DNA from: a bacterium BMS3Abin06
Lineage (GTDB): Bacteria; Nitrospirota; Thermodesulfovibrionia; UBA6902
Direction: 5' to 3'
Assembly (NCBI GenBank): GCA_002897895.1
Contig: BDSY01000100.1
Span: forward strand, 1-54,424
DNA length: 54,424 nucleotides
Shown here piece after piece: positions 1 to 54,424 of the stretch. Numbering within the stretch: the stretch's first letter is position 1; every line of letters starts with the position of its first letter. The position numbers and the translations under genes were made by a program. The notes beneath the pieces were generated by a model. It ran no database searches. It was not told the DNA's origin and saw nothing but the letters and a program-made list of their open reading frames with translations.

Positions 1-510
1 TTTGGCCTCTTTTGTTAGCGAATTAGTTAATTTAATACCACTTATTAATTTTTTTCTTTTGATAGCCATAAATAATGAATGTAAAAATACGTTGTATTTA
101 CAGTACATATAAAGACTACACAGTTATTATAATATACATGTAACATTATTGCAACTATTTTTAATTTAGATAATCTAAAAACACAAAAGAATTGTTCATC
201 CGGGTAGGTTTCTTAACAGAAGCCTTATAATTCGGGGGGTATTAAGATTCGCCAACTTCGATAATTAATGAATTTTATGATAAATTGTTAGGTGAATTAT
301 TTATGTGAAAATCCAGGCTTACAACCTACCTCTGTGCATTTATTAGATTTATGATAAAATTTTACGGAGCCGTTAACCACTCAATTGAGACAGAAGTGGA
401 AGATGCGCTGATAATCGGGTATATTATGGAAGTTTCAGTCAGGATACACGATAGTTGAAATGTATACGGGGTAAAAACAGCGGGAGTTATTTATTTGAAG
501 GGAAGAAAAT
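1..510. other. AT-rich non-coding leader region
   Basis: No gene is supported here. The first 300 bases are very AT-rich and have no homopolymer terminator or clear promoter that I can defend. A 35-codon open frame with an ATG at 351 and a stop at 456-458 on the + strand has no ribosome binding site and no recognisable family, so I do not call it. The last 25 bases contain the AAGGGA ribosome binding site of the antiporter gene. Confidence 0.5.
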
Positions 511-1767
511 ATGAGTATATTTGATATTGCATCAGCACTGGTACTTTTGGCTGCCCTGTTTGGATACCTGAACCTGAGATTTCTTAAATTGCCGTCAACA
601 ATAGGTCTCATGATAATCGCCCTTGTGAGTTCTCTGGCCATAATCCTCCTGGATCAGATCATCCCCTCTTATCACATGGGTGATATTATCCGTAAATTTA
701 TCGGCCGCATAGATCTTAACGAAACTCTTATGAAAGGAATGCTCGCTTTTCTTCTTTTTGCAGGAGCTCTCCATGTAAATTTTGACGATCTGTATGAACG
801 CAGATTTACCATAGCAAGCCTTGCCACAGCAGGAGTGATCATATCAACTATCCTGACAGGATATGCGACATACTATATCTTAAAGATAACCGGCCTTGAG
901 ATATCCCTTTTATACTCTCTGGTTTTCGGTGCGCTCATCTCACCTACAGACCCTGTGGCAGTAATCGGCATCTTAAAGACAGCAAAAACGTCAAAATCTC
1001 TTGAAGCAAAGATAACAGGTGAATCACTCTTCAATGACGGCGTAGGTATTGTAATATTCATTATTCTTGTTGCACTTGCTTCGGCCGGACCTGAAGCCGG
1101 CTTTAGTTTCATAGATGTAACGGTGCTTTTTTTCCGGGAGGCATTCGGCGGGGCTATGCTCGGTCTGGTTTTCGGATATGTGGCGTACATGGCATTGAAG
1201 AGTATTGATAACTATCAAATAGAAGTGCTTATAACACTGGCCCTCGTGATGTCCACCTATTCAGCCGCCTCCAGGCTTCACATGTCCGGCCCGATCGCCG
1301 AGGTCGTGGCCGGGCTGTTTGTCGGCAACCGTGGTAAACGTTTTGCCATGAGCACGACGACAATCGATCATGTTGAAAAATTCTGGTCTTTACTTGACGA
1401 TATACTAAATGCCGTCCTCTTTCTTCTCATCGGCCTTGAAGTCTTCGTGATTCAGCTCAGGTTTACATATCTGATAAGCGGCTTACTTCTCATTCCGACT
1501 GTTATTGCAGTCCGTTTCATCAGCGTTTCAATACCGATAAGTCTGCTGCAATTTAAAAAGGAATTCTCAAAGGGAGTTATCAGGATACTGACATGGAGCG
1601 GACTAAGGGGCGGGATCTCCGTTGCCCTCGTGCTGTCTCTCCCCCCCTTTGAGGGAAGGGACCTCCTCATTACATGCACTTACATAGTGGTACTCTTTTC
1701 CATCATCGTTCAGGGTCTGACTTTGAAACCTTTCATCAACAGGATTCAATCCGGTATAAACAGGTGA
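511..1767 (+). CDS. CPA1-family Na+/H+ antiporter (NhaP type)
   Basis: Inner-membrane cation/proton antiporter of 418 residues exchanging Na+ or K+ for H+ in pH and salt homeostasis. The protein is almost entirely hydrophobic helices. It carries the two CPA1 hallmarks: SPTDPVAV at about residues 144-151 and ESLFNDG at about 171-177, whose adjacent Asn-Asp (175-176) form the ion-binding site in characterised members. Length fits short NhaP proteins without a large cytosolic tail. The start follows AAGGGA by a suitable spacing. It is monocistronic and converges on the FmdB-type gene. Family assignment is firm; ion preference cannot be read from sequence. Confidence 0.93.
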   Translation: MSIFDIASALVLLAALFGYLNLRFLKLPSTIGLMIIALVSSLAIILLDQIIPSYHMGDIIRKFIGRIDLNETLMKGMLAFLLFAGALHVNFDDLYERRFTIASLATAGVIISTILTGYATYYILKITGLEISLLYSLVFGALISPTDPVAVIGILKTAKTSKSLEAKITGESLFNDGVGIVIFIILVALASAGPEAGFSFIDVTVLFFREAFGGAMLGLVFGYVAYMALKSIDNYQIEVLITLALVMSTYSAASRLHMSGPIAEVVAGLFVGNRGKRFAMSTTTIDHVEKFWSLLDDILNAVLFLLIGLEVFVIQLRFTYLISGLLLIPTVIAVRFISVSIPISLLQFKKEFSKGVIRILTWSGLRGGISVALVLSLPPFEGRDLLITCTYIVVLFSIIVQGLTLKPFINRIQSGINR

Positions 1768-1884
1768 CGAAGAAAGAATGTTTTGGGCTACTCACGATTC
1801 TACCGGGAGGGCATAACAAGAGGCAAAGTCATCGCTTTTCCGCCTTCTCTGCGCAATAGATACACAACAGCATTTGTATAAATC

Positions 1885-2376
1885 TTATAACTCATATAAT
1901 GTCTCATCTGTCTTATGCCGGGTTTTTCCGCCGCCTTTTTTGCCCCGGCCTTCAAATACAAAAGGTTCTTCTCCTTCAAGCAGGCCGCCCATCTCCTCCT
2001 CGATTTTTTCAGGGTCTTCTCCCCGCTCAAGGCGGCTCAGGGCTTCCTCCATGCCTGCTCCCATCTTCATTCCCGTTGCATCAGTGAGTTTTCTCATTAA
2101 ATTAGCTGCCTGCCTCGGATCGTCTTCATTGATTTTATCCGCTTCTTTGGCCAGCATGTTCATCGCCTTTTCCATCTTAGCCTCATCAACCGGCGGCATA
2201 CCGGCATCCATATCTTCTTCTTTTTTGCCTGACACGGCAGCGAAAAGAGACATCCGGCGCTTTAATTTAATATCCCTGCAATTCGGGCAATCAGGGATTT
2301 TCTCAGTATTGATAGTTCGCGACAGAAACTTATAAACCGTATTACATTTCTCACAATAGAATTCATAAATCGGCAT
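1885..2376 (-). CDS. FmdB-type zinc ribbon protein
   Basis: A 163-residue protein whose first 45 residues form a small zinc ribbon: MPIYEFYC followed by CEKC and CPNC, giving the paired CxxC of the FmdB (CxxC_CxxC_SSSS) family. The rest is acidic and helical and ends in a Gly/Lys-rich tail, longer than the usual 70-110 residue members. The family is described as putative regulatory protein, but no biochemical role is settled, and I infer none beyond zinc binding. A good AAGGAG lies just before the ATG. The gene stands alone between the antiporter and the ParE/Phd pair. Confidence 0.85.
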   Translation of the reverse strand: MPIYEFYCEKCNTVYKFLSRTINTEKIPDCPNCRDIKLKRRMSLFAAVSGKKEEDMDAGMPPVDEAKMEKAMNMLAKEADKINEDDPRQAANLMRKLTDATGMKMGAGMEEALSRLERGEDPEKIEEEMGGLLEGEEPFVFEGRGKKGGGKTRHKTDETLYEL

Positions 2377-2430
2377 TACGACTCTCCTTTTTATATAGTT
2401 ATCTTATTTCAATAATCAGAGTCCCTGGAG

Positions 2431-2730
2431 TCATGGCACTTTCAGATGTCTTTCACTTCTCCAGATGCGGACAATACGCACTCTCTTTTTGTCATATCTG
2501 TAAACAATCCGGAAAGGAGGATGAATTATTTCCCGGAAATGTTCAACATTAAATTCAGGAACAATGCGACCACTTAGAGGATGATGAGTAAGTCGTTCTA
2601 TCTGTGCAATGATCTCGCCTGTAAGCCGTTTCCCGACATGCGGCGCCCATTCGCTATTGTAATACGCCTGAATATCCTCTAAATCAGTCACAGCGGATAA
2701 AGCAAATGAGATTGTTACCTTAGCCGGCAT
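2431..2730 (-). CDS. RelE/ParE-family toxin
   Basis: A 99-residue type II toxin of the RelE/ParE superfamily. Seen in sequence: an N-terminal helix pair, then the conserved C-terminal block REIIHPPFRIVYRY and VRIVRIWRSERH that forms the last beta strands. ParE members poison gyrase and RelE members cleave mRNA. The residues here do not let me separate the two with certainty, although the block looks ParE-like. It sits one base downstream of the Phd-type antitoxin gene in the usual antitoxin-first order, so the pair is almost certainly co-transcribed and autoregulated. Confidence 0.88.
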   Translation of the reverse strand: MPAKVTISFALSAVTDLEDIQAYYNSEWAPHVGKRLTGEIIAQIERLTHHPLSGRIVPEFNVEHFREIIHPPFRIVYRYDKKRVRIVRIWRSERHLKVP

Positions 2731-2731
2731 C

Positions 2732-3001
2732 CTATTTCAACCCGATACGTTTCTTTACATCCTTCAGAGAAAGTTCCCTGCCTTCTTCAAGGTCCATTAA
2801 TCCCTCCACTACATCCTGCATGAAGATACGCTTTTCGGTTTCATTTTCATAGTCATTAAGTGATTGTACAACGGCAACCCCACGTCCTCTGTTTGTCAGC
2901 AACACCGGCCTGTGCGTCTCATTTACCTGAGAAACCACTTTGCCGGGATTTACCTTCAGGTCGCTTAGCGGGATTATATCTTCAGAAAATTTGGTGCCCA
3001 T
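2732..3001 (-). CDS. Phd/YefM-family antitoxin
   Basis: An 89-residue antitoxin. The N-terminal half has the Phd/YefM DNA-binding fold signature (IIPLSDLKVNPGKVV, then RPVLLTNRGRGVAVV). The charged C-terminal half would wrap the toxin encoded immediately downstream. It has a strong AAGGAGG ribosome binding site. The promoter and a direct repeat just upstream (separate entry) suggest autorepression by the antitoxin or the complex, as known for this family. Confidence 0.9.
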   Translation of the reverse strand: MGTKFSEDIIPLSDLKVNPGKVVSQVNETHRPVLLTNRGRGVAVVQSLNDYENETEKRIFMQDVVEGLMDLEEGRELSLKDVKKRIGLK

Positions 3002-3016
3002 AATAAACCTCCTTAC

Positions 3017-3065
3017 TGGTCTTGTTAATTGGTCTTATTATAGCACCTGTTTAAAGGTACATCAA
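3017..3065 (-). promoter_or_regulatory. Sigma-70-like promoter and direct-repeat operator of the Phd/ParE pair
   Basis: Read on the minus strand, TTGATG (3060-3065) and TATAAT (3037-3042) are separated by 17 bp, a near-consensus housekeeping promoter. Between the -10 and the start codon lie two direct repeats of TGGTCTT(G/A)TTA (+ strand sense) at 3017-3027 and 3030-3040. Their starts are 13 bp apart and the second overlaps the -10. That is a plausible Phd binding site; the operator role is inference. Confidence 0.6.
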
Positions 3066-3273
3066 GATGGTTTGCAAAAAATCTTTGGGTAATGCCGGTG
3101 GGGATCGGTGGGGTCAAATCTTTCATCGTGACAAATCTCATAAAAACTTTTAGCTTTTAGTCAAGAAAGATAATAAAACATTCCAACCACCGTAATGCTT
3201 CATTTTTTTAGCCGTTAAAAACGGTTCGGGCGGTTCAAACTGTTATCACTATTAAAACCTGCCTCAGAGACTG

Positions 3274-3633
3274 CTACTTTACGATGTGTCCCTGCCCGCT
3301 CCTTATTTTGATATAGGCTTTAAGCTTTTCTAAATCTTTTTGTTCAATCTGTGTGAAAGCAATCCCGAAATAGAAGCCCTGCTTTTGTCCTTTATGTCGT
3401 ATCATTCCTCTGGTTTTAAAACTCCGAACTTCGGGTAAGGTGATTATTAACTCTATCTCCCGGTCTATTATGCATCCGGCAAATTGATAAGGGACGTATA
3501 CACTTAATCCGCCTTCTCCAATATCTTTGGCCTTCAGTATGTCTATAAAGTTTTCCCCGACAAGATCAATAATTACCGGATTTAGTCTGTCCGGTATTAC
3601 TCTTACTTGATTTCTCCTGTGTTTATAAACCAT
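3274..3633 (-). CDS. PilZ-domain protein
   Basis: A single-domain PilZ protein of 119 residues. PilZ domains bind cyclic di-GMP through RxxxR and (D/N)xSxxG. Here R7xxxR11 is present, and the second motif reads DIGEGG at residues 37-42, so the usual Ser is Gly. Most ligand contacts are kept, but affinity may differ. The strand-rich core and short C-terminal helix fit the family. The start has AAGGGG upstream. No partner is adjacent, although the pilus tip locus lies about 5 kb away; any functional link to it is speculation. Confidence 0.82.
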   Translation of the reverse strand: MVYKHRRNQVRVIPDRLNPVIIDLVGENFIDILKAKDIGEGGLSVYVPYQFAGCIIDREIELIITLPEVRSFKTRGMIRHKGQKQGFYFGIAFTQIEQKDLEKLKAYIKIRSGQGHIVK

Positions 3634-3865
3634 TTTCCCCTTTATTCAGTAAATAGTTGCTTTCCGGGCTAATTTTAATTTTAGCTTAAATAAAGTGCAG
3701 TAGCAATCTTTTATTTAAAATTCAGGGGAACGGACTTAATCCTTTACGTGAGAGACCTCCTTACAGATGAGGAAGGAAGTCCACCTCAAGGAGGGAATAC
3801 TGCTTCCGGGCATAGAAAATTACCTTCACTCTTGAACTTAAGCAGCAACTATTGTAAAGTATTCT

Positions 3866-7609
<3,744 letters not shown>

Positions 7610-7629
7610 ACAGCAGGCGGGTTTATTAA

Positions 7630-7950
7630 ATGAGGAATATACGACGCAAGCAGGTTGAACACAACAGGAAAAGGAAAAGGCTTGTCTGCCTCACTTTTGG
7701 AATACTGCTTTTCATCTATTTCACTCTGACCATAATTATAGGTGAAAACGGTTTACTGAGGTACCTGGAACTGAAGTCTACGAGAGACACTCTTCTTACG
7801 GAAACGAAGGCAATCGGAAAACAGAACCAGGACATTAAAAGCCAGGTAGAAGCCCTCAAAAACGAACCGGACCTTGTTGAAGAGTTTGCCAGACAATACG
7901 GGCTCACCAGGGAAGGCGAATTAATTTTCAAGTTTGAAGACCGGCAGTAA
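7630..7950 (+). CDS. ftsB: FtsB/DivIC-family septum formation protein
   Basis: A 106-residue bitopic membrane protein of the divisome. A basic N-terminus (RRKQVEHNRKRKR) precedes a single transmembrane helix at about 17-37. A coiled coil follows at about 45-80, then a short C-terminal domain containing VEEFARQYGL, the typical FtsB/DivIC ending. In known systems FtsB pairs with FtsL and FtsQ to activate septal peptidoglycan synthesis. Position directly after eno supports the assignment. The ribosome binding site is weak, so expression may rely on readthrough from eno. Confidence 0.88.
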   Translation: MRNIRRKQVEHNRKRKRLVCLTFGILLFIYFTLTIIIGENGLLRYLELKSTRDTLLTETKAIGKQNQDIKSQVEALKNEPDLVEEFARQYGLTREGELIFKFEDRQ

Positions 7951-7965
7951 AAATAAAAAACAACC

Positions 7966-8022
7966 GTTCACAGTTACCGGTTTTTTAAAAAAACCGTGAA
8001 CCGTAAACCGGTAACTGTGAAC
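7966..8022. repeat. Perfect 18-bp inverted repeat between ftsB and queD
   Basis: GTTCACAGTTACCGGTTT (7966-7983) is exactly inverted at 8005-8022, and the loop carries a further GTGAACCG unit. It belongs to the CCGTTCAC-type family also seen at 8426, 16884 and 37536. It could fold into a long hairpin that ends the ftsB transcript or blocks readthrough into queD. Confidence 0.7.
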
Positions 8023-8051
8023 CGCTGCCGTAAGGCGGCCCTGGAGGTTTT

Positions 8052-8420
8052 ATGTTCGATCTAACAGTAGAACTACAATTTTCTGCCGCGCATCAGCTCA
8101 GGGGATATAAAGGCAAGTGTGAAGAACTGCACGGACATAACTGGAGGATCCAGATAACTGTCTCTTCGGATAAACTTAATGACACAGGAATGGTCATAGA
8201 CTTCCATGAATTAAAGACAATAGCCAATGAAGTCATTTCATCACTTGACCATTCTTTTTTGAATAAAGTTTTTCCGTTTACTGAAATAAACCCTTCTTCT
8301 GAAAATATCGCAAAATGGATATATGAATCGATCAGAAAAAAGATAAGTAAAAAGAATTGCAATATATCTTCAGTCACCGTATGGGAGAATGAAACATCAT
8401 CAGCGACATATTATGAGTAA
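8052..8420 (+). CDS. queD: 6-carboxytetrahydropterin synthase (QueD/PTPS family)
   Basis: Makes 6-carboxy-5,6,7,8-tetrahydropterin from 7,8-dihydroneopterin triphosphate in queuosine/7-deazapurine synthesis. The 122-residue protein has the zinc triad His14, His27 and His29 (SAAHQL and HGHNW), the catalytic Cys23 in CEELHGH, Asp50/His52 in IDFHE, His67 in LDHSFL and Glu112 in WENET. Residue 23 in the Cx3HGH context matches QueD rather than eukaryotic PTPS. GGAGG lies upstream. No other queuosine genes are nearby. Confidence 0.93.
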   Translation: MFDLTVELQFSAAHQLRGYKGKCEELHGHNWRIQITVSSDKLNDTGMVIDFHELKTIANEVISSLDHSFLNKVFPFTEINPSSENIAKWIYESIRKKISKKNCNISSVTVWENETSSATYYE

Positions 8421-8423
8421 GGT

Positions 8424-8605
8424 ATCCGTTCACAGGGGGCAGTTATCAGTTTTCCCCTCTTGAGAGGGGATTAAGGGGTGTGTGTCTTTATTCAGGCTAA
8501 TCTCGCTGTTGTTTCCGAAATGGTGAACCTTTTACTTCAGTTTTGGAGTATGGCAGGATATTCATTGTAAACACACCCCTGCACCCCTCTCAAGAGGGGA
8601 TTTCA
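8424..8605 (+). repeat. Palindrome-ended repeat element, copy 1
   Basis: About 180 bp beginning CCGTTCACAGGGGG, with CCCCTCTTGAGAGGGG near the left end and CCCCTCTCAAGAGGGG near the right end, each next to a (T)GGGGTGTGT block. The ends form long imperfect terminal inverted repeats. Copy 2, in the opposite orientation at 16758-16894, shares both ends but has a different, shorter centre. The hairpins could also act as terminators for the queD and pilus transcripts converging here. Confidence 0.7.
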
Positions 8606-8619
8606 GTCTTTCAGTTTTA

Positions 8620-9510
8620 TTATTCCTCTTCAAAGCCTATTAATATAGTAAAAGGCACGAGCAGCTTACCTCCGTGATTATCACTGACAGATACTTTGGC
8701 TTCGTAAAGACCTTCATCACCGGGCTGTACCTCCCATGTCATGATACCGCTTGACGGATCAACGGTCATGCCCTCCGGCCCCTCGATAAATTTATAGGTA
8801 AGATCGTCGTTGTCAGGATCAGTCGCAGTAATCCGGTATTTGTAAGTTTTCCCATCAAAAGAAGGTGCGCTTTCCAATATAACAGGAAGTGAGTTAAAAA
8901 CCTTGCTTTTCAGTTTGATACTTTTTCCATAATCTTCGCCGTCATAGGGCGTGGCTTCCACAGTGATCATGTCATCTCTTTTCAGTTCTGTGTCAAGGTA
9001 GCTTTCTTCACCGGCAAACCTGCCGTTGAGTGTCCATTTATATTTAAAGGAGATATTGTCTTTGTCTATATCATTTGCTTTCAGATCAACGGCCAGATCA
9101 GAGGAAGCCCTTGGTACCGGAGGCAGCAATGAAGCTTTAAGAATAACAGGTGGGGTGTTTTTTATTATTATCTTATTGGAACGGTATTCTTTGTCTCCGT
9201 CAACAATGACAGCCTGAACAACATCACCTTTTTTCAGCTCATCTGAAATAAGGCGGGGGCCCTTTGAAGAATCATCTCTGCTGTCGTTAATATACCACTG
9301 AACCTCACTATTCTTATTCGTCCGGAGTGATATAATTGTTTGTGCAGCAGCGTCAACCGGGCCGATGATCAGCCCGGAATCTGCAACCGGCTGCCCGGAT
9401 ACAGGAGGTGCCTTGTCTGCTTCCGGCGCTTTTGTATCATCAGAATATTCGCTGCAGCTCAACAGGGTTGCCGCCAATAATAATACTAAAATCCCCCTGG
9501 AAAGGATCAT
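8620..9510 (-). CDS. Exported lipoprotein with Ig/cadherin-like domains, last gene of the pilus tip operon
   Basis: A 296-residue predicted lipoprotein: an N-terminal hydrophobic segment ends in the lipobox LLSC with acceptor Cys19, then a Pro-rich linker. Beta-strand domains follow at about 45-120, 120-205 and 205-290. The last resembles a putative Ig (cadherin-like) domain, with ITATDPDNDDLTYKF and MTWEVQPGDEGLYEAKVSVSD. Its ATG overlaps the PilY1-1 stop by 4 bases, so translation is coupled. I do not know a named family. Context suggests an outer-membrane or periplasmic partner of the PilY1/minor-pilin complex, which is inference. Confidence 0.75.
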   Translation of the reverse strand: MILSRGILVLLLAATLLSCSEYSDDTKAPEADKAPPVSGQPVADSGLIIGPVDAAAQTIISLRTNKNSEVQWYINDSRDDSSKGPRLISDELKKGDVVQAVIVDGDKEYRSNKIIIKNTPPVILKASLLPPVPRASSDLAVDLKANDIDKDNISFKYKWTLNGRFAGEESYLDTELKRDDMITVEATPYDGEDYGKSIKLKSKVFNSLPVILESAPSFDGKTYKYRITATDPDNDDLTYKFIEGPEGMTVDPSSGIMTWEVQPGDEGLYEAKVSVSDNHGGKLLVPFTILIGFEEE

Positions 9511-12500
9511 GGAATCTGCTCACTCTTCCAGCCGGAGACAGCGCTTTTCAGTGAAAACGGAGTTATGCTCTCAATTTCAAGAATAGCGCCGGTTGACTGC
9601 TGGGCAAATCCCTTGCTTGTGCCGCTTGATGTTATCTGCGCGCTGAGGGATGACGGCATTCCTTTTCCCAGTTTTTTGACTCTTGCAACACTGTCAATAT
9701 TAATACTGCTGGATCCTCCTCCGGCAACTACATCAGCGGCATCTTTTTGTTCCTGAAATACATAACCCTGGTAAGCCGAACCTGTAGTATAATAAACCGC
9801 ATATATGTTGCTCTCTCCTTCGTAAGAGCATTCATTAATTCCCGGAATATAGCTTGCCCACGTTACAAGACCACCGAGGACAAGAGGTTTTGTGAACACC
9901 CTTTCACCACTATGGGTGAGAGTGTTGCCGGTAAAATCTACAGTTTCACCGAGGCTATCAAAGTACATTGCCCAGCCATCGCAGCTGTATGAAGCGCTTA
10001 ATAAATCCGACCATGTAGATACGGTTCCGCCGCATGCGCCGCTGATATCGGAGACAGTGCCGTCTATATCTACAGTTGCCGATGACATATCCAGCAAGCC
10101 TGTATAGGAATAGGTGCAATCCCCATCCCAGCAGCCGTCCTTGATAGCATAAAAAGCGCCTGCATCAGTCTGGTTTTTATCTGATGAGCCGAGGAACTCC
10201 CCTGTTCCGAAAAAGACCCAGAGTTTCGCCCTTCCGTCCATTGCCGATGAGGGCGCTGATGTTATTCTTTTTACAATATCTTTATTGCCGGCCATGCTGT
10301 CAACATCTCCAAGAGTCGAGAGTGTCCAGTCTGACGGCGTGCTCTGTGAACCTTTGTTTGTAGTTATCCTGCGTAAAAGGGCATTCCAGTTAGAGCCCTG
10401 CTTGTAGTTTTCACCCAGATATATCACATCTACATCATAGTCAATATCAACATCAACAGTAATCGGATCAGCCATAAATGTGTCTGAATTGCCGGTCAAT
10501 ATCTTCCAGAAGTTTGTGTCTTCTGTCCAGGTACTGATTACCCCGTCTGTTCCACCCGAGATTTTCAGGGCAAAGACATTTCCGTCCTGGAAGCTTGTGA
10601 GATTTGAGTTTGTATCATAGTCAACGGCTCCTGATCCGAAGATTGCAAACCACTCGTCTCCGATTTTCGCAACAGAAGGATAAGTCATGCTGAGGCCAAG
10701 ACCGGGGGAGGTAACTGTCCAGGGGTCTGAAAATGTCCATAGAAGTCTTGGCTCTAAAGGGTCGGTAATATCAAGGGCAAAGTATTCAGGAGAGGCGCTG
10801 TAGCTGTCTGATCCCGATGTCCAGCTTATATCTTTCCCGCCGTACCGGAATCCTCCGATGAGTATGGTTCCCCAGCCGTTTTTGTGAGTATCATCAGCAG
10901 TGAAGATTCTCGCATCTGTTATCTTTGGTTTTAAGTCCACATAATACACATGTGTATAGTCAGGGTCTGTCAGCCATTTCAGATGTGGCAAAAGGCCGCG
11001 CGGTACGAACGCCCAGAGCTCCTCTCCAAGCGTTTTAATTTGGCCATCGGTACAGAAGCTCTCGTCAAACTTCTTGTTTGCCGCATCAAAACAACCTGCA
11101 TTGAATGCATGGAGCATACCGTCATTTGCGCCCACGTAAACTACCTGTCTTCTTTTTAAATGAGTTGATCTGAAACCGGTATAAGAAGTATCCCCGTAAA
11201 GGAGGTCAAAGTTTTCCATTGGCCGGCCTACAACAGTGGGAGTTGAATTGATTATGTCGCCGAGCTTCCATACATTGTTCACCCCATCAATTGTAAGGTC
11301 TCTTTTTCTATATCCGTCAGTATGTCCGGAATCGGTTATGCCCGTAAGGTCGTCACCGCGTACCCAATCGATAATATTCTCTGCTTCCGTTTGATCCGCT
11401 GCCCTGAGATATGCCTGTAATGATGGTAAATCCGATGTGTTGCTCTTGTTAAAAAGAATTCTTGTGTATCCATCTATAGTGGAATAGATAGTCCTGTTTC
11501 CCGCGCTGGTCTCCCAGAGTTTTTTGCCGCCGTCCCATAGAGTGTTTACACTATCAAGATTACCTATCGAAACAGGTGTATCGGAGTCTTTTTCACCATC
11601 ACCATTTAAAGCATCACTGTATTTATTAACCTTAGTGCCTGCATCAGGATCATATTCCATCTCAATAATATAGTCGCTTTTTAGATCAAGGGTTTTGTCG
11701 CCATCTGTGTCTTCGCGCAGATTTCCATATCTGTCAACAAAAAACGCATGAAGATATCCAAGCCAGTTCCGGGATTCAACATCTTCCAGTTTTTCAGGAA
11801 AGAAATATGCCTGATAGATCGCGCCGTCTCCTTCTCCCGTGGTAGCAAGTACACTTACAGCCGTGCCGGAAGATGCGCGGCGGAGAATATCGGTAAGCGC
11901 CTTGATAAGGGTAGCTTCAAGCGCTGAGCCTTCCTGTGCCTCAAAATAGTTATCAGGAACATCATCACCGTCCTCGTCCCATTCACTGGGAAGATCAGGT
12001 ATATCATTATCATTATAATCTCTGAACCCTCCATACTTGGCTGTTTTCTGCAAGAGATCCTTTCCAACAGGAGACTCATCAAAGGCAAAGACCGTATATG
12101 TTGTTAAATTCTGGGTATCATCCCAGTCGCTTCTCAGGTCAGTCGTCTGGGCCCAGTAAGCCACACCTTCGAGATAGTATGTTCCGTCCATATTATTTGC
12201 GCTTACATTCCACTGGCTCGAGTATCCTTCGTTTTCGGCTATCTTGTCCATAGATGTTTTCACATCAAACCCGTCAGGGTCCGTCAGTGTAGAACCCCAA
12301 CTTCCTCCTGGCACATTTCTGTCCTTTGTTGATTCACCGTCGGTTATTATGAGAACAAAATTTTTCTGGCATTTACTTTGTATAGGGTCGTGGTTTTGGC
12401 CGTGGTCGCCGTCGTCGTGGTGGTCGCCGTCATGACATCCCTCAACGCCGCTCATTGCCCTGAAGTGCCGGGTGGCTTCATAGAGGGATTCCGCAAGGGG

Positions 12501-13454
12501 CGTCCATGTCCCGGGATTTTTATTTTCAACTCTTGTCACAAAATCTATATTTTCTCCGGGACCGGTTATCCAGTCTGCTATATAACCTCCGTCTTTATCA
12601 TGCTCATTGTTATCTTCAAATTTACTTCCGTAATTATTAAAATTCATCAATCCGAATCTGATCCTGTCCCACGTTTTTTGCACTACACCTGTAGGCTCTT
12701 CATCGCCGACTTGTACTTTGATAGTATAGGTGTCTTCAATATATGAGCTGTAATTCCAGAAATAGCTGGAACAGCTTCCGCTGCTGATAACATTAATCTC
12801 ACCGGAACTGATATAAAAACACCTTTGTCCGGTTTTGGGAGTGTACGGAGATGCATCCGCTATCTGCTTGAATTGATTTCTGTCCGGATTTTCAGCGCCT
12901 ATCAAATATTTAGCTGTTGCAGCATTTGCCCTGTTTACCGCCTTTCCGCCGACAAGCACCTTTCTTACAACATCTACTCTCCTCATTGTAAGCCAGTTCA
13001 GGAAATTACCGTCCCAGGTTCCGGAGGTGTCTTCATAGAAGTTTCCTCCTGCTGAAGTTGAATAAGAATATTGTTTGTCCGGATCAAAATATCCGTAATA
13101 TTCTTTATTCGGGTCAAAACTGTCGTCAGGGCAGTCGGTGCCGTATCCGCTGTAACCATTGGTTGAAATAGAATCACAGTCACAAGGCGACCAGCCTGAG
13201 CCGTCCCAGCACCACCAGAAATTTGATTGAAGCGGCACTCCCCTTGAATTTGATACATCAAAGTCCTTATAAGCAAACTCATTCATGGAACCTGAATTGT
13301 CAAGCAGCACCAGAACATTGGGTGTGACCTGCTGGGATACAAAAGGCGGATATGCCGTATAATCAATCATGTCCGCTGCAGTTGCTGTTTCTGCGCCGCC
13401 CGTTAAAACAAACTGTAATGCAATGATTAAAATTATTTTTACATATTTACACAT
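9507..13454 (-). CDS. pilY1: PilY1-type pilus tip adhesin, copy 1 (minor pilin operon)
   Basis: A 1315-residue secreted PilY1/PilC-family protein. An N-terminal signal peptide (to about 27) is followed by a von Willebrand A domain with MIDAS DNSGS at 52-56 and TDGES near 371. The C-terminal Neisseria_PilC beta-propeller spans about 770-1230, starting at VGANDGMLHAFN. A DxDxDxDxD calcium-type loop lies at 1001-1009 and RGD at 699-701. A His/Asp-rich loop (about 340-356) is bracketed by Cys340 and Cys362. PilY1 proteins cap type IV pili with the minor pilins, prime assembly and mediate adhesion. AGGAGGT precedes the ATG. The gene follows the small exported protein by 10 bases and overlaps the lipoprotein start. 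Confidence 0.93.
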   Translation of the reverse strand: MCKYVKIILIIALQFVLTGGAETATAADMIDYTAYPPFVSQQVTPNVLVLLDNSGSMNEFAYKDFDVSNSRGVPLQSNFWWCWDGSGWSPCDCDSISTNGYSGYGTDCPDDSFDPNKEYYGYFDPDKQYSYSTSAGGNFYEDTSGTWDGNFLNWLTMRRVDVVRKVLVGGKAVNRANAATAKYLIGAENPDRNQFKQIADASPYTPKTGQRCFYISSGEINVISSGSCSSYFWNYSSYIEDTYTIKVQVGDEEPTGVVQKTWDRIRFGLMNFNNYGSKFEDNNEHDKDGGYIADWITGPGENIDFVTRVENKNPGTWTPLAESLYEATRHFRAMSGVEGCHDGDHHDDGDHGQNHDPIQSKCQKNFVLIITDGESTKDRNVPGGSWGSTLTDPDGFDVKTSMDKIAENEGYSSQWNVSANNMDGTYYLEGVAYWAQTTDLRSDWDDTQNLTTYTVFAFDESPVGKDLLQKTAKYGGFRDYNDNDIPDLPSEWDEDGDDVPDNYFEAQEGSALEATLIKALTDILRRASSGTAVSVLATTGEGDGAIYQAYFFPEKLEDVESRNWLGYLHAFFVDRYGNLREDTDGDKTLDLKSDYIIEMEYDPDAGTKVNKYSDALNGDGEKDSDTPVSIGNLDSVNTLWDGGKKLWETSAGNRTIYSTIDGYTRILFNKSNTSDLPSLQAYLRAADQTEAENIIDWVRGDDLTGITDSGHTDGYRKRDLTIDGVNNVWKLGDIINSTPTVVGRPMENFDLLYGDTSYTGFRSTHLKRRQVVYVGANDGMLHAFNAGCFDAANKKFDESFCTDGQIKTLGEELWAFVPRGLLPHLKWLTDPDYTHVYYVDLKPKITDARIFTADDTHKNGWGTILIGGFRYGGKDISWTSGSDSYSASPEYFALDITDPLEPRLLWTFSDPWTVTSPGLGLSMTYPSVAKIGDEWFAIFGSGAVDYDTNSNLTSFQDGNVFALKISGGTDGVISTWTEDTNFWKILTGNSDTFMADPITVDVDIDYDVDVIYLGENYKQGSNWNALLRRITTNKGSQSTPSDWTLSTLGDVDSMAGNKDIVKRITSAPSSAMDGRAKLWVFFGTGEFLGSSDKNQTDAGAFYAIKDGCWDGDCTYSYTGLLDMSSATVDIDGTVSDISGACGGTVSTWSDLLSASYSCDGWAMYFDSLGETVDFTGNTLTHSGERVFTKPLVLGGLVTWASYIPGINECSYEGESNIYAVYYTTGSAYQGYVFQEQKDAADVVAGGGSSSINIDSVARVKKLGKGMPSSLSAQITSSGTSKGFAQQSTGAILEIESITPFSLKSAVSGWKSEQIP

Positions 13455-13464
13455 GGGTTACCTC

Positions 13465-13818
13465 CTAATGCCGTAATTCAAGCCCTTCAATTACTATTTC
13501 AATAACCCTGTCTCCGTAAATCCTTGCGCTTACATTTGCCGATTGAGCAGCTTTAAAGGCTTTAGTGTTCTTTATGATTTCCCCTCCCTGATACCTTATA
13601 ACAATATCGGGAGACAACTTGTACTTCCTGTCATTGATAACAACCGATTTGTCGGTTATATCGGTCATGACCCCCTCTGTCCAGTTCATTTCACTGGTTG
13701 AAGGCATGCCTTTTATTCCCTGGTTTCCTATTTCTTTAAAAAGCCTTACCTGCTGGCTCCATAGATTTCCCGGAAACATCAACAGGAAAAATATTATTAT
13801 CAGAACGGGTTTTTTCAT
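13465..13818 (-). CDS. Small exported protein between pilX and pilY1
   Basis: A 117-residue protein with a clear signal peptide (MKKPVLIIIFFLLMFPGNLWSQ, cleavage near 21-22) and a strand-rich mature part containing GVMTDITDKSVVINDRKY. I do not recognise the family. It lies 28 bases after pilX and 10 bases before pilY1-1 in the same operon, so a periplasmic role in pilus tip assembly or PilY1 handling is likely but inferred. No lipobox and no prepilin motif are present. Confidence 0.7.
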   Translation of the reverse strand: MKKPVLIIIFFLLMFPGNLWSQQVRLFKEIGNQGIKGMPSTSEMNWTEGVMTDITDKSVVINDRKYKLSPDIVIRYQGGEIIKNTKAFKAAQSANVSARIYGDRVIEIVIEGLELRH

Positions 13819-13845
13819 AATTTCCTCCGGTTATGTTTTAATTTT

Positions 13846-14367
13846 TTATTTGGGCACATACCTGTAAATCGCTCCAATGTCCGCCGTTGAGTCAGCCAGA
13901 TCAACGCCTGTTGAATTTATCCTGTAGAAGGCATAAAAATTACCGCTGATGCCTTTGCCGACGCCATCATAGCCTGATGCAAACTCCATGGCAGAGCCGG
14001 GTATCGGCCTGCTGTACATCCTGTCAATATCTACTGCCACGTTCCGGCCATCTATTGCAAATACGACATCATCATTGACGTCAGTGTCAAAAGCTACCGC
14101 CCTCAGCTCATTAGCTAAACTCGTATCGGTGACAATATTTACAAAACCCGTATTGTTATCTTCTCTGACAGTGTGTTCAATTACTGCCGTACTGATTTCA
14201 ACTCCCGCCTCTGCCCTGGAAATATTTCTTTCCCTGAGACGGATGTTTCCTGAAAGCATATTTTCTATAGAGCTTGTTCCTATAGCCGCAAGGCCGATTA
14301 CAGTAAGCACAAGCAGCAGAAGCAAAACAGTAACGAGAATATAACCATTATCTTCTTTTTTCAACAT
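13846..14367 (-). CDS. pilX: PilX-type minor pilin / pilus assembly protein
   Basis: 173 residues. A charged leader MLKKEDNG precedes the hydrophobic stretch YILVTVLLLLLVLTVIGLAA, followed by SSIENMLSGNIRLRERN and RAEAGVE. That is the PilX_N pattern, in which the residues around AEAG replace the usual Glu5 signature of other pilins. In Pseudomonas-type systems PilX joins PilV, PilW and FimU in the tip complex that recruits PilY1. Position between pilW and the exported protein matches the canonical order. Confidence 0.85.
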   Translation of the reverse strand: MLKKEDNGYILVTVLLLLLVLTVIGLAAIGTSSIENMLSGNIRLRERNISRAEAGVEISTAVIEHTVREDNNTGFVNIVTDTSLANELRAVAFDTDVNDDVVFAIDGRNVAVDIDRMYSRPIPGSAMEFASGYDGVGKGISGNFYAFYRINSTGVDLADSTADIGAIYRYVPK

Positions 14368-14380
14368 TATGCTAACCTCC

Positions 14381-15421
14381 CTAATTTCTCATTGTTACCA
14401 ATGTCTGCCACCATCTGCGCCTGAAACTGTCATTTGTCGCGGCATGACTGCGGTTTTCTATCAAACCCGGTGGATTGCCGAGCCCTGCATAATTAACGTC
14501 CGCTTTGTCGGCCCTTGCAAGAACATTGACTCGAATAGCCCTGATGTCTGCAGGGTCGGCCACTGCCGAACCGTTTATGAAATCTCCTCCATCAAGCATA
14601 TTATTGTTATTGAGGTCATCTATCTCGCCGTCATTATCCGCGTCTACTGCATACGCAAACTGAAGGTCTTCTATGTTTTCAGCAATGGCATCGTCATCAG
14701 AGCCTGCTATGCCTGCACAATTGGTGATATCGGCATTTCTTCGTATTCTGCGGAGGGTTGAATTAGCGTCTACACAAAATGTGATGTCCTCAACAAGGTA
14801 AACGGGTCTTCCGACATCACACTGAGTATCGCTATCCGTATCCAGAAGCGGAAAGTCCTGTATCAGCGAACGGTCAAGGGTTATGTCGGCGCTTGCGACA
14901 CAACTGCCGTTAGTTATAGTACAGGCTGATACCTGGACAAACTGAACTCCATCAATACTTAAAAGACTTCTGTCCGAAGCAGCATTGACGGCAACATTAC
15001 CGGAATAGTTTATTCTAATCGCTGTAGCATCCAGAGGCACAACAGCCGGACAGGTTACTGCACCGCCTCCGGCAGGCCAGAGTTGGCCTATCCTTCTGAA
15101 GCCTCCAACAATTGTAATCGCATCAGGTGCGCCTGTGCCGCCCTCAACAGGAGTTACAATGGTTGTGAATCCATTGATCGGATCCTGGTTCATGCTTGCA
15201 GGGACCCCGTAACCCGCGCTTCTTATGGCATCCGCAATCAGGTCATGGGCTATCTTTGATTGAGTGTTTATCTCCGATACGCTCTCCTGCGCAACATACG
15301 AGCGATTTTGCGATATATATGTTGCAGTAGCGGCTGAAATCAGGACAAAGCCGATGACAATGGCAATCAGCATCTCTACAAGTGTGTACCCCTTATCGTT
15401 TTTATGGTATAGCATTTTCAT
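14381..15421 (-). CDS. pilW: PilW-type minor pilin
   Basis: 346 residues with a class III prepilin leader. Leader peptidase would cut in DKG|YTLVEMLIA, leaving Tyr as the first mature residue and Glu5 in VEML, followed by the usual hydrophobic helix. The large strand-rich C-terminal domain has several Cys pairs and a Ca-binding-like NDGEIDDLNNNN run. PilW is a core component of the minor pilin tip complex. Its first 20 bases overlap the end of pilV, so the genes are translationally coupled. Confidence 0.87.
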   Translation of the reverse strand: MKMLYHKNDKGYTLVEMLIAIVIGFVLISAATATYISQNRSYVAQESVSEINTQSKIAHDLIADAIRSAGYGVPASMNQDPINGFTTIVTPVEGGTGAPDAITIVGGFRRIGQLWPAGGGAVTCPAVVPLDATAIRINYSGNVAVNAASDRSLLSIDGVQFVQVSACTITNGSCVASADITLDRSLIQDFPLLDTDSDTQCDVGRPVYLVEDITFCVDANSTLRRIRRNADITNCAGIAGSDDDAIAENIEDLQFAYAVDADNDGEIDDLNNNNMLDGGDFINGSAVADPADIRAIRVNVLARADKADVNYAGLGNPPGLIENRSHAATNDSFRRRWWQTLVTMRN

Positions 15422-15875
15422 CCCACCTTAATGAATCGATTGTTACGGAGTGAGTTACTCCGTTTTTGTCCGACCAGCATGTTCTTGCCCGGATCGCTGT
15501 GGATCTTACCGCCGCTGTTCCGTCAGGAACAACGGAGCATGCAGCTGTAAGACTCGCCCCACAGGTACTATCATCACTTGTCAGGTTCAGGGCGGCGCAA
15601 TTCGCAAAGACCCACCATCTCTTTGTAAAACTTATCCCACCGGATATAGCCGTTCCAGCGGTAGGCGTATCTGTTCCATTGGCCAAATCAGCATACGGGG
15701 TGCCTTTCAACTGCTCGACTATCTCCTGGCTCAGGCTTGTGGCGGTTCTCACTTCCCTGCTGCCGGCATTGCCGGTGATTGCATAGTACTGCATTCCCAT
15801 TACTCCAAGCATTCCGAGAAGTAATATCACCATTGCAACCATTACCTCAACTAATGTGAAACCATATTTGTTCAT
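15402..15875 (-). CDS. pilV: PilV-type minor pilin
   Basis: About 157 residues from the start chosen here. The prepilin signature is MNKYG|FTLVEVMVAMVILLLG, with Gly at -1, Phe at +1 and Glu5. I place the start at the ATG at 15875 because it gives a normal 5-residue leader. An in-frame ATG at 15920, inside the end of the upstream gene, would add 15 residues encoded by an AACAATGAACA-type repeat. Neither start has a strong ribosome binding site, so reinitiation after the upstream stop is plausible. The C-terminal domain contains four Cys. Confidence 0.85.
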   Translation of the reverse strand: MNKYGFTLVEVMVAMVILLLGMLGVMGMQYYAITGNAGSREVRTATSLSQEIVEQLKGTPYADLANGTDTPTAGTAISGGISFTKRWWVFANCAALNLTSDDSTCGASLTAACSVVPDGTAAVRSTAIRARTCWSDKNGVTHSVTIDSLRWDENAIP

Positions 15876-15901
15876 CGTTCTCTGTTCATTGTTTATTGTT
15901 C

Positions 15902-16525
15902 TCAATTTATCTCCGTCCATCCTGTATTGCCTGTATCGTCTTCATCACCCTCCCACATAAATAAGTCGATCAGCCCCGCTGCATTAACAAGCTCGACACA
16001 AAATGCATAACCCCTGCCAATGTGCTGCAGATATGCTGTGCCGCTCGGATTTGCCGAGCCGTCTGGCAGAAAGTTGAAATTTATTGCATTACTTATAGCA
16101 TTACCATCCGGGTTATTGGGAGGAACGATTGCAAAATTGCCGGTGTCTAGGACAACATCATTCCCATATTCATTTTGAATATTAATAACTTTGGCTGTTG
16201 TTGTATTTCCATATCCGTCCGCTGTATCTAAAAGAGAGCCATTGCCGTTTCCATCAAAACCGATTCTGTAAATATTTTCACTTGAGGAGCTTTCATTAAA
16301 TGTAATTAAATAAGTCCGGTTTTCCTTGATTGCCATTGTCCTTGCAAGCCTCATGTTCTGTAAAAGATCACTTGCTGCTCTTCTTACCGAGCTTTTGGCG
16401 GCAAACCTTCCATATTCCGGTACACCTATGGCAGCAAGAATTGCGATAATGGACATTACGACTACAAGCTCCACAAGTGTTATGCCTTTTTTCTCTCTTA
16501 TTATGGCGATATTCATCATGTCCAT
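15902..16525 (-). CDS. fimU: GspH/FimT-type pseudopilin, first gene of the minor pilin operon
   Basis: 207 residues with a prepilin motif at KKG|ITLVELVVVMSIIAILAAI (Glu5 present), then SSVRRAASDLLQNMRLARTMAIKENR. That arrangement is typical of the GspH/FimT/FimU family, with a beta-rich C-terminal head. In Pseudomonas the FimU protein links the PilV-W-X tip complex to the major pilin. It is the promoter-proximal gene here, about 90 bases downstream of a conserved upstream cassette. The gene symbol is by position and motif; FimT is an alternative name. Confidence 0.86.
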   Translation of the reverse strand: MDMMNIAIIREKKGITLVELVVVMSIIAILAAIGVPEYGRFAAKSSVRRAASDLLQNMRLARTMAIKENRTYLITFNESSSSENIYRIGFDGNGNGSLLDTADGYGNTTTAKVINIQNEYGNDVVLDTGNFAIVPPNNPDGNAISNAINFNFLPDGSANPSGTAYLQHIGRGYAFCVELVNAAGLIDLFMWEGDEDDTGNTGWTEIN

Positions 16526-16530
16526 TGATT

Positions 16531-16640
16531 AGCAAATATGATGCTAAAAACAAAAAGATTATTTTTAAAGGAGTTAGTCTGATTTGATATGATTGTTGTG
16601 TAATCCGGTTCATAGAATTATGTAATTCGTTACATAATTC
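16531..16640 (-). promoter_or_regulatory. Shared upstream cassette, copy A (minor pilin operon)
   Basis: About 110 bp nearly identical to the regions upstream of PilY1-2 and PilY1-3. It contains AGCAAATATGATGCT at the gene-proximal end and an inverted repeat GAATTATGTAA-ttcg-TTACATAATTC (16615-16640) at the distal end, preceded by TGTAATccggTTCATA. Repeated ATGTAA half-sites suggest an operator for a dimeric regulator. I cannot fix a -10/-35 with confidence. Confidence 0.65.
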
Positions 16641-16647
16641 CCAGGAT

Positions 16648-16690
16648 AAAAAAGCCCTTTCCCTCCCCCCTTGACGGGGCAAGGAAAGGG
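16648..16690 (-). terminator. Hairpin terminator after PilY1-2
   Basis: On the minus strand CCCTTTCC (16683-16690 complement) pairs with GGAAAGGG (16655-16662 complement), with an inner GC stem and a TTGAC-type loop. It is followed by a run of six T. It lies downstream of PilY1-2 and just upstream of the minor-pilin cassette, so it should isolate the two transcripts. A near-identical copy follows PilY1-3. Confidence 0.75.
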
Positions 16691-16757
16691 TGAAGTAACC
16701 GTTCACGGGTTATGTTTGTTTACCTTTGCTGATTACAAACACCGCAATGGAAAGACT

Positions 16758-16894
16758 AAAATCCCCTCTTGAGAGGGGTGCAGGGGTGTGTTTGCAACGC
16801 AAAACATGAAAGAGATCAGACTGGATAAAGACACACACCCCTTAATCCCCTCTCAAGAGGGGAAAACTGATAACCGCCCCCCGTGAACGGTTAC
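16758..16894 (-). repeat. Palindrome-ended repeat element, copy 2 (inverted relative to copy 1)
   Basis: Read on the minus strand it begins CCGTTCACGGGGGG and ends with the same CCCCTGCACCCCTCTC block as copy 1 at 8424-8605. The centre is different and about 45 bp shorter. The two copies bracket the whole minor-pilin/PilY1-1 operon in opposite orientations. Confidence 0.7.
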
Positions 16895-16928
16895 AGGGTG
16901 AAGATGAAAAACGGATTTTTAATAATAC

Positions 16929-19900
16929 TCAGGGTATCGGCTTATTCGCCCAGCCTATGGTGTCACTTTTCAGAGAAATCGGGTTGATACTCTCCATTTG
17001 AAGGATACTGCCGGTTACCTGCTGGGCAAATCCCATAGTTCCGCCACTTGATGTTATCTGCGCGCTGACGGATGATATTACTTCCCCTTCCAGTTTTTTG
17101 ACTCTTGCAATATTAGTATTATCATAAGTGGGTGTTTCCAGATCAGCGTCATCTTGCTGTTCCCTGAATACATAATTCTGGTAAGCAGAGCCTGTCTTAT
17201 AATAAATTGCATATAGATTGCTTTCTCCTCCGGAAGAGCAGGCGCTGTCATCAGGTATGAAGGTTGTCCATGTTACAAGCCCGCCGATGACAAGTGGTTT
17301 TGAGACCACCCTTTCACCATCATGAGTGAGAGTTTCGCCGGTGAAATCTTCCTCTTCCACAAGATCATCAAAATACATTGCCCAACCATCACAATTGTAT
17401 GAAGCGCTTAATAAATCCGACCATGTGGATACTGTTGTTTCGTCGCAGGGAGTGATACCCGTTACACTGCCGTCTATACCCACTTCAGCATCGGATATAT
17501 CCAGCAGGCTTGTATAAGAGGACCCACAACTTCCATTCCAGCAGCCGTCCTTGATTGCATAAAAAGCGCCTGTATCGTCCTGGTTTTTGTCTGATGCGCC
17601 AAGGAACTCTCCTGTCCCGAAAAAGAGCCAGAGGTTTGCCCTGTTATCCATTGCTGCGGTGGGAGCTGCGGTGATTCTTTTTATATCATCTTTGCTGCCG
17701 GCAATGGCGTTTATATCTCCAAGAGTCGAAAGTGTCCAGTCTGATGGCGTGCTCTCTGAACCCTTGTTTGTAGTTATCCTGCGCAAAAGGGTATTCGGGT
17801 TATTGCCTGCATCCCGATAGTTCTCCCCAAAATATATCACATCCGTGTCATAGTCAATATCAACATCAACACTAATCGGATCTGCCATAAATGTGTCTGA
17901 ATTGCCGGTTGATATCTTCCAGAAGTTTGTGTCTTCAGTCCAGGTATTGATAACCCCGTCTGTTCCGGCTGAGATTTTCAGGACAAAGATATTTCCATTC
18001 TGGAAGCTTGTAAGGTTTGAGCTTGTATCATAGTCAACGGCTCCTGATCCGAAGATTGCAAACCACTCGTCTCCGATTTTCGCAACAGAAGGATAAGTCA
18101 TGCTGAGACCGAGACCGGGGTCTGAAAATGTCCATAAAAGTCTTGGACTCAAAGGGTCGGTAATATCAAGGGCAAAATACTCAGGGGAGGCGCTGTAGCT
18201 GTCTGATCCTGATGTCCAGCTTATATCCTTCCCCCCGTAGCGGAATCCGCCGATGAGTATGGTCCCCCAGCCGTTTTTGTGAGTAGTGTCAGCCGTGAAG
18301 ATTTTTGCATCTGTTATCTTTGGCTTTGCATCAACATAGTACACATGGGTATAGTCAGGGTCTGTCAGCCATTTCATATGGGGCAACAGGCCGCGCGGTA
18401 TGAACGCCCAGAGCTCTTCGCCAAGGGCGTAACTTCCTGTAGTGCAGTCGCCGTTGTTATCAATAGGGCCGGTGCAATATGCATCATTTTTCTCGCTGTA
18501 GTAACCTGAGTTAAATGCATGAAGCATGCCGTCATTTGCGCCCACGTAAGCTACCTGCCTTCTTTTTAAATGCTCTGATCTGAAACCGGTATAAGAAGCG
18601 TCCCCGTAAAGGAGGTCATAGTTTTCCATCGGCCTGCCCACAACAGTGGGAGTTGAATTGATTATGTCGCCGAGCTTCCATACATGTGTATCGCTGTCGA
18701 TAGTGATGCTCCTCTGTCTGTAACCGTCAGGATGACCGGCATCTGTTGTATATGCTTTAAAGTCATTTCCGGTCACATCGTTAGTAAAATCATATCCGCG
18801 GATCCAGTCGATAATATTCACTGCTTCCGTCTGATCCGCTGCCCTGAGATATGGCTGCAATGTCAAAGAGTTTGTGGTTTCAAGGCTAATCTTAGTGTAT
18901 CCATTGGTGGTTGTATAGATAGTCCTGTCGTCCGGATTTTTTTTCCAAAGTTCGTTGGCGCCGTCCCAGACAGAGGTACCGTCCGCATTCAGAGCCTTAA
19001 TATTTCCAAGCCACTTCCGGGGACTGAGGTTTTCCATTTTTTGCGGATAGAAATATGCCTGATAAAGCGCTCCATCTCCTGCCCCTGCATTGGCCGGCAC
19101 GCCTGCAGCAGTGCCGGAAGAAACACTGTCAAGTATAGCGTAGATGGCATTTATAAGCGCACCCTCAAGCTGATAACCATCTATTGCCTCATAGAATGTG
19201 TCATTGTACCCGTTTACATCATTGTCACTGTCATACTCGCCCGCCAGATCGGGCAAAAAATCTCCATTGCTGTCTATAAAACCTCCGTTCCTTGCCGCGC
19301 CTCCTCCTGACGCCGCACACCAGTTCAGGAGCCTTTTAGCATCAGGCGAGCCGCTGCCGAAGTTTGCATAGATGAAATAATGGGTAAGATACTGCTCGTC
19401 CGGAAGGTCGGGATAGGTTGCGTCATCTCTGAGGTCTCTGTATTTTTCAGCAGAAGCGCTAAGATCCACATGTCCCCAAAGGGCAACTTCATCAATATAG
19501 TGGGAGCCGTTTAAAGTCCAGAAGTAGTCGCTTCCTTCCCAGCCGGGCAGAGCGCCTGTGCCATCAGTATAAGTTGTATTAAATGCATCGGACAGCGTCG
19601 TGGTATCAATATTCCTGTCAGTAGTGGGCTCTCCATCCGTAATAGTTATGACAAAGCTTTTGGCGCATGGAGTCCAGTCAGTATCAGTAGCCGGATCATC
19701 CGCATAGTTATACGGGTCTACGCCGTTACCAACCGGATAAGAGCCGTCCGGGTATAAAGCGCCGGTGCCCCTTTGCTGGAAGTAACCTGTTGCCGTCCAG
19801 AGTGATTCGGCAATAGGTGTAGCAGGTGTCAAAGGAATATTATTTGCAATTAATTTAACTATAGCCTCTGCTCTTGTTAATGTCTCTGCTGTACCGTTTA

Positions 19901-20921
19901 TTGTTACCGTTACATTATTGTCATAATACCCGCACGGAACCACTACTATCCCGCCTTCAACATTGACCTTGTCTATAAAAGGTTCAGGCAGTTCTCCATG
20001 ATGGGTGCCGGTACACTGGAATGTCTCTGTATACATCCCCCCGTGCCCGTCATGCCCGCATCCATGCTCTTCACTTGTATCACCTGGATCAGGGTTGTCA
20101 TACTGCGCCTGGTCGGAGATAAATTCAAGCCCCCATCTCACATTGTCGCCAACCATCTGGACTACACCCTCTGGCTCTGAATCCCTGTGCACTATGACCT
20201 TTTTATCATTTGTACTGTCATAAGTTGGGCCGACGCTAAAGGCAGAGACATCAGTCAAAGTTATTGGTTCCGGCATCGGGGCATGTTCATCAGTGATATC
20301 TATAAGGTCGTTATTAAAGGTGAATGTTGTGCTGTTCGTGCTCATGCAGCCACCTCCCAGTGGTGAAACATCACAGAGCACATCATCAGGAACCTCCTTT
20401 TGATAACCATCATATCCGGTAAATGCCTTCTGTCCCAGGAGGTCATGAGGATCTCCGGTGACGCCGATCCTCGCTCTTGTCTTTCCTCCAACAATAACCT
20501 TCTTTAATATGTCTACCCTCCTCATTGTAAGCCAGTTCAGGAAATTGCCCTTCCAGTCGGCAGTTGTAGCGCCTGTTGTTGTCCACTCTCCATTGATACT
20601 GTCATATATATACCACTCATCAGGCTCAAAATAGCCGTAGTAAGTCTTGGTTGAATCAAAACCCTGACTTACTGGTATCAGTGTGTCATCTCTATAGTCT
20701 GCACTCGTTACCTGATTGTAATCAAAATCATATGCAAAGTAGAACTGGGAGAAAGAGGTATCGACATTGAGGAGGACATTCGGCTTTGTCAGCGTGCCGC
20801 TGAATGGCGGAAATGCCGTATATTGAGATATGCCCGGGGAAGCGGAAAAAGCCTCATTTATCCGGAACGGAAAAACAGACAGTATTAGAATTACCACGTA
20901 TATTTTTGTTTTTTTTAACAT
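16929..20921 (-). CDS. PilY1-type pilus tip adhesin, copy 2
   Basis: About 1330 residues from the ATG at 20921, chosen because MLKKTKIYVVILILSVF starts a normal signal peptide and matches PilY1-3. The frame stays open upstream to a TTG at 20969, through a G10 tract (separate entry). The vWA-like N-terminal region has DTSFS at 54-58 as the DxSxS MIDAS motif. A His/Cys-rich loop lies near residues 285-310 (HGCGHDGHGG). The C-terminal beta-propeller contains VGANDGMLHAFN and the DVDIDYDTD calcium-type loop. The RGD of the other two copies is RGY here. The N-terminal two-thirds resembles copy 3, while long propeller stretches are identical to copy 1. It is its own transcription unit. Confidence 0.92.
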   Translation of the reverse strand: MLKKTKIYVVILILSVFPFRINEAFSASPGISQYTAFPPFSGTLTKPNVLLNVDTSFSQFYFAYDFDYNQVTSADYRDDTLIPVSQGFDSTKTYYGYFEPDEWYIYDSINGEWTTTGATTADWKGNFLNWLTMRRVDILKKVIVGGKTRARIGVTGDPHDLLGQKAFTGYDGYQKEVPDDVLCDVSPLGGGCMSTNSTTFTFNNDLIDITDEHAPMPEPITLTDVSAFSVGPTYDSTNDKKVIVHRDSEPEGVVQMVGDNVRWGLEFISDQAQYDNPDPGDTSEEHGCGHDGHGGMYTETFQCTGTHHGELPEPFIDKVNVEGGIVVVPCGYYDNNVTVTINGTAETLTRAEAIVKLIANNIPLTPATPIAESLWTATGYFQQRGTGALYPDGSYPVGNGVDPYNYADDPATDTDWTPCAKSFVITITDGEPTTDRNIDTTTLSDAFNTTYTDGTGALPGWEGSDYFWTLNGSHYIDEVALWGHVDLSASAEKYRDLRDDATYPDLPDEQYLTHYFIYANFGSGSPDAKRLLNWCAASGGGAARNGGFIDSNGDFLPDLAGEYDSDNDVNGYNDTFYEAIDGYQLEGALINAIYAILDSVSSGTAAGVPANAGAGDGALYQAYFYPQKMENLSPRKWLGNIKALNADGTSVWDGANELWKKNPDDRTIYTTTNGYTKISLETTNSLTLQPYLRAADQTEAVNIIDWIRGYDFTNDVTGNDFKAYTTDAGHPDGYRQRSITIDSDTHVWKLGDIINSTPTVVGRPMENYDLLYGDASYTGFRSEHLKRRQVAYVGANDGMLHAFNSGYYSEKNDAYCTGPIDNNGDCTTGSYALGEELWAFIPRGLLPHMKWLTDPDYTHVYYVDAKPKITDAKIFTADTTHKNGWGTILIGGFRYGGKDISWTSGSDSYSASPEYFALDITDPLSPRLLWTFSDPGLGLSMTYPSVAKIGDEWFAIFGSGAVDYDTSSNLTSFQNGNIFVLKISAGTDGVINTWTEDTNFWKISTGNSDTFMADPISVDVDIDYDTDVIYFGENYRDAGNNPNTLLRRITTNKGSESTPSDWTLSTLGDINAIAGSKDDIKRITAAPTAAMDNRANLWLFFGTGEFLGASDKNQDDTGAFYAIKDGCWNGSCGSSYTSLLDISDAEVGIDGSVTGITPCDETTVSTWSDLLSASYNCDGWAMYFDDLVEEEDFTGETLTHDGERVVSKPLVIGGLVTWTTFIPDDSACSSGGESNLYAIYYKTGSAYQNYVFREQQDDADLETPTYDNTNIARVKKLEGEVISSVSAQITSSGGTMGFAQQVTGSILQMESINPISLKSDTIGWANKPIP

Positions 20922-20922
20922 T

Positions 20923-20932
20923 CCCCCCCCCC
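20923..20932 (-). repeat. G10 homopolymer tract at the PilY1-2 start
   Basis: Ten consecutive G on the coding strand end one base before the chosen ATG. PilY1-3 has GAGGAGGGAGTGAAA at the same place, so the tract replaces a normal ribosome binding site. Length changes would alter the Shine-Dalgarno spacing, or the frame if translation starts at an upstream ATG or TTG. Confidence 0.85.
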
Positions 20933-20986
20933 ACATTCTTGCTTCGCTGCCTATCATGCTGATACCCAATTGATATCTTTATATTT

Positions 20987-21098
20987 AGCAAATATGATGC
21001 TAAAAAACAAAAAGCTTGTTTTCAAAGGAGTTAGTGTAAGCAGGTATGATTGCTATGTAATCCGGTTCATAGAATTATGTAATCTGTTACATAATTCT
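20987..21098 (-). promoter_or_regulatory. Shared upstream cassette, copy B (PilY1-2)
   Basis: Second copy of the conserved region. It holds a perfect 12-bp inverted repeat AGAATTATGTAA-tctg-TTACATAATTCT (21071-21098), preceded by ATGTAATccggTTCATA. At the gene-proximal end is the AGCAAATATGATGCT block. This is the best-preserved operator candidate of the three. Confidence 0.68.
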
Positions 21099-21104
21099 CA
21101 CGAT

Positions 21105-21146
21105 AAAAAAGCCCTTTCCCTCCCCCTTGACGGGGAAAGGAAAGGG
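21105..21146 (-). terminator. Hairpin terminator after PilY1-3
   Basis: Same design as the terminator at 16648-16690: the minus-strand stem is formed by 21139-21146 and 21112-21119, with a GC inner stem and six T afterwards. It lies 28 bases beyond the PilY1-3 stop and makes PilY1-3 a separate unit from PilY1-2. Confidence 0.78.
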
Positions 21147-21173
21147 TGGAGGTAAAAAACGGATTTTTAATAA

Positions 21174-24100
21174 TCAGGGTATTGGCTTATTCGCCCAGCC
21201 TATGGTTTCACTTTTCAGAGAAATCGGGTTGATACTCTCCATTTCAAGGATACTGCCGGTTACCTGCTGGGCAAATCCCATAGTTCCGCCGCTTGATGTT
21301 ATCTGCGCGCTGACGGATGATATCACTCCTCCGTCCAGTCTTTTGACCCTTGCAATATTTGTAAGATCATAAGGGGTTGATCCTCCACCGGCAACCAGGT
21401 CAGCGGCATCCTGCTGTTCCCTGAATATATAATTCTGGTAAGCAGAGCCTGTCTTGTAATAAATCGCATACAGATTGCTCTCTCCCCCGGAAGAGCAGGC
21501 GCTGTCATCAGGTATAAAGGTTGTCCATGTTACAAGCCCGCCGATGACAAGTGGTTTTGAGACCATCCTTTCACCACCATGATTGCCCGCACTGTTAGTA
21601 AGGCTTTTGCCGGTGAAATCTGCACTTTCAACGAGGGTATTAAAATACATTGCCCAACCATCACAATTGTATGAAGCGCTTAATAAATCCGACCATGTGG
21701 ATACTGTTGTTGCGTCGCAGGGAATGATGCCCGTTACACTGCCGTCTATATTTACAACAGCCTCGGATATATCCAGCAGGCTTGTATAAGATGACGGCGG
21801 CGTCCCACAACTTTCATTCCAGCAGCCGTCCCTGACAGCATAAAAAGCGCCTGTATCGGTCTGGTTTTTGTCCGATGCGCCAAGGAACTGTCCTGTCCCG
21901 AAAAAAACCCAGAGATTTGTCCTGTTATCCATTGCTACCGAGGGGGCCGCTGTGATTCTTTTTGCGCTATCCTTGGTGCCGGCGACAGTGTCAATATTTG
22001 CAACAGTTGATAGTGTCCAGTTTGATGGCGTGCTCTCTGAACCTTTGTTTGTAGTTATCCTGCGCAAAAGGGTATTCGGGTTATTGCCTGCATCCCAATA
22101 GTTTTCTCCAAAATATATCACATCCGTGTCATAGTCAATATCAACATCAACAGTGATGGGGTCGGCCATAAATGTGTCTATATTGCCGGTTGATATCTTC
22201 CAGAAGTTTGTGCCTTCAGTCCAGGTGCTGATTACCCCGTCTGATCCTCCCGAGATTTTCAGGACAAAGATGTTTCCGCTCTGGAAGCTTGTAAGGTTTG
22301 AGAATATATCATACTCTGTGGCTCCTGATCCGAAGATGGCAAACCAGTCGTCTCCGATTTTCGCAACAGAAGGATAAGTCATGCTGAGACCGAGACCGGG
22401 GTCTGAAAATGTCCATAGAAGTTCCGGATTCGCAGGGTCGGTAATATCAAGGGCAAAATATTCAGGTGAGGCGCTTCCTGATGTCAAGTTTATATCTTTC
22501 CCGCCGTACCCGAATCCGCCGATGAGTATGGTCCCCCAGCCATTTATATGGGTAGTAGTGTCAGCAGTGAAGATTTTTGCATCTGTTATCTTTGGCTTTG
22601 AATCCACATAGTACACATGGGTATAGTCAGGGTCTGTAAGCCATTTCAGATGGGGCAAAAGGCCGCGCGGTATGAATGCCCAAAGCTCTTCGCCGCTCCC
22701 TGCATTGAATGCATGAAGCATGCCGTCATTTGCACCTACGTAAACTACCTGGCTTCTTGTTAAATGCTCTGATCTGAAACCGGTATAAGAAGCGTCCCCG
22801 TAAAGGAGGTCATAGTTTTCCATGGGCTGCCCCACAACAGTGGGAGTTGAATTGATTATGTCGCCGAGTTTCCATACATTGGTTGAAGTTACACCGTTGA
22901 CGGTAAGGGTAAGGTCCCTTTTTCTATATCCATTGGGATGTCCTGAATCGGTTATGCCCGTAAGGTCGTCTCCGCGAATCCAGTTGATAATATTGCCTGT
23001 CTCCGCGGTATCCGCTGCCCTGAGATGTGTCTGTAATGTTGTTGAAGAATATGCGGTTTCAAAACTAAACTTAGTGGATCCGTCTGTAGTTGTATAGATA
23101 GTCCTGTTTCCGGGGCTTGTCTCCCAGAGTATTGTGCCGCCGTCCCAGATAGACGTACCGTCCGCATTCAGAGCCTTAATATCTCCAAGCCACTTCCGGG
23201 AACTGAGGTTTTCCATTTTTTGCGGATAGAAATATGCCTGATAAAGCACTCCATCTCCTGCCCCTGCGTTGGCCGGCATGCCTGCTGCGGTGCCGGAAGA
23301 TACGCTGTCAAGTATGCCGTAGATGGCATTTATAAGCGCACCCTCAAGCTGATATCCATCTATTGCCTCATAGAATGTGTCATTGTACCCGTTTACATCA
23401 TTGTCATACTCGCCCGCCAGATCGGGTAAAAAATCTCCGTTGCTGTCTATAAAGCCGCCGTTCCTTGCTGCCCCGCCTCCTGACGCCGCAGACCAGTTCA
23501 AGAGCCTTTCACCATCAGGCGAGCCGCTGCCGAAGTTTGCATAGATGAAATAATGGGTAAGATACTGATCGCCGTCGAGGACTGCCCCTGTTCCAATACT
23601 CCCGTCTCTCAGGTCTCTGTATTTTGCAGGAAGACTGTCAATATCCGCATGACCATAGAAAGCAACGTTATCAATATAGTGGGAGCCGTTTAACTGCCAG
23701 AAGTAGTCGGTCGACGCTGCTGCCCAGGCAGGTGGGTTAGCGGAAGTGTCGGCATATGTTGAGCCATACCCCTGTTGTGCAAGCGGAATGTTTAAGTCAG
23801 TGGTCGGCTCTCCGTCTGTAATAGTTATAACAAAGCTTTTGGCGCATGGAGTCCGGTCAGTATCAGTAGCCGGATCATCCGCATAGTTATACGGATCAAC
23901 GTCGCTGCCAACCGGATAGGAGCCGTCCGGGTATAAAGCGCCTGTGCCCCTCTGCTGGAAATAACCTGTTGCCGTCCAGAGTGATTCGGCAAGGGGTGTA
24001 GCAGGTGTCAGGGGAATATTGCTCCCGATTAATTTAACTATGGCGTCTTCCCGCGTTATCGGGTTAGTGGCATCATATACCGTGCCGTTTATTGTTACCG

Positions 24101-25139
24101 TTACATTATTGTCATAATAGCCGCACGGAACAACTACTATCCCGCCCTCAACATTGACCTGGTCTACAAAGCTGGCGGCAGGCGCTATAACACCATCATG
24201 TATGCCGACACACTGGAATGTCTCTGTATAAATGCCCAAATCACCGTGACCACCATGCCCGCATCCATGCTCCGGTGACTCAGTCAGTTCACTCAGAGCA
24301 GGGCTCGGATACTGCTGCTGGTCGGAGATAAATTCAAGCCCCCATCTCACATTGTCGCCAACCATCTGGACTACACCCTCAGGCTCTGAAGCCCTGTGCA
24401 CTATTACCTTGTAATCACTTAAACTGTCATAAGTTAAACCAACGCTGAACGCGGAGACATCGGTCAGCGCTATCGGGTCCGGCATCGGGTCATTCTCACC
24501 GAAAGTTACCAGGTTGTTATTAAAGGTGAATGTTGTGCTGCTTGTGCTCATGCAGCCACCCATTCCGCCACCTCCAAGTGGTGAGACAGTGCAGAGCACA
24601 TTATCGGGAACCTCCTTCTGATAACCGTCATGCCCGGTAAAGGCCTTCTGCCCCATGAGGTCATAAGGGTCCCCGGCAGCGCCGATCCTCGCTCTTGTCT
24701 TTCCTCCGACAATAACCTTCTTCAATATATCCACTCTCCTCATTGTAAGCCAGTTCAGGAAATTGCCCTTCCAGTCAGCAGTTGTAGCGCCTGTTGTTGT
24801 CCATTCTCCGTTGATACTGTCATATTTATACCACTCATCAGGCTCAAAATAGCCGTAATAAGTTGTGGCTGGAAGAAACCCCTGGCTGACAGGTGGTAGA
24901 CTTAAAACTCCCGCCTGTACACTCTGTACCTGGTTGTAATCAAAATCATATGCAAAGTAGAACTGGGAGAAAGAGGTATCGACATTGAGAAGGACATTCG
25001 GCTTTGTCAGCGCGCCGCTGAATGGCGGAAATGCCGTATATTGAGATATGCCCGGAGAACCGGGAAAAGCCTCATTTGTTTGGAACAGAAAAACGGACAG
25101 GATTAGAATTACGACGTATATTTTTGTTTTTTTTAACAT
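21174..25139 (-). CDS. PilY1-type pilus tip adhesin, copy 3
   Basis: About 1321 residues from the ATG at 25139, which has GGAGGGAG at good spacing; a GTG two codons earlier is possible. It has a signal peptide, vWA-like region with DTSFS at 54-58, a His/Cys-rich loop (HGCGHGGHGD), the RGD motif in WIRGDD, the VGANDGMLHAFN propeller start and a DVDIDYDTD loop. Upstream region, signal peptide and N-terminal half closely match PilY1-2, with a spacing of 4218 bp between start codons, so the two arose by tandem duplication that included promoter and terminator. Confidence 0.92.
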   Translation of the reverse strand: MLKKTKIYVVILILSVFLFQTNEAFPGSPGISQYTAFPPFSGALTKPNVLLNVDTSFSQFYFAYDFDYNQVQSVQAGVLSLPPVSQGFLPATTYYGYFEPDEWYKYDSINGEWTTTGATTADWKGNFLNWLTMRRVDILKKVIVGGKTRARIGAAGDPYDLMGQKAFTGHDGYQKEVPDNVLCTVSPLGGGGMGGCMSTSSTTFTFNNNLVTFGENDPMPDPIALTDVSAFSVGLTYDSLSDYKVIVHRASEPEGVVQMVGDNVRWGLEFISDQQQYPSPALSELTESPEHGCGHGGHGDLGIYTETFQCVGIHDGVIAPAASFVDQVNVEGGIVVVPCGYYDNNVTVTINGTVYDATNPITREDAIVKLIGSNIPLTPATPLAESLWTATGYFQQRGTGALYPDGSYPVGSDVDPYNYADDPATDTDRTPCAKSFVITITDGEPTTDLNIPLAQQGYGSTYADTSANPPAWAAASTDYFWQLNGSHYIDNVAFYGHADIDSLPAKYRDLRDGSIGTGAVLDGDQYLTHYFIYANFGSGSPDGERLLNWSAASGGGAARNGGFIDSNGDFLPDLAGEYDNDVNGYNDTFYEAIDGYQLEGALINAIYGILDSVSSGTAAGMPANAGAGDGVLYQAYFYPQKMENLSSRKWLGDIKALNADGTSIWDGGTILWETSPGNRTIYTTTDGSTKFSFETAYSSTTLQTHLRAADTAETGNIINWIRGDDLTGITDSGHPNGYRKRDLTLTVNGVTSTNVWKLGDIINSTPTVVGQPMENYDLLYGDASYTGFRSEHLTRSQVVYVGANDGMLHAFNAGSGEELWAFIPRGLLPHLKWLTDPDYTHVYYVDSKPKITDAKIFTADTTTHINGWGTILIGGFGYGGKDINLTSGSASPEYFALDITDPANPELLWTFSDPGLGLSMTYPSVAKIGDDWFAIFGSGATEYDIFSNLTSFQSGNIFVLKISGGSDGVISTWTEGTNFWKISTGNIDTFMADPITVDVDIDYDTDVIYFGENYWDAGNNPNTLLRRITTNKGSESTPSNWTLSTVANIDTVAGTKDSAKRITAAPSVAMDNRTNLWVFFGTGQFLGASDKNQTDTGAFYAVRDGCWNESCGTPPSSYTSLLDISEAVVNIDGSVTGIIPCDATTVSTWSDLLSASYNCDGWAMYFNTLVESADFTGKSLTNSAGNHGGERMVSKPLVIGGLVTWTTFIPDDSACSSGGESNLYAIYYKTGSAYQNYIFREQQDAADLVAGGGSTPYDLTNIARVKRLDGGVISSVSAQITSSGGTMGFAQQVTGSILEMESINPISLKSETIGWANKPIP

Positions 25140-25205
25140 TTTCACTCCCTCCTCATTCTTGCTTCAGTGCCTATCATGCTGATATTCAATAGATATCTTT
25201 TATTA

Positions 25206-25317
25206 AGCAAATATGATGCTAAAAAACAAAAAGCTTATTTTAAAAGGGGTTTGTGCAAGCAGGTTTGATTGTTATGTAATCCGGTTCATAGAACTATGTA
25301 ATCTGATTCATAATTCT
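25206..25317 (-). promoter_or_regulatory. Shared upstream cassette, copy C (PilY1-3)
   Basis: Third copy, with AGCAAATATGATGCT at 25206-25220 and TATGTAATCCGGTTCATA preserved. The distal inverted repeat is degenerate (AGAACTATGTAA-tctg-ATTCATAATTCT, 25290-25317). It is not followed by the terminator hairpin found beside copies A and B. Confidence 0.62.
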
Positions 25318-25380
25318 GTAGTTCTGAAGGATAGTAATTATGGGGGCTGAAAAATAAAAGAACAGGCCGGAGAGATTACC

Positions 25381-25530
25381 TTAACCGGACGAGAGAAAAG
25401 CTGAATGATTCCGGAATGACTCTATAAGAAAAAGGTTCTCAAAATAAATACCGGCCTTTCTCTTGCTGACCTTTTTCCCGCGTTCAAGGCTTTTCATAAC
25501 ACCTTCTGCTTCACCAAGCATTTCTTCCAT
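25381..25530 (-). pseudogene. Truncated second copy of the tumA-like antitoxin gene
   Basis: A 49-codon frame. Residues 1-33 (EEAEGVMKSLERGKK-like core through KRKAGIYFENL) match residues 13-46 of the intact antitoxin at 26725-27102 almost exactly, at DNA level too. Similarity then stops and the frame runs into unrelated codons. The winged-helix part is absent, so this is a gene fragment. Confidence 0.75.
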
Positions 25531-25784
25531 GGAGATAGAAAATTTAAAAGGGCGCTATCGTGAAATTGACCGATGCGAACCTGTAAAGACTACAACATGA
25601 AAAAAGATGTTTTGCAAAAGAAAGACGATGAGAACGAAAACAATACCGCTGGTTCGCATTCGAGTCCAATGCCTTGATATGCTTTTTTTATTTCTTATCT
25701 AATTGAGAAGATGCCCCCGGTTGCTAATTGAATAGAATCACAAATGCTATGAACTCAATTGATTTTATTTCTTCAAGGTTAGCC
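25531..25784. other. Non-coding stretch with one spaced inverted repeat
   Basis: No gene supported. ATGCGAACC (25573-25581) is inverted as GGTTCGCAT (25651-25659). A 26-codon ATG frame between the arms has no ribosome binding site and no recognisable product. Confidence 0.4.
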
Positions 25785-25997
25785 TTATGCAAATAATAGT
25801 CTATGCCCTTTTGGTTCCGGTACAGGGTCTCCAAATTCATTAGCCGTATCAATCCACAATTGAATCGCTTCCTTTGCATTGACTAAAGCTTCATCATATG
25901 ATGCTCCGTGTGCAGAACAGCCCGGCAGTTCGGGAACGTCGGCAATATAAACCTTGTCTTCATCACTCCAGTAAATTACAATTTCATATTTATACAT
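25785..25997 (-). CDS. hicB: HicB-type antitoxin
   Basis: A 70-residue protein with the HicB N-terminal partial RNase-H-like fold: YEIVIYWSDEDKVYIADVPELPGCSAHG, then DEALVNAKEAIQLWI. It lacks a long C-terminal DNA-binding domain, as in short HicB antitoxins. Its ATG overlaps the stop of the upstream HicA gene in TAATG, so the pair is translationally coupled. It presumably neutralises the HicA ribonuclease. Confidence 0.88.
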   Translation of the reverse strand: MYKYEIVIYWSDEDKVYIADVPELPGCSAHGASYDEALVNAKEAIQLWIDTANEFGDPVPEPKGHRLLFA

Positions 25998-26251
25998 TAA
26001 AGTTCCTCCCCAAGATTATATTTTAAAATCAAATTCCTTACTTGGCGAACCTGATAAACTTTTGCTTTACTACCATCACGTTGCAAATTAATTTTCTCGA
26101 TAATCCCCTTTTTTCTGAAAATATGATGACTCCCCCGAATACGTTCCTCGAATCCTAATGTTTTCAACAGGTTAAATAAATCATTGAATGATGTATTTGC
26201 ATCTGAAGAACCACGCAGTATTTTCAGTAATACTTTTTCATGTTTACTCAT
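25997..26251 (-). CDS. hicA: HicA-type toxin (mRNA interferase)
   Basis: An 84-residue protein with the HicA double-stranded-RNA-binding-like fold. The conserved His lies in RGSHHIFRKK, and the C-terminal YQVRQVRNLILKY helix follows. The N-terminal 25 residues are longer than minimal HicA. In known systems HicA cleaves mRNA and is held inactive by HicB, encoded next. Toxin-first order matches hicAB loci. Confidence 0.86.
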   Translation of the reverse strand: MSKHEKVLLKILRGSSDANTSFNDLFNLLKTLGFEERIRGSHHIFRKKGIIEKINLQRDGSKAKVYQVRQVRNLILKYNLGEEL

Positions 26252-26326
26252 TAAAATAGTGTAGCAAGTGAAGAATCAAAAGTCACGAAAATATTGACAG
26301 CGGCATCTATTTTCCTTGAGGTAACT

Positions 26327-26391
26327 ATTCAGGTATTGCCTGCTGTAACCAGTTGATTATCAGGAAATATATAAATAAGAAAATGGTCGGG
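26327..26391 (-). repeat. Imperfect direct repeat of the tRNA-Pro 3' flank (left copy)
   Basis: 65 bp that match 28391-28455 at 51 of 65 positions without gaps, counted by eye. The longest identical run, AAGAAAATGGTCGGG, includes the CCA and last bases of the tRNA-Pro gene. This is the arrangement expected for an attachment-site duplication. Confidence 0.55.
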
Positions 26392-26634
26392 TCCTGCAGC
26401 ACAGCCTTTTATATATCCCGGCGGAGTACCACTATTAAGCCATTCAACTAAAATATAATAATCAATCCAATATTTTGGGGCTTTTAGTGAATAATACTCA
26501 TCTTTTGTTTCTTTCGTCAGAGTCTTATATGCGTCATTGGTTTCAAAACCGACATATACATCTTCCGTTCCAATAAGAAGGGTGTGATCAATTAAAGCCC
26601 TTTTTGTGATTCTCTTTTGTGCCGTGCTCGCCTT
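26329..26634 (-). pseudogene. Start-less reading frame remnant next to HicAB
   Basis: An open frame of 101 codons with no ATG/GTG start near its beginning; a TGA precedes it at 26635-26637. It encodes coherent protein-like sequence (TEDVYVGFETNDAYK, YWIDYYILVEWLNSG) of no family I recognise. Its last 21 codons coincide with the repeat shared with the tRNA-Pro flank. Most likely the 3' end of a lost gene. Confidence 0.4.
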
Positions 26635-26658
26635 TCATGAATTTGCCCTTAAATTAAG

Positions 26659-26719
26659 TGAGCCTCAAAGGGGAGCGATCACCCTCTGTCCCGGGGCGAG
26701 GTAAGAGGCTCATTTTTTT
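26659..26719 (+). ncRNA. Possible small structured RNA or strong terminator
   Basis: TGAGCCTC (26659-26666) pairs exactly with GAGGCTCA (26705-26712), directly followed by seven T. The 38-base interior can form further GC pairs (GGGG with CCCT, CCTC with GAGG). Polarity of the T run is + strand, but no + strand gene ends here, so a short independent transcript is possible. No known riboswitch consensus is matched by eye. Confidence 0.4.
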
Positions 26720-26724
26720 ACAAC

Positions 26725-27102
26725 TCATACAGGTATTTCAAGCAGTATCTTGTCATAATTGACTGTTGGTGTTGTTTTCTCTCTGCCGTTCTTTGTTTTT
26801 TCCAGTTCGATAAGTCCCAGGTCAGCAAGATAATGGACATCATCTGAAACATTCTTGAGGTTCCGGTTTAGTATCTTGGCAAGCCTGTAAATAGACTCCG
26901 GGTGTTCTGCCTTGATGACTTTGAGAATCTTAAGTCTTTCTATAGTGATAGCCTTTCTCATCGTTTCAAGGTTCTCAAAATAAATACCGGCTTTTCTCTT
27001 GCCAACCTTTTTCCCGCGTTCAAGGCTTTTCATAACACCTTTCGCTTCATCAATCATTTCTTCAACGCTTTTTATTCCAATGGTTACATTCTTAACTCTC
27101 AT
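26725..27102 (-). CDS. tumA: TumA-type antitoxin, winged-helix DNA-binding protein
   Basis: 125 residues. The N-terminal 45 residues form a helical segment (EEMIDEAKGVMKSLERGKKV). A MarR/ArsR-like winged helix follows at about 50-110 (IERLKILKVIKAEHPESIYRLAKIL, ADLGLIELEK). This is the HVO_A0114/TumA family that partners TumE toxins. It overlaps the toxin gene stop by 4 bases. A truncated paralogue lies 1.2 kb away. The toxin gene comes first, an order common for this family. Probable autorepressor. Confidence 0.8.
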   Translation of the reverse strand: MRVKNVTIGIKSVEEMIDEAKGVMKSLERGKKVGKRKAGIYFENLETMRKAITIERLKILKVIKAEHPESIYRLAKILNRNLKNVSDDVHYLADLGLIELEKTKNGREKTTPTVNYDKILLEIPV

Positions 27103-27380
27103 TGTTTTGTATACCTCCTGAGGTCCTTATAAAAATCTTCAAAAAGCTTATCTATAGTTGTAAACCTATAGGGCCCTTCCTTGTTTCCATAATGCCTGTG
27201 GTCTCTTTTACCTGTATGGTTGTCATAACCTACAATACGTTTACCGTCCTTGATGTAAACCATAGAGTATTTATACCCATGCAGTCTGTCAGATGTTACA
27301 GGCACAGACCATATTTTGATCTCAACTATACTGTTATCATGCTCTACAACCTTATCGTGAAAAATAAGTTCCGCTTTCAT
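27099..27380 (-). CDS. tumE: TumE-type toxin (DUF6516 family)
   Basis: 93 residues with the family signatures YKYSMVYIKDGKRIVGYDN and GKRDHRHYG near residues 36-66, then a C-terminal PYRFTTIDKLFEDFYKDL helix. TumE proteins are small toxins paired with winged-helix antitoxins; the His/Asp-rich GK-DHRH block is their most conserved part. The ATG is at 27380 and the stop overlaps tumA. Biochemical target is not established from sequence. Confidence 0.8.
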   Translation of the reverse strand: MKAELIFHDKVVEHDNSIVEIKIWSVPVTSDRLHGYKYSMVYIKDGKRIVGYDNHTGKRDHRHYGNKEGPYRFTTIDKLFEDFYKDLRRYTKQ

Positions 27381-27520
27381 ATAGTAGTTTTATTATACCA
27401 TACATTTAACAAAGTGAGTCAAGATGAAAAAAACGTGAGGATAACTCTTCAATAAAAATGGTTTGCATCCTTTTCAGATAATCTTGCTGAAGTTGAAGTA
27501 GAACTTACATGAATTATTAT

Positions 27521-28084
27521 TTAAGGCGTTGAATATGGCGGGATATATTTTACTGGATTTTTTATTGAAAGCCGGTAACTGGGATAATGTATTTTAAGTA
27601 TAAATCGTTCCAGAAAACCGCTTACACCTAATAATATATGAGGTAATCCTTCTATATGATTTATCATTGTATTCGGAATAACAATTTTGTCTGTGTCGGG
27701 AACAATTATTTCTATTTTTGTTTTATGTGCATATGCAGTTCCCTTGCCCCCAGCGCCAGTAAATTCAACCTTAAATCTTTTTTTAAAGTTATATGTCCTA
27801 TTTCCTTAAGAGTACCGAGTTCTCTTTTAACATGTTGATTCTAAAGAAAACGTCATGACCACGCAGTTGTCATTCCCGCTTGTCGGGAATCCGGGAAAAT
27901 CAAAGGGTTATAGATTCCGGACAAGCCGGAATGACAGAACTCGGTACTGTCGAGGTCCTATTATCTTAGCTATATAAGCAGGGACAGCACATGAGGCGGC
28001 GCCTGTATCAATTAGTCCGAGAGTATTAAATGATTTCTTTGTATGAGGATTAATTATTTTTATCGGAAGAAAGGGCTCCGTCAT
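27521..28084 (-). pseudogene. Retropepsin-like (clan AA) aspartic protease, disrupted
   Basis: The 5' part encodes MTEPFLPIKI and GLIDTGAASCAVP, the DTGA active-site motif of clan AA aspartic proteases. After about 42 codons (AKII) it is cut by a 152 bp insertion (27803-27954). Removing the insertion and one copy of its 8 bp target duplication restores GHITLKK. One further base change is needed: an A7 run before AGATTTAAG would have to be A8 to continue into GAGGKGTAYAHKTKIEI and GLPHILLGV, typical of the family. The frame then runs to a TAA at 27521-27523. So there are two independent lesions. Confidence 0.75.
27803..27954. mobile_element. 152-bp MITE-like palindromic insertion with 8-bp target duplication
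   Basis: Flanked by GTCCTATT at 27795-27802 and 27955-27962. Near the ends are exact 13-bp inverted repeats AGTACCGAGTTCT (27811-27823) and AGAACTCGGTACT (27936-27948). The interior is another palindrome, GTCATTCCCGCTTGTCGGG to CCGGACAAGCCGGAATGAC (27869-27935), of a family also present at 31422-31490. It has no coding capacity. The clean target duplication in the protease frame shows it moved. Confidence 0.75.
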
Positions 28085-28190
28085 GGTTACCCTGTTTGTT
28101 CGGATTACTCTGGTTTATGTTTACAGTATATTTTTATATTGCACAATTTTTAGGCAGATGTCAATAAGGAAAGTTGGTAAAAGTTAGCAG

Positions 28191-28440
28191 ATGATAAAAG
28201 AAACTGAAGAGCTTGAGAATATTCTGAGGCCGAAGGCAAAACCAAAGAAGCAATCCCACTACGCACAGACCTTAAGATTTAATCGAGGAAACGATCAAGG
28301 AAGCCAAAGAGAATGAAGCAAAGATAAACGAAACCGTTGAGGTTACTACAACCACTACCGAACTGTTACCGAACCATCAGGGTTTAATTTATTCAGGTGT
28401 TAATTGCTGTAACCCATTGATAATTCAGGAATATACATAA
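28191..28440 (+). pseudogene. Frameshifted small gene remnant
   Basis: From ATG 28191 the first frame gives IKETEELENILRPKAKPKK and runs to TTAAGA near 28272. The protein-like reading then continues in another frame as DLIEETIKEAKENEAKINE to the TAA at 28438-28440. The highly charged sequence has no family I can name. No strong ribosome binding site. It runs into the tRNA-flank repeat. Confidence 0.35.
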
Positions 28441-28455
28441 AAGAAAATGGTCGGG
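28391..28455 (-). repeat. tRNA-Pro 3' flank, right copy of the 65-bp direct repeat
   Basis: Covers the downstream flank, encoded CCA and last discriminator-side bases of tRNA-Pro. It is matched imperfectly at 26327-26391. Together they delimit about 2.06 kb containing TumA/TumE, the protease pseudogene and the frameshifted remnant. Confidence 0.55.
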
Positions 28456-28524
28456 GCGAAAGGATTTGAACCTTCGACCTTACGGTCCCGAACCGTACGC
28501 GCTGCCGGACTGCGCTACGCCCCG
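28448..28524 (-). tRNA. tRNA-Pro (anticodon CGG)
   Basis: A 77-base cloverleaf including encoded CCA. The acceptor stem CGGGGCG/CGCCCCG pairs perfectly. D-stem GCGC/GCGC, anticodon stem TACGG/CCGTA with loop TTCGGGA (anticodon CGG reading CCG), T-arm GAAGG TTCAAAT CCTTT. It lies 28 bases after the folP stop on the same strand. The 3' end is the probable integration target of the neighbouring scar region. Confidence 0.95.
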
Positions 28525-28552
28525 TCTGAAATCAGCTTAAATCATACCACAT

Positions 28553-29407
28553 TTACTGAGAGAAATTCACAAAACCCCGTTTTATTCCGTCAGCAATCTT
28601 CGCCACTCCGGCCATTTCCTTTACGTCATGTACCCTGATAATGTTTGCTCCATTGAATATCCCGATGGCCGCCGCTGCTGCCGTACCCTCAAGTCTTTCT
28701 GAAACAGGGAGATCGCCGAGCATCCTGCCGATAAATGATTTCCTTGAATGGCCTAAAAGTACCGGTTTTTCAAATCCTGTAAATTCATTCAGCCCTTTAA
28801 TGATCTCAAGATTATGTTCAACGGTTTTTCCAAAACCGATTCCCGGATCAATAATGATCATGTCATCGGGAATTCCGGCGTCTCTTGCAATTTTAATCCC
28901 CTCGTGCAAATAGTCAATTATCTCAGGGATAAGGGCTTTATAAACCGGAGCCTTCTGCATGTTCCTTGGAGTGCCTTTGATATGCATTATTACGACAGGA
29001 ACTTTGTTTTTTGCTGCAATCCCCGGCATTTCAGGATCAAACCGCAAGCCGCTTATATCATTGATGATTGAAGCGCCTGCCTGAATAGCTGCCTTTGCAA
29101 CATCCGACTTGTAAGTATCCACTGAAATCGGAACCTTTACTTTCCCTGCAAGCGCTTCAATGACAGGCACAACACGATTAACTTCTTCTTTGACAGAAAT
29201 TTTCTCTGCGCCCGGTCTCGTGGATTCCCCGCCGATATCTATAATATCTGCGCCTTCATCCTCCATTCTCAGGGCCTGTTCAACAGCGCTCTCTTTACTG
29301 AAATATGTTCCTCCGTCAGAAAAGGAGTCAGGGGTGACATTAAGAATACCCATGACATAGGATCTCAGAGTAAAGTCAAAACAGAAGTTTTTCCAGGCGA
29401 GTTTCAT
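28553..29407 (-). CDS. folP: Dihydropteroate synthase
   Basis: Condenses 6-hydroxymethyl-dihydropterin pyrophosphate with p-aminobenzoate in folate synthesis; target of sulfonamides. 284 residues form a TIM barrel with GILNVTPDSFSDGG at 20-33, IDIGGESTRPGA at 56-67, VDTYKSDVA, NDISG, DPGIGFGKT and GHSRKSFIGR, and a closing RVHDV. The start lacks a strong ribosome binding site. It follows ftsH by 37 bases on the same strand; the ftsH-folP order is common in bacteria. Confidence 0.96.
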   Translation of the reverse strand: MKLAWKNFCFDFTLRSYVMGILNVTPDSFSDGGTYFSKESAVEQALRMEDEGADIIDIGGESTRPGAEKISVKEEVNRVVPVIEALAGKVKVPISVDTYKSDVAKAAIQAGASIINDISGLRFDPEMPGIAAKNKVPVVIMHIKGTPRNMQKAPVYKALIPEIIDYLHEGIKIARDAGIPDDMIIIDPGIGFGKTVEHNLEIIKGLNEFTGFEKPVLLGHSRKSFIGRMLGDLPVSERLEGTAAAAAIGIFNGANIIRVHDVKEMAGVAKIADGIKRGFVNFSQ

Positions 29408-29444
29408 CCGGCGTGTATTACGGGATATGCTTTCAATCTGAAAA

Positions 29445-31322
29445 TTACGCTCTTGATTCGGAAGTTGTGCTTATATCCTTTTCAGGGTTAATTTCTTCTG
29501 CGGCCGGAGCCGGACTCTCCTTTTCTTCAGGCTTTGCAGAACCGTTTTTGCCTTTCACAATCGCATCTATTTCAGCAGCATCCATGGTTTCTTTATCAAG
29601 CAGCGCCCGGGCAAGGTTGAGAAGCAATTTCTTGTTATCAAGCAGGAGATGTTTTGCATATTCATATCTCTCGCCGACAATCGTCCTGATTTCACCGTCA
29701 ATTTCTTCCGCCGTCTTTTCGGAATAGTCTTTTTGCTTTGAAAACTCCTTGCCGAGGAATATCTGTTCTTCACGCTTTCCAAAGGTTAAGGGGCCTAATT
29801 TATCACTCATCCCCCATTCGCAGACCATTTTCTTTGCAAGGTCGGTTGCCCTCTGAAGGTCATTGCCAGCGCCCGTGGTGAGATGTCCAAGGGCTATCTC
29901 TTCAGCAGCCCTCCCGCCCATCAGGACAGCAAGAGTATTTAAAATATGTTCTTTTGAATAGGTATACCTGTCATCTATCGGCAGTTGCTGCGTAATGCCG
30001 AGCGCCATTCCCCTCGGGATTATGCTTACCTTGTGAATGGGATCGGTCCCCGGAGTCAGTTTTGCAACAAGGGCGTGGCCTGCTTCATGGTATGCCGTAT
30101 TGTTCTTTTCTTCTTCGGATATTATCATGCTTTTTCTTTCCTTGCCCATCATGACCTTGTCTTTTGAATCCTCAAAATCTATCATTTCAACCTTTGTCCT
30201 GGAACGTCTCGCTGCCAGCAGGGCTGCTTCATTTATAAGATTGGCAAGGTCTGCTCCTGAAAATCCCGGTGTTCCCCTCGCAAGGGTTGCAATATTTACA
30301 TTATCGTGGAGAGGGATATTTTTGCTGTGAACCTTTATTATCTCCTCCCTGCCTTTTACATCCGGATGAGGGACGATAACCTGTCTGTCAAATCTGCCCG
30401 GCCTTAAAAGTGCGGGATCAAGTACATCAGGCCTGTTGGTTGCCGCAAGCACAATAATTCCTTCGTTCGGGTTAAAACCGTCAAGCTCCACCAGAAGCTG
30501 GTTCAGTGTCTGTTCGCGTTCGTCGTGTCCGCCTCCAAGTCCCGCTCCCCTGTGGCGTCCTACGGCATCTATCTCGTCTATAAATATAATGCATGGGTTG
30601 CTCTTCTTTGCCTGTTCAAAAAGGTCCCTGACCCTCGAAGCGCCTACGCCGACAAACATCTCTACGAAATCGGAGCCGCTTATGGAAAAAAACGGTACGC
30701 CTGCTTCGCCTGCTATGGCCTTTGCAAGCAAAGTTTTTCCGGCGCCCGGAGGCCCCACAAGCAGGACACCCTTTGGGATTTTCCCGCCTAACTTCTGAAA
30801 TTTCTGAGGATCTTTCAGAAATTCAATGATTTCCTGCACTTCCTCTTTGGCCTCTTCAATGCCTGCAACATCGGAAAAGGTTACTTTTATCCCTTTTTCA
30901 GAGATGAGCTTTGCCCTGCTTCTGCCGAATGAGAGAGCCTTGTTGCCGCCGGCCTGCATCTGCTTCATAAAAAATACCCAGAGAAATACAAGCAGAATTA
31001 TCGGCCCAAAATTAAAGAGCACATTCATATACCACGGTGTATGATCCGGCTTCGCACTAATTCTTATGCCTTTGTTTTGAAGGTCCTTTACCAGGTCGGG
31101 ATAGTCCGGCGCAAAGGTTTTGAATTTCAGGCCGTTCTTCAGGGTGCCGACGATCAGGTTCTCAGGTTTTTTTATCGTTACCTCTTCTACATTATTTTGT
31201 TGTAATTCGGACATGAAATCCGAAAAAATCATTTCTTCCTGCGGTTTGGATGTTTCGAGAAGATTGAAAACCAGGATCATCATCAAACCGAACAAGACCC
31301 ATATGATGATACTCTTATACAA
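29445..31322 (-). CDS. ftsH: ATP-dependent zinc metalloprotease FtsH
   Basis: Membrane-anchored AAA+ protease that degrades misfolded membrane proteins and regulatory proteins. 625 residues: two N-terminal transmembrane helices (about 4-22 and 105-120) flank a periplasmic domain. The AAA domain has Walker A GPPGAGKT at 190-197, Walker B IIFIDE at 245-250 and the second-region-of-homology arginines. Zinc site HEAGH is at 412-416, with a later Asp in [11 protein letters not shown] Pro/Glu-rich tail ends the protein. The start is a TTG at 31322 with GGGAGG eight bases upstream. Confidence 0.97.
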
Positions 31323-31421
31323 TATAGTTACCTCCCATCCCTAAAGAGTAACATATTTCTTTATTGTATTGCCAACGTTCTGAATTCTGTGGTTATAAAC
31401 TCAGATAGTTGTCGTTTTTCT

Positions 31422-31490
31422 GTCATTCCGGCTTGTCCGGAATCGTTTCTTTAAGAAAGATTCCCGACGCGCTTCGCTTGTGGGAATGAC
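31422..31490. repeat. GTCATTCC-type palindromic repeat upstream of ftsH
   Basis: Starts GTCATTCCGGCTTGTCCGG and ends with GTGGGAATGAC as an imperfect inverted copy; the centre differs from the copy inside the 152-bp insertion at 27869-27935. It lies between ftsH and the EamA transporter gene. Confidence 0.65.
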
Positions 31491-31526
31491 ATGCTTTTGA
31501 GTAGTTGTGTTATTTATACACAAACA

Positions 31527-32390
31527 CTATTTGCTCACAACAATCAATACGAATCCCGAAAACATAATCGTGCTTCCAATCGCTTTAGCGGCAATTTTTT
31601 CTTCTTTAAATAAATGATGTCCGTAAAAAATACTGAAAAAGATGCTTGTTCTTTTAATTGAAATCATATACGCAACATTAACAAGGCTCATTGCAATCAT
31701 ATGGAAAATAATCATCAATGAATAGGTAAAACCAATAGACGCAAGAGGAATAATATCCTTTTTTCTAATAATGATTTCCCCCCTGTTTTTCATAAAAGCA
31801 AGCGGGGTAAATAAAAGAAATACCAGTATAAAGTAAAATGCCCCGAAAAAGACGGGGGATGAGTGTTCAATAGCCATTTTCCCCAGTGAAGACGTAAGAC
31901 TGAAAATAAAGGCAACTGCAATCATCATAACCGATCCCTTTTCCCTGAATATCGCCTTTACAGGCTCCAGTATTGATTTTTTTATTTCGTGGATATTGAG
32001 CAGGTAACTTCCTGCAGCCATGAGGATAATCCCGGCGCCGCCCCCGATTGAAACACGCTCCCCAAGGATGAGGTATGACATGAAAATTAAAAACACAGGG
32101 GTTAATGCAAGAAAGGGCATTGTCAGACTCATGGGAGAGAATTTTAATGCCTTTGTATATAAGATAATAGCGGTTATTTCCAGGGGAAGTGCGCATAATA
32201 CAGCCAGCCAGAAGGTTTTATCAAGAGGAGGGAATTCTATAAATAATAAGCTTATCAAAAGGACGGGCAGGGCAAATAACAATCGTGCCCATGCTATAAA
32301 ATACTCATCTCCGGAGGAAAGAGCGCGTTTTGTCAAGGCATCACTTGTAGCAAGGGAAAGCGCGGTTAAAAGGGAATAGACAATCCACAA
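31527..32390 (-). CDS. EamA-family (DMT) transporter
   Basis: 287 residues with about ten transmembrane helices arranged as two EamA repeats. The first repeat ends with ILGERVSIGGGAGIILMAAGSYLL and the second with HLFKEEKIAAKAIGSTIMFSGFVLIV, the usual family endings. Drug/metabolite transporter superfamily members move amino acids, nucleotide sugars or other small solutes; the substrate cannot be told. The start is a TTG four bases after the regulator stop, so it is probably co-transcribed with, and possibly reports to, that regulator. Confidence 0.87.
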   Translation of the reverse strand: MWIVYSLLTALSLATSDALTKRALSSGDEYFIAWARLLFALPVLLISLLFIEFPPLDKTFWLAVLCALPLEITAIILYTKALKFSPMSLTMPFLALTPVFLIFMSYLILGERVSIGGGAGIILMAAGSYLLNIHEIKKSILEPVKAIFREKGSVMMIAVAFIFSLTSSLGKMAIEHSSPVFFGAFYFILVFLLFTPLAFMKNRGEIIIRKKDIIPLASIGFTYSLMIIFHMIAMSLVNVAYMISIKRTSIFFSIFYGHHLFKEEKIAAKAIGSTIMFSGFVLIVVSK

Positions 32391-32394
32391 AATG

Positions 32395-33765
32395 TCAGCT
32401 TTCTATTTCATAATCCTTGATTTTGGTCAGTAAAGTCTTGTAGCTGACCTTGAGTATCCCGGCAGCTTTGGTTTTATTTCCGTGAGTATCTTCAAGCGCC
32501 TTCTTTATCCTTCGGGACTCTGCGACTTTAAGGGCTGCCTTTGCAACTTCATCGAGTGTTCCATCTAATGCGGACTCCCCTGCTCTCGCCCCTGAATGGC
32601 CGGCAGGCGCCAGACTGAAATCCTTTTTTGTTATTACATTTCCATCGCAAAGTATGAGCGCCCTTTCTATGACATTTTCAAGCTCTCTCACATTGCCCTT
32701 CCATGAATAGTTTTTTAATATTTCTATTGCATCCGGGGCTATGTCTTTGTGTGTGATATTCATCTCTGCCGAATACCTGGATATAAAGTGTTCAACCAGT
32801 GCGGGTATGTCATCTTTTCTCTGTCTTAAAGGAGGGATCGTGATCGGGAAGACACTCAGCCTGTAAAAAAGGTCCTCCCTGAATGTATTGTCTGCGGCTG
32901 CCGCCTCAAGATCCCTGTTGCTTGCAGCAAGGATTCTTATATCCACGTTAATGCATTTTGTGCCTCCAACCCTGTCTATTTCTCCTTCCTGCAGGGTTCT
33001 TAAAAGCTTTGCCTGCAGGGCAATATCCATTTCGCCTATTTCGTCAAGGAAAACCGTACCCCTGTCCGCAAGTTCAAGCTTCCCGAGTTTTTTCTCTCCA
33101 GCCCCGGTAAATGCCCCCTTCTCATGGCCGAACAGTTCGGATTCAAGGAGTTCTCCGGGTATTGCCGCACAGTTTATCGGGACGAACGGATGATCTTTCC
33201 TGGGACTTAAATCATGGATTGCCCTCGCAAAGAGTTCTTTGCCTGTGCCCGATTCTCCAAGGATCAATACGGTTGTCTTTGTAGGGGCCACCTTCTGTAT
33301 ATTCTCAGCCACTTCAAGCATCCCCCTGCTTTTGCCGATAATATTCGGCATGCCGACGCTGTGTGACAATGCATCTTTGAGGAGAAGGTTTTCAGTGATG
33401 AGTCTCTGGTTTTTAAGCGATCTTTTTATGAGAATTTGCAGGTAGTCGGTGTCTAACGGTTTTGTTATGAAATCATATGCACCCAGTTTCATAGCATTAA
33501 CAGCGGTCTCAATAGACCCGTAGGCAGTCATAACAATTACAGGAGTTAAAGGATTTTCATCTTTTGATGCCTTAAGCACTTCAAGACCGTCTTTCCCGGG
33601 CAGCTTAAGGTCTGTAAGCACCAGGTCCACATTACTCTCCCTCACCTTCTTAATCCCCCCGGTTCCGTCTTTTGCAATTACCACATCATAACCCGCTATC
33701 TCCAGTGTCTCCTTTAGCATCCGGGCCATGGATTCCTTGTCTTCTACGATGAGAATAGTTGCCAT
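32395..33765 (-). CDS. NtrC-family sigma-54-dependent response regulator
   Basis: 456 residues in three domains. The receiver (1-115) has the phospho-acceptor Asp52 and Lys102. The AAA+ domain has Walker A GESGTGKE (170-177), the sigma-54 contact loop GAFTGA (217-222), Walker B FLDEIGE (about 239-245) and the RRE-type arginines. A C-terminal Fis-type helix-turn-helix spans about 410-453. All parts needed to activate sigma-54 promoters are intact. No histidine kinase gene is adjacent, so it is an orphan here. Confidence 0.95.
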   Translation of the reverse strand: MATILIVEDKESMARMLKETLEIAGYDVVIAKDGTGGIKKVRESNVDLVLTDLKLPGKDGLEVLKASKDENPLTPVIVMTAYGSIETAVNAMKLGAYDFITKPLDTDYLQILIKRSLKNQRLITENLLLKDALSHSVGMPNIIGKSRGMLEVAENIQKVAPTKTTVLILGESGTGKELFARAIHDLSPRKDHPFVPINCAAIPGELLESELFGHEKGAFTGAGEKKLGKLELADRGTVFLDEIGEMDIALQAKLLRTLQEGEIDRVGGTKCINVDIRILAASNRDLEAAAADNTFREDLFYRLSVFPITIPPLRQRKDDIPALVEHFISRYSAEMNITHKDIAPDAIEILKNYSWKGNVRELENVIERALILCDGNVITKKDFSLAPAGHSGARAGESALDGTLDEVAKAALKVAESRRIKKALEDTHGNKTKAAGILKVSYKTLLTKIKDYEIES

Positions 33766-33794
33766 GCAATACCATCCTTATTTTGCAAATAAAA

Positions 33795-34133
33795 TCATTG
33801 ACCTGCCGTCAATATCTTAAGTATCCCGGATTTTGCTGCCGGAATGATATCTTTAATAGTATGCCATACGAGATCGTATTTGACCCCGAAATAAAAATGG
33901 ATAAGCCTGTCCCGCATTCCCGACATTTCCTTCCACGGAAGTTCAGGATATTTGCTCCTTACAGTTTCGGGAACATTTTTTGCCGCTTCACCAATTATCT
34001 CGAATTTCCTTATAACCGCGCTTGAGATCATGTCGTTATGCTGAAATTCATCAAAATCGATCCCTTTGACAAACCTTTCGATTGCCTCCATTGCATTCAC
34101 CATGTCTTCCAGATAAAGATAATAATCCCTCAT
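33795..34133 (-). CDS. hepT: HepT-type HEPN toxin (ribonuclease)
   Basis: 112 residues, all helical, with the HEPN catalytic motif RX4HXY seen as RDRLIHFY at 74-81. In characterised HepT/MntA pairs the HEPN protein is an RNase, and the partner nucleotidyltransferase blocks it by adding AMP to the Tyr of this motif, which is present. The start overlaps the mntA stop by 4 bases, so the pair is translationally coupled with antitoxin first. Confidence 0.9.
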   Translation of the reverse strand: MRDYYLYLEDMVNAMEAIERFVKGIDFDEFQHNDMISSAVIRKFEIIGEAAKNVPETVRSKYPELPWKEMSGMRDRLIHFYFGVKYDLVWHTIKDIIPAAKSGILKILTAGQ

Positions 34134-34444
34134 AAATAGGCGGCCTCGCGAAGAATGGCGGGTTTCAGCTCTTTTCTTATGGCATCTTCAGGAACAACAT
34201 CAACACGGCATTTAAGTTTTTCCTCAAGGAATATTGAAAGGCCGGTCAAATCCAGCAGGTTTGCCCCCTCGTCGAATTCAACCAGGACATCTATGTCACT
34301 TCCCGCCTTTTGTTCGCCTCTCACATACGAACCGAAAATCCCCTTCACCTCCGCCTTGTATCTCTGCCTGATCTCCGGTTTCAGTGCTTTCAGGGATGAA
34401 AGGATTTCAGAGGCCGAATTTGTAGTTGCGCCTGATTTTTCCAT
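34130..34444 (-). CDS. mntA: MntA-type nucleotidyltransferase antitoxin
   Basis: About 104 residues with the minimal nucleotidyltransferase motif GSX10DXD: GSYVRGEQKAGSDID, with Gly/Ser near 38-39 and the two Asp near 50-52. MntA uses ATP to AMPylate and inactivate its HEPN partner. I prefer the second ATG (34444) because AGGA is 7 bases upstream; the ATG at 34450 has the AGGA directly adjacent. Followed in overlap by hepT. Confidence 0.9.
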   Translation of the reverse strand: MEKSGATTNSASEILSSLKALKPEIRQRYKAEVKGIFGSYVRGEQKAGSDIDVLVEFDEGANLLDLTGLSIFLEEKLKCRVDVVPEDAIRKELKPAILREAAYL

Positions 34445-34522
34445 AGTCATTTCCTGTCTTAAGATTATATTGTTTTACAAATTATCTCGAGATTCAAGAC
34501 TTTCACAACTCTCGTCCAACTG

Positions 34523-35950
34523 TTAGCTCAGCTTCTCCCTTAACAATTCATTTACAATCTTCGGATTCGCCTTGCCTTTGGTCTCCTTCATCACCTGTCC
34601 GACAAAAAAGCCCATCAATTTTGCCTCACCTGCCCTGAACCGTTCCACCTCTTCGGGGTTGTTATTCAGAATTTCGTCAACAATCTTTTCTATCCCTGCC
34701 TCATCGCTGATCTGAACAAGGCATTTTTCTTTTACAATAGCATCTGCATCTTTGCCTGTTTTATACATCTCTTCAAAAACAGTCTTGGCAATCTTACCGC
34801 TTATCGTCCCTTTATCAATAAGAGCAAGCATCTCAACAAGATGCTTTGGCGTCAGAAGAGATTCGCTGATCTGTCTGTTCTCTTCATTGAGGAGTTTTGC
34901 AAGATCGCCCTTTATCCAGTTGCTTGCAGTCTTCGGATCACCGCCTGATTTAACAGCCTGCTCAAACCATTCAGCAACAGCCTTTTCAGCAGTCAATAAA
35001 TCCGCATCCTGTTCAGGCAGGTTGTATTCTTTTATAAATCTTTCACGCCTTGCATCAGGAAGCTCCCCGATACCTTCCTTTATTTCCTCTATCCATGATT
35101 TATCAAGTTCTATCGGCACAAGGTCAGGGTCGGGGAAGTACCTGTAATCATGCGCCTCCTCTTTTGAACGCATAGATTCTGTAATACTTTTTTCCGGGTT
35201 CCAGAGCCTTGTCTCCTGAATAATCCTGACTCCATCATTAAGCGCCTTTACCTGCCGCCTTATCTCATAATCAAGGGCCTTCTCAACAAACCTGAAGGAA
35301 TTCAAATTTTTAATTTCGGTCTTTACTCCAAGCTCGGCCTCCCCTACCGGGCGAATGGAGACATTTGCATCGCATCGCAGTGAACCCTCTTCCATGTTTC
35401 CGTCACACACACAAATATAACGCACAATGGATCTCAATTTTTTCATAAATTCCACGGCTTCCCCCGGACTGCGGATATCAGGCTCGGTGACAATCTCCAT
35501 GAGAGGAACCCCTGCCCTGTTTAAATCAACTAAACTTTCGTTCCCGCCTCCTTCGTGAATATTCTTGCCCGCATCTTCTTCCAGATGAATTCTTGTAAGC
35601 CCTATCTTTTTCCTGCTGTTGTTTACGGATATTTCAATGTAACCCTCCCCGCAAAGAGGCAGCTCGTACTGGCTTATCTGATAGCCTTTTGGAAGGTCAG
35701 GATAAAAATAATTCTTTCTTGCAAACCTGCTGAGAGATGGAATTTCGCAGTTCAATGCAAGACCGGTTTTTACAACATATCCAATCGCCTTTTCATTCAT
35801 AACCGGCAAAACACCGGGCATTCCGATACATACCGGACAGGTCTGGGTGTTGGGCTCAGAGCCGAACCTGGTAGAACAACCGCAGAATATTTTAGTATCC
35901 GTCAAGAGTTGAGCATGTATCTCAAGACCGATTACGGCTTCATATTGCAT
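34523..35950 (-). CDS. gatB: Aspartyl/glutamyl-tRNA amidotransferase subunit B
   Basis: 475 residues. GatB is the kinase/tRNA-binding subunit of GatCAB, which converts Glu-tRNA(Gln) and Asp-tRNA(Asn) to the cognate amides. Seen: VIGLEIHAQLLTDTKIFCGC at the N-terminus with the zinc-binding Cys cluster (CGC, CPVC), YFYPDLPKGYQISQYE, and LNRAGVPLMEIVTEPD. The C-terminal YqeY-like tail ends MGFFVGQVMKETKGKANP. It is full length and follows gatA by 14 bases on the same strand. Confidence 0.97.
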   Translation of the reverse strand: MQYEAVIGLEIHAQLLTDTKIFCGCSTRFGSEPNTQTCPVCIGMPGVLPVMNEKAIGYVVKTGLALNCEIPSLSRFARKNYFYPDLPKGYQISQYELPLCGEGYIEISVNNSRKKIGLTRIHLEEDAGKNIHEGGGNESLVDLNRAGVPLMEIVTEPDIRSPGEAVEFMKKLRSIVRYICVCDGNMEEGSLRCDANVSIRPVGEAELGVKTEIKNLNSFRFVEKALDYEIRRQVKALNDGVRIIQETRLWNPEKSITESMRSKEEAHDYRYFPDPDLVPIELDKSWIEEIKEGIGELPDARRERFIKEYNLPEQDADLLTAEKAVAEWFEQAVKSGGDPKTASNWIKGDLAKLLNEENRQISESLLTPKHLVEMLALIDKGTISGKIAKTVFEEMYKTGKDADAIVKEKCLVQISDEAGIEKIVDEILNNNPEEVERFRAGEAKLMGFFVGQVMKETKGKANPKIVNELLREKLS

Positions 35951-35964
35951 TGAAAGTCTCCATT

Positions 35965-37419
35965 TTATATATTCGGCTTTTTCTTATGCCAGTCTGTAGC
36001 CTGCTCGTAAGCGTAAGCAACTTTTAATATTGATTCCTCATCAAAGTGCTTTCCGATTATCTGTAATCCAACCGGCAGATTCCGGGACGTAAAACCGCAT
36101 GGTATAGATATCCCAGGAACACCTGCAAGGTTCACGGAGAGGGTGAAAATATCCGTTAAATACATCTGTAAAGGGTCCTCTATCTTTTCTCCTATCTTAA
36201 ATGCCGGGGTCGGAGTTGTCGGTGTAACTATTACATCAACATTTTCAAATGCCTTTTCGAAATCCTCCTTTATCAATGTCCTCACCTGCTGGGCCTTTTT
36301 ATAATAAGCATCATAGTACCCTGATGATAAGGCATATGTCCCGAGAATAATCCTTCGTTTTACTTCAGCGCCGAATCCCTCATCCCTTGTCCTCATATAC
36401 ATATCAATTAAATCTTCCCCATCAGACCTTAACCCGTATTTCACCCCGTCATATCGTGCAAGGTTGGATGATGCCTCAGAGGTCGCCAGTATATAATAAG
36501 CAGCTACTGCATATTCCGTATGCGGCAAAGATATTTCAACAGGTATGCCGCCGAGGGATTCAAGTTTTTTTATCGCTTCCTTTACAGAATTTTCCACTTC
36601 CTTATCCAGACCTTCTATAAAGTATTCTTTGGGAATGCCGATCTTCAGGCCCTTTATTTCCTGACCGAGACCGGAAGTGAAATCAGATGCCGGCATATCG
36701 GCAGATGTTGAATCATACGGGTCGTGTCCGCTGATAATATTCATAAGGATTGCGGAATCCCTGACATTTTTAGTAATAGGCCCTATCTGGTCAAGGGACG
36801 ATGCAAACGCCACAAGACCGTAGCGGGAAACCCTCCCGTAAGTCGGTTTTAAACCAACAACACCGCAAAACGCCGCAGGCTGGCGGATTGATCCGCCTGT
36901 ATCCGACCCAAGGGCTGCAATGCATTCATCAGATGCTACTGCCGCGGCTGAGCCGCCGCTTGAGCCGCCGGGTACCCTCTCAAAGTCCCATGGATTTTTA
37001 GTAAGTCCGAATGCGGAATTTTCTGTTGACGAGCCCATGGCAAACTCATCAAGATTTGTTTTTCCGATTAATATATAGCCTTCACTTTTAAGCCTCTGTG
37101 TAACACTGCTCTCATAAGGAGGAATAAAATTTTCTAATATTTTTGAAGAACATGTGGTTTTTATACCTTCCGTGCAAATATTATCCTTTATTGCAAGCGG
37201 TATGCCGGTAAGTGCTTTTCCTGCATTTTGTTTGAGATCATCTTCCGCCTGCCTTGCCCGGCTCAAGGCATTTTCCCTTGTAAGAGAAACATATGCCCCG
37301 ACTCTCTCTTCCAGGGCATCTATTCTTTCAAATAATGCAATTACAAGTTCCAGAGGCCTTATCTCACCTCTGACAATAGCTGATCGCGCTTCATCAATAC
37401 TCATACTGTAAAGCTCCAC
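35965..37419 (-). CDS. gatA: Aspartyl/glutamyl-tRNA amidotransferase subunit A
   Basis: 484-residue amidase-signature subunit that releases ammonia from glutamine for GatB. The Ser-cisSer-Lys triad is complete: Lys78, Ser153 and Ser177, within [13 protein letters not shown] and [12 protein letters not shown]. Start is a GTG at 37419 with GGAGG four bases upstream. Normally gatC precedes gatA, but only a divergent intergenic region and glgB are found upstream, so gatC must be elsewhere. Confidence 0.97.
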
Positions 37420-37535
37420 TGCGCCTCCATTTCCTGCGAGTTGAAATTAGAATGTAATGAAATTAGAATATACTGGACATTTTACTATTTTGCGTCATCA
37501 GAAAGAAAGTAATGCCCTTTGTGGCAGGGGGAAAA

Positions 37536-37569
37536 CCGTTCACGGTTATCAGTTAACAGTTAGCGGTCG
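37536..37569 (+). repeat. CCGTTCAC-type repeat directly upstream of glgB
   Basis: CCGTTCACGGTTATCAGTT followed by AACAGTTAGCGGTC, related to the hairpin repeat at 7966-8022 and the ends of the repeat elements at 8424 and 16894. It occupies the glgB leader just before the chosen start. Confidence 0.55.
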
Positions 37570-37576
37570 AGACAAT

Positions 37577-39937
37577 ATGAAAAATACTATTCCTAAAGAG
37601 GATATCCGGAAGATTATTCAGGCACGCCACAATGATCCCTGTGCAATTTTGGGTCTCCATTATTCTGAAAAAGATAATGCTGTTGTTATCCGGGCCTTCC
37701 TTCCGCATGCGGATCAAGTGTATGTGCTCCGGGATGGATATCCGGAGACTGAAAATCGGATGGAGAGGATACATGAAGAGGGTTTTTTTGAATTGCTCAT
37801 CGCCGGAGAGAATACGGGTTTTAAATACCGGCTTCGTGTGATTGATAAGCAAGGGGCTGCCGTGACCTTTCATGATCCTTATGCCTTCCCTTCCCCTCTC
37901 ATGTCCGGGTTCGACCGCTATCTGTTTGCTGAGGGGAATCACTACCGTATCTTTGAAAAGCTCGGCGCTCACCCTGTAGTGAAAGACGGCGTTCACGGAG
38001 TGAATTTTGCTGTCTGGGCACCGAATGCCCGGCGTGTGAGCGTGGTGGGCGCCTTTAACGGCTGGGACGGGCGGTATCATCAGATGGGACCTGTTGCCGG
38101 GTCAGGCATCCGGGAAATCTTTATCCCCGGTCTTGCTGAGGGGGAGATGTATAAATACGAGATCATGGCCGGAAACGGAGATGTCTTTCTGAAATCGGAC
38201 CCATATGCATTTTATACAGAGGCCCCGCCTCATACGGCAAGTATAATTTACAAGCCTGACGGTAAACATCAATGGCATGACGATAAATGGATGGAGAGGA
38301 GGGCGCGCATCGATGCCCGGGAGCTCCCGCTCTCCATCTATGAAGTTCACGCCGGCTCATGGATGAGGACCCCGGACAATAAATTTCTCTCTTACAGGCA
38401 ATTAGCTGCAAAACTCATACCCTATGTGAAGGATATGGGTTTTACGCATATTGAGTTCATGCCTTTGGCAGAGCATCCATATGATCCTTCCTGGGGATAC
38501 CAGGTTTCAAATTTCTATGCCCCTACTTCGAGATTCGGTAAACCCGAAGACCTCATGAAATTTATTGATATCTGCCATCAAAACGGCATCGGGGTAATCC
38601 TCGACTGGGTGCCGGCACATTTCCCGAAAGACGCCCATGCCCTGGCATGGTTTGACGGTACCTGCCTGTATGAACACGCAGACCCCCGAAAAGGAGAGCA
38701 GAGAGACTGGGGGACATTGATATTCAACTCCGGCAGAAACGAGGTGGAAAATTTTCTTGTTGCCAATGCCCTGTTCTGGCTTGAGACATACCATTTTGAC
38801 GGACTGAGGGTTGATGCAGTGGCCTCCATGCTCTACCTGGATTACTCAAGAAAAGATGGGGAATGGATACCTAACAAGTACGGCGGCAATGAAAACCTGG
38901 AGGCCATAGAGTTCCTGAAACAGACAAACTCTCTGGTGTATGAAAAATTTCCAGGGGTGATGATGATCGCCGAGGAGTCCACGGCCTGGCCTGCCGTGAC
39001 AAAAAAAGCCGCCCGCGGCGGTCTTGGATTCGGCTTTAAATGGAATATGGGATGGATGCATGATGTGCTGCTTTACATGGGGAAGGACCCTGTCCACCGC
39101 AGGTATCACCACAACAATCTTACCTTCGGACTCCTCTATGCCTTTAACGAGAATTTCATACTCCCGCTGTCGCACGACGAAGTTGTACACTCAAAAGGTT
39201 CTCTCATAAATAAAATGCCCGGCGATGAATGGCAGAAGTTTGCAAACCTGCGTCTCTTATATGCCTTTATGTATGCCCACCCCGGCAAAAAGCTCCTCTT
39301 CATGGGTGGAGAGTTCGGCCAGTGGGGCGAGTGGGATCATGCAAAGGGCCTTGACTGGGATCTTTTAGACAGGCCATCACACAAGCGCCTGAAGCGCTAT
39401 GTCAGTGACCTGAACAGGCTCTACTGTTCTGAAAGGGCCTTTTATGAAGTTGATTTCAAAAGCGCCGGCTTTGAGTGGATAGTTGCAGACAGCTCTGATG
39501 AAAACGTGATTGCATTTATGAGAAAGGCGAAGGACCCGAGAAACTGCCTCTTCTTTGTCATGAACTTTTCACCTGTGCCGTATGAAAATTACCGTATAGG
39601 GGTGCCTTTCCCGGGTTTTTATACAGAACTGTTAAACAGCGATGCAACAAAATACCGGGGAAGCGGCAAGGTGCTTCCGTACGGAGGCGGGATGGCGGAC
39701 GAGGTACCCTGGCATGGGCGTGACTTCTCTTTATCTTTATTGTTGCCCCCCCTTGGGGCTGTGGTGTTAAAGCCCCTTCCACCCGAAGGAGGGGGCTTTG
39801 AGGTAAGGCCGGTTAGTGAAGAGGTAGAGGAGAGACAGAAAAGAGAGAAAAAGAGAGCCGGGAAAAAAGAGCGCAGGAGAAACAGGCATCATTCATTACG
39901 CAGGAATAAAAAGAGGGTGAAGCACAGGGAAAAATAG
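37577..39937 (+). CDS. glgB: 1,4-alpha-glucan branching enzyme
   Basis: Forms alpha-1,6 branches in glycogen. From the ATG at 37577 (MKNTIPKEDIRKII) it has 786 residues. An upstream ATG at 37457 would add 40 residues partly encoded by a repeat and is unlikely. It has an N1 domain, a CBM48 domain (NFAVWAPNARRVSVVGAFNGWD) and a GH13 barrel. The barrel has nucleophile Asp413 in RVDAVASMLY, acid Glu466 in IAEEST and Asp534 in LSHDEVVHSKG, matching E. coli with a constant offset. After the normal end (AVVLKP) about 52 extra residues, very rich in Lys/Arg, follow a short hairpin repeat in the DNA. Confidence 0.95.
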   Translation: MKNTIPKEDIRKIIQARHNDPCAILGLHYSEKDNAVVIRAFLPHADQVYVLRDGYPETENRMERIHEEGFFELLIAGENTGFKYRLRVIDKQGAAVTFHDPYAFPSPLMSGFDRYLFAEGNHYRIFEKLGAHPVVKDGVHGVNFAVWAPNARRVSVVGAFNGWDGRYHQMGPVAGSGIREIFIPGLAEGEMYKYEIMAGNGDVFLKSDPYAFYTEAPPHTASIIYKPDGKHQWHDDKWMERRARIDARELPLSIYEVHAGSWMRTPDNKFLSYRQLAAKLIPYVKDMGFTHIEFMPLAEHPYDPSWGYQVSNFYAPTSRFGKPEDLMKFIDICHQNGIGVILDWVPAHFPKDAHALAWFDGTCLYEHADPRKGEQRDWGTLIFNSGRNEVENFLVANALFWLETYHFDGLRVDAVASMLYLDYSRKDGEWIPNKYGGNENLEAIEFLKQTNSLVYEKFPGVMMIAEESTAWPAVTKKAARGGLGFGFKWNMGWMHDVLLYMGKDPVHRRYHHNNLTFGLLYAFNENFILPLSHDEVVHSKGSLINKMPGDEWQKFANLRLLYAFMYAHPGKKLLFMGGEFGQWGEWDHAKGLDWDLLDRPSHKRLKRYVSDLNRLYCSERAFYEVDFKSAGFEWIVADSSDENVIAFMRKAKDPRNCLFFVMNFSPVPYENYRIGVPFPGFYTELLNSDATKYRGSGKVLPYGGGMADEVPWHGRDFSLSLLLPPLGAVVLKPLPPEGGGFEVRPVSEEVEERQKREKKRAGKKERRRNRHHSLRRNKKRVKHREK

Positions 39938-39957
39938 AGAATACAGGAGCCGGAATT

Positions 39958-40085
39958 CAGGAGTCAGGAGCCGGAAGTGATTTGGAATATGCCTCTAATA
40001 ATTCTGATTGATGCGCTTTTTGACAGACTATCAAACCCTGGAACTCTTTAGTTTTTTCTCTTTTCATCCTGGATTCTGACTCCTG
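39958..40085. repeat. CAGGAGTCAG inverted repeats between glgB and the GH13 gene
   Basis: CAGGAGTCAG (39958-39967) is inverted as CTGACTCCTG (40076-40085), within longer imperfect GGAGTCAGGAG-type simple repeats on both sides. No gene lies in 39938-40153. The arms might form a weak hairpin at the end of the glgB transcript. Confidence 0.5.
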
Positions 40086-40153
40086 ACTTCTCACTGGGTA
40101 TCCTGGATTCCCGGTGAACTATTATAACTTTTAAAAAGATAAGGAAAAAAGTT

Positions 40154-41461
40154 ATGAGACAACCTGAGAAGATGATAGTATATAATCTGTTCCCGTTACT
40201 TGCCGGAAAGTTTACTGAATGGGAAGGGCATTTAAAGAGGGCATCTGAAATGGGCTTTAACTGGATTTTTGTTAATCCGGTTCAACTGCCGGGTCTTTCA
40301 GGCAGCCTCTACTCGATAAAGGATTATTTCAGCTTTAACCCACTTCTGATAGACACTGCAAGTGAAAAAACTCCGGAGGAACAGATAAGGGATACGATAA
40401 GGACAGCAGAGGGGCTTGGTCAGAGGATGATGATCGATCTGGTGATTAACCACTGCGCTGTGGATTCCGGACTGATCCGGGAACACCCTGAGTGGTTTCA
40501 ATGGGAGAAAAAGGGGAAAGTTGCCAATCCCTTCTGTGATGAAAACGGAAAAAAGGTAGTGTGGGGGGACCTGGCAAAGTTCGACCACAGGCATACACGG
40601 GACAAGGAAGGGCTTTTCCGGTTTTTCTTCAAGGTGGTAAAATTTTTAATTGATCTGGGTTTTAAGGGATTTCGCTGTGATGCAGCCTATCAGATTCCGA
40701 AAGGCTTCTGGAAAAGACTCATTACTGAGACAAAGGCAGCATATCCGGATGTGCTCTTTTTTGCTGAAACACTTGGATGCACGGCTGACCAGACCAGGAA
40801 GACTGCCGGCGCTGGTTTTGATTACATATTCAACAGCTCCAAGTGGTGGGATTTGAGCAGCCCCTGGTTAATTGAACAATATGCCCTCACACGTGAGATA
40901 GCTCCTTCCATAAGTTTCCCGGAAAGCCATGATACTGTACGGCTTTGCGAGGAATTCAACGGCAATATAGCCGGGCTCAGGCAGCGTTATCTGTTTTCTG
41001 CGCTTTTTTCCGCAGGCGTGATGATGCCTGCAGGATTTGAGTTCGGTTTTCGCAAAAAGCCGCATGTAGTAAAAACCAGGCCGGAGGATTGGGAGGAAAC
41101 AGATATTGATCTGACCTCTTTCATAAAGAGTGTCAATAAGATCAAGGAGAGTTATACCATTTTCCAGGAAGAGGCCCCCACGGAGATTTTACCCGCCGGC
41201 AATCCCGATATTCTGATTATGTGGAAGGCATCCGTTCACACACAGGAGGAGGCCCTGCTTATTCTCAATAAAGACATCAATAACAAACAGCGGTTTTATG
41301 CGGATAGTCTGCGTAAATTAGCTCAGGCAGGGGCTCCCTTAAATGATGTGTCCCCGGAATATCGTCTTGACCATATCCCTGAACCGTTCTCATACGATCT
41401 CCGCCCCGGACAGGGTATCGTGCTGGTAACCGCAAGAGACACTGTTGTGAATGACTTTTAA
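40154..41461 (+). CDS. GH13 alpha-amylase-family enzyme
   Basis: 435 residues, cytoplasmic (no signal peptide). The GH13 barrel begins at residue 7, with IDLVINH (94-100), nucleophile Asp176 in GFRCDAAY, acid/base Glu205 in FFAETLG and Asp260 in PESHDTVR, so the catalytic triad is complete. It is short for a maltosyltransferase (GlgE) or full amylase and has little C-terminal domain. Location after glgB suggests glycogen or maltodextrin metabolism. Whether it hydrolyses or transfers cannot be decided. A GGA-containing site lies 9 bases before the ATG. Confidence 0.85.
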   Translation: MRQPEKMIVYNLFPLLAGKFTEWEGHLKRASEMGFNWIFVNPVQLPGLSGSLYSIKDYFSFNPLLIDTASEKTPEEQIRDTIRTAEGLGQRMMIDLVINHCAVDSGLIREHPEWFQWEKKGKVANPFCDENGKKVVWGDLAKFDHRHTRDKEGLFRFFFKVVKFLIDLGFKGFRCDAAYQIPKGFWKRLITETKAAYPDVLFFAETLGCTADQTRKTAGAGFDYIFNSSKWWDLSSPWLIEQYALTREIAPSISFPESHDTVRLCEEFNGNIAGLRQRYLFSALFSAGVMMPAGFEFGFRKKPHVVKTRPEDWEETDIDLTSFIKSVNKIKESYTIFQEEAPTEILPAGNPDILIMWKASVHTQEEALLILNKDINNKQRFYADSLRKLAQAGAPLNDVSPEYRLDHIPEPFSYDLRPGQGIVLVTARDTVVNDF

Positions 41462-41502
41462 GATCAATAGAACAGGTTCACAAAATCTCACTTAATTAAA
41501 CA

Positions 41503-43371
41503 ATGATCCAGGTCAGCAATTTAGATAAATCGTACGGTCAACAGGTTATCTTCGACAAGGCCGGTTTTACGGTCAATCCCGGTGAACGCGTGGGGCTTGT
41601 CGGAAGAAACGGTCACGGCAAGACCACACTTTTCAGGATGATACTCGGCCAGGAGCAGCCTGACTCAGGGATTATCAGTATTCCTGATGACTACAGGAGA
41701 GGCCATCTTTCACAGCACATCCGGTTTACGGAAGCTACGGTACTGAAAGAGGCATGCCTGAGCCTTCCTGCCGGAGAGGGCGGCAAGGATGAGACTTACA
41801 AGGCAGAAACCATACTCATGGGCCTCGGGTTTTCCACAGACGATTTCAGCCTCGCTCCCATGGACCTGTCCGGTGGATATCAGGTGCGGCTGAACCTTGC
41901 AAAGGTACTGGTTTCGGACCCGGACATTCTTCTCCTTGATGAGCCTACAAACTATCTTGATATTGTTTCCCTGCGCTGGCTCGCTCAATTCCTGCGAAGC
42001 TGGCAAAAGGAACTCATCATTATCACGCATGACCGCAGCTTCATGGACAGTGTCACCACGCATACCATGGCCATACACCGGTTTAAGATACGCAAGGTTG
42101 CAGGCCCTACGGAAAAGGTATATCAGCAGTTGCTACTGGAAGAAGAGATATATGAAAAGACGCGGATGAACAACGATAAAAAGCGGAAGGAGACCGAGCA
42201 GTTCATAAACCGCTTCAGGGCAAAGGCAACAAAGGCCAGGGCTGTCCAGTCAAGGATAAAGGCCCTGCAGAAAAAGGAGCGGCTCGAAAAACTGTCTGAA
42301 ATAAAGAATCTTGAATTCAGATTTAATCCAGCGCCTTTTACGGGCAGACAGCTCATGGAAGTAAAAAACCTCTCTTTTGGATTTGACCATGATGGGCCCC
42401 GCTTGATTAACGGGTTAAGCTTTTATGTAGGGAAAACCGACCGCATTGCCATTATAGGAAAAAACGGCAAAGGCAAGACAACACTTCTCAATCTGATAGC
42501 CGGGGAGCTGTCTCCTCTGCACGGGACTGTCCGCTGTCACCGGCATATGAAACCTGCATATTTCGGCCAGACAAATATAGTCCGGCTTAACCTGCATAAA
42601 ACCGTGGAAGAAGAGATTATGGATGCAGACCCGGAACATCACAGGGGCGCGGCCCGCAATATATGCGGCGCCATGATGTTCCCCGGGGATCATGCATTAA
42701 AAAAGATCAGCGTTCTTTCCGGTGGTGAAAAGAGCCGGGTTCTGCTGGGCAAACTGCTCGTCAGCCCTGCCAATATGCTGCTGTTAGATGAGCCGACTAA
42801 CCACCTTGATATGGAATCGACTGAATCGCTTCTTGAGGCTATTGACGACTTCGGGGGTGCTGTAATCATCGTTACACACAGTGAAATGATACTCCATGCA
42901 TTAGCAACACGGCTTATTGTTTTTGATGATGGAAAGGTGACACTTTTTGAAGGGACGTACCAGGATTTTCTGGACCGTGTCGGATGGAAAAATGAGAATG
43001 AGGCCGCGCAGTCCAATGCCCGGGTGGCCGGTACTGCAAACCGGGCTCCCAATAAAAAACTCCTCCGGCGAATCCGGGCGGAATTAATTAACGAAAAATC
43101 AAGAACCCTGGGAGCGCTGCAAAAGAGAATCGATAAGGTCGAAGAAGAAATTATAAGCCTGGAAGAAAAGACCGGACAGGATAACAGGGATATTCTTGAG
43201 GCCTCCCTTAAGGGTGATGGGGAAACAATCAAAAGGATCTCAAAGGCCATTCATGACTCAAAGACAAAGATTGAATCACTCTTCTCTGAACTGGAACTCT
43301 TGCATGTCGGGCTTGAGAGCAAGACAAAGGCATTTGAAGAAAAGTTCAAAGCCATAGATAATTCAGTATAG
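41503..43371 (+). CDS. ABC-F family ATPase
   Basis: 622 residues with two ATP-binding cassettes and no membrane domain. Walker A sites are GRNGHGKT (34-41) and GKNGKGKT (319-326), signatures LSGGYQ and LSGGEKSR, Walker B LLLDEPTN in both halves. The charged linker at about 205-275 (EIYEKTRMNNDKK) is the P-site tRNA interaction motif region, and a C-terminal coiled coil occupies about 545-620. ABC-F proteins act on ribosomes as translation factors; Uup/YheS-like is the nearest group by layout. No clear ribosome binding site. It converges on the Nudix gene with 19 bases between. Confidence 0.93.
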   Translation: MIQVSNLDKSYGQQVIFDKAGFTVNPGERVGLVGRNGHGKTTLFRMILGQEQPDSGIISIPDDYRRGHLSQHIRFTEATVLKEACLSLPAGEGGKDETYKAETILMGLGFSTDDFSLAPMDLSGGYQVRLNLAKVLVSDPDILLLDEPTNYLDIVSLRWLAQFLRSWQKELIIITHDRSFMDSVTTHTMAIHRFKIRKVAGPTEKVYQQLLLEEEIYEKTRMNNDKKRKETEQFINRFRAKATKARAVQSRIKALQKKERLEKLSEIKNLEFRFNPAPFTGRQLMEVKNLSFGFDHDGPRLINGLSFYVGKTDRIAIIGKNGKGKTTLLNLIAGELSPLHGTVRCHRHMKPAYFGQTNIVRLNLHKTVEEEIMDADPEHHRGAARNICGAMMFPGDHALKKISVLSGGEKSRVLLGKLLVSPANMLLLDEPTNHLDMESTESLLEAIDDFGGAVIIVTHSEMILHALATRLIVFDDGKVTLFEGTYQDFLDRVGWKNENEAAQSNARVAGTANRAPNKKLLRRIRAELINEKSRTLGALQKRIDKVEEEIISLEEKTGQDNRDILEASLKGDGETIKRISKAIHDSKTKIESLFSELELLHVGLESKTKAFEEKFKAIDNSV

Positions 43372-43390
43372 ATAAGTAATTTAATACAGA

Positions 43391-43843
43391 TCAGGATTCC
43401 GGGTTCAGCTTTTTCTCTATCATTGCCTTTGCCTTTTGCATAATTTCTCTCTCACTTTTGTAAGACAATTTCTTTATTGCTTCGTCTATCGTAAACCACT
43501 TTGCCTCGTCAACTTCATCGTCGTGGTCATCGGTCTTTCCATCAATATACTTCAGTAGATAAAAGTGGACAGTCTTATGTATCCTGACCATCTCTTCTTT
43601 TAAAAAAAACCAGTAAGAAATCCAGCCTATCTTATCAAGTATTTCTCCTGCAAGACCTGTCTCCTCCCTGACTTCCCTCAAAGCAGCAGCCGGGGGGTCT
43701 TCGCCCTTTTCTATTATCCCCTTCGGAATACACCATGATCTCCCCCTTACTGCCACCAGTACAACTTCAATATTATTCTCTGAAATGCGAAATATGACGC
43801 CGCCTGAGGATATACGTTTTTTTATGGTAGGAGGCCTTGTCAT
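43391..43843 (-). CDS. Nudix hydrolase
   Basis: 150 residues with a complete Nudix box at 42-64: Gly42, Glu48, REVREETGL from 56. The preceding SSGGVIFRI and WCIPKG are typical of the diadenosine polyphosphate/ MutT-like group, which hydrolyses nucleoside diphosphates linked to other moieties. Substrate unknown. It is the last gene of the uppS-cdsA-dxr-rseP run, 40 bases after rseP. Confidence 0.9.
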   Translation of the reverse strand: MTRPPTIKKRISSGGVIFRISENNIEVVLVAVRGRSWCIPKGIIEKGEDPPAAALREVREETGLAGEILDKIGWISYWFFLKEEMVRIHKTVHFYLLKYIDGKTDDHDDEVDEAKWFTIDEAIKKLSYKSEREIMQKAKAMIEKKLNPES

Positions 43844-43883
43844 CTGATTATTCAGAGTATATAAGAGGTTGAGTGTGCTTTAA

Positions 43884-44990
43884 TCAGGGATTCAGGGTTT
43901 TCTGAAACCACGGAACAATAATCCTTATTGTGTCGTTATAAAAAACAAAGGTTATCAGGAGCAGTAACAATGCCATGCCTGCTTTGTTCGCTATAAGCAG
44001 TACCTTTTCACTAAGGGGCCTGCCTCTCAATGCTTCTATTGAAAGAAACATTACATGCCCTCCGTCAAGAACCGGCACAGGCAGCAGATTAAGAATGGCA
44101 AGGTTAATGCTGATTATGGCGATAAAATTAAAATATGTAAATACCCCTACTTCCGCAGCCTTTGCCGCTGCATCTACAATCAGTATCGGCCCTCCGATCT
44201 GCTTTGCGGATACCCCGCCGGTGAAGAGCTTGACCACAACCTCGATTGTAAGGACACACCACCTGTAAACCGCCTCAACTCCTTTTACAGGGGCATCTAA
44301 TATACTGCTGCTCTCTATTATTGTGGCGTTTAATTTCTTTGATATTCCGATTCTTCCGACAACAACCTCGCTGCCTGTTTCATCTTTAACCTTCACGGGC
44401 TCAGGAGTTATATTGATATCTATTAAAGTATCATCTCTTTTAACCGTCACTTTCAATTCTTTTCCGGGATTTTTTGAAAAAATACCGGCCATCTCATTCC
44501 AGTCCCCGACAGATGATCCGTTAATTGCGACAATAATATCATTCCTTTTCAGTCCTGCGGCCATGGCAGGAGAGTCTTCCATTACGTTTTCAACAGCAGT
44601 TGTTATGCTGTCCAGATCGGGAATTGCAATGGGAAGTTTTAAACCCAGAAAGAGGGTGAATATCAGGAATGCCAGCACAAGATTAAAAACAGGGCCGGCA
44701 ATGACAATGGCAAGCCTTTTCCAGACAGGCTGGTAATTAAAAGCCCTTGCTTTATCCTCTTCATTAATTTCTTCCCCTAATTCTTCTCCAAGAGGCTTGA
44801 CATAACCGCCAAGAGGTATGGCTGAGAGCAGGTATTCGGTGTCACCGATCTTTTTGCCGATTATTCTGGGCCCGAAACCAAGTGAAAACTTCAATACCTT
44901 TACGCCAACGAGCTTTGACACGATAAAGTGCCCGAGCTCATGGAAGAAAATCAACAAACCAAAAAGGACTACAGCCCATACAATCGTCAT
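43884..44990 (-). CDS. rseP: RIP metalloprotease RseP (site-2 protease)
   Basis: Inner-membrane zinc protease that cleaves anti-sigma factors and signal peptide remnants within the membrane. 368 residues: zinc motif HELGH at 17-21 in the first helix, one PDZ domain at about 120-210 rather than the two of E. coli RseP, and the second active-site motif NLLPVPVLDGG with Asp309 as third ligand. It belongs to the conserved uppS-cdsA-dxr-rseP operon, with 30 bases after dxr. Confidence 0.95.
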   Translation of the reverse strand: MTIVWAVVLFGLLIFFHELGHFIVSKLVGVKVLKFSLGFGPRIIGKKIGDTEYLLSAIPLGGYVKPLGEELGEEINEEDKARAFNYQPVWKRLAIVIAGPVFNLVLAFLIFTLFLGLKLPIAIPDLDSITTAVENVMEDSPAMAAGLKRNDIIVAINGSSVGDWNEMAGIFSKNPGKELKVTVKRDDTLIDINITPEPVKVKDETGSEVVVGRIGISKKLNATIIESSSILDAPVKGVEAVYRWCVLTIEVVVKLFTGGVSAKQIGGPILIVDAAAKAAEVGVFTYFNFIAIISINLAILNLLPVPVLDGGHVMFLSIEALRGRPLSEKVLLIANKAGMALLLLLITFVFYNDTIRIIVPWFQKTLNP

Positions 44991-45020
44991 ATTTTAATCC
45001 CCCGCAATATTTTTATTAAT

Positions 45021-46172
45021 TTAACCGATTTTCTCAATTATTTCTTCTGCCTTCTGCCTTGCCCACCCTGAAACACTTATCACTTCTTCGATGGAATCTC
45101 CTTTTAATACTTCATGCCCTGCCATTGTTTCAGATACTACCCGGGTAATTTCCGTAAACGGTATGCTTTCATTAAGGAATGCGTCTACGGCTGCCTCATT
45201 TGCCGCATTCAGGACACAGGGCATTGTTCCGCCTTTTTTCAGGGCTTCAAAGGTCAGTGAAAGTGACGGATATTTTCCCAGGTCGGGTTCTTCAAATGTC
45301 AGTTCCCCGACTTCCGCCAGGTTCAGCGGCGGCAATACATTCCCGAATCGTTTTGGATATGAGAGCGCATAACTGATCGGCCCCTTCATATCCGGCACAG
45401 ACATTTGCGCAATAACAGTGCCGTCAATAAAGTTGACCATCGAGTGAATTATACTCTGGGGATGAAGGATTACCCCGATTTTCTCAACCGGCACATTAAA
45501 GAGCCAGAACGCCTCTATCACCTCAAGCCCCTTATTCATCAATGTAGCAGAGTCTATCGAGATTTTCCTGCCCATATCCCAGTTCGGATGGTTCAAGGCT
45601 TCAGCCAATGTTACATTTTCCAGATCCGTGATGCTTTTTTTCAGAAACGGCCCCCCTGATGCAGTCAATACGATCTTTTCAACCTCTTCCATCTCCCTGT
45701 TGTCCAGGCACTGAAAAACAGCGCTGTGCTCACTGTCAACCGGGATGATCCTGACACCGTTGTTCGATGCCTCCGACATAACTATCTTCCCTGCCATAAC
45801 CAGGGCTTCTTTTGTTGCAAGGGCTATGTCTTTTCCTGCCTTTATGGCCGCAAAAGTCGGCATAAGACCGGCAGAGCCCACAATAGCGGATACAACCATG
45901 TCCGTACCCTCAAGAGTTGCAACCTCAATCAGCCCCTTTTCCCCTGTAAGTATCTCAACCGGCAGGTTCTTCTTTTTAATGCCTTCTGCAGCTGATTCAT
46001 CGAATATTGCCACTACGTCGGGATTGAATTTTTTTATCTGTGATTCAAGCTCCAGGACATTGTTGTTTACGGCAAGGGCGGAGACCCTGAATCTGTCCGG
46101 GTGGCCGGATATCACCTCAAGGGTATTTTGACCGATTGAGCCGGTAGAACCTAAGACCGCAAGTCTTTTCAA
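45021..46172 (-). CDS. dxr: 1-deoxy-D-xylulose 5-phosphate reductoisomerase
   Basis: Second enzyme of the MEP isoprenoid pathway, making 2-C-methyl-D-erythritol 4-phosphate with NADPH. 383 residues: the dinucleotide-binding loop LGSTGSIGQNTL at the start, metal ligands Asp146 and Glu148 in VDSEHSAVFQ, NHPNWDMGRKISIDSATLMN at 194-213 and Glu217. All are present. Its ATG lies inside the last codon of cdsA (4 base overlap). It supplies precursors for the undecaprenyl product of uppS upstream. Confidence 0.97.
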   Translation of the reverse strand: MKRLAVLGSTGSIGQNTLEVISGHPDRFRVSALAVNNNVLELESQIKKFNPDVVAIFDESAAEGIKKKNLPVEILTGEKGLIEVATLEGTDMVVSAIVGSAGLMPTFAAIKAGKDIALATKEALVMAGKIVMSEASNNGVRIIPVDSEHSAVFQCLDNREMEEVEKIVLTASGGPFLKKSITDLENVTLAEALNHPNWDMGRKISIDSATLMNKGLEVIEAFWLFNVPVEKIGVILHPQSIIHSMVNFIDGTVIAQMSVPDMKGPISYALSYPKRFGNVLPPLNLAEVGELTFEEPDLGKYPSLSLTFEALKKGGTMPCVLNAANEAAVDAFLNESIPFTEITRVVSETMAGHEVLKGDSIEEVISVSGWARQKAEEIIEKIG

Positions 46173-46993
46173 AAGTACCTCACGATCAGGTACAGAACCG
46201 GCCCGGCAACAAGGGGGCCGTCAAGTTTGTCAAGAACACCGCCGTGTCCCGGAATAAAAACGCTCGAATCTTTAACCCCCGCATCCCTTTTGAACATGGA
46301 TTCAATCAAATCGCCCAACAATGCCGATATTCCCATAACAGCGCCGATTGCCGCGGCACCGGTAACTGAAAGGCCGGGAATATTGAAAACAGCCCTGATA
46401 ATCAGAGCAGCCAGGGCGCCTCCAAGCAAACTTCCGAATGCGCCTTCCCATGTCTTGTTCGGGCTGATTGAAGGATACAGTTTGTTTCGCCCGAAATATG
46501 TGCCGATATAAAAGGCCCCGCTGTCTGCAATCCAGACCGATGTATAAAGGAGAAATATATATTCCATGCCCAGTGTCTCTGTTCTTAAAAGCCACTGAAA
46601 ACTCAAAAACCCTGAGATATAAAAAAAACCGATCCAGACAGGGCCGATTTCCGACATGCATCCTGATGGCGACTTCTTGAGAAAAAGCCTTAACAACAGC
46701 AAAAGAAAGAGGCTGATAAAAAAACATTCCGGAAAATACGCGGGATAGCTGCACGACACATAAAATAAAATCCCGCCTGTTAAGACAGCGGGGACATACA
46801 GCCTTGCAGATACCTTATACATCACATAAAATTCCCACATCGCAATCAGACTGACGAAGATAAGCAATGCCAGAAAATAAGGCTGTGGAGGCAAATAATA
46901 TATATAGGCAATAAAAACCGGCAGGAAAAGCGCCGCTACTATATGCCTTTTCACTACTGGGCTGTATTTTTTTTCGCTTTGCATTTTGTGCAT
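46169..46993 (-). CDS. cdsA: Phosphatidate cytidylyltransferase
   Basis: Makes CDP-diacylglycerol from phosphatidate and CTP, the branch point of phospholipid synthesis. 274 residues with about eight transmembrane helices. The C-terminal signature is GDLIESMFKRDAGVKDSS followed by PGHGGVLDKLDG, the conserved CdsA motif with the metal-binding Asp. The start may be M1 or M4. It overlaps dxr and lies 20 bases after uppS. Confidence 0.95.
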   Translation of the reverse strand: MHKMQSEKKYSPVVKRHIVAALFLPVFIAYIYYLPPQPYFLALLIFVSLIAMWEFYVMYKVSARLYVPAVLTGGILFYVSCSYPAYFPECFFISLFLLLLLRLFLKKSPSGCMSEIGPVWIGFFYISGFLSFQWLLRTETLGMEYIFLLYTSVWIADSGAFYIGTYFGRNKLYPSISPNKTWEGAFGSLLGGALAALIIRAVFNIPGLSVTGAAAIGAVMGISALLGDLIESMFKRDAGVKDSSVFIPGHGGVLDKLDGPLVAGPVLYLIVRYF

Positions 46994-47013
46994 ATGTATA
47001 ACAGGAGATTATA

Positions 47014-47709
47014 TCAGCCCTTTCCCGGCAGCGCTCCGAACCGCCTCTCCCTGCCTCTGCATTCAGCGAGAGCTGATATGAATTCATCCCTGCCGAAGTC
47101 CGGCCACAACGTGTCTGTAAAATAGAACTCGGCATATGCCGATTGCCAGAGGAGAAAATTGCTGAGCCTCATCTCTCCGCTTGTGCGTATTATCAGATCA
47201 GGGTCCGGTATGCCGGCTGTATAAAGATGTAACCCGAGCACATTTTCATCGATATCCTCAACCCGGATACCTTTTTCCATAATACTTTTCAGTGCATTTA
47301 CTATTTCCGCCCTTCCACCGTAGCTTAACGCGCTTGCAACTATAAGACCTGTATTGTCTCTTGTCAATTCCTCAAAATCCTTCAACAGCTTCCGCACCCC
47401 TGCAGGAAGTCTTTCAATATTGCCGATCGCCCTGAAGACAATATTTTTTTTATGCAGCCGGTGCATTTCATTCCTGAGGAATGTTTTCAGAAAACGCATA
47501 AGTGCATTTATCTCAGCCTTCGGCCTCTGCCAGTTCTCTATTGAAAATGTATAAAAGGTAACTGCCTTAAGCTTCTGGTCAATGGCTGCCTCTATTATTT
47601 CGTTTACCCTTTTGACACCGTTTCTGTGTCCCTCAACACGGGGAAGACCCCTGAGTTTCGCCCAGCGGCCGTTTCCGTCCATAATCAATGCCACATGTCT
47701 GATATTCAT
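47014..47709 (-). CDS. uppS: Isoprenyl (undecaprenyl) diphosphate synthase
   Basis: cis-prenyltransferase that builds undecaprenyl diphosphate, the lipid carrier for peptidoglycan and lipopolysaccharide. 231 residues: catalytic Asp11 in IMDGNGRWA, GHRNGVKRV, SIENWQRP, and the substrate-binding RTSGEMRLSNFLLW near the C-terminus. First gene of the uppS-cdsA-dxr-rseP-Nudix operon. The ribosome binding site is weak. Confidence 0.96.
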   Translation of the reverse strand: MNIRHVALIMDGNGRWAKLRGLPRVEGHRNGVKRVNEIIEAAIDQKLKAVTFYTFSIENWQRPKAEINALMRFLKTFLRNEMHRLHKKNIVFRAIGNIERLPAGVRKLLKDFEELTRDNTGLIVASALSYGGRAEIVNALKSIMEKGIRVEDIDENVLGLHLYTAGIPDPDLIIRTSGEMRLSNFLLWQSAYAEFYFTDTLWPDFGRDEFISALAECRGRERRFGALPGKG

Positions 47710-47755
47710 AGGAACTTACAAGTTTGCCGTCTCTTTTTTATTTTGTCCTGATTTT

Positions 47756-49531
47756 TTAACGGGGTAAATTGTAATAATACAATATACTGCCCCTTGAAAA
47801 TTCTCCGGAGAGAATTTTTTCAAAAAAAGCAGACAGGTTGCTTCCGGCAATAAGAAATATTTTTTTCCCTTCCACCAAATAATCGGTTATAGCGCCGAAG
47901 ACGTTACTCACGATCAATTTTTCACTCATTGTATCGCCGCCATTCCAGCGCAAGCAATAAACTTCCGCCTCCCAACTGCCAAGCCCCGGCATGAGCCTCA
48001 CTGCAGGCTTCCTGTTGAGAACAACAACTTCCTGTCCGCTCTTTGTTTCAACGGATATAAGCCTGCCCCGCACAAACCACTTTGCTTCAGGGTCATCCAT
48101 TGAACCGGAATTCATTTCAAATGAGAAAGGAAACGGACCGTAGGACTTATCGCTCTTCCACTTCAGATTTTCACCTTCATCGTAGAGGTATAAATATCCA
48201 CTGTCATCAAAAGTCATCAGATGGGTCTGCCCCTCATTTTTCCAGTCAACAAAAGTAAAGCCGTATATGTTCACACCAGCAGGGAGATTGAGAGGCTTTT
48301 CAGGTTGATAATGCCCGTCATCCCATTCTCCTTCATAAACAGCGCCACTGAATATCTCATTTCTATTAAACTTCTGCATAAGCAGGGTCTTCCCGTTGAC
48401 CCTCAGAAAATACGGCATATTATCCCTGATCTTCCTGTATCCTTCAGAAGGGTCATATTCAATCACAAAGGAGCTCATTCTGATCTCATCTGAAATAGTT
48501 TCCAAAGATGTAACAAATATTTCCGCTATTCCGTTATTGTTTGCATCAAGGACATCCAGAGAGATGTGATTTGCAGCGGGACTGCCCTTTATAAACCATA
48601 ATTCAAGCAGCTCATCTTTTAACCTGTAAATCCTTATGTCATTGCCGTCACTTATAACAAGTTCTTTTATCCCGTCACCGTCAACATCACCTGATGCGAT
48701 CAACCGCCCCCCCGCAAGATCATAACTTCCCCGCGGCTCTGTTTCAGTTAAAGTTGAAGAAATAAATTCCTCATCAGGCGCAAATGTCCCGGCAATATTA
48801 TGACCGGCTGCTTCATTTAGTTCTCCGAACAATGTTGCATCTTCAGCCCAGTACAATTTTAGGTTCAGAAATTTCCTTTCACCTTCAACAGGGGTTGAGA
48901 ACATCAGAAAAGCCTCAGCACCGAGATCCTCTGCAAGCCGGGATAATGTATCAGGTTCATAGTCCGCTGTATATGCCTCAAGGATTTCAAAACGTCCGGA
49001 ATCTCTTAACGCACCATAAAAAGCCTCTGAAAGCGCCCAGTCGGATTTTCTGTCCTGAAAAAAAGCAAGCTTGATCCTGGAGGAAGTAATCCTTACCTTA
49101 TCACCTGCCCGGATGTCGCCTTTGATTATTGTGCAGTCGTACAATCCATCACTTACTTCTGCTGCATTCACCCCGATTTTACCAACCGGATCTTCTGTAT
49201 AACCCAGCAGCTCATTTGTTACAGGATGATAAAATGGTTTGCTTTCCCTGTATACGGAAAACCGCATGCCCTTTTTAATATGCATCTCACCCTCAAGTCT
49301 GACCCGGACAATTCCATCTCCAATGTCTTCAACTCTCCCGCTCAACGGACTAAAATAGGCAAGTACTGAATCCCTTATTTTATAAACCACGTCAGAAGTA
49401 TCAGGTGAGAACTTCTTAACAGGGTAAGCCGGATCGCCGGGATCAGCAGCAGTGCCTGCAAATGCATGGACACCCGGAATCATTAAGGCCATGACAACAC
49501 ATAATAAATAAAATTTTATCTTGCCTCTCAC
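47756..49531 (-). CDS. Exported VCBS/FG-GAP repeat protein
   Basis: About 591 residues from the GTG at 49531, which starts a normal signal peptide (RGKIKFYLLCVVMALMIPG, cut near HAFAG). A TTG six codons earlier is possible. Residues about 50-155 form a strand-rich domain with FlgT-like features (MHIKKGMRFSVYRESK, AGDKVRI). An alpha/beta region follows at 155-225, then beta-propeller-like repeats with Ca-binding loops DVDGDGIKE and LDANNNGIAE. No function is established. Likely periplasmic or outer-membrane associated. Transcribed divergently from leuC. Confidence 0.75.
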   Translation of the reverse strand: MRGKIKFYLLCVVMALMIPGVHAFAGTAADPGDPAYPVKKFSPDTSDVVYKIRDSVLAYFSPLSGRVEDIGDGIVRVRLEGEMHIKKGMRFSVYRESKPFYHPVTNELLGYTEDPVGKIGVNAAEVSDGLYDCTIIKGDIRAGDKVRITSSRIKLAFFQDRKSDWALSEAFYGALRDSGRFEILEAYTADYEPDTLSRLAEDLGAEAFLMFSTPVEGERKFLNLKLYWAEDATLFGELNEAAGHNIAGTFAPDEEFISSTLTETEPRGSYDLAGGRLIASGDVDGDGIKELVISDGNDIRIYRLKDELLELWFIKGSPAANHISLDVLDANNNGIAEIFVTSLETISDEIRMSSFVIEYDPSEGYRKIRDNMPYFLRVNGKTLLMQKFNRNEIFSGAVYEGEWDDGHYQPEKPLNLPAGVNIYGFTFVDWKNEGQTHLMTFDDSGYLYLYDEGENLKWKSDKSYGPFPFSFEMNSGSMDDPEAKWFVRGRLISVETKSGQEVVVLNRKPAVRLMPGLGSWEAEVYCLRWNGGDTMSEKLIVSNVFGAITDYLVEGKKIFLIAGSNLSAFFEKILSGEFSRGSILYYYNLPR

Positions 49532-49697
49532 TTCAGGAAAAATCTCCAATATGTAATAATAATTCAGAACAATTAGTATAACTTATTCCCTGCTTCTTAT
49601 CCAGATTACGAATTGCCTTCATTTCAGCCCCGTTAATTGACTATTTTTAGCGGTATCCTGTAGTATTTCCAATATTTCTATTATTTATGGAGGAAGA

Positions 49698-50954
49698 GTG
49701 ACAATAACGGAAAAAATTCTTGCAGCCCATTCAGGCAAAGAACAGGTATCAGCCGGAGAACTGATAAATGCAAAGGTTGATCTCTTACTTGCCAATGATA
49801 TAACCGCACCCATCGCTATAACCGAATTTAAAAAAATCGGCGCAAAAGACGTATTTGACAGAGAGAGGATTGCTTTTATACCCGACCATTTTGCCCCTCA
49901 GAAAGACATCAAGGCAGCGGAACAGTGCAAAATGCTCAGGGACTTTTCAAAAGAGTACAATCTCGGACTATATTTTGAAGTAGGAAGAATGGGCGTAGAG
50001 CATGCGCTTCTTCCTGAACAGGGGCTTGTTGTCCCCGGAGACCTTGTCATAGGCGCTGACAGCCACACCTGCACATACGGCGCTCTCGGCGCTTTCTCCA
50101 CAGGCGTAGGTTCCACGGATGTAGCATCGGCAATGGCAACCGGTGAATGCTGGTTTAAGGTGCCTGAATCAATTAAGTTTATTTATTACGGCAAGTTAAA
50201 TAAGTGGGTCAGCGGCAAGGATTTAATCCTGCATACAATCGGAGACATTGGAGTTGACGGCGCCCTGTACATGGCCATGGAATTTGAAGGCGAAACAATC
50301 GCTTCCCTTCCGATGTCAGGAAGACTCACAATGTGCAATATGGCGATTGAGGCCGGCGGCAAGAACGGCATTATTGTGCCTGATGAGATCACAGAACATT
50401 ATGTAAAAGGAAGGGCAAAGAGGGAATACAAATTCTATTCATCAGATAAAGACGCAACATATGCTGAGATAAAAGAATACGACTGTTCAAAGATACCGCC
50501 TACTGTATCCTGCCCCCACCTGCCTTCAAATACAAAACCTGCGACAGAGCTTTCATCTGTCACAATAGACCAGGTTGTTGTCGGCTCCTGCACTAACGGA
50601 AGGATCGAAGATTTAAGGGAAGCAGCAGGGATAATCAAAGGGAAAAAGGTTAATCCCGATACAAGGATGATTGTTATACCTGCAACGCAGCAGATTTATC
50701 TGCAGGCAGTGAAGGAAGGACTGGCTGAAATATTTGTGGAAGCTGATGCTGTCTTTTCCACTCCTACATGCGGGCCTTGTCTCGGCGGTCACATGGGAAT
50801 TCTTGCAAAAGGCGAAAAGGCGATCGCAACGACAAACAGAAACTTTGTCGGAAGGATGGGACATCCTGAAAGCGAGGTTTACCTTTCAAATCCCGCTGTT
50901 GCAGCCGCATCAGCAGTGCTCGGCAGAATAGGAACCCCGGAGGAGGTAATATGA
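49698..50954 (+). CDS. leuC: 3-isopropylmalate dehydratase large subunit
   Basis: Isomerises 2- to 3-isopropylmalate in leucine synthesis, with LeuD. 418 residues, the shorter LeuC2/HacA type found in many archaea and anaerobes. The 4Fe-4S ligands are Cys298 (VVGSCTNGR), Cys358 and Cys361 ([10 protein letters not shown]). [14 protein letters not shown] is conserved. The start is a GTG with GGAGG upstream. It overlaps leuD by 4 bases. A homoaconitase-type activity cannot be excluded, as this subfamily includes both. Confidence 0.94.
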
Positions 50955-51448
50955 TCTTAAAAGGCAAAGTCTGGAAATTCGGGAATAACATAGATACCGA
51001 TGCAATAATTCCTGCACGTTACTTAAACACATCCGATCCCGATGAACTTGCAAAACACATAATGGAAGATGCTGATAAGGAATTCCCTTCAAAAGTAAGC
51101 GCAGGTGATCTGATAGTAGCAGAAGCCAATTTCGGGTGCGGCTCTTCAAGAGAGCATGCCCCTGTTGCAATTAAGGCAGCAGGTATTCAGGCAGTTGTTG
51201 CAAAGAGTTTTGCCCGTATCTTTTATCGCAATGCATTTAATATCGGTCTTCCCATTTTTGAATCTGAAGAAGCATCCGGGAAAATCAAAGAAGGTGATGA
51301 GATCGAAGTTGATGCGGATAAAGGCATCATCAGGAACATTACAAAAAACGAAGAATACACTGCAAAGCCCATCCCTCCGTTTATGCAGGAGCTGATTTCT
51401 GCAGGAGGTCTGATTGAATGGACAAAGAAGCGGATAAAGGCTTCATAG
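50951..51448 (+). CDS. leuD: 3-isopropylmalate dehydratase small subunit
   Basis: 165-residue swivelling-domain partner of LeuC. It has [20 protein letters not shown] at 11-30 and the substrate loop [14 protein letters not shown] at about 62-75, both diagnostic. Short length matches the LeuC2/LeuD2 type. The ATG overlaps the leuC stop (ATGA), with GGAGG inside leuC. The complex may also act on related hydroxy acids. Confidence 0.94.
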
Positions 51449-51538
51449 CTTTATTTTCCAGATAATTTTTTGATAGATAATTGCCCTAATAATCTGATAT
51501 GGTAAATAAATTTCAATCTCTATAAAGGAGGAAGGCGA

Positions 51539-52198
51539 ATGAATAATAAGGTAATAATAGCAGCAGCAATTTTCCTGTTAGTTTTCACTTCAACCGGTTA
51601 TACCCAGAGCAGTTCCATAGGACTGAAAGTCAGCACACTGGGAGCAGGTCTGGAAGTAGAGAGGTCCTTCACCGAATCAATTGGCGTCAGGATAGGGGCA
51701 AATTATTTCCCTTATGACCACACTGATACATTGGATGATATTGAATACAACGTAGATCTCAAATTAATGAGTGTATCCGCCCTGTTAGACTGGCATCCGT
51801 TTAAAGGAAGCTTCAGGATCAGCGGAGGTGTTTTATATAATGGCAATGAAATAGAAGCAGACGCAAAACCGTCAGTTAGTTATACGATTGGTGATGAAAC
51901 ATATGATGCTGATGATGTTGGAACTCTCAAAGGCAAAATTGATTTTAATGAAATAGCCCCATATCTTGGATTGGGCTGGGATACGTCTTTCGGCAAGGAT
52001 AACGGTTTCGGTTTTCTTTTTGAATTAGGCGCAATTTATCAGGGCTCACCTGATGTCGACCTTTCCGCTGACGGCTTGCTTGCAAATGATCAAACTTTTC
52101 AAAATAATCTGGCGAAAGAAGAAAAGAATCTGCAAAGTGATATTGATGATTACAAATTTTACCCGGTGATAAGCCTTGGATTTAGCTATAGATTCTAA
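51539..52198 (+). CDS. Outer-membrane beta-barrel protein
   Basis: 219 residues. A signal peptide (NNKVIIAAAIFLLVFTSTGYT, cut near residue 22) is followed by alternating amphipathic strands (IGVRIGANYFP, FRISGGVLYNG, FGFLFELGAIYQG). The last residues, FSYRF, end in Phe, the outer-membrane insertion signal. It resembles small 8-strand barrels, but I cannot name the family. A strong AAAGGAGG is 8 bases upstream. It converges on the chemoreceptor gene with a 43 base gap. Confidence 0.8.
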   Translation: MNNKVIIAAAIFLLVFTSTGYTQSSSIGLKVSTLGAGLEVERSFTESIGVRIGANYFPYDHTDTLDDIEYNVDLKLMSVSALLDWHPFKGSFRISGGVLYNGNEIEADAKPSVSYTIGDETYDADDVGTLKGKIDFNEIAPYLGLGWDTSFGKDNGFGFLFELGAIYQGSPDVDLSADGLLANDQTFQNNLAKEEKNLQSDIDDYKFYPVISLGFSYRF

Positions 52199-52241
52199 AA
52201 AAATTAAAGTTGCAAAAATTTTGATGATTTAATCGGAGGGG

Positions 52242-53945
52242 CTAAGTTGCTGCCGCCTCTTCCCCGCGTGTTATCGGTAGTGATCTCTTCTTTGCTATCA
52301 TATCAGCCTCACTGGATATCTTGAACGTAGCCACTGTTGACTGCAGATTTGAGGCAAGCTGCGCTATATCCTCACTTGCTGCAGCTATTTGCTGCGCTCC
52401 CCTTGCAGACTCTTCCGTTATTTCCGCGACTGACTCTATATCCCCGCTTATCTGGTCGGATGCTGTGGACTGCTCGTCTGCTGCTGCTGCTATCTGCTGA
52501 ACCATGGACGACACTTTCTCAACCTCTGCTACAATCTCTTTCAATGCCGTATCCGCATCCATGGTGAGCTTGACCCCTTCTTCTACCGCCTTTACCTCAC
52601 TTTCCATGCTCGACAATGCCTTCTCCGTATCATCCTGTATCATCTTTATCATCTCTTCTATCTCTTTTGTTGCGCCTGTCGTCTTTTCAGCAAGCTTTCT
52701 CACCTCATCAGCCACAACTGCAAAACCCCTTCCCTGTTCCCCTGCCCTGGCAGCCTCAATTGCGGCATTAAGGGCAAGAAGGTTTGTCTGGCTTGCTATT
52801 TCATTTATTACACTGATTATCTTTCCAACATCCTGAGAGCGCTCGCCAAGGGCGGTTATTACGCGGCTCGTCCCCCTGGTAGTATCGGCAATGCCCTTAA
52901 TACTCTCTATGGTCTTCTCTACTATTCCTCCGCCGTTTAATGCCACCTTGTTTGCCTCGCCTGCAGCCTCTGCCGCGCCGGCTACATTCTTTGCAACATC
53001 AACAATGGTGGCGCTCATCTCCTGTGATGCCGTTGCTACCTGTGATGCCTTTGCAGACTGCTCCTCAGATCCCTGGGCAATCTGTGCAGCGGATGATGAG
53101 AGCTCTTCCGAACTTGAGGCAAGATCATGTGTGGCTCCCTTTACCCTCTGGATAGTGCTGCCGATCTTATGGGAGGCTTCATTGAAATAGGAGGCAAGTT
53201 CGCCGAATTCATCCTTTCTTGACTCATCCATCCGGATACTGAAATCCCCATCGCCAAAACTCCGGGCCACGGTAACAAGCTCCTTTACAGGCCCGGAAAC
53301 AGAGCGATTCAGGAAAAACCCGACTAAAAAAATAAAAATGGCCGCAAATATGCTTAACTCTGCAACTCCCTTTTTGAGACTGTTTACCGCCTTGACAATA
53401 TCTTCCAGCAAGATATTTGTCTCTTTCACCTGGTCTTTGAGAAGCGGCTGTAAAACAGCCTGAAGGGCCTCGGCCTTCTCATCAAATTTTAATATCATTC
53501 TGTTCCCGGTCGAAGGGTCGCCGTCAATATATGCCTGCGCCATATTTTTACCTGTGTTATAGTAGGCATCAAACAGACTTTCCAGATCATTCAGTTTTTC
53601 AAGCGCGGCATCTTTTTTCTCACGCCCATACATCTTCCTGAAATGTTCCATTTCCGACAAAAAAGATTGCCGGCGTTTCTCCGCCTCATCAAAACTGCCA
53701 TTCGAACCATCCTGAACGCGCGTGGCTAAAATGTCGGTAAACAACTGCTGTACCTGGATAACATCTTTTTCCATCTGCTGACCTTTCAGGAGAAACATAA
53801 TGCTCTCCTCCCTGGCCATTGTAGTATCAACAGACACACGTTTACTCACCTGATAAGTCCATACACCAATCCCTGCCATCAGAAATACAGGCACCATAAA
53901 ACCCAATGCAACTTTTTTACTCATCTTCAAATCCTTCCATCTCAT
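52242..53945 (-). CDS. Methyl-accepting chemotaxis protein
   Basis: 567-residue chemoreceptor. Transmembrane helix at about 12-30, a helical periplasmic sensor domain (about 35-190) of the four-helix type with no named ligand, a second helix at about 194-213, HAMP at about 213-266, then a coiled-coil signalling domain. The hairpin tip contains [20 protein letters not shown] and [14 protein letters not shown], the CheA/CheW contact region. No C-terminal CheR-binding pentapeptide. No other chemotaxis genes are adjacent. It may feed flagellar or twitching chemotaxis. Confidence 0.94.
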
Positions 53946-54121
53946 ACCCGGTCACCTCTCAATTTCATAGTATTCAGGGAAAACAATAATTTCATATTAA
54001 ATATAATCGGCCTTCAGGAAAGAAACTTTAGTTGTAACTATTCAGGCAGGCACAAAGGCACATAGTGGCAAAGGCACAAAGTAAAAAAAGGATGAAAAAC
54101 TTTTCCTGTATTTGTAACATC
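53946..54121. other. Non-coding region with GGCACAAA short repeats
   Basis: Contains GCAGGCACAAAGGCAC and GGCAAAGGCACAAAG, a short tandem-like repeat. Just before them is GTAACTATTCAGG, also found at 26321-26333 beside the tRNA-Pro repeat. No gene is supported. Confidence 0.4.
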
Positions 54122-54424
54122 TCAAAAAGTTGAGGAAGGAGAGCGTAGACGCATTAAATGATCCAAAAGAGATATGGCATTAAGACTCCCGATTCGATCG
54201 TTAAGATATAGCCAAAAGGAGATGTTCAATTTTCGGGATGTTTTTTTAAGGCTTGTGAAAGTATCACGGCATTTTCTGCCGGCATCACTGCGGGTTGCCC
54301 CACTGACTTTGCGTCGTTTGACATATTCCCGAATATCTGTTTCACTTGCATTGTTATGAAGGGGGATTTCCGGTCGGTCCAAGACCAGAAGAAGTTCAGC
54401 TTTATTTTTGTACAAACGTTTCAG
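54122..54424 (-). mobile_element. IS66-type transposase, C-terminal part (cut by window edge)
   Basis: The reading frame is open to the last base of the window, so the gene continues beyond 54424. The visible 100 codons carry the typical IS66 C-terminal sequence: PLHNNASETDIREYVKRRK, then SGATRSDAGRKCRDTFTSLKK and ISFWLYLNDR. The conserved acidic catalytic Glu lies in the NASE segment. Whether the element is complete cannot be judged. No terminal inverted repeat can be confirmed after the stop. Confidence 0.85.

Follow-up and report, generated by a model that had tools for sequence, protein, structure and literature searches.

How do three PilY1 tip proteins, encoded side by side, relate to a single set of minor pilins? 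The question is raised by a locus from an uncultured bacterium, placed in the Nitrospirota by its named relatives (metagenome-assembled genomes of Nitrospirae / Thermodesulfovibrionia), in which three pilY1 genes and one minor-pilin set lie together, all on the minus strand of a 54,424-nucleotide stretch that is called here the window. The three proteins could be made together or one at a time, could be mere spares of one another, or could partly act away from the pilus, and these readings are weighed below against the gene content, the control regions, the histories of the proteins and the arrangement in relatives.

Three pilY1 genes and one minor-pilin set

Genes were called from open reading frames and Pfam curated cut-offs, and signal peptides, the lipobox and MIDAS motifs were judged by eye. 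The genes and the elements between them are as follows.

21174-25139, minus strand: stand-alone pilY1 A, 1321 aa; PF05567 with E 3.9e-19 at residues 757-1100
21112-21146, minus strand: intrinsic terminator after A; 15-bp stem, T6, -29.3 kcal/mol, z -4.7
16929-20921, minus strand: stand-alone pilY1 B, 1330 aa; PF05567 above cut-off
16703-16903, no strand assigned: MITE-like insertion of ~200 bp between B and the terminator of B; 8-bp target duplication TTCACCCT
16645-16691, minus strand: intrinsic terminator after B; U-tract, -28.3 kcal/mol, z -2.6
15902-16525, minus strand: fimU, GspH-type minor pilin; PF12019 and N_methyl
15402-15920, minus strand: pilV-like minor pilin; N_methyl, TIGR02523 under cut-off
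14381-15421, minus strand: pilW minor pilin; PF16074, the sole PilW of the genome
13846-14367, minus strand: pilX minor pilin; PF14341
13465-13818, minus strand: small exported protein; no Pfam match, position and kinship kept in relatives G021, G026 and G033
9507-13454, minus strand: operon pilY1 C, 1315 aa; PF05567 above cut-off
8620-9510, minus strand: Ig-domain protein with a lipoprotein-like N-terminus; PF05345/PF17963, last gene of the operon, kept in relatives

As the first-pass annotation had proposed, two full-length stand-alone pilY1 genes (A and B), without pilin genes of their own, precede a complete minor-pilin operon, and open reading frames and Pfam matches locate all of its parts. 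The operon (8620-16525) reads fimU-pilV-pilW-pilX-exported protein-pilY1 (C)-lipoprotein-like gene; it contains the type IVa order fimU-pilV-pilW-pilX-pilY1, and its gene order is the same in relatives. The true start of fimU is probably 16519 or 16516. The C-terminal beta-propeller domain of the PilY1/PilC family (PF05567) is above its curated cut-off in A, B and C, and the C-terminal part matches the solved PilY1 structure of P. aeruginosa, 3HX6 (E 7e-21). In protein sequence A shares 82% identity with B, and C 57-58% with either. Between A and B, dN is 0.106 and dS 0.356, and the dN/dS of about 0.3 indicates that both copies are probably under purifying selection. PilW (PF16074) is present once in this genome, as in nearly all relatives having PilW, and PilO is likewise present once. 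With one minor-pilin set and one PilO, the three tips would serve one pilus machine.

Hairpin terminators had been thought to isolate the units from each other. Such terminators do separate A from B and B from fimU, but none lies ahead of unit 1. The MITE-like elements at 16703-16903 and 8422-8612 have terminal inverted repeats (GTAACCGTTCACGGG) and many copies dispersed over the genome. An invertible operon flanked by inverted repeats (8422-8612 and 16750-16894) was considered and rejected, since the repeats are dispersed MITE copies. No recombinase or invertase was found among the Pfam-annotated genes near the locus, and no invertible promoter or silent partial pilY1 copy at the locus itself, which therefore shows neither the invertible element nor the dedicated recombinase by which a phase-variable or invertible adhesin would be recognised.

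Some further observations concern the stand-alone genes. Runs of adenines stand directly 3' of the start codon, eight in A (25121-25139) and seven in B (20903-20921); they form a slippage-prone tract within the signal peptide and possibly reflect base composition only. Between pilY1 A and a tRNA-Pro(cgg) gene (25440-28524) there are toxin-antitoxin genes and remnants, namely HicAB-like genes, an HVO_A0114-type regulator and a broken copy of that regulator. In the sister species (G001; L194, 1605-2465) a Phd/VapC-like pair and the same tRNA adjoin the stand-alone pilY1, the tRNA having the opposite orientation relative to pilY1. A phage or plasmid origin of the stand-alone genes was considered and discarded, with no phage match and one weak plasmid match.

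The control region shared by the three units

Each unit begins behind a promoter-like block, as listed here.

25192-25317, minus strand: promoter block of unit 1 (A); two upstream sites, sigma-54-type -24/-12 at 25206-25224
20972-21099, minus strand: promoter block of unit 2 (B); two upstream sites, sigma-54-type -24/-12 at 20987-21005
16529-16640, minus strand: promoter block of unit 3 (fimU operon); two upstream sites, sigma-54-type -24/-12 at 16531-16549

The shared block is ~110 bp long; identity of its copies to that of unit 2 is 88-91%, with E 1e-33 to 5e-62. A search of the 2.98-Mb genome with the block returned these three full copies only, in agreement with the earlier claim that the same region stands ahead of all three units. 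Its core, TAGCATCATATTTGC (TAGCAT-N5-TTGC), is invariant in the three units and is spaced like a sigma-54 -24/-12 element (GC, ten bases, GC). Upstream of the core there are two sites ~22 bp apart, built on TGTAAC-N-GATTACA, and the upstream palindrome of unit 1 is weaker and deviates from those of the other units. Besides the correctly spaced -24/-12 element, the genome encodes rpoN and 17 strong sigma-54 activators. It should be noted that the -24 element has AG rather than GG, so that the strength of the promoter is uncertain.

The GC...TTGC part is conserved in the promoters of relatives, where a sigma-54-type motif was found ahead of fimU or stand-alone pilY1 at 23 of the 27 starts tested, against a background of 6.5% of random 470-nt pieces. 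In relatives the motif is often at -27 to -32 of fimU, and in many genomes the sigma-54 element stands about -28 to -32 from the start (16516-16549 in the window). An element so near the fimU start should yield a nearly leaderless mRNA. In stand-alone pilY1 genes the leader is tens of bases long and includes a ribosome site. The weaker palindrome of unit 1, together with the leaders of A and B, unlike the near-leaderless fimU, may make expression of the units unequal.

The regulon was sought through pattern searches. Over 49 genomes the pattern GATTACA-N40-70-GCAT-N5-TTGC gave 33 matches, some of them due to chance, compared to 2 in the reversed control. A fourth site in the genome (C32:71171-71278; L193, 4989-7250) lies ahead of genes for a FecR-domain protein and an fn3-domain lipoprotein-like protein, likely a further member of the pilus regulon, and in the relative G042 a site of this pattern precedes a prepilin gene. 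These two sites suggest that the block is a regulon promoter and is not peculiar to the three pilY1 units. In G041, a member of the same order, near-identical promoters of this type are found at C28:18822 and C45:8430 (L199, L200), each ahead of a PilY1-like gene. In the window's own genome (G000), RpoN is encoded on two contigs (C10:2695-2832 and C16:46312-46449) with identical score and frame length, which reflects either a duplication or redundant contigs. Sigma-70-type promoters were also looked for; the 52 hits, compared to 35 +/- 7 in shuffles, gave no common site explaining the shared block. Since the three promoters are copies of one sigma-54-type element, co-expression of the units is the default expectation.

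N-terminal tip modules and presumed C-terminal docking halves

The C-terminal propeller region is mostly 70-95% identical among A, B and C, the N-half of C is about 25-50% identical to those of A and B, and the divergence between the A and B proteins is greatest in the N-half. No significant Pfam VWA hit was obtained in A, B or C for a vWA-type tip module. The DxSxS and xTDGE columns (MIDAS residues) are invariant or nearly so in the alignments, and related operon proteins have PF00092 matches near the cut-off. The N-half of the G001 operon protein contains an H-type lectin domain (PF09458, above cut-off), and in several other N-halves a weak vWA match follows a DUF1349 segment (below cut-off). 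For the N-halves of A and C, AlphaFold gave unusable models, with pLDDT of 31 and 36. In M. xanthus, the C-terminal domain of PilY1 binds the minor pilins and PilO and the N-terminal part faces outward (PMC7541494); by analogy, the conserved C-halves found here should dock on the single minor-pilin set.

The two halves have different histories. In the C-half tree, A, B and C group together with both G001 proteins (100/98). In the N-half tree the stand-alone proteins of genera g1 and g2 form one group (100/100), and C falls with the operon proteins of genus g14 (100/99), apart from the operon protein of G001. In AU tests, with groups picked once the trees were known, the C-half grouping was rejected for the N-halves (p 1e-47 and 2.6e-5); for the C-halves, the grouping of C with g14 was rejected (4e-4) and the stand-alone clade only moderately so (0.026). 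The same boundary appears in the synonymous distances, on which constraint on the protein has no bearing. Between A and C, dS is saturated over most of the N-half and falls to 0.37-0.67 in the C-half. Between the operon pilY1 genes of the two sister species it is saturated through most of the N-half and is 0.38-0.73 in the C-half, the latter being near the level of the minor pilins (0.28-0.46; pyrG 0.31 and eno 0.26). Compared with A in 50-residue steps, the stand-alone gene of G001 shows 91-100% identity in most steps over residues 51-550 and 48-89% beyond them; the N-half of A is ~95% identical to it in nucleotides, with an N-half dS of 0.11, below the other genes compared. As the assemblies are drafts, some of the mosaics, above all the G001 stand-alone gene, could be assembly chimeras.

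These sequences support the view that genes have exchanged their N-terminal tip modules in the course of evolution. The first-pass annotation had proposed a cassette system for swapping tip adhesins, and the conflicting trees and the drop in dS sustain this idea as evolutionary exchange. As a physiological switch it is not supported, given the near-identical promoters and with no invertible element found.

The array in relatives, rival readings and known systems

Most other genera of the family have the fimU operon between a TldD/PmbA-like gene and queD-ftsB-eno-pyrG (names read from the sequences). The synteny search that had been advised was carried out, and a stand-alone pilY1 was found directly ahead of fimU in both known species of the genus: two genes in the window and one in G001, where contigs C227 and C26, overlapping by 271 identical terminal bases, give one stand-alone gene. 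Stand-alone pilY1 genes are also present in genus g2, at different positions; G016 and G022 have them in tandem pairs, and G022 has four different stand-alone N-halves in addition to the operon copy. In G002, a genome listed as 100% complete, the sigma-54-type promoter described above precedes a single stand-alone pilY1 (C63, L071), and there is no PilW hit; either the minor-pilin operon is absent from that assembly or PilY1 works there without it.

We consider it fairly probable that the locus encodes a co-regulated set of interchangeable mosaic PilY1 tips on one minor-pilin base, with docking, co-expression, mixed tips and an adhesive role as its presumed features. One type IVa tip-assembly set (FimU-PilV-PilW-PilX) would be provided with three alternative PilY1 tip proteins. 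Through copies of one sigma-54-type promoter, the three units would probably be made together when a putative NtrC-type activator is on. Each PilY1, A and B included, would dock on the minor pilins of the operon via its conserved C-terminal beta-propeller half and expose a different N-terminal module, so that pilus tips of several kinds would coexist. In the course of evolution the N-terminal modules would have recombined at the boundary of the propeller domain, and the docking half would stay compatible through vertical descent and gene conversion.

If instead only one of the three tip proteins were made at a time, by regulated or stochastic switching, the separate promoters and terminators would allow unit-by-unit control, the deviating palindrome of unit 1 and the differing leaders could set the units apart, and M. 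xanthus would offer a precedent, as HsfBA regulates pilY1.1 and pilY1.3 oppositely (PMC9109919). However, the sigma-54 core is identical in 3/3 units and the upstream sites nearly so, no recombinase, invertible promoter or silent copy was seen, and the flanking inverted repeats are dispersed MITEs. Exclusive expression would need a further layer, of which none was found at the locus, and we regard switching as quite unlikely. A plain tandem duplication, leaving A and B as near-equivalent spares for redundancy or dosage without functional specialisation, would fit their 82% identity, the duplication of promoter and terminator along with the genes, and the similar pair of promoters in G041. Yet the N-half of C is merely 31-35% identical to those of A and B, so not all three can be redundant; the stand-alone class is old, being common to genus g2 with at least four such genes in G022, and the A and B proteins diverge most in the N-half. 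We hold this reading to be rather unlikely. Equally doubtful is that the stand-alone array acts as a reservoir, from which tip modules would be traded with the operon copy, reciprocally or by gene conversion, so as to generate diversity within populations; the conserved propeller half and the shared promoter could supply the homology, and the donors would be expressed full-length genes, not silent cassettes.

That the stand-alone PilY1 proteins work off the pilus, whether as independent adhesins, secreted or on the surface, or as signal proteins for surface sensing, would agree with G002, which has such a protein and no PilW hit, and with reports of PilY1 in membranes and culture supernatants elsewhere (PMC7541494). 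It appears very improbable, as their C-halves group with the operon protein of the same genus, their promoter is that of the minor pilins and both species of the genus have them immediately in front of fimU. That the assembly falsely multiplied a single pilY1 gene is extremely improbable: the genome is a draft in 112 contigs and repeats are known to cause misassembly, but the copies differ by 18-43% in protein, separate intergenic regions lie between them, a stand-alone pilY1 occupies this position in the sister species too, and tandem stand-alone pairs recur in G016 and G022.

The preferred reading, a co-regulated set of tips on one base, has partial counterparts in known systems. In P. aeruginosa the operon layout is alike (order fimU-pilVWXY1Y2E, AlgR-controlled) and the PilY1 C-terminal structure matches, with a single PilY1 there. 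The minor pilin/PilY1 clusters 1-3 of M. xanthus likewise hold three PilY1 proteins with conserved C-halves and differing N-halves (PMC7541494, PMC13190605, PMC9109919), and the NtrC-like regulator HsfA acts on two of the pilY1 genes, for which 'accessorizing T4P tips' was already proposed (PMC9109919). There, every PilY1 gene lies in a cluster of its own together with genes for four minor pilins, and the clusters are <36% identical to one another, whereas here three PilY1 proteins are encoded at one locus, behind copies of one promoter, with one minor-pilin set that has the only PilW of the genome. Neisseria and Kingella kingae have two tip adhesins, PilC1 and PilC2, and one minor-pilin operon that does not encode them, and both proteins are present in purified Kingella pili (PMC12607826); the earlier view of a single tip protein for each minor-pilin set as the usual case was thus too strong. 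Unlike in these genera, the copies found here are in tandem directly ahead of the operon, share sigma-54-type promoters and include a third copy inside the operon. In the ComC/PilY1 cassette of Acinetobacter, vWA-module variants of the tip adhesin are likewise replaced by recombination (PMC10374093), but there strains differ by replacement of the entire pilus gene cluster, whereas here replacement is within the gene and the alternatives coexist in one genome.

Multiple PilY1 proteins per genome, multiple tips per set, recombinational replacement of modules and tip accessorizing by regulation are therefore known. A search of the open-licence literature for PilY1 with Nitrospirota or with gene conversion returned nothing on point. 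New is that these features come together in Nitrospirota, where mosaic tip genes form a tandem, co-promoted array in front of a single minor-pilin operon. The locus is a natural example of several tip adhesins having to fit a single minor-pilin base; it provides sequence evidence for the boundary between tip module and docking part, and makes pilus-tip diversification a testable question in Nitrospirota.
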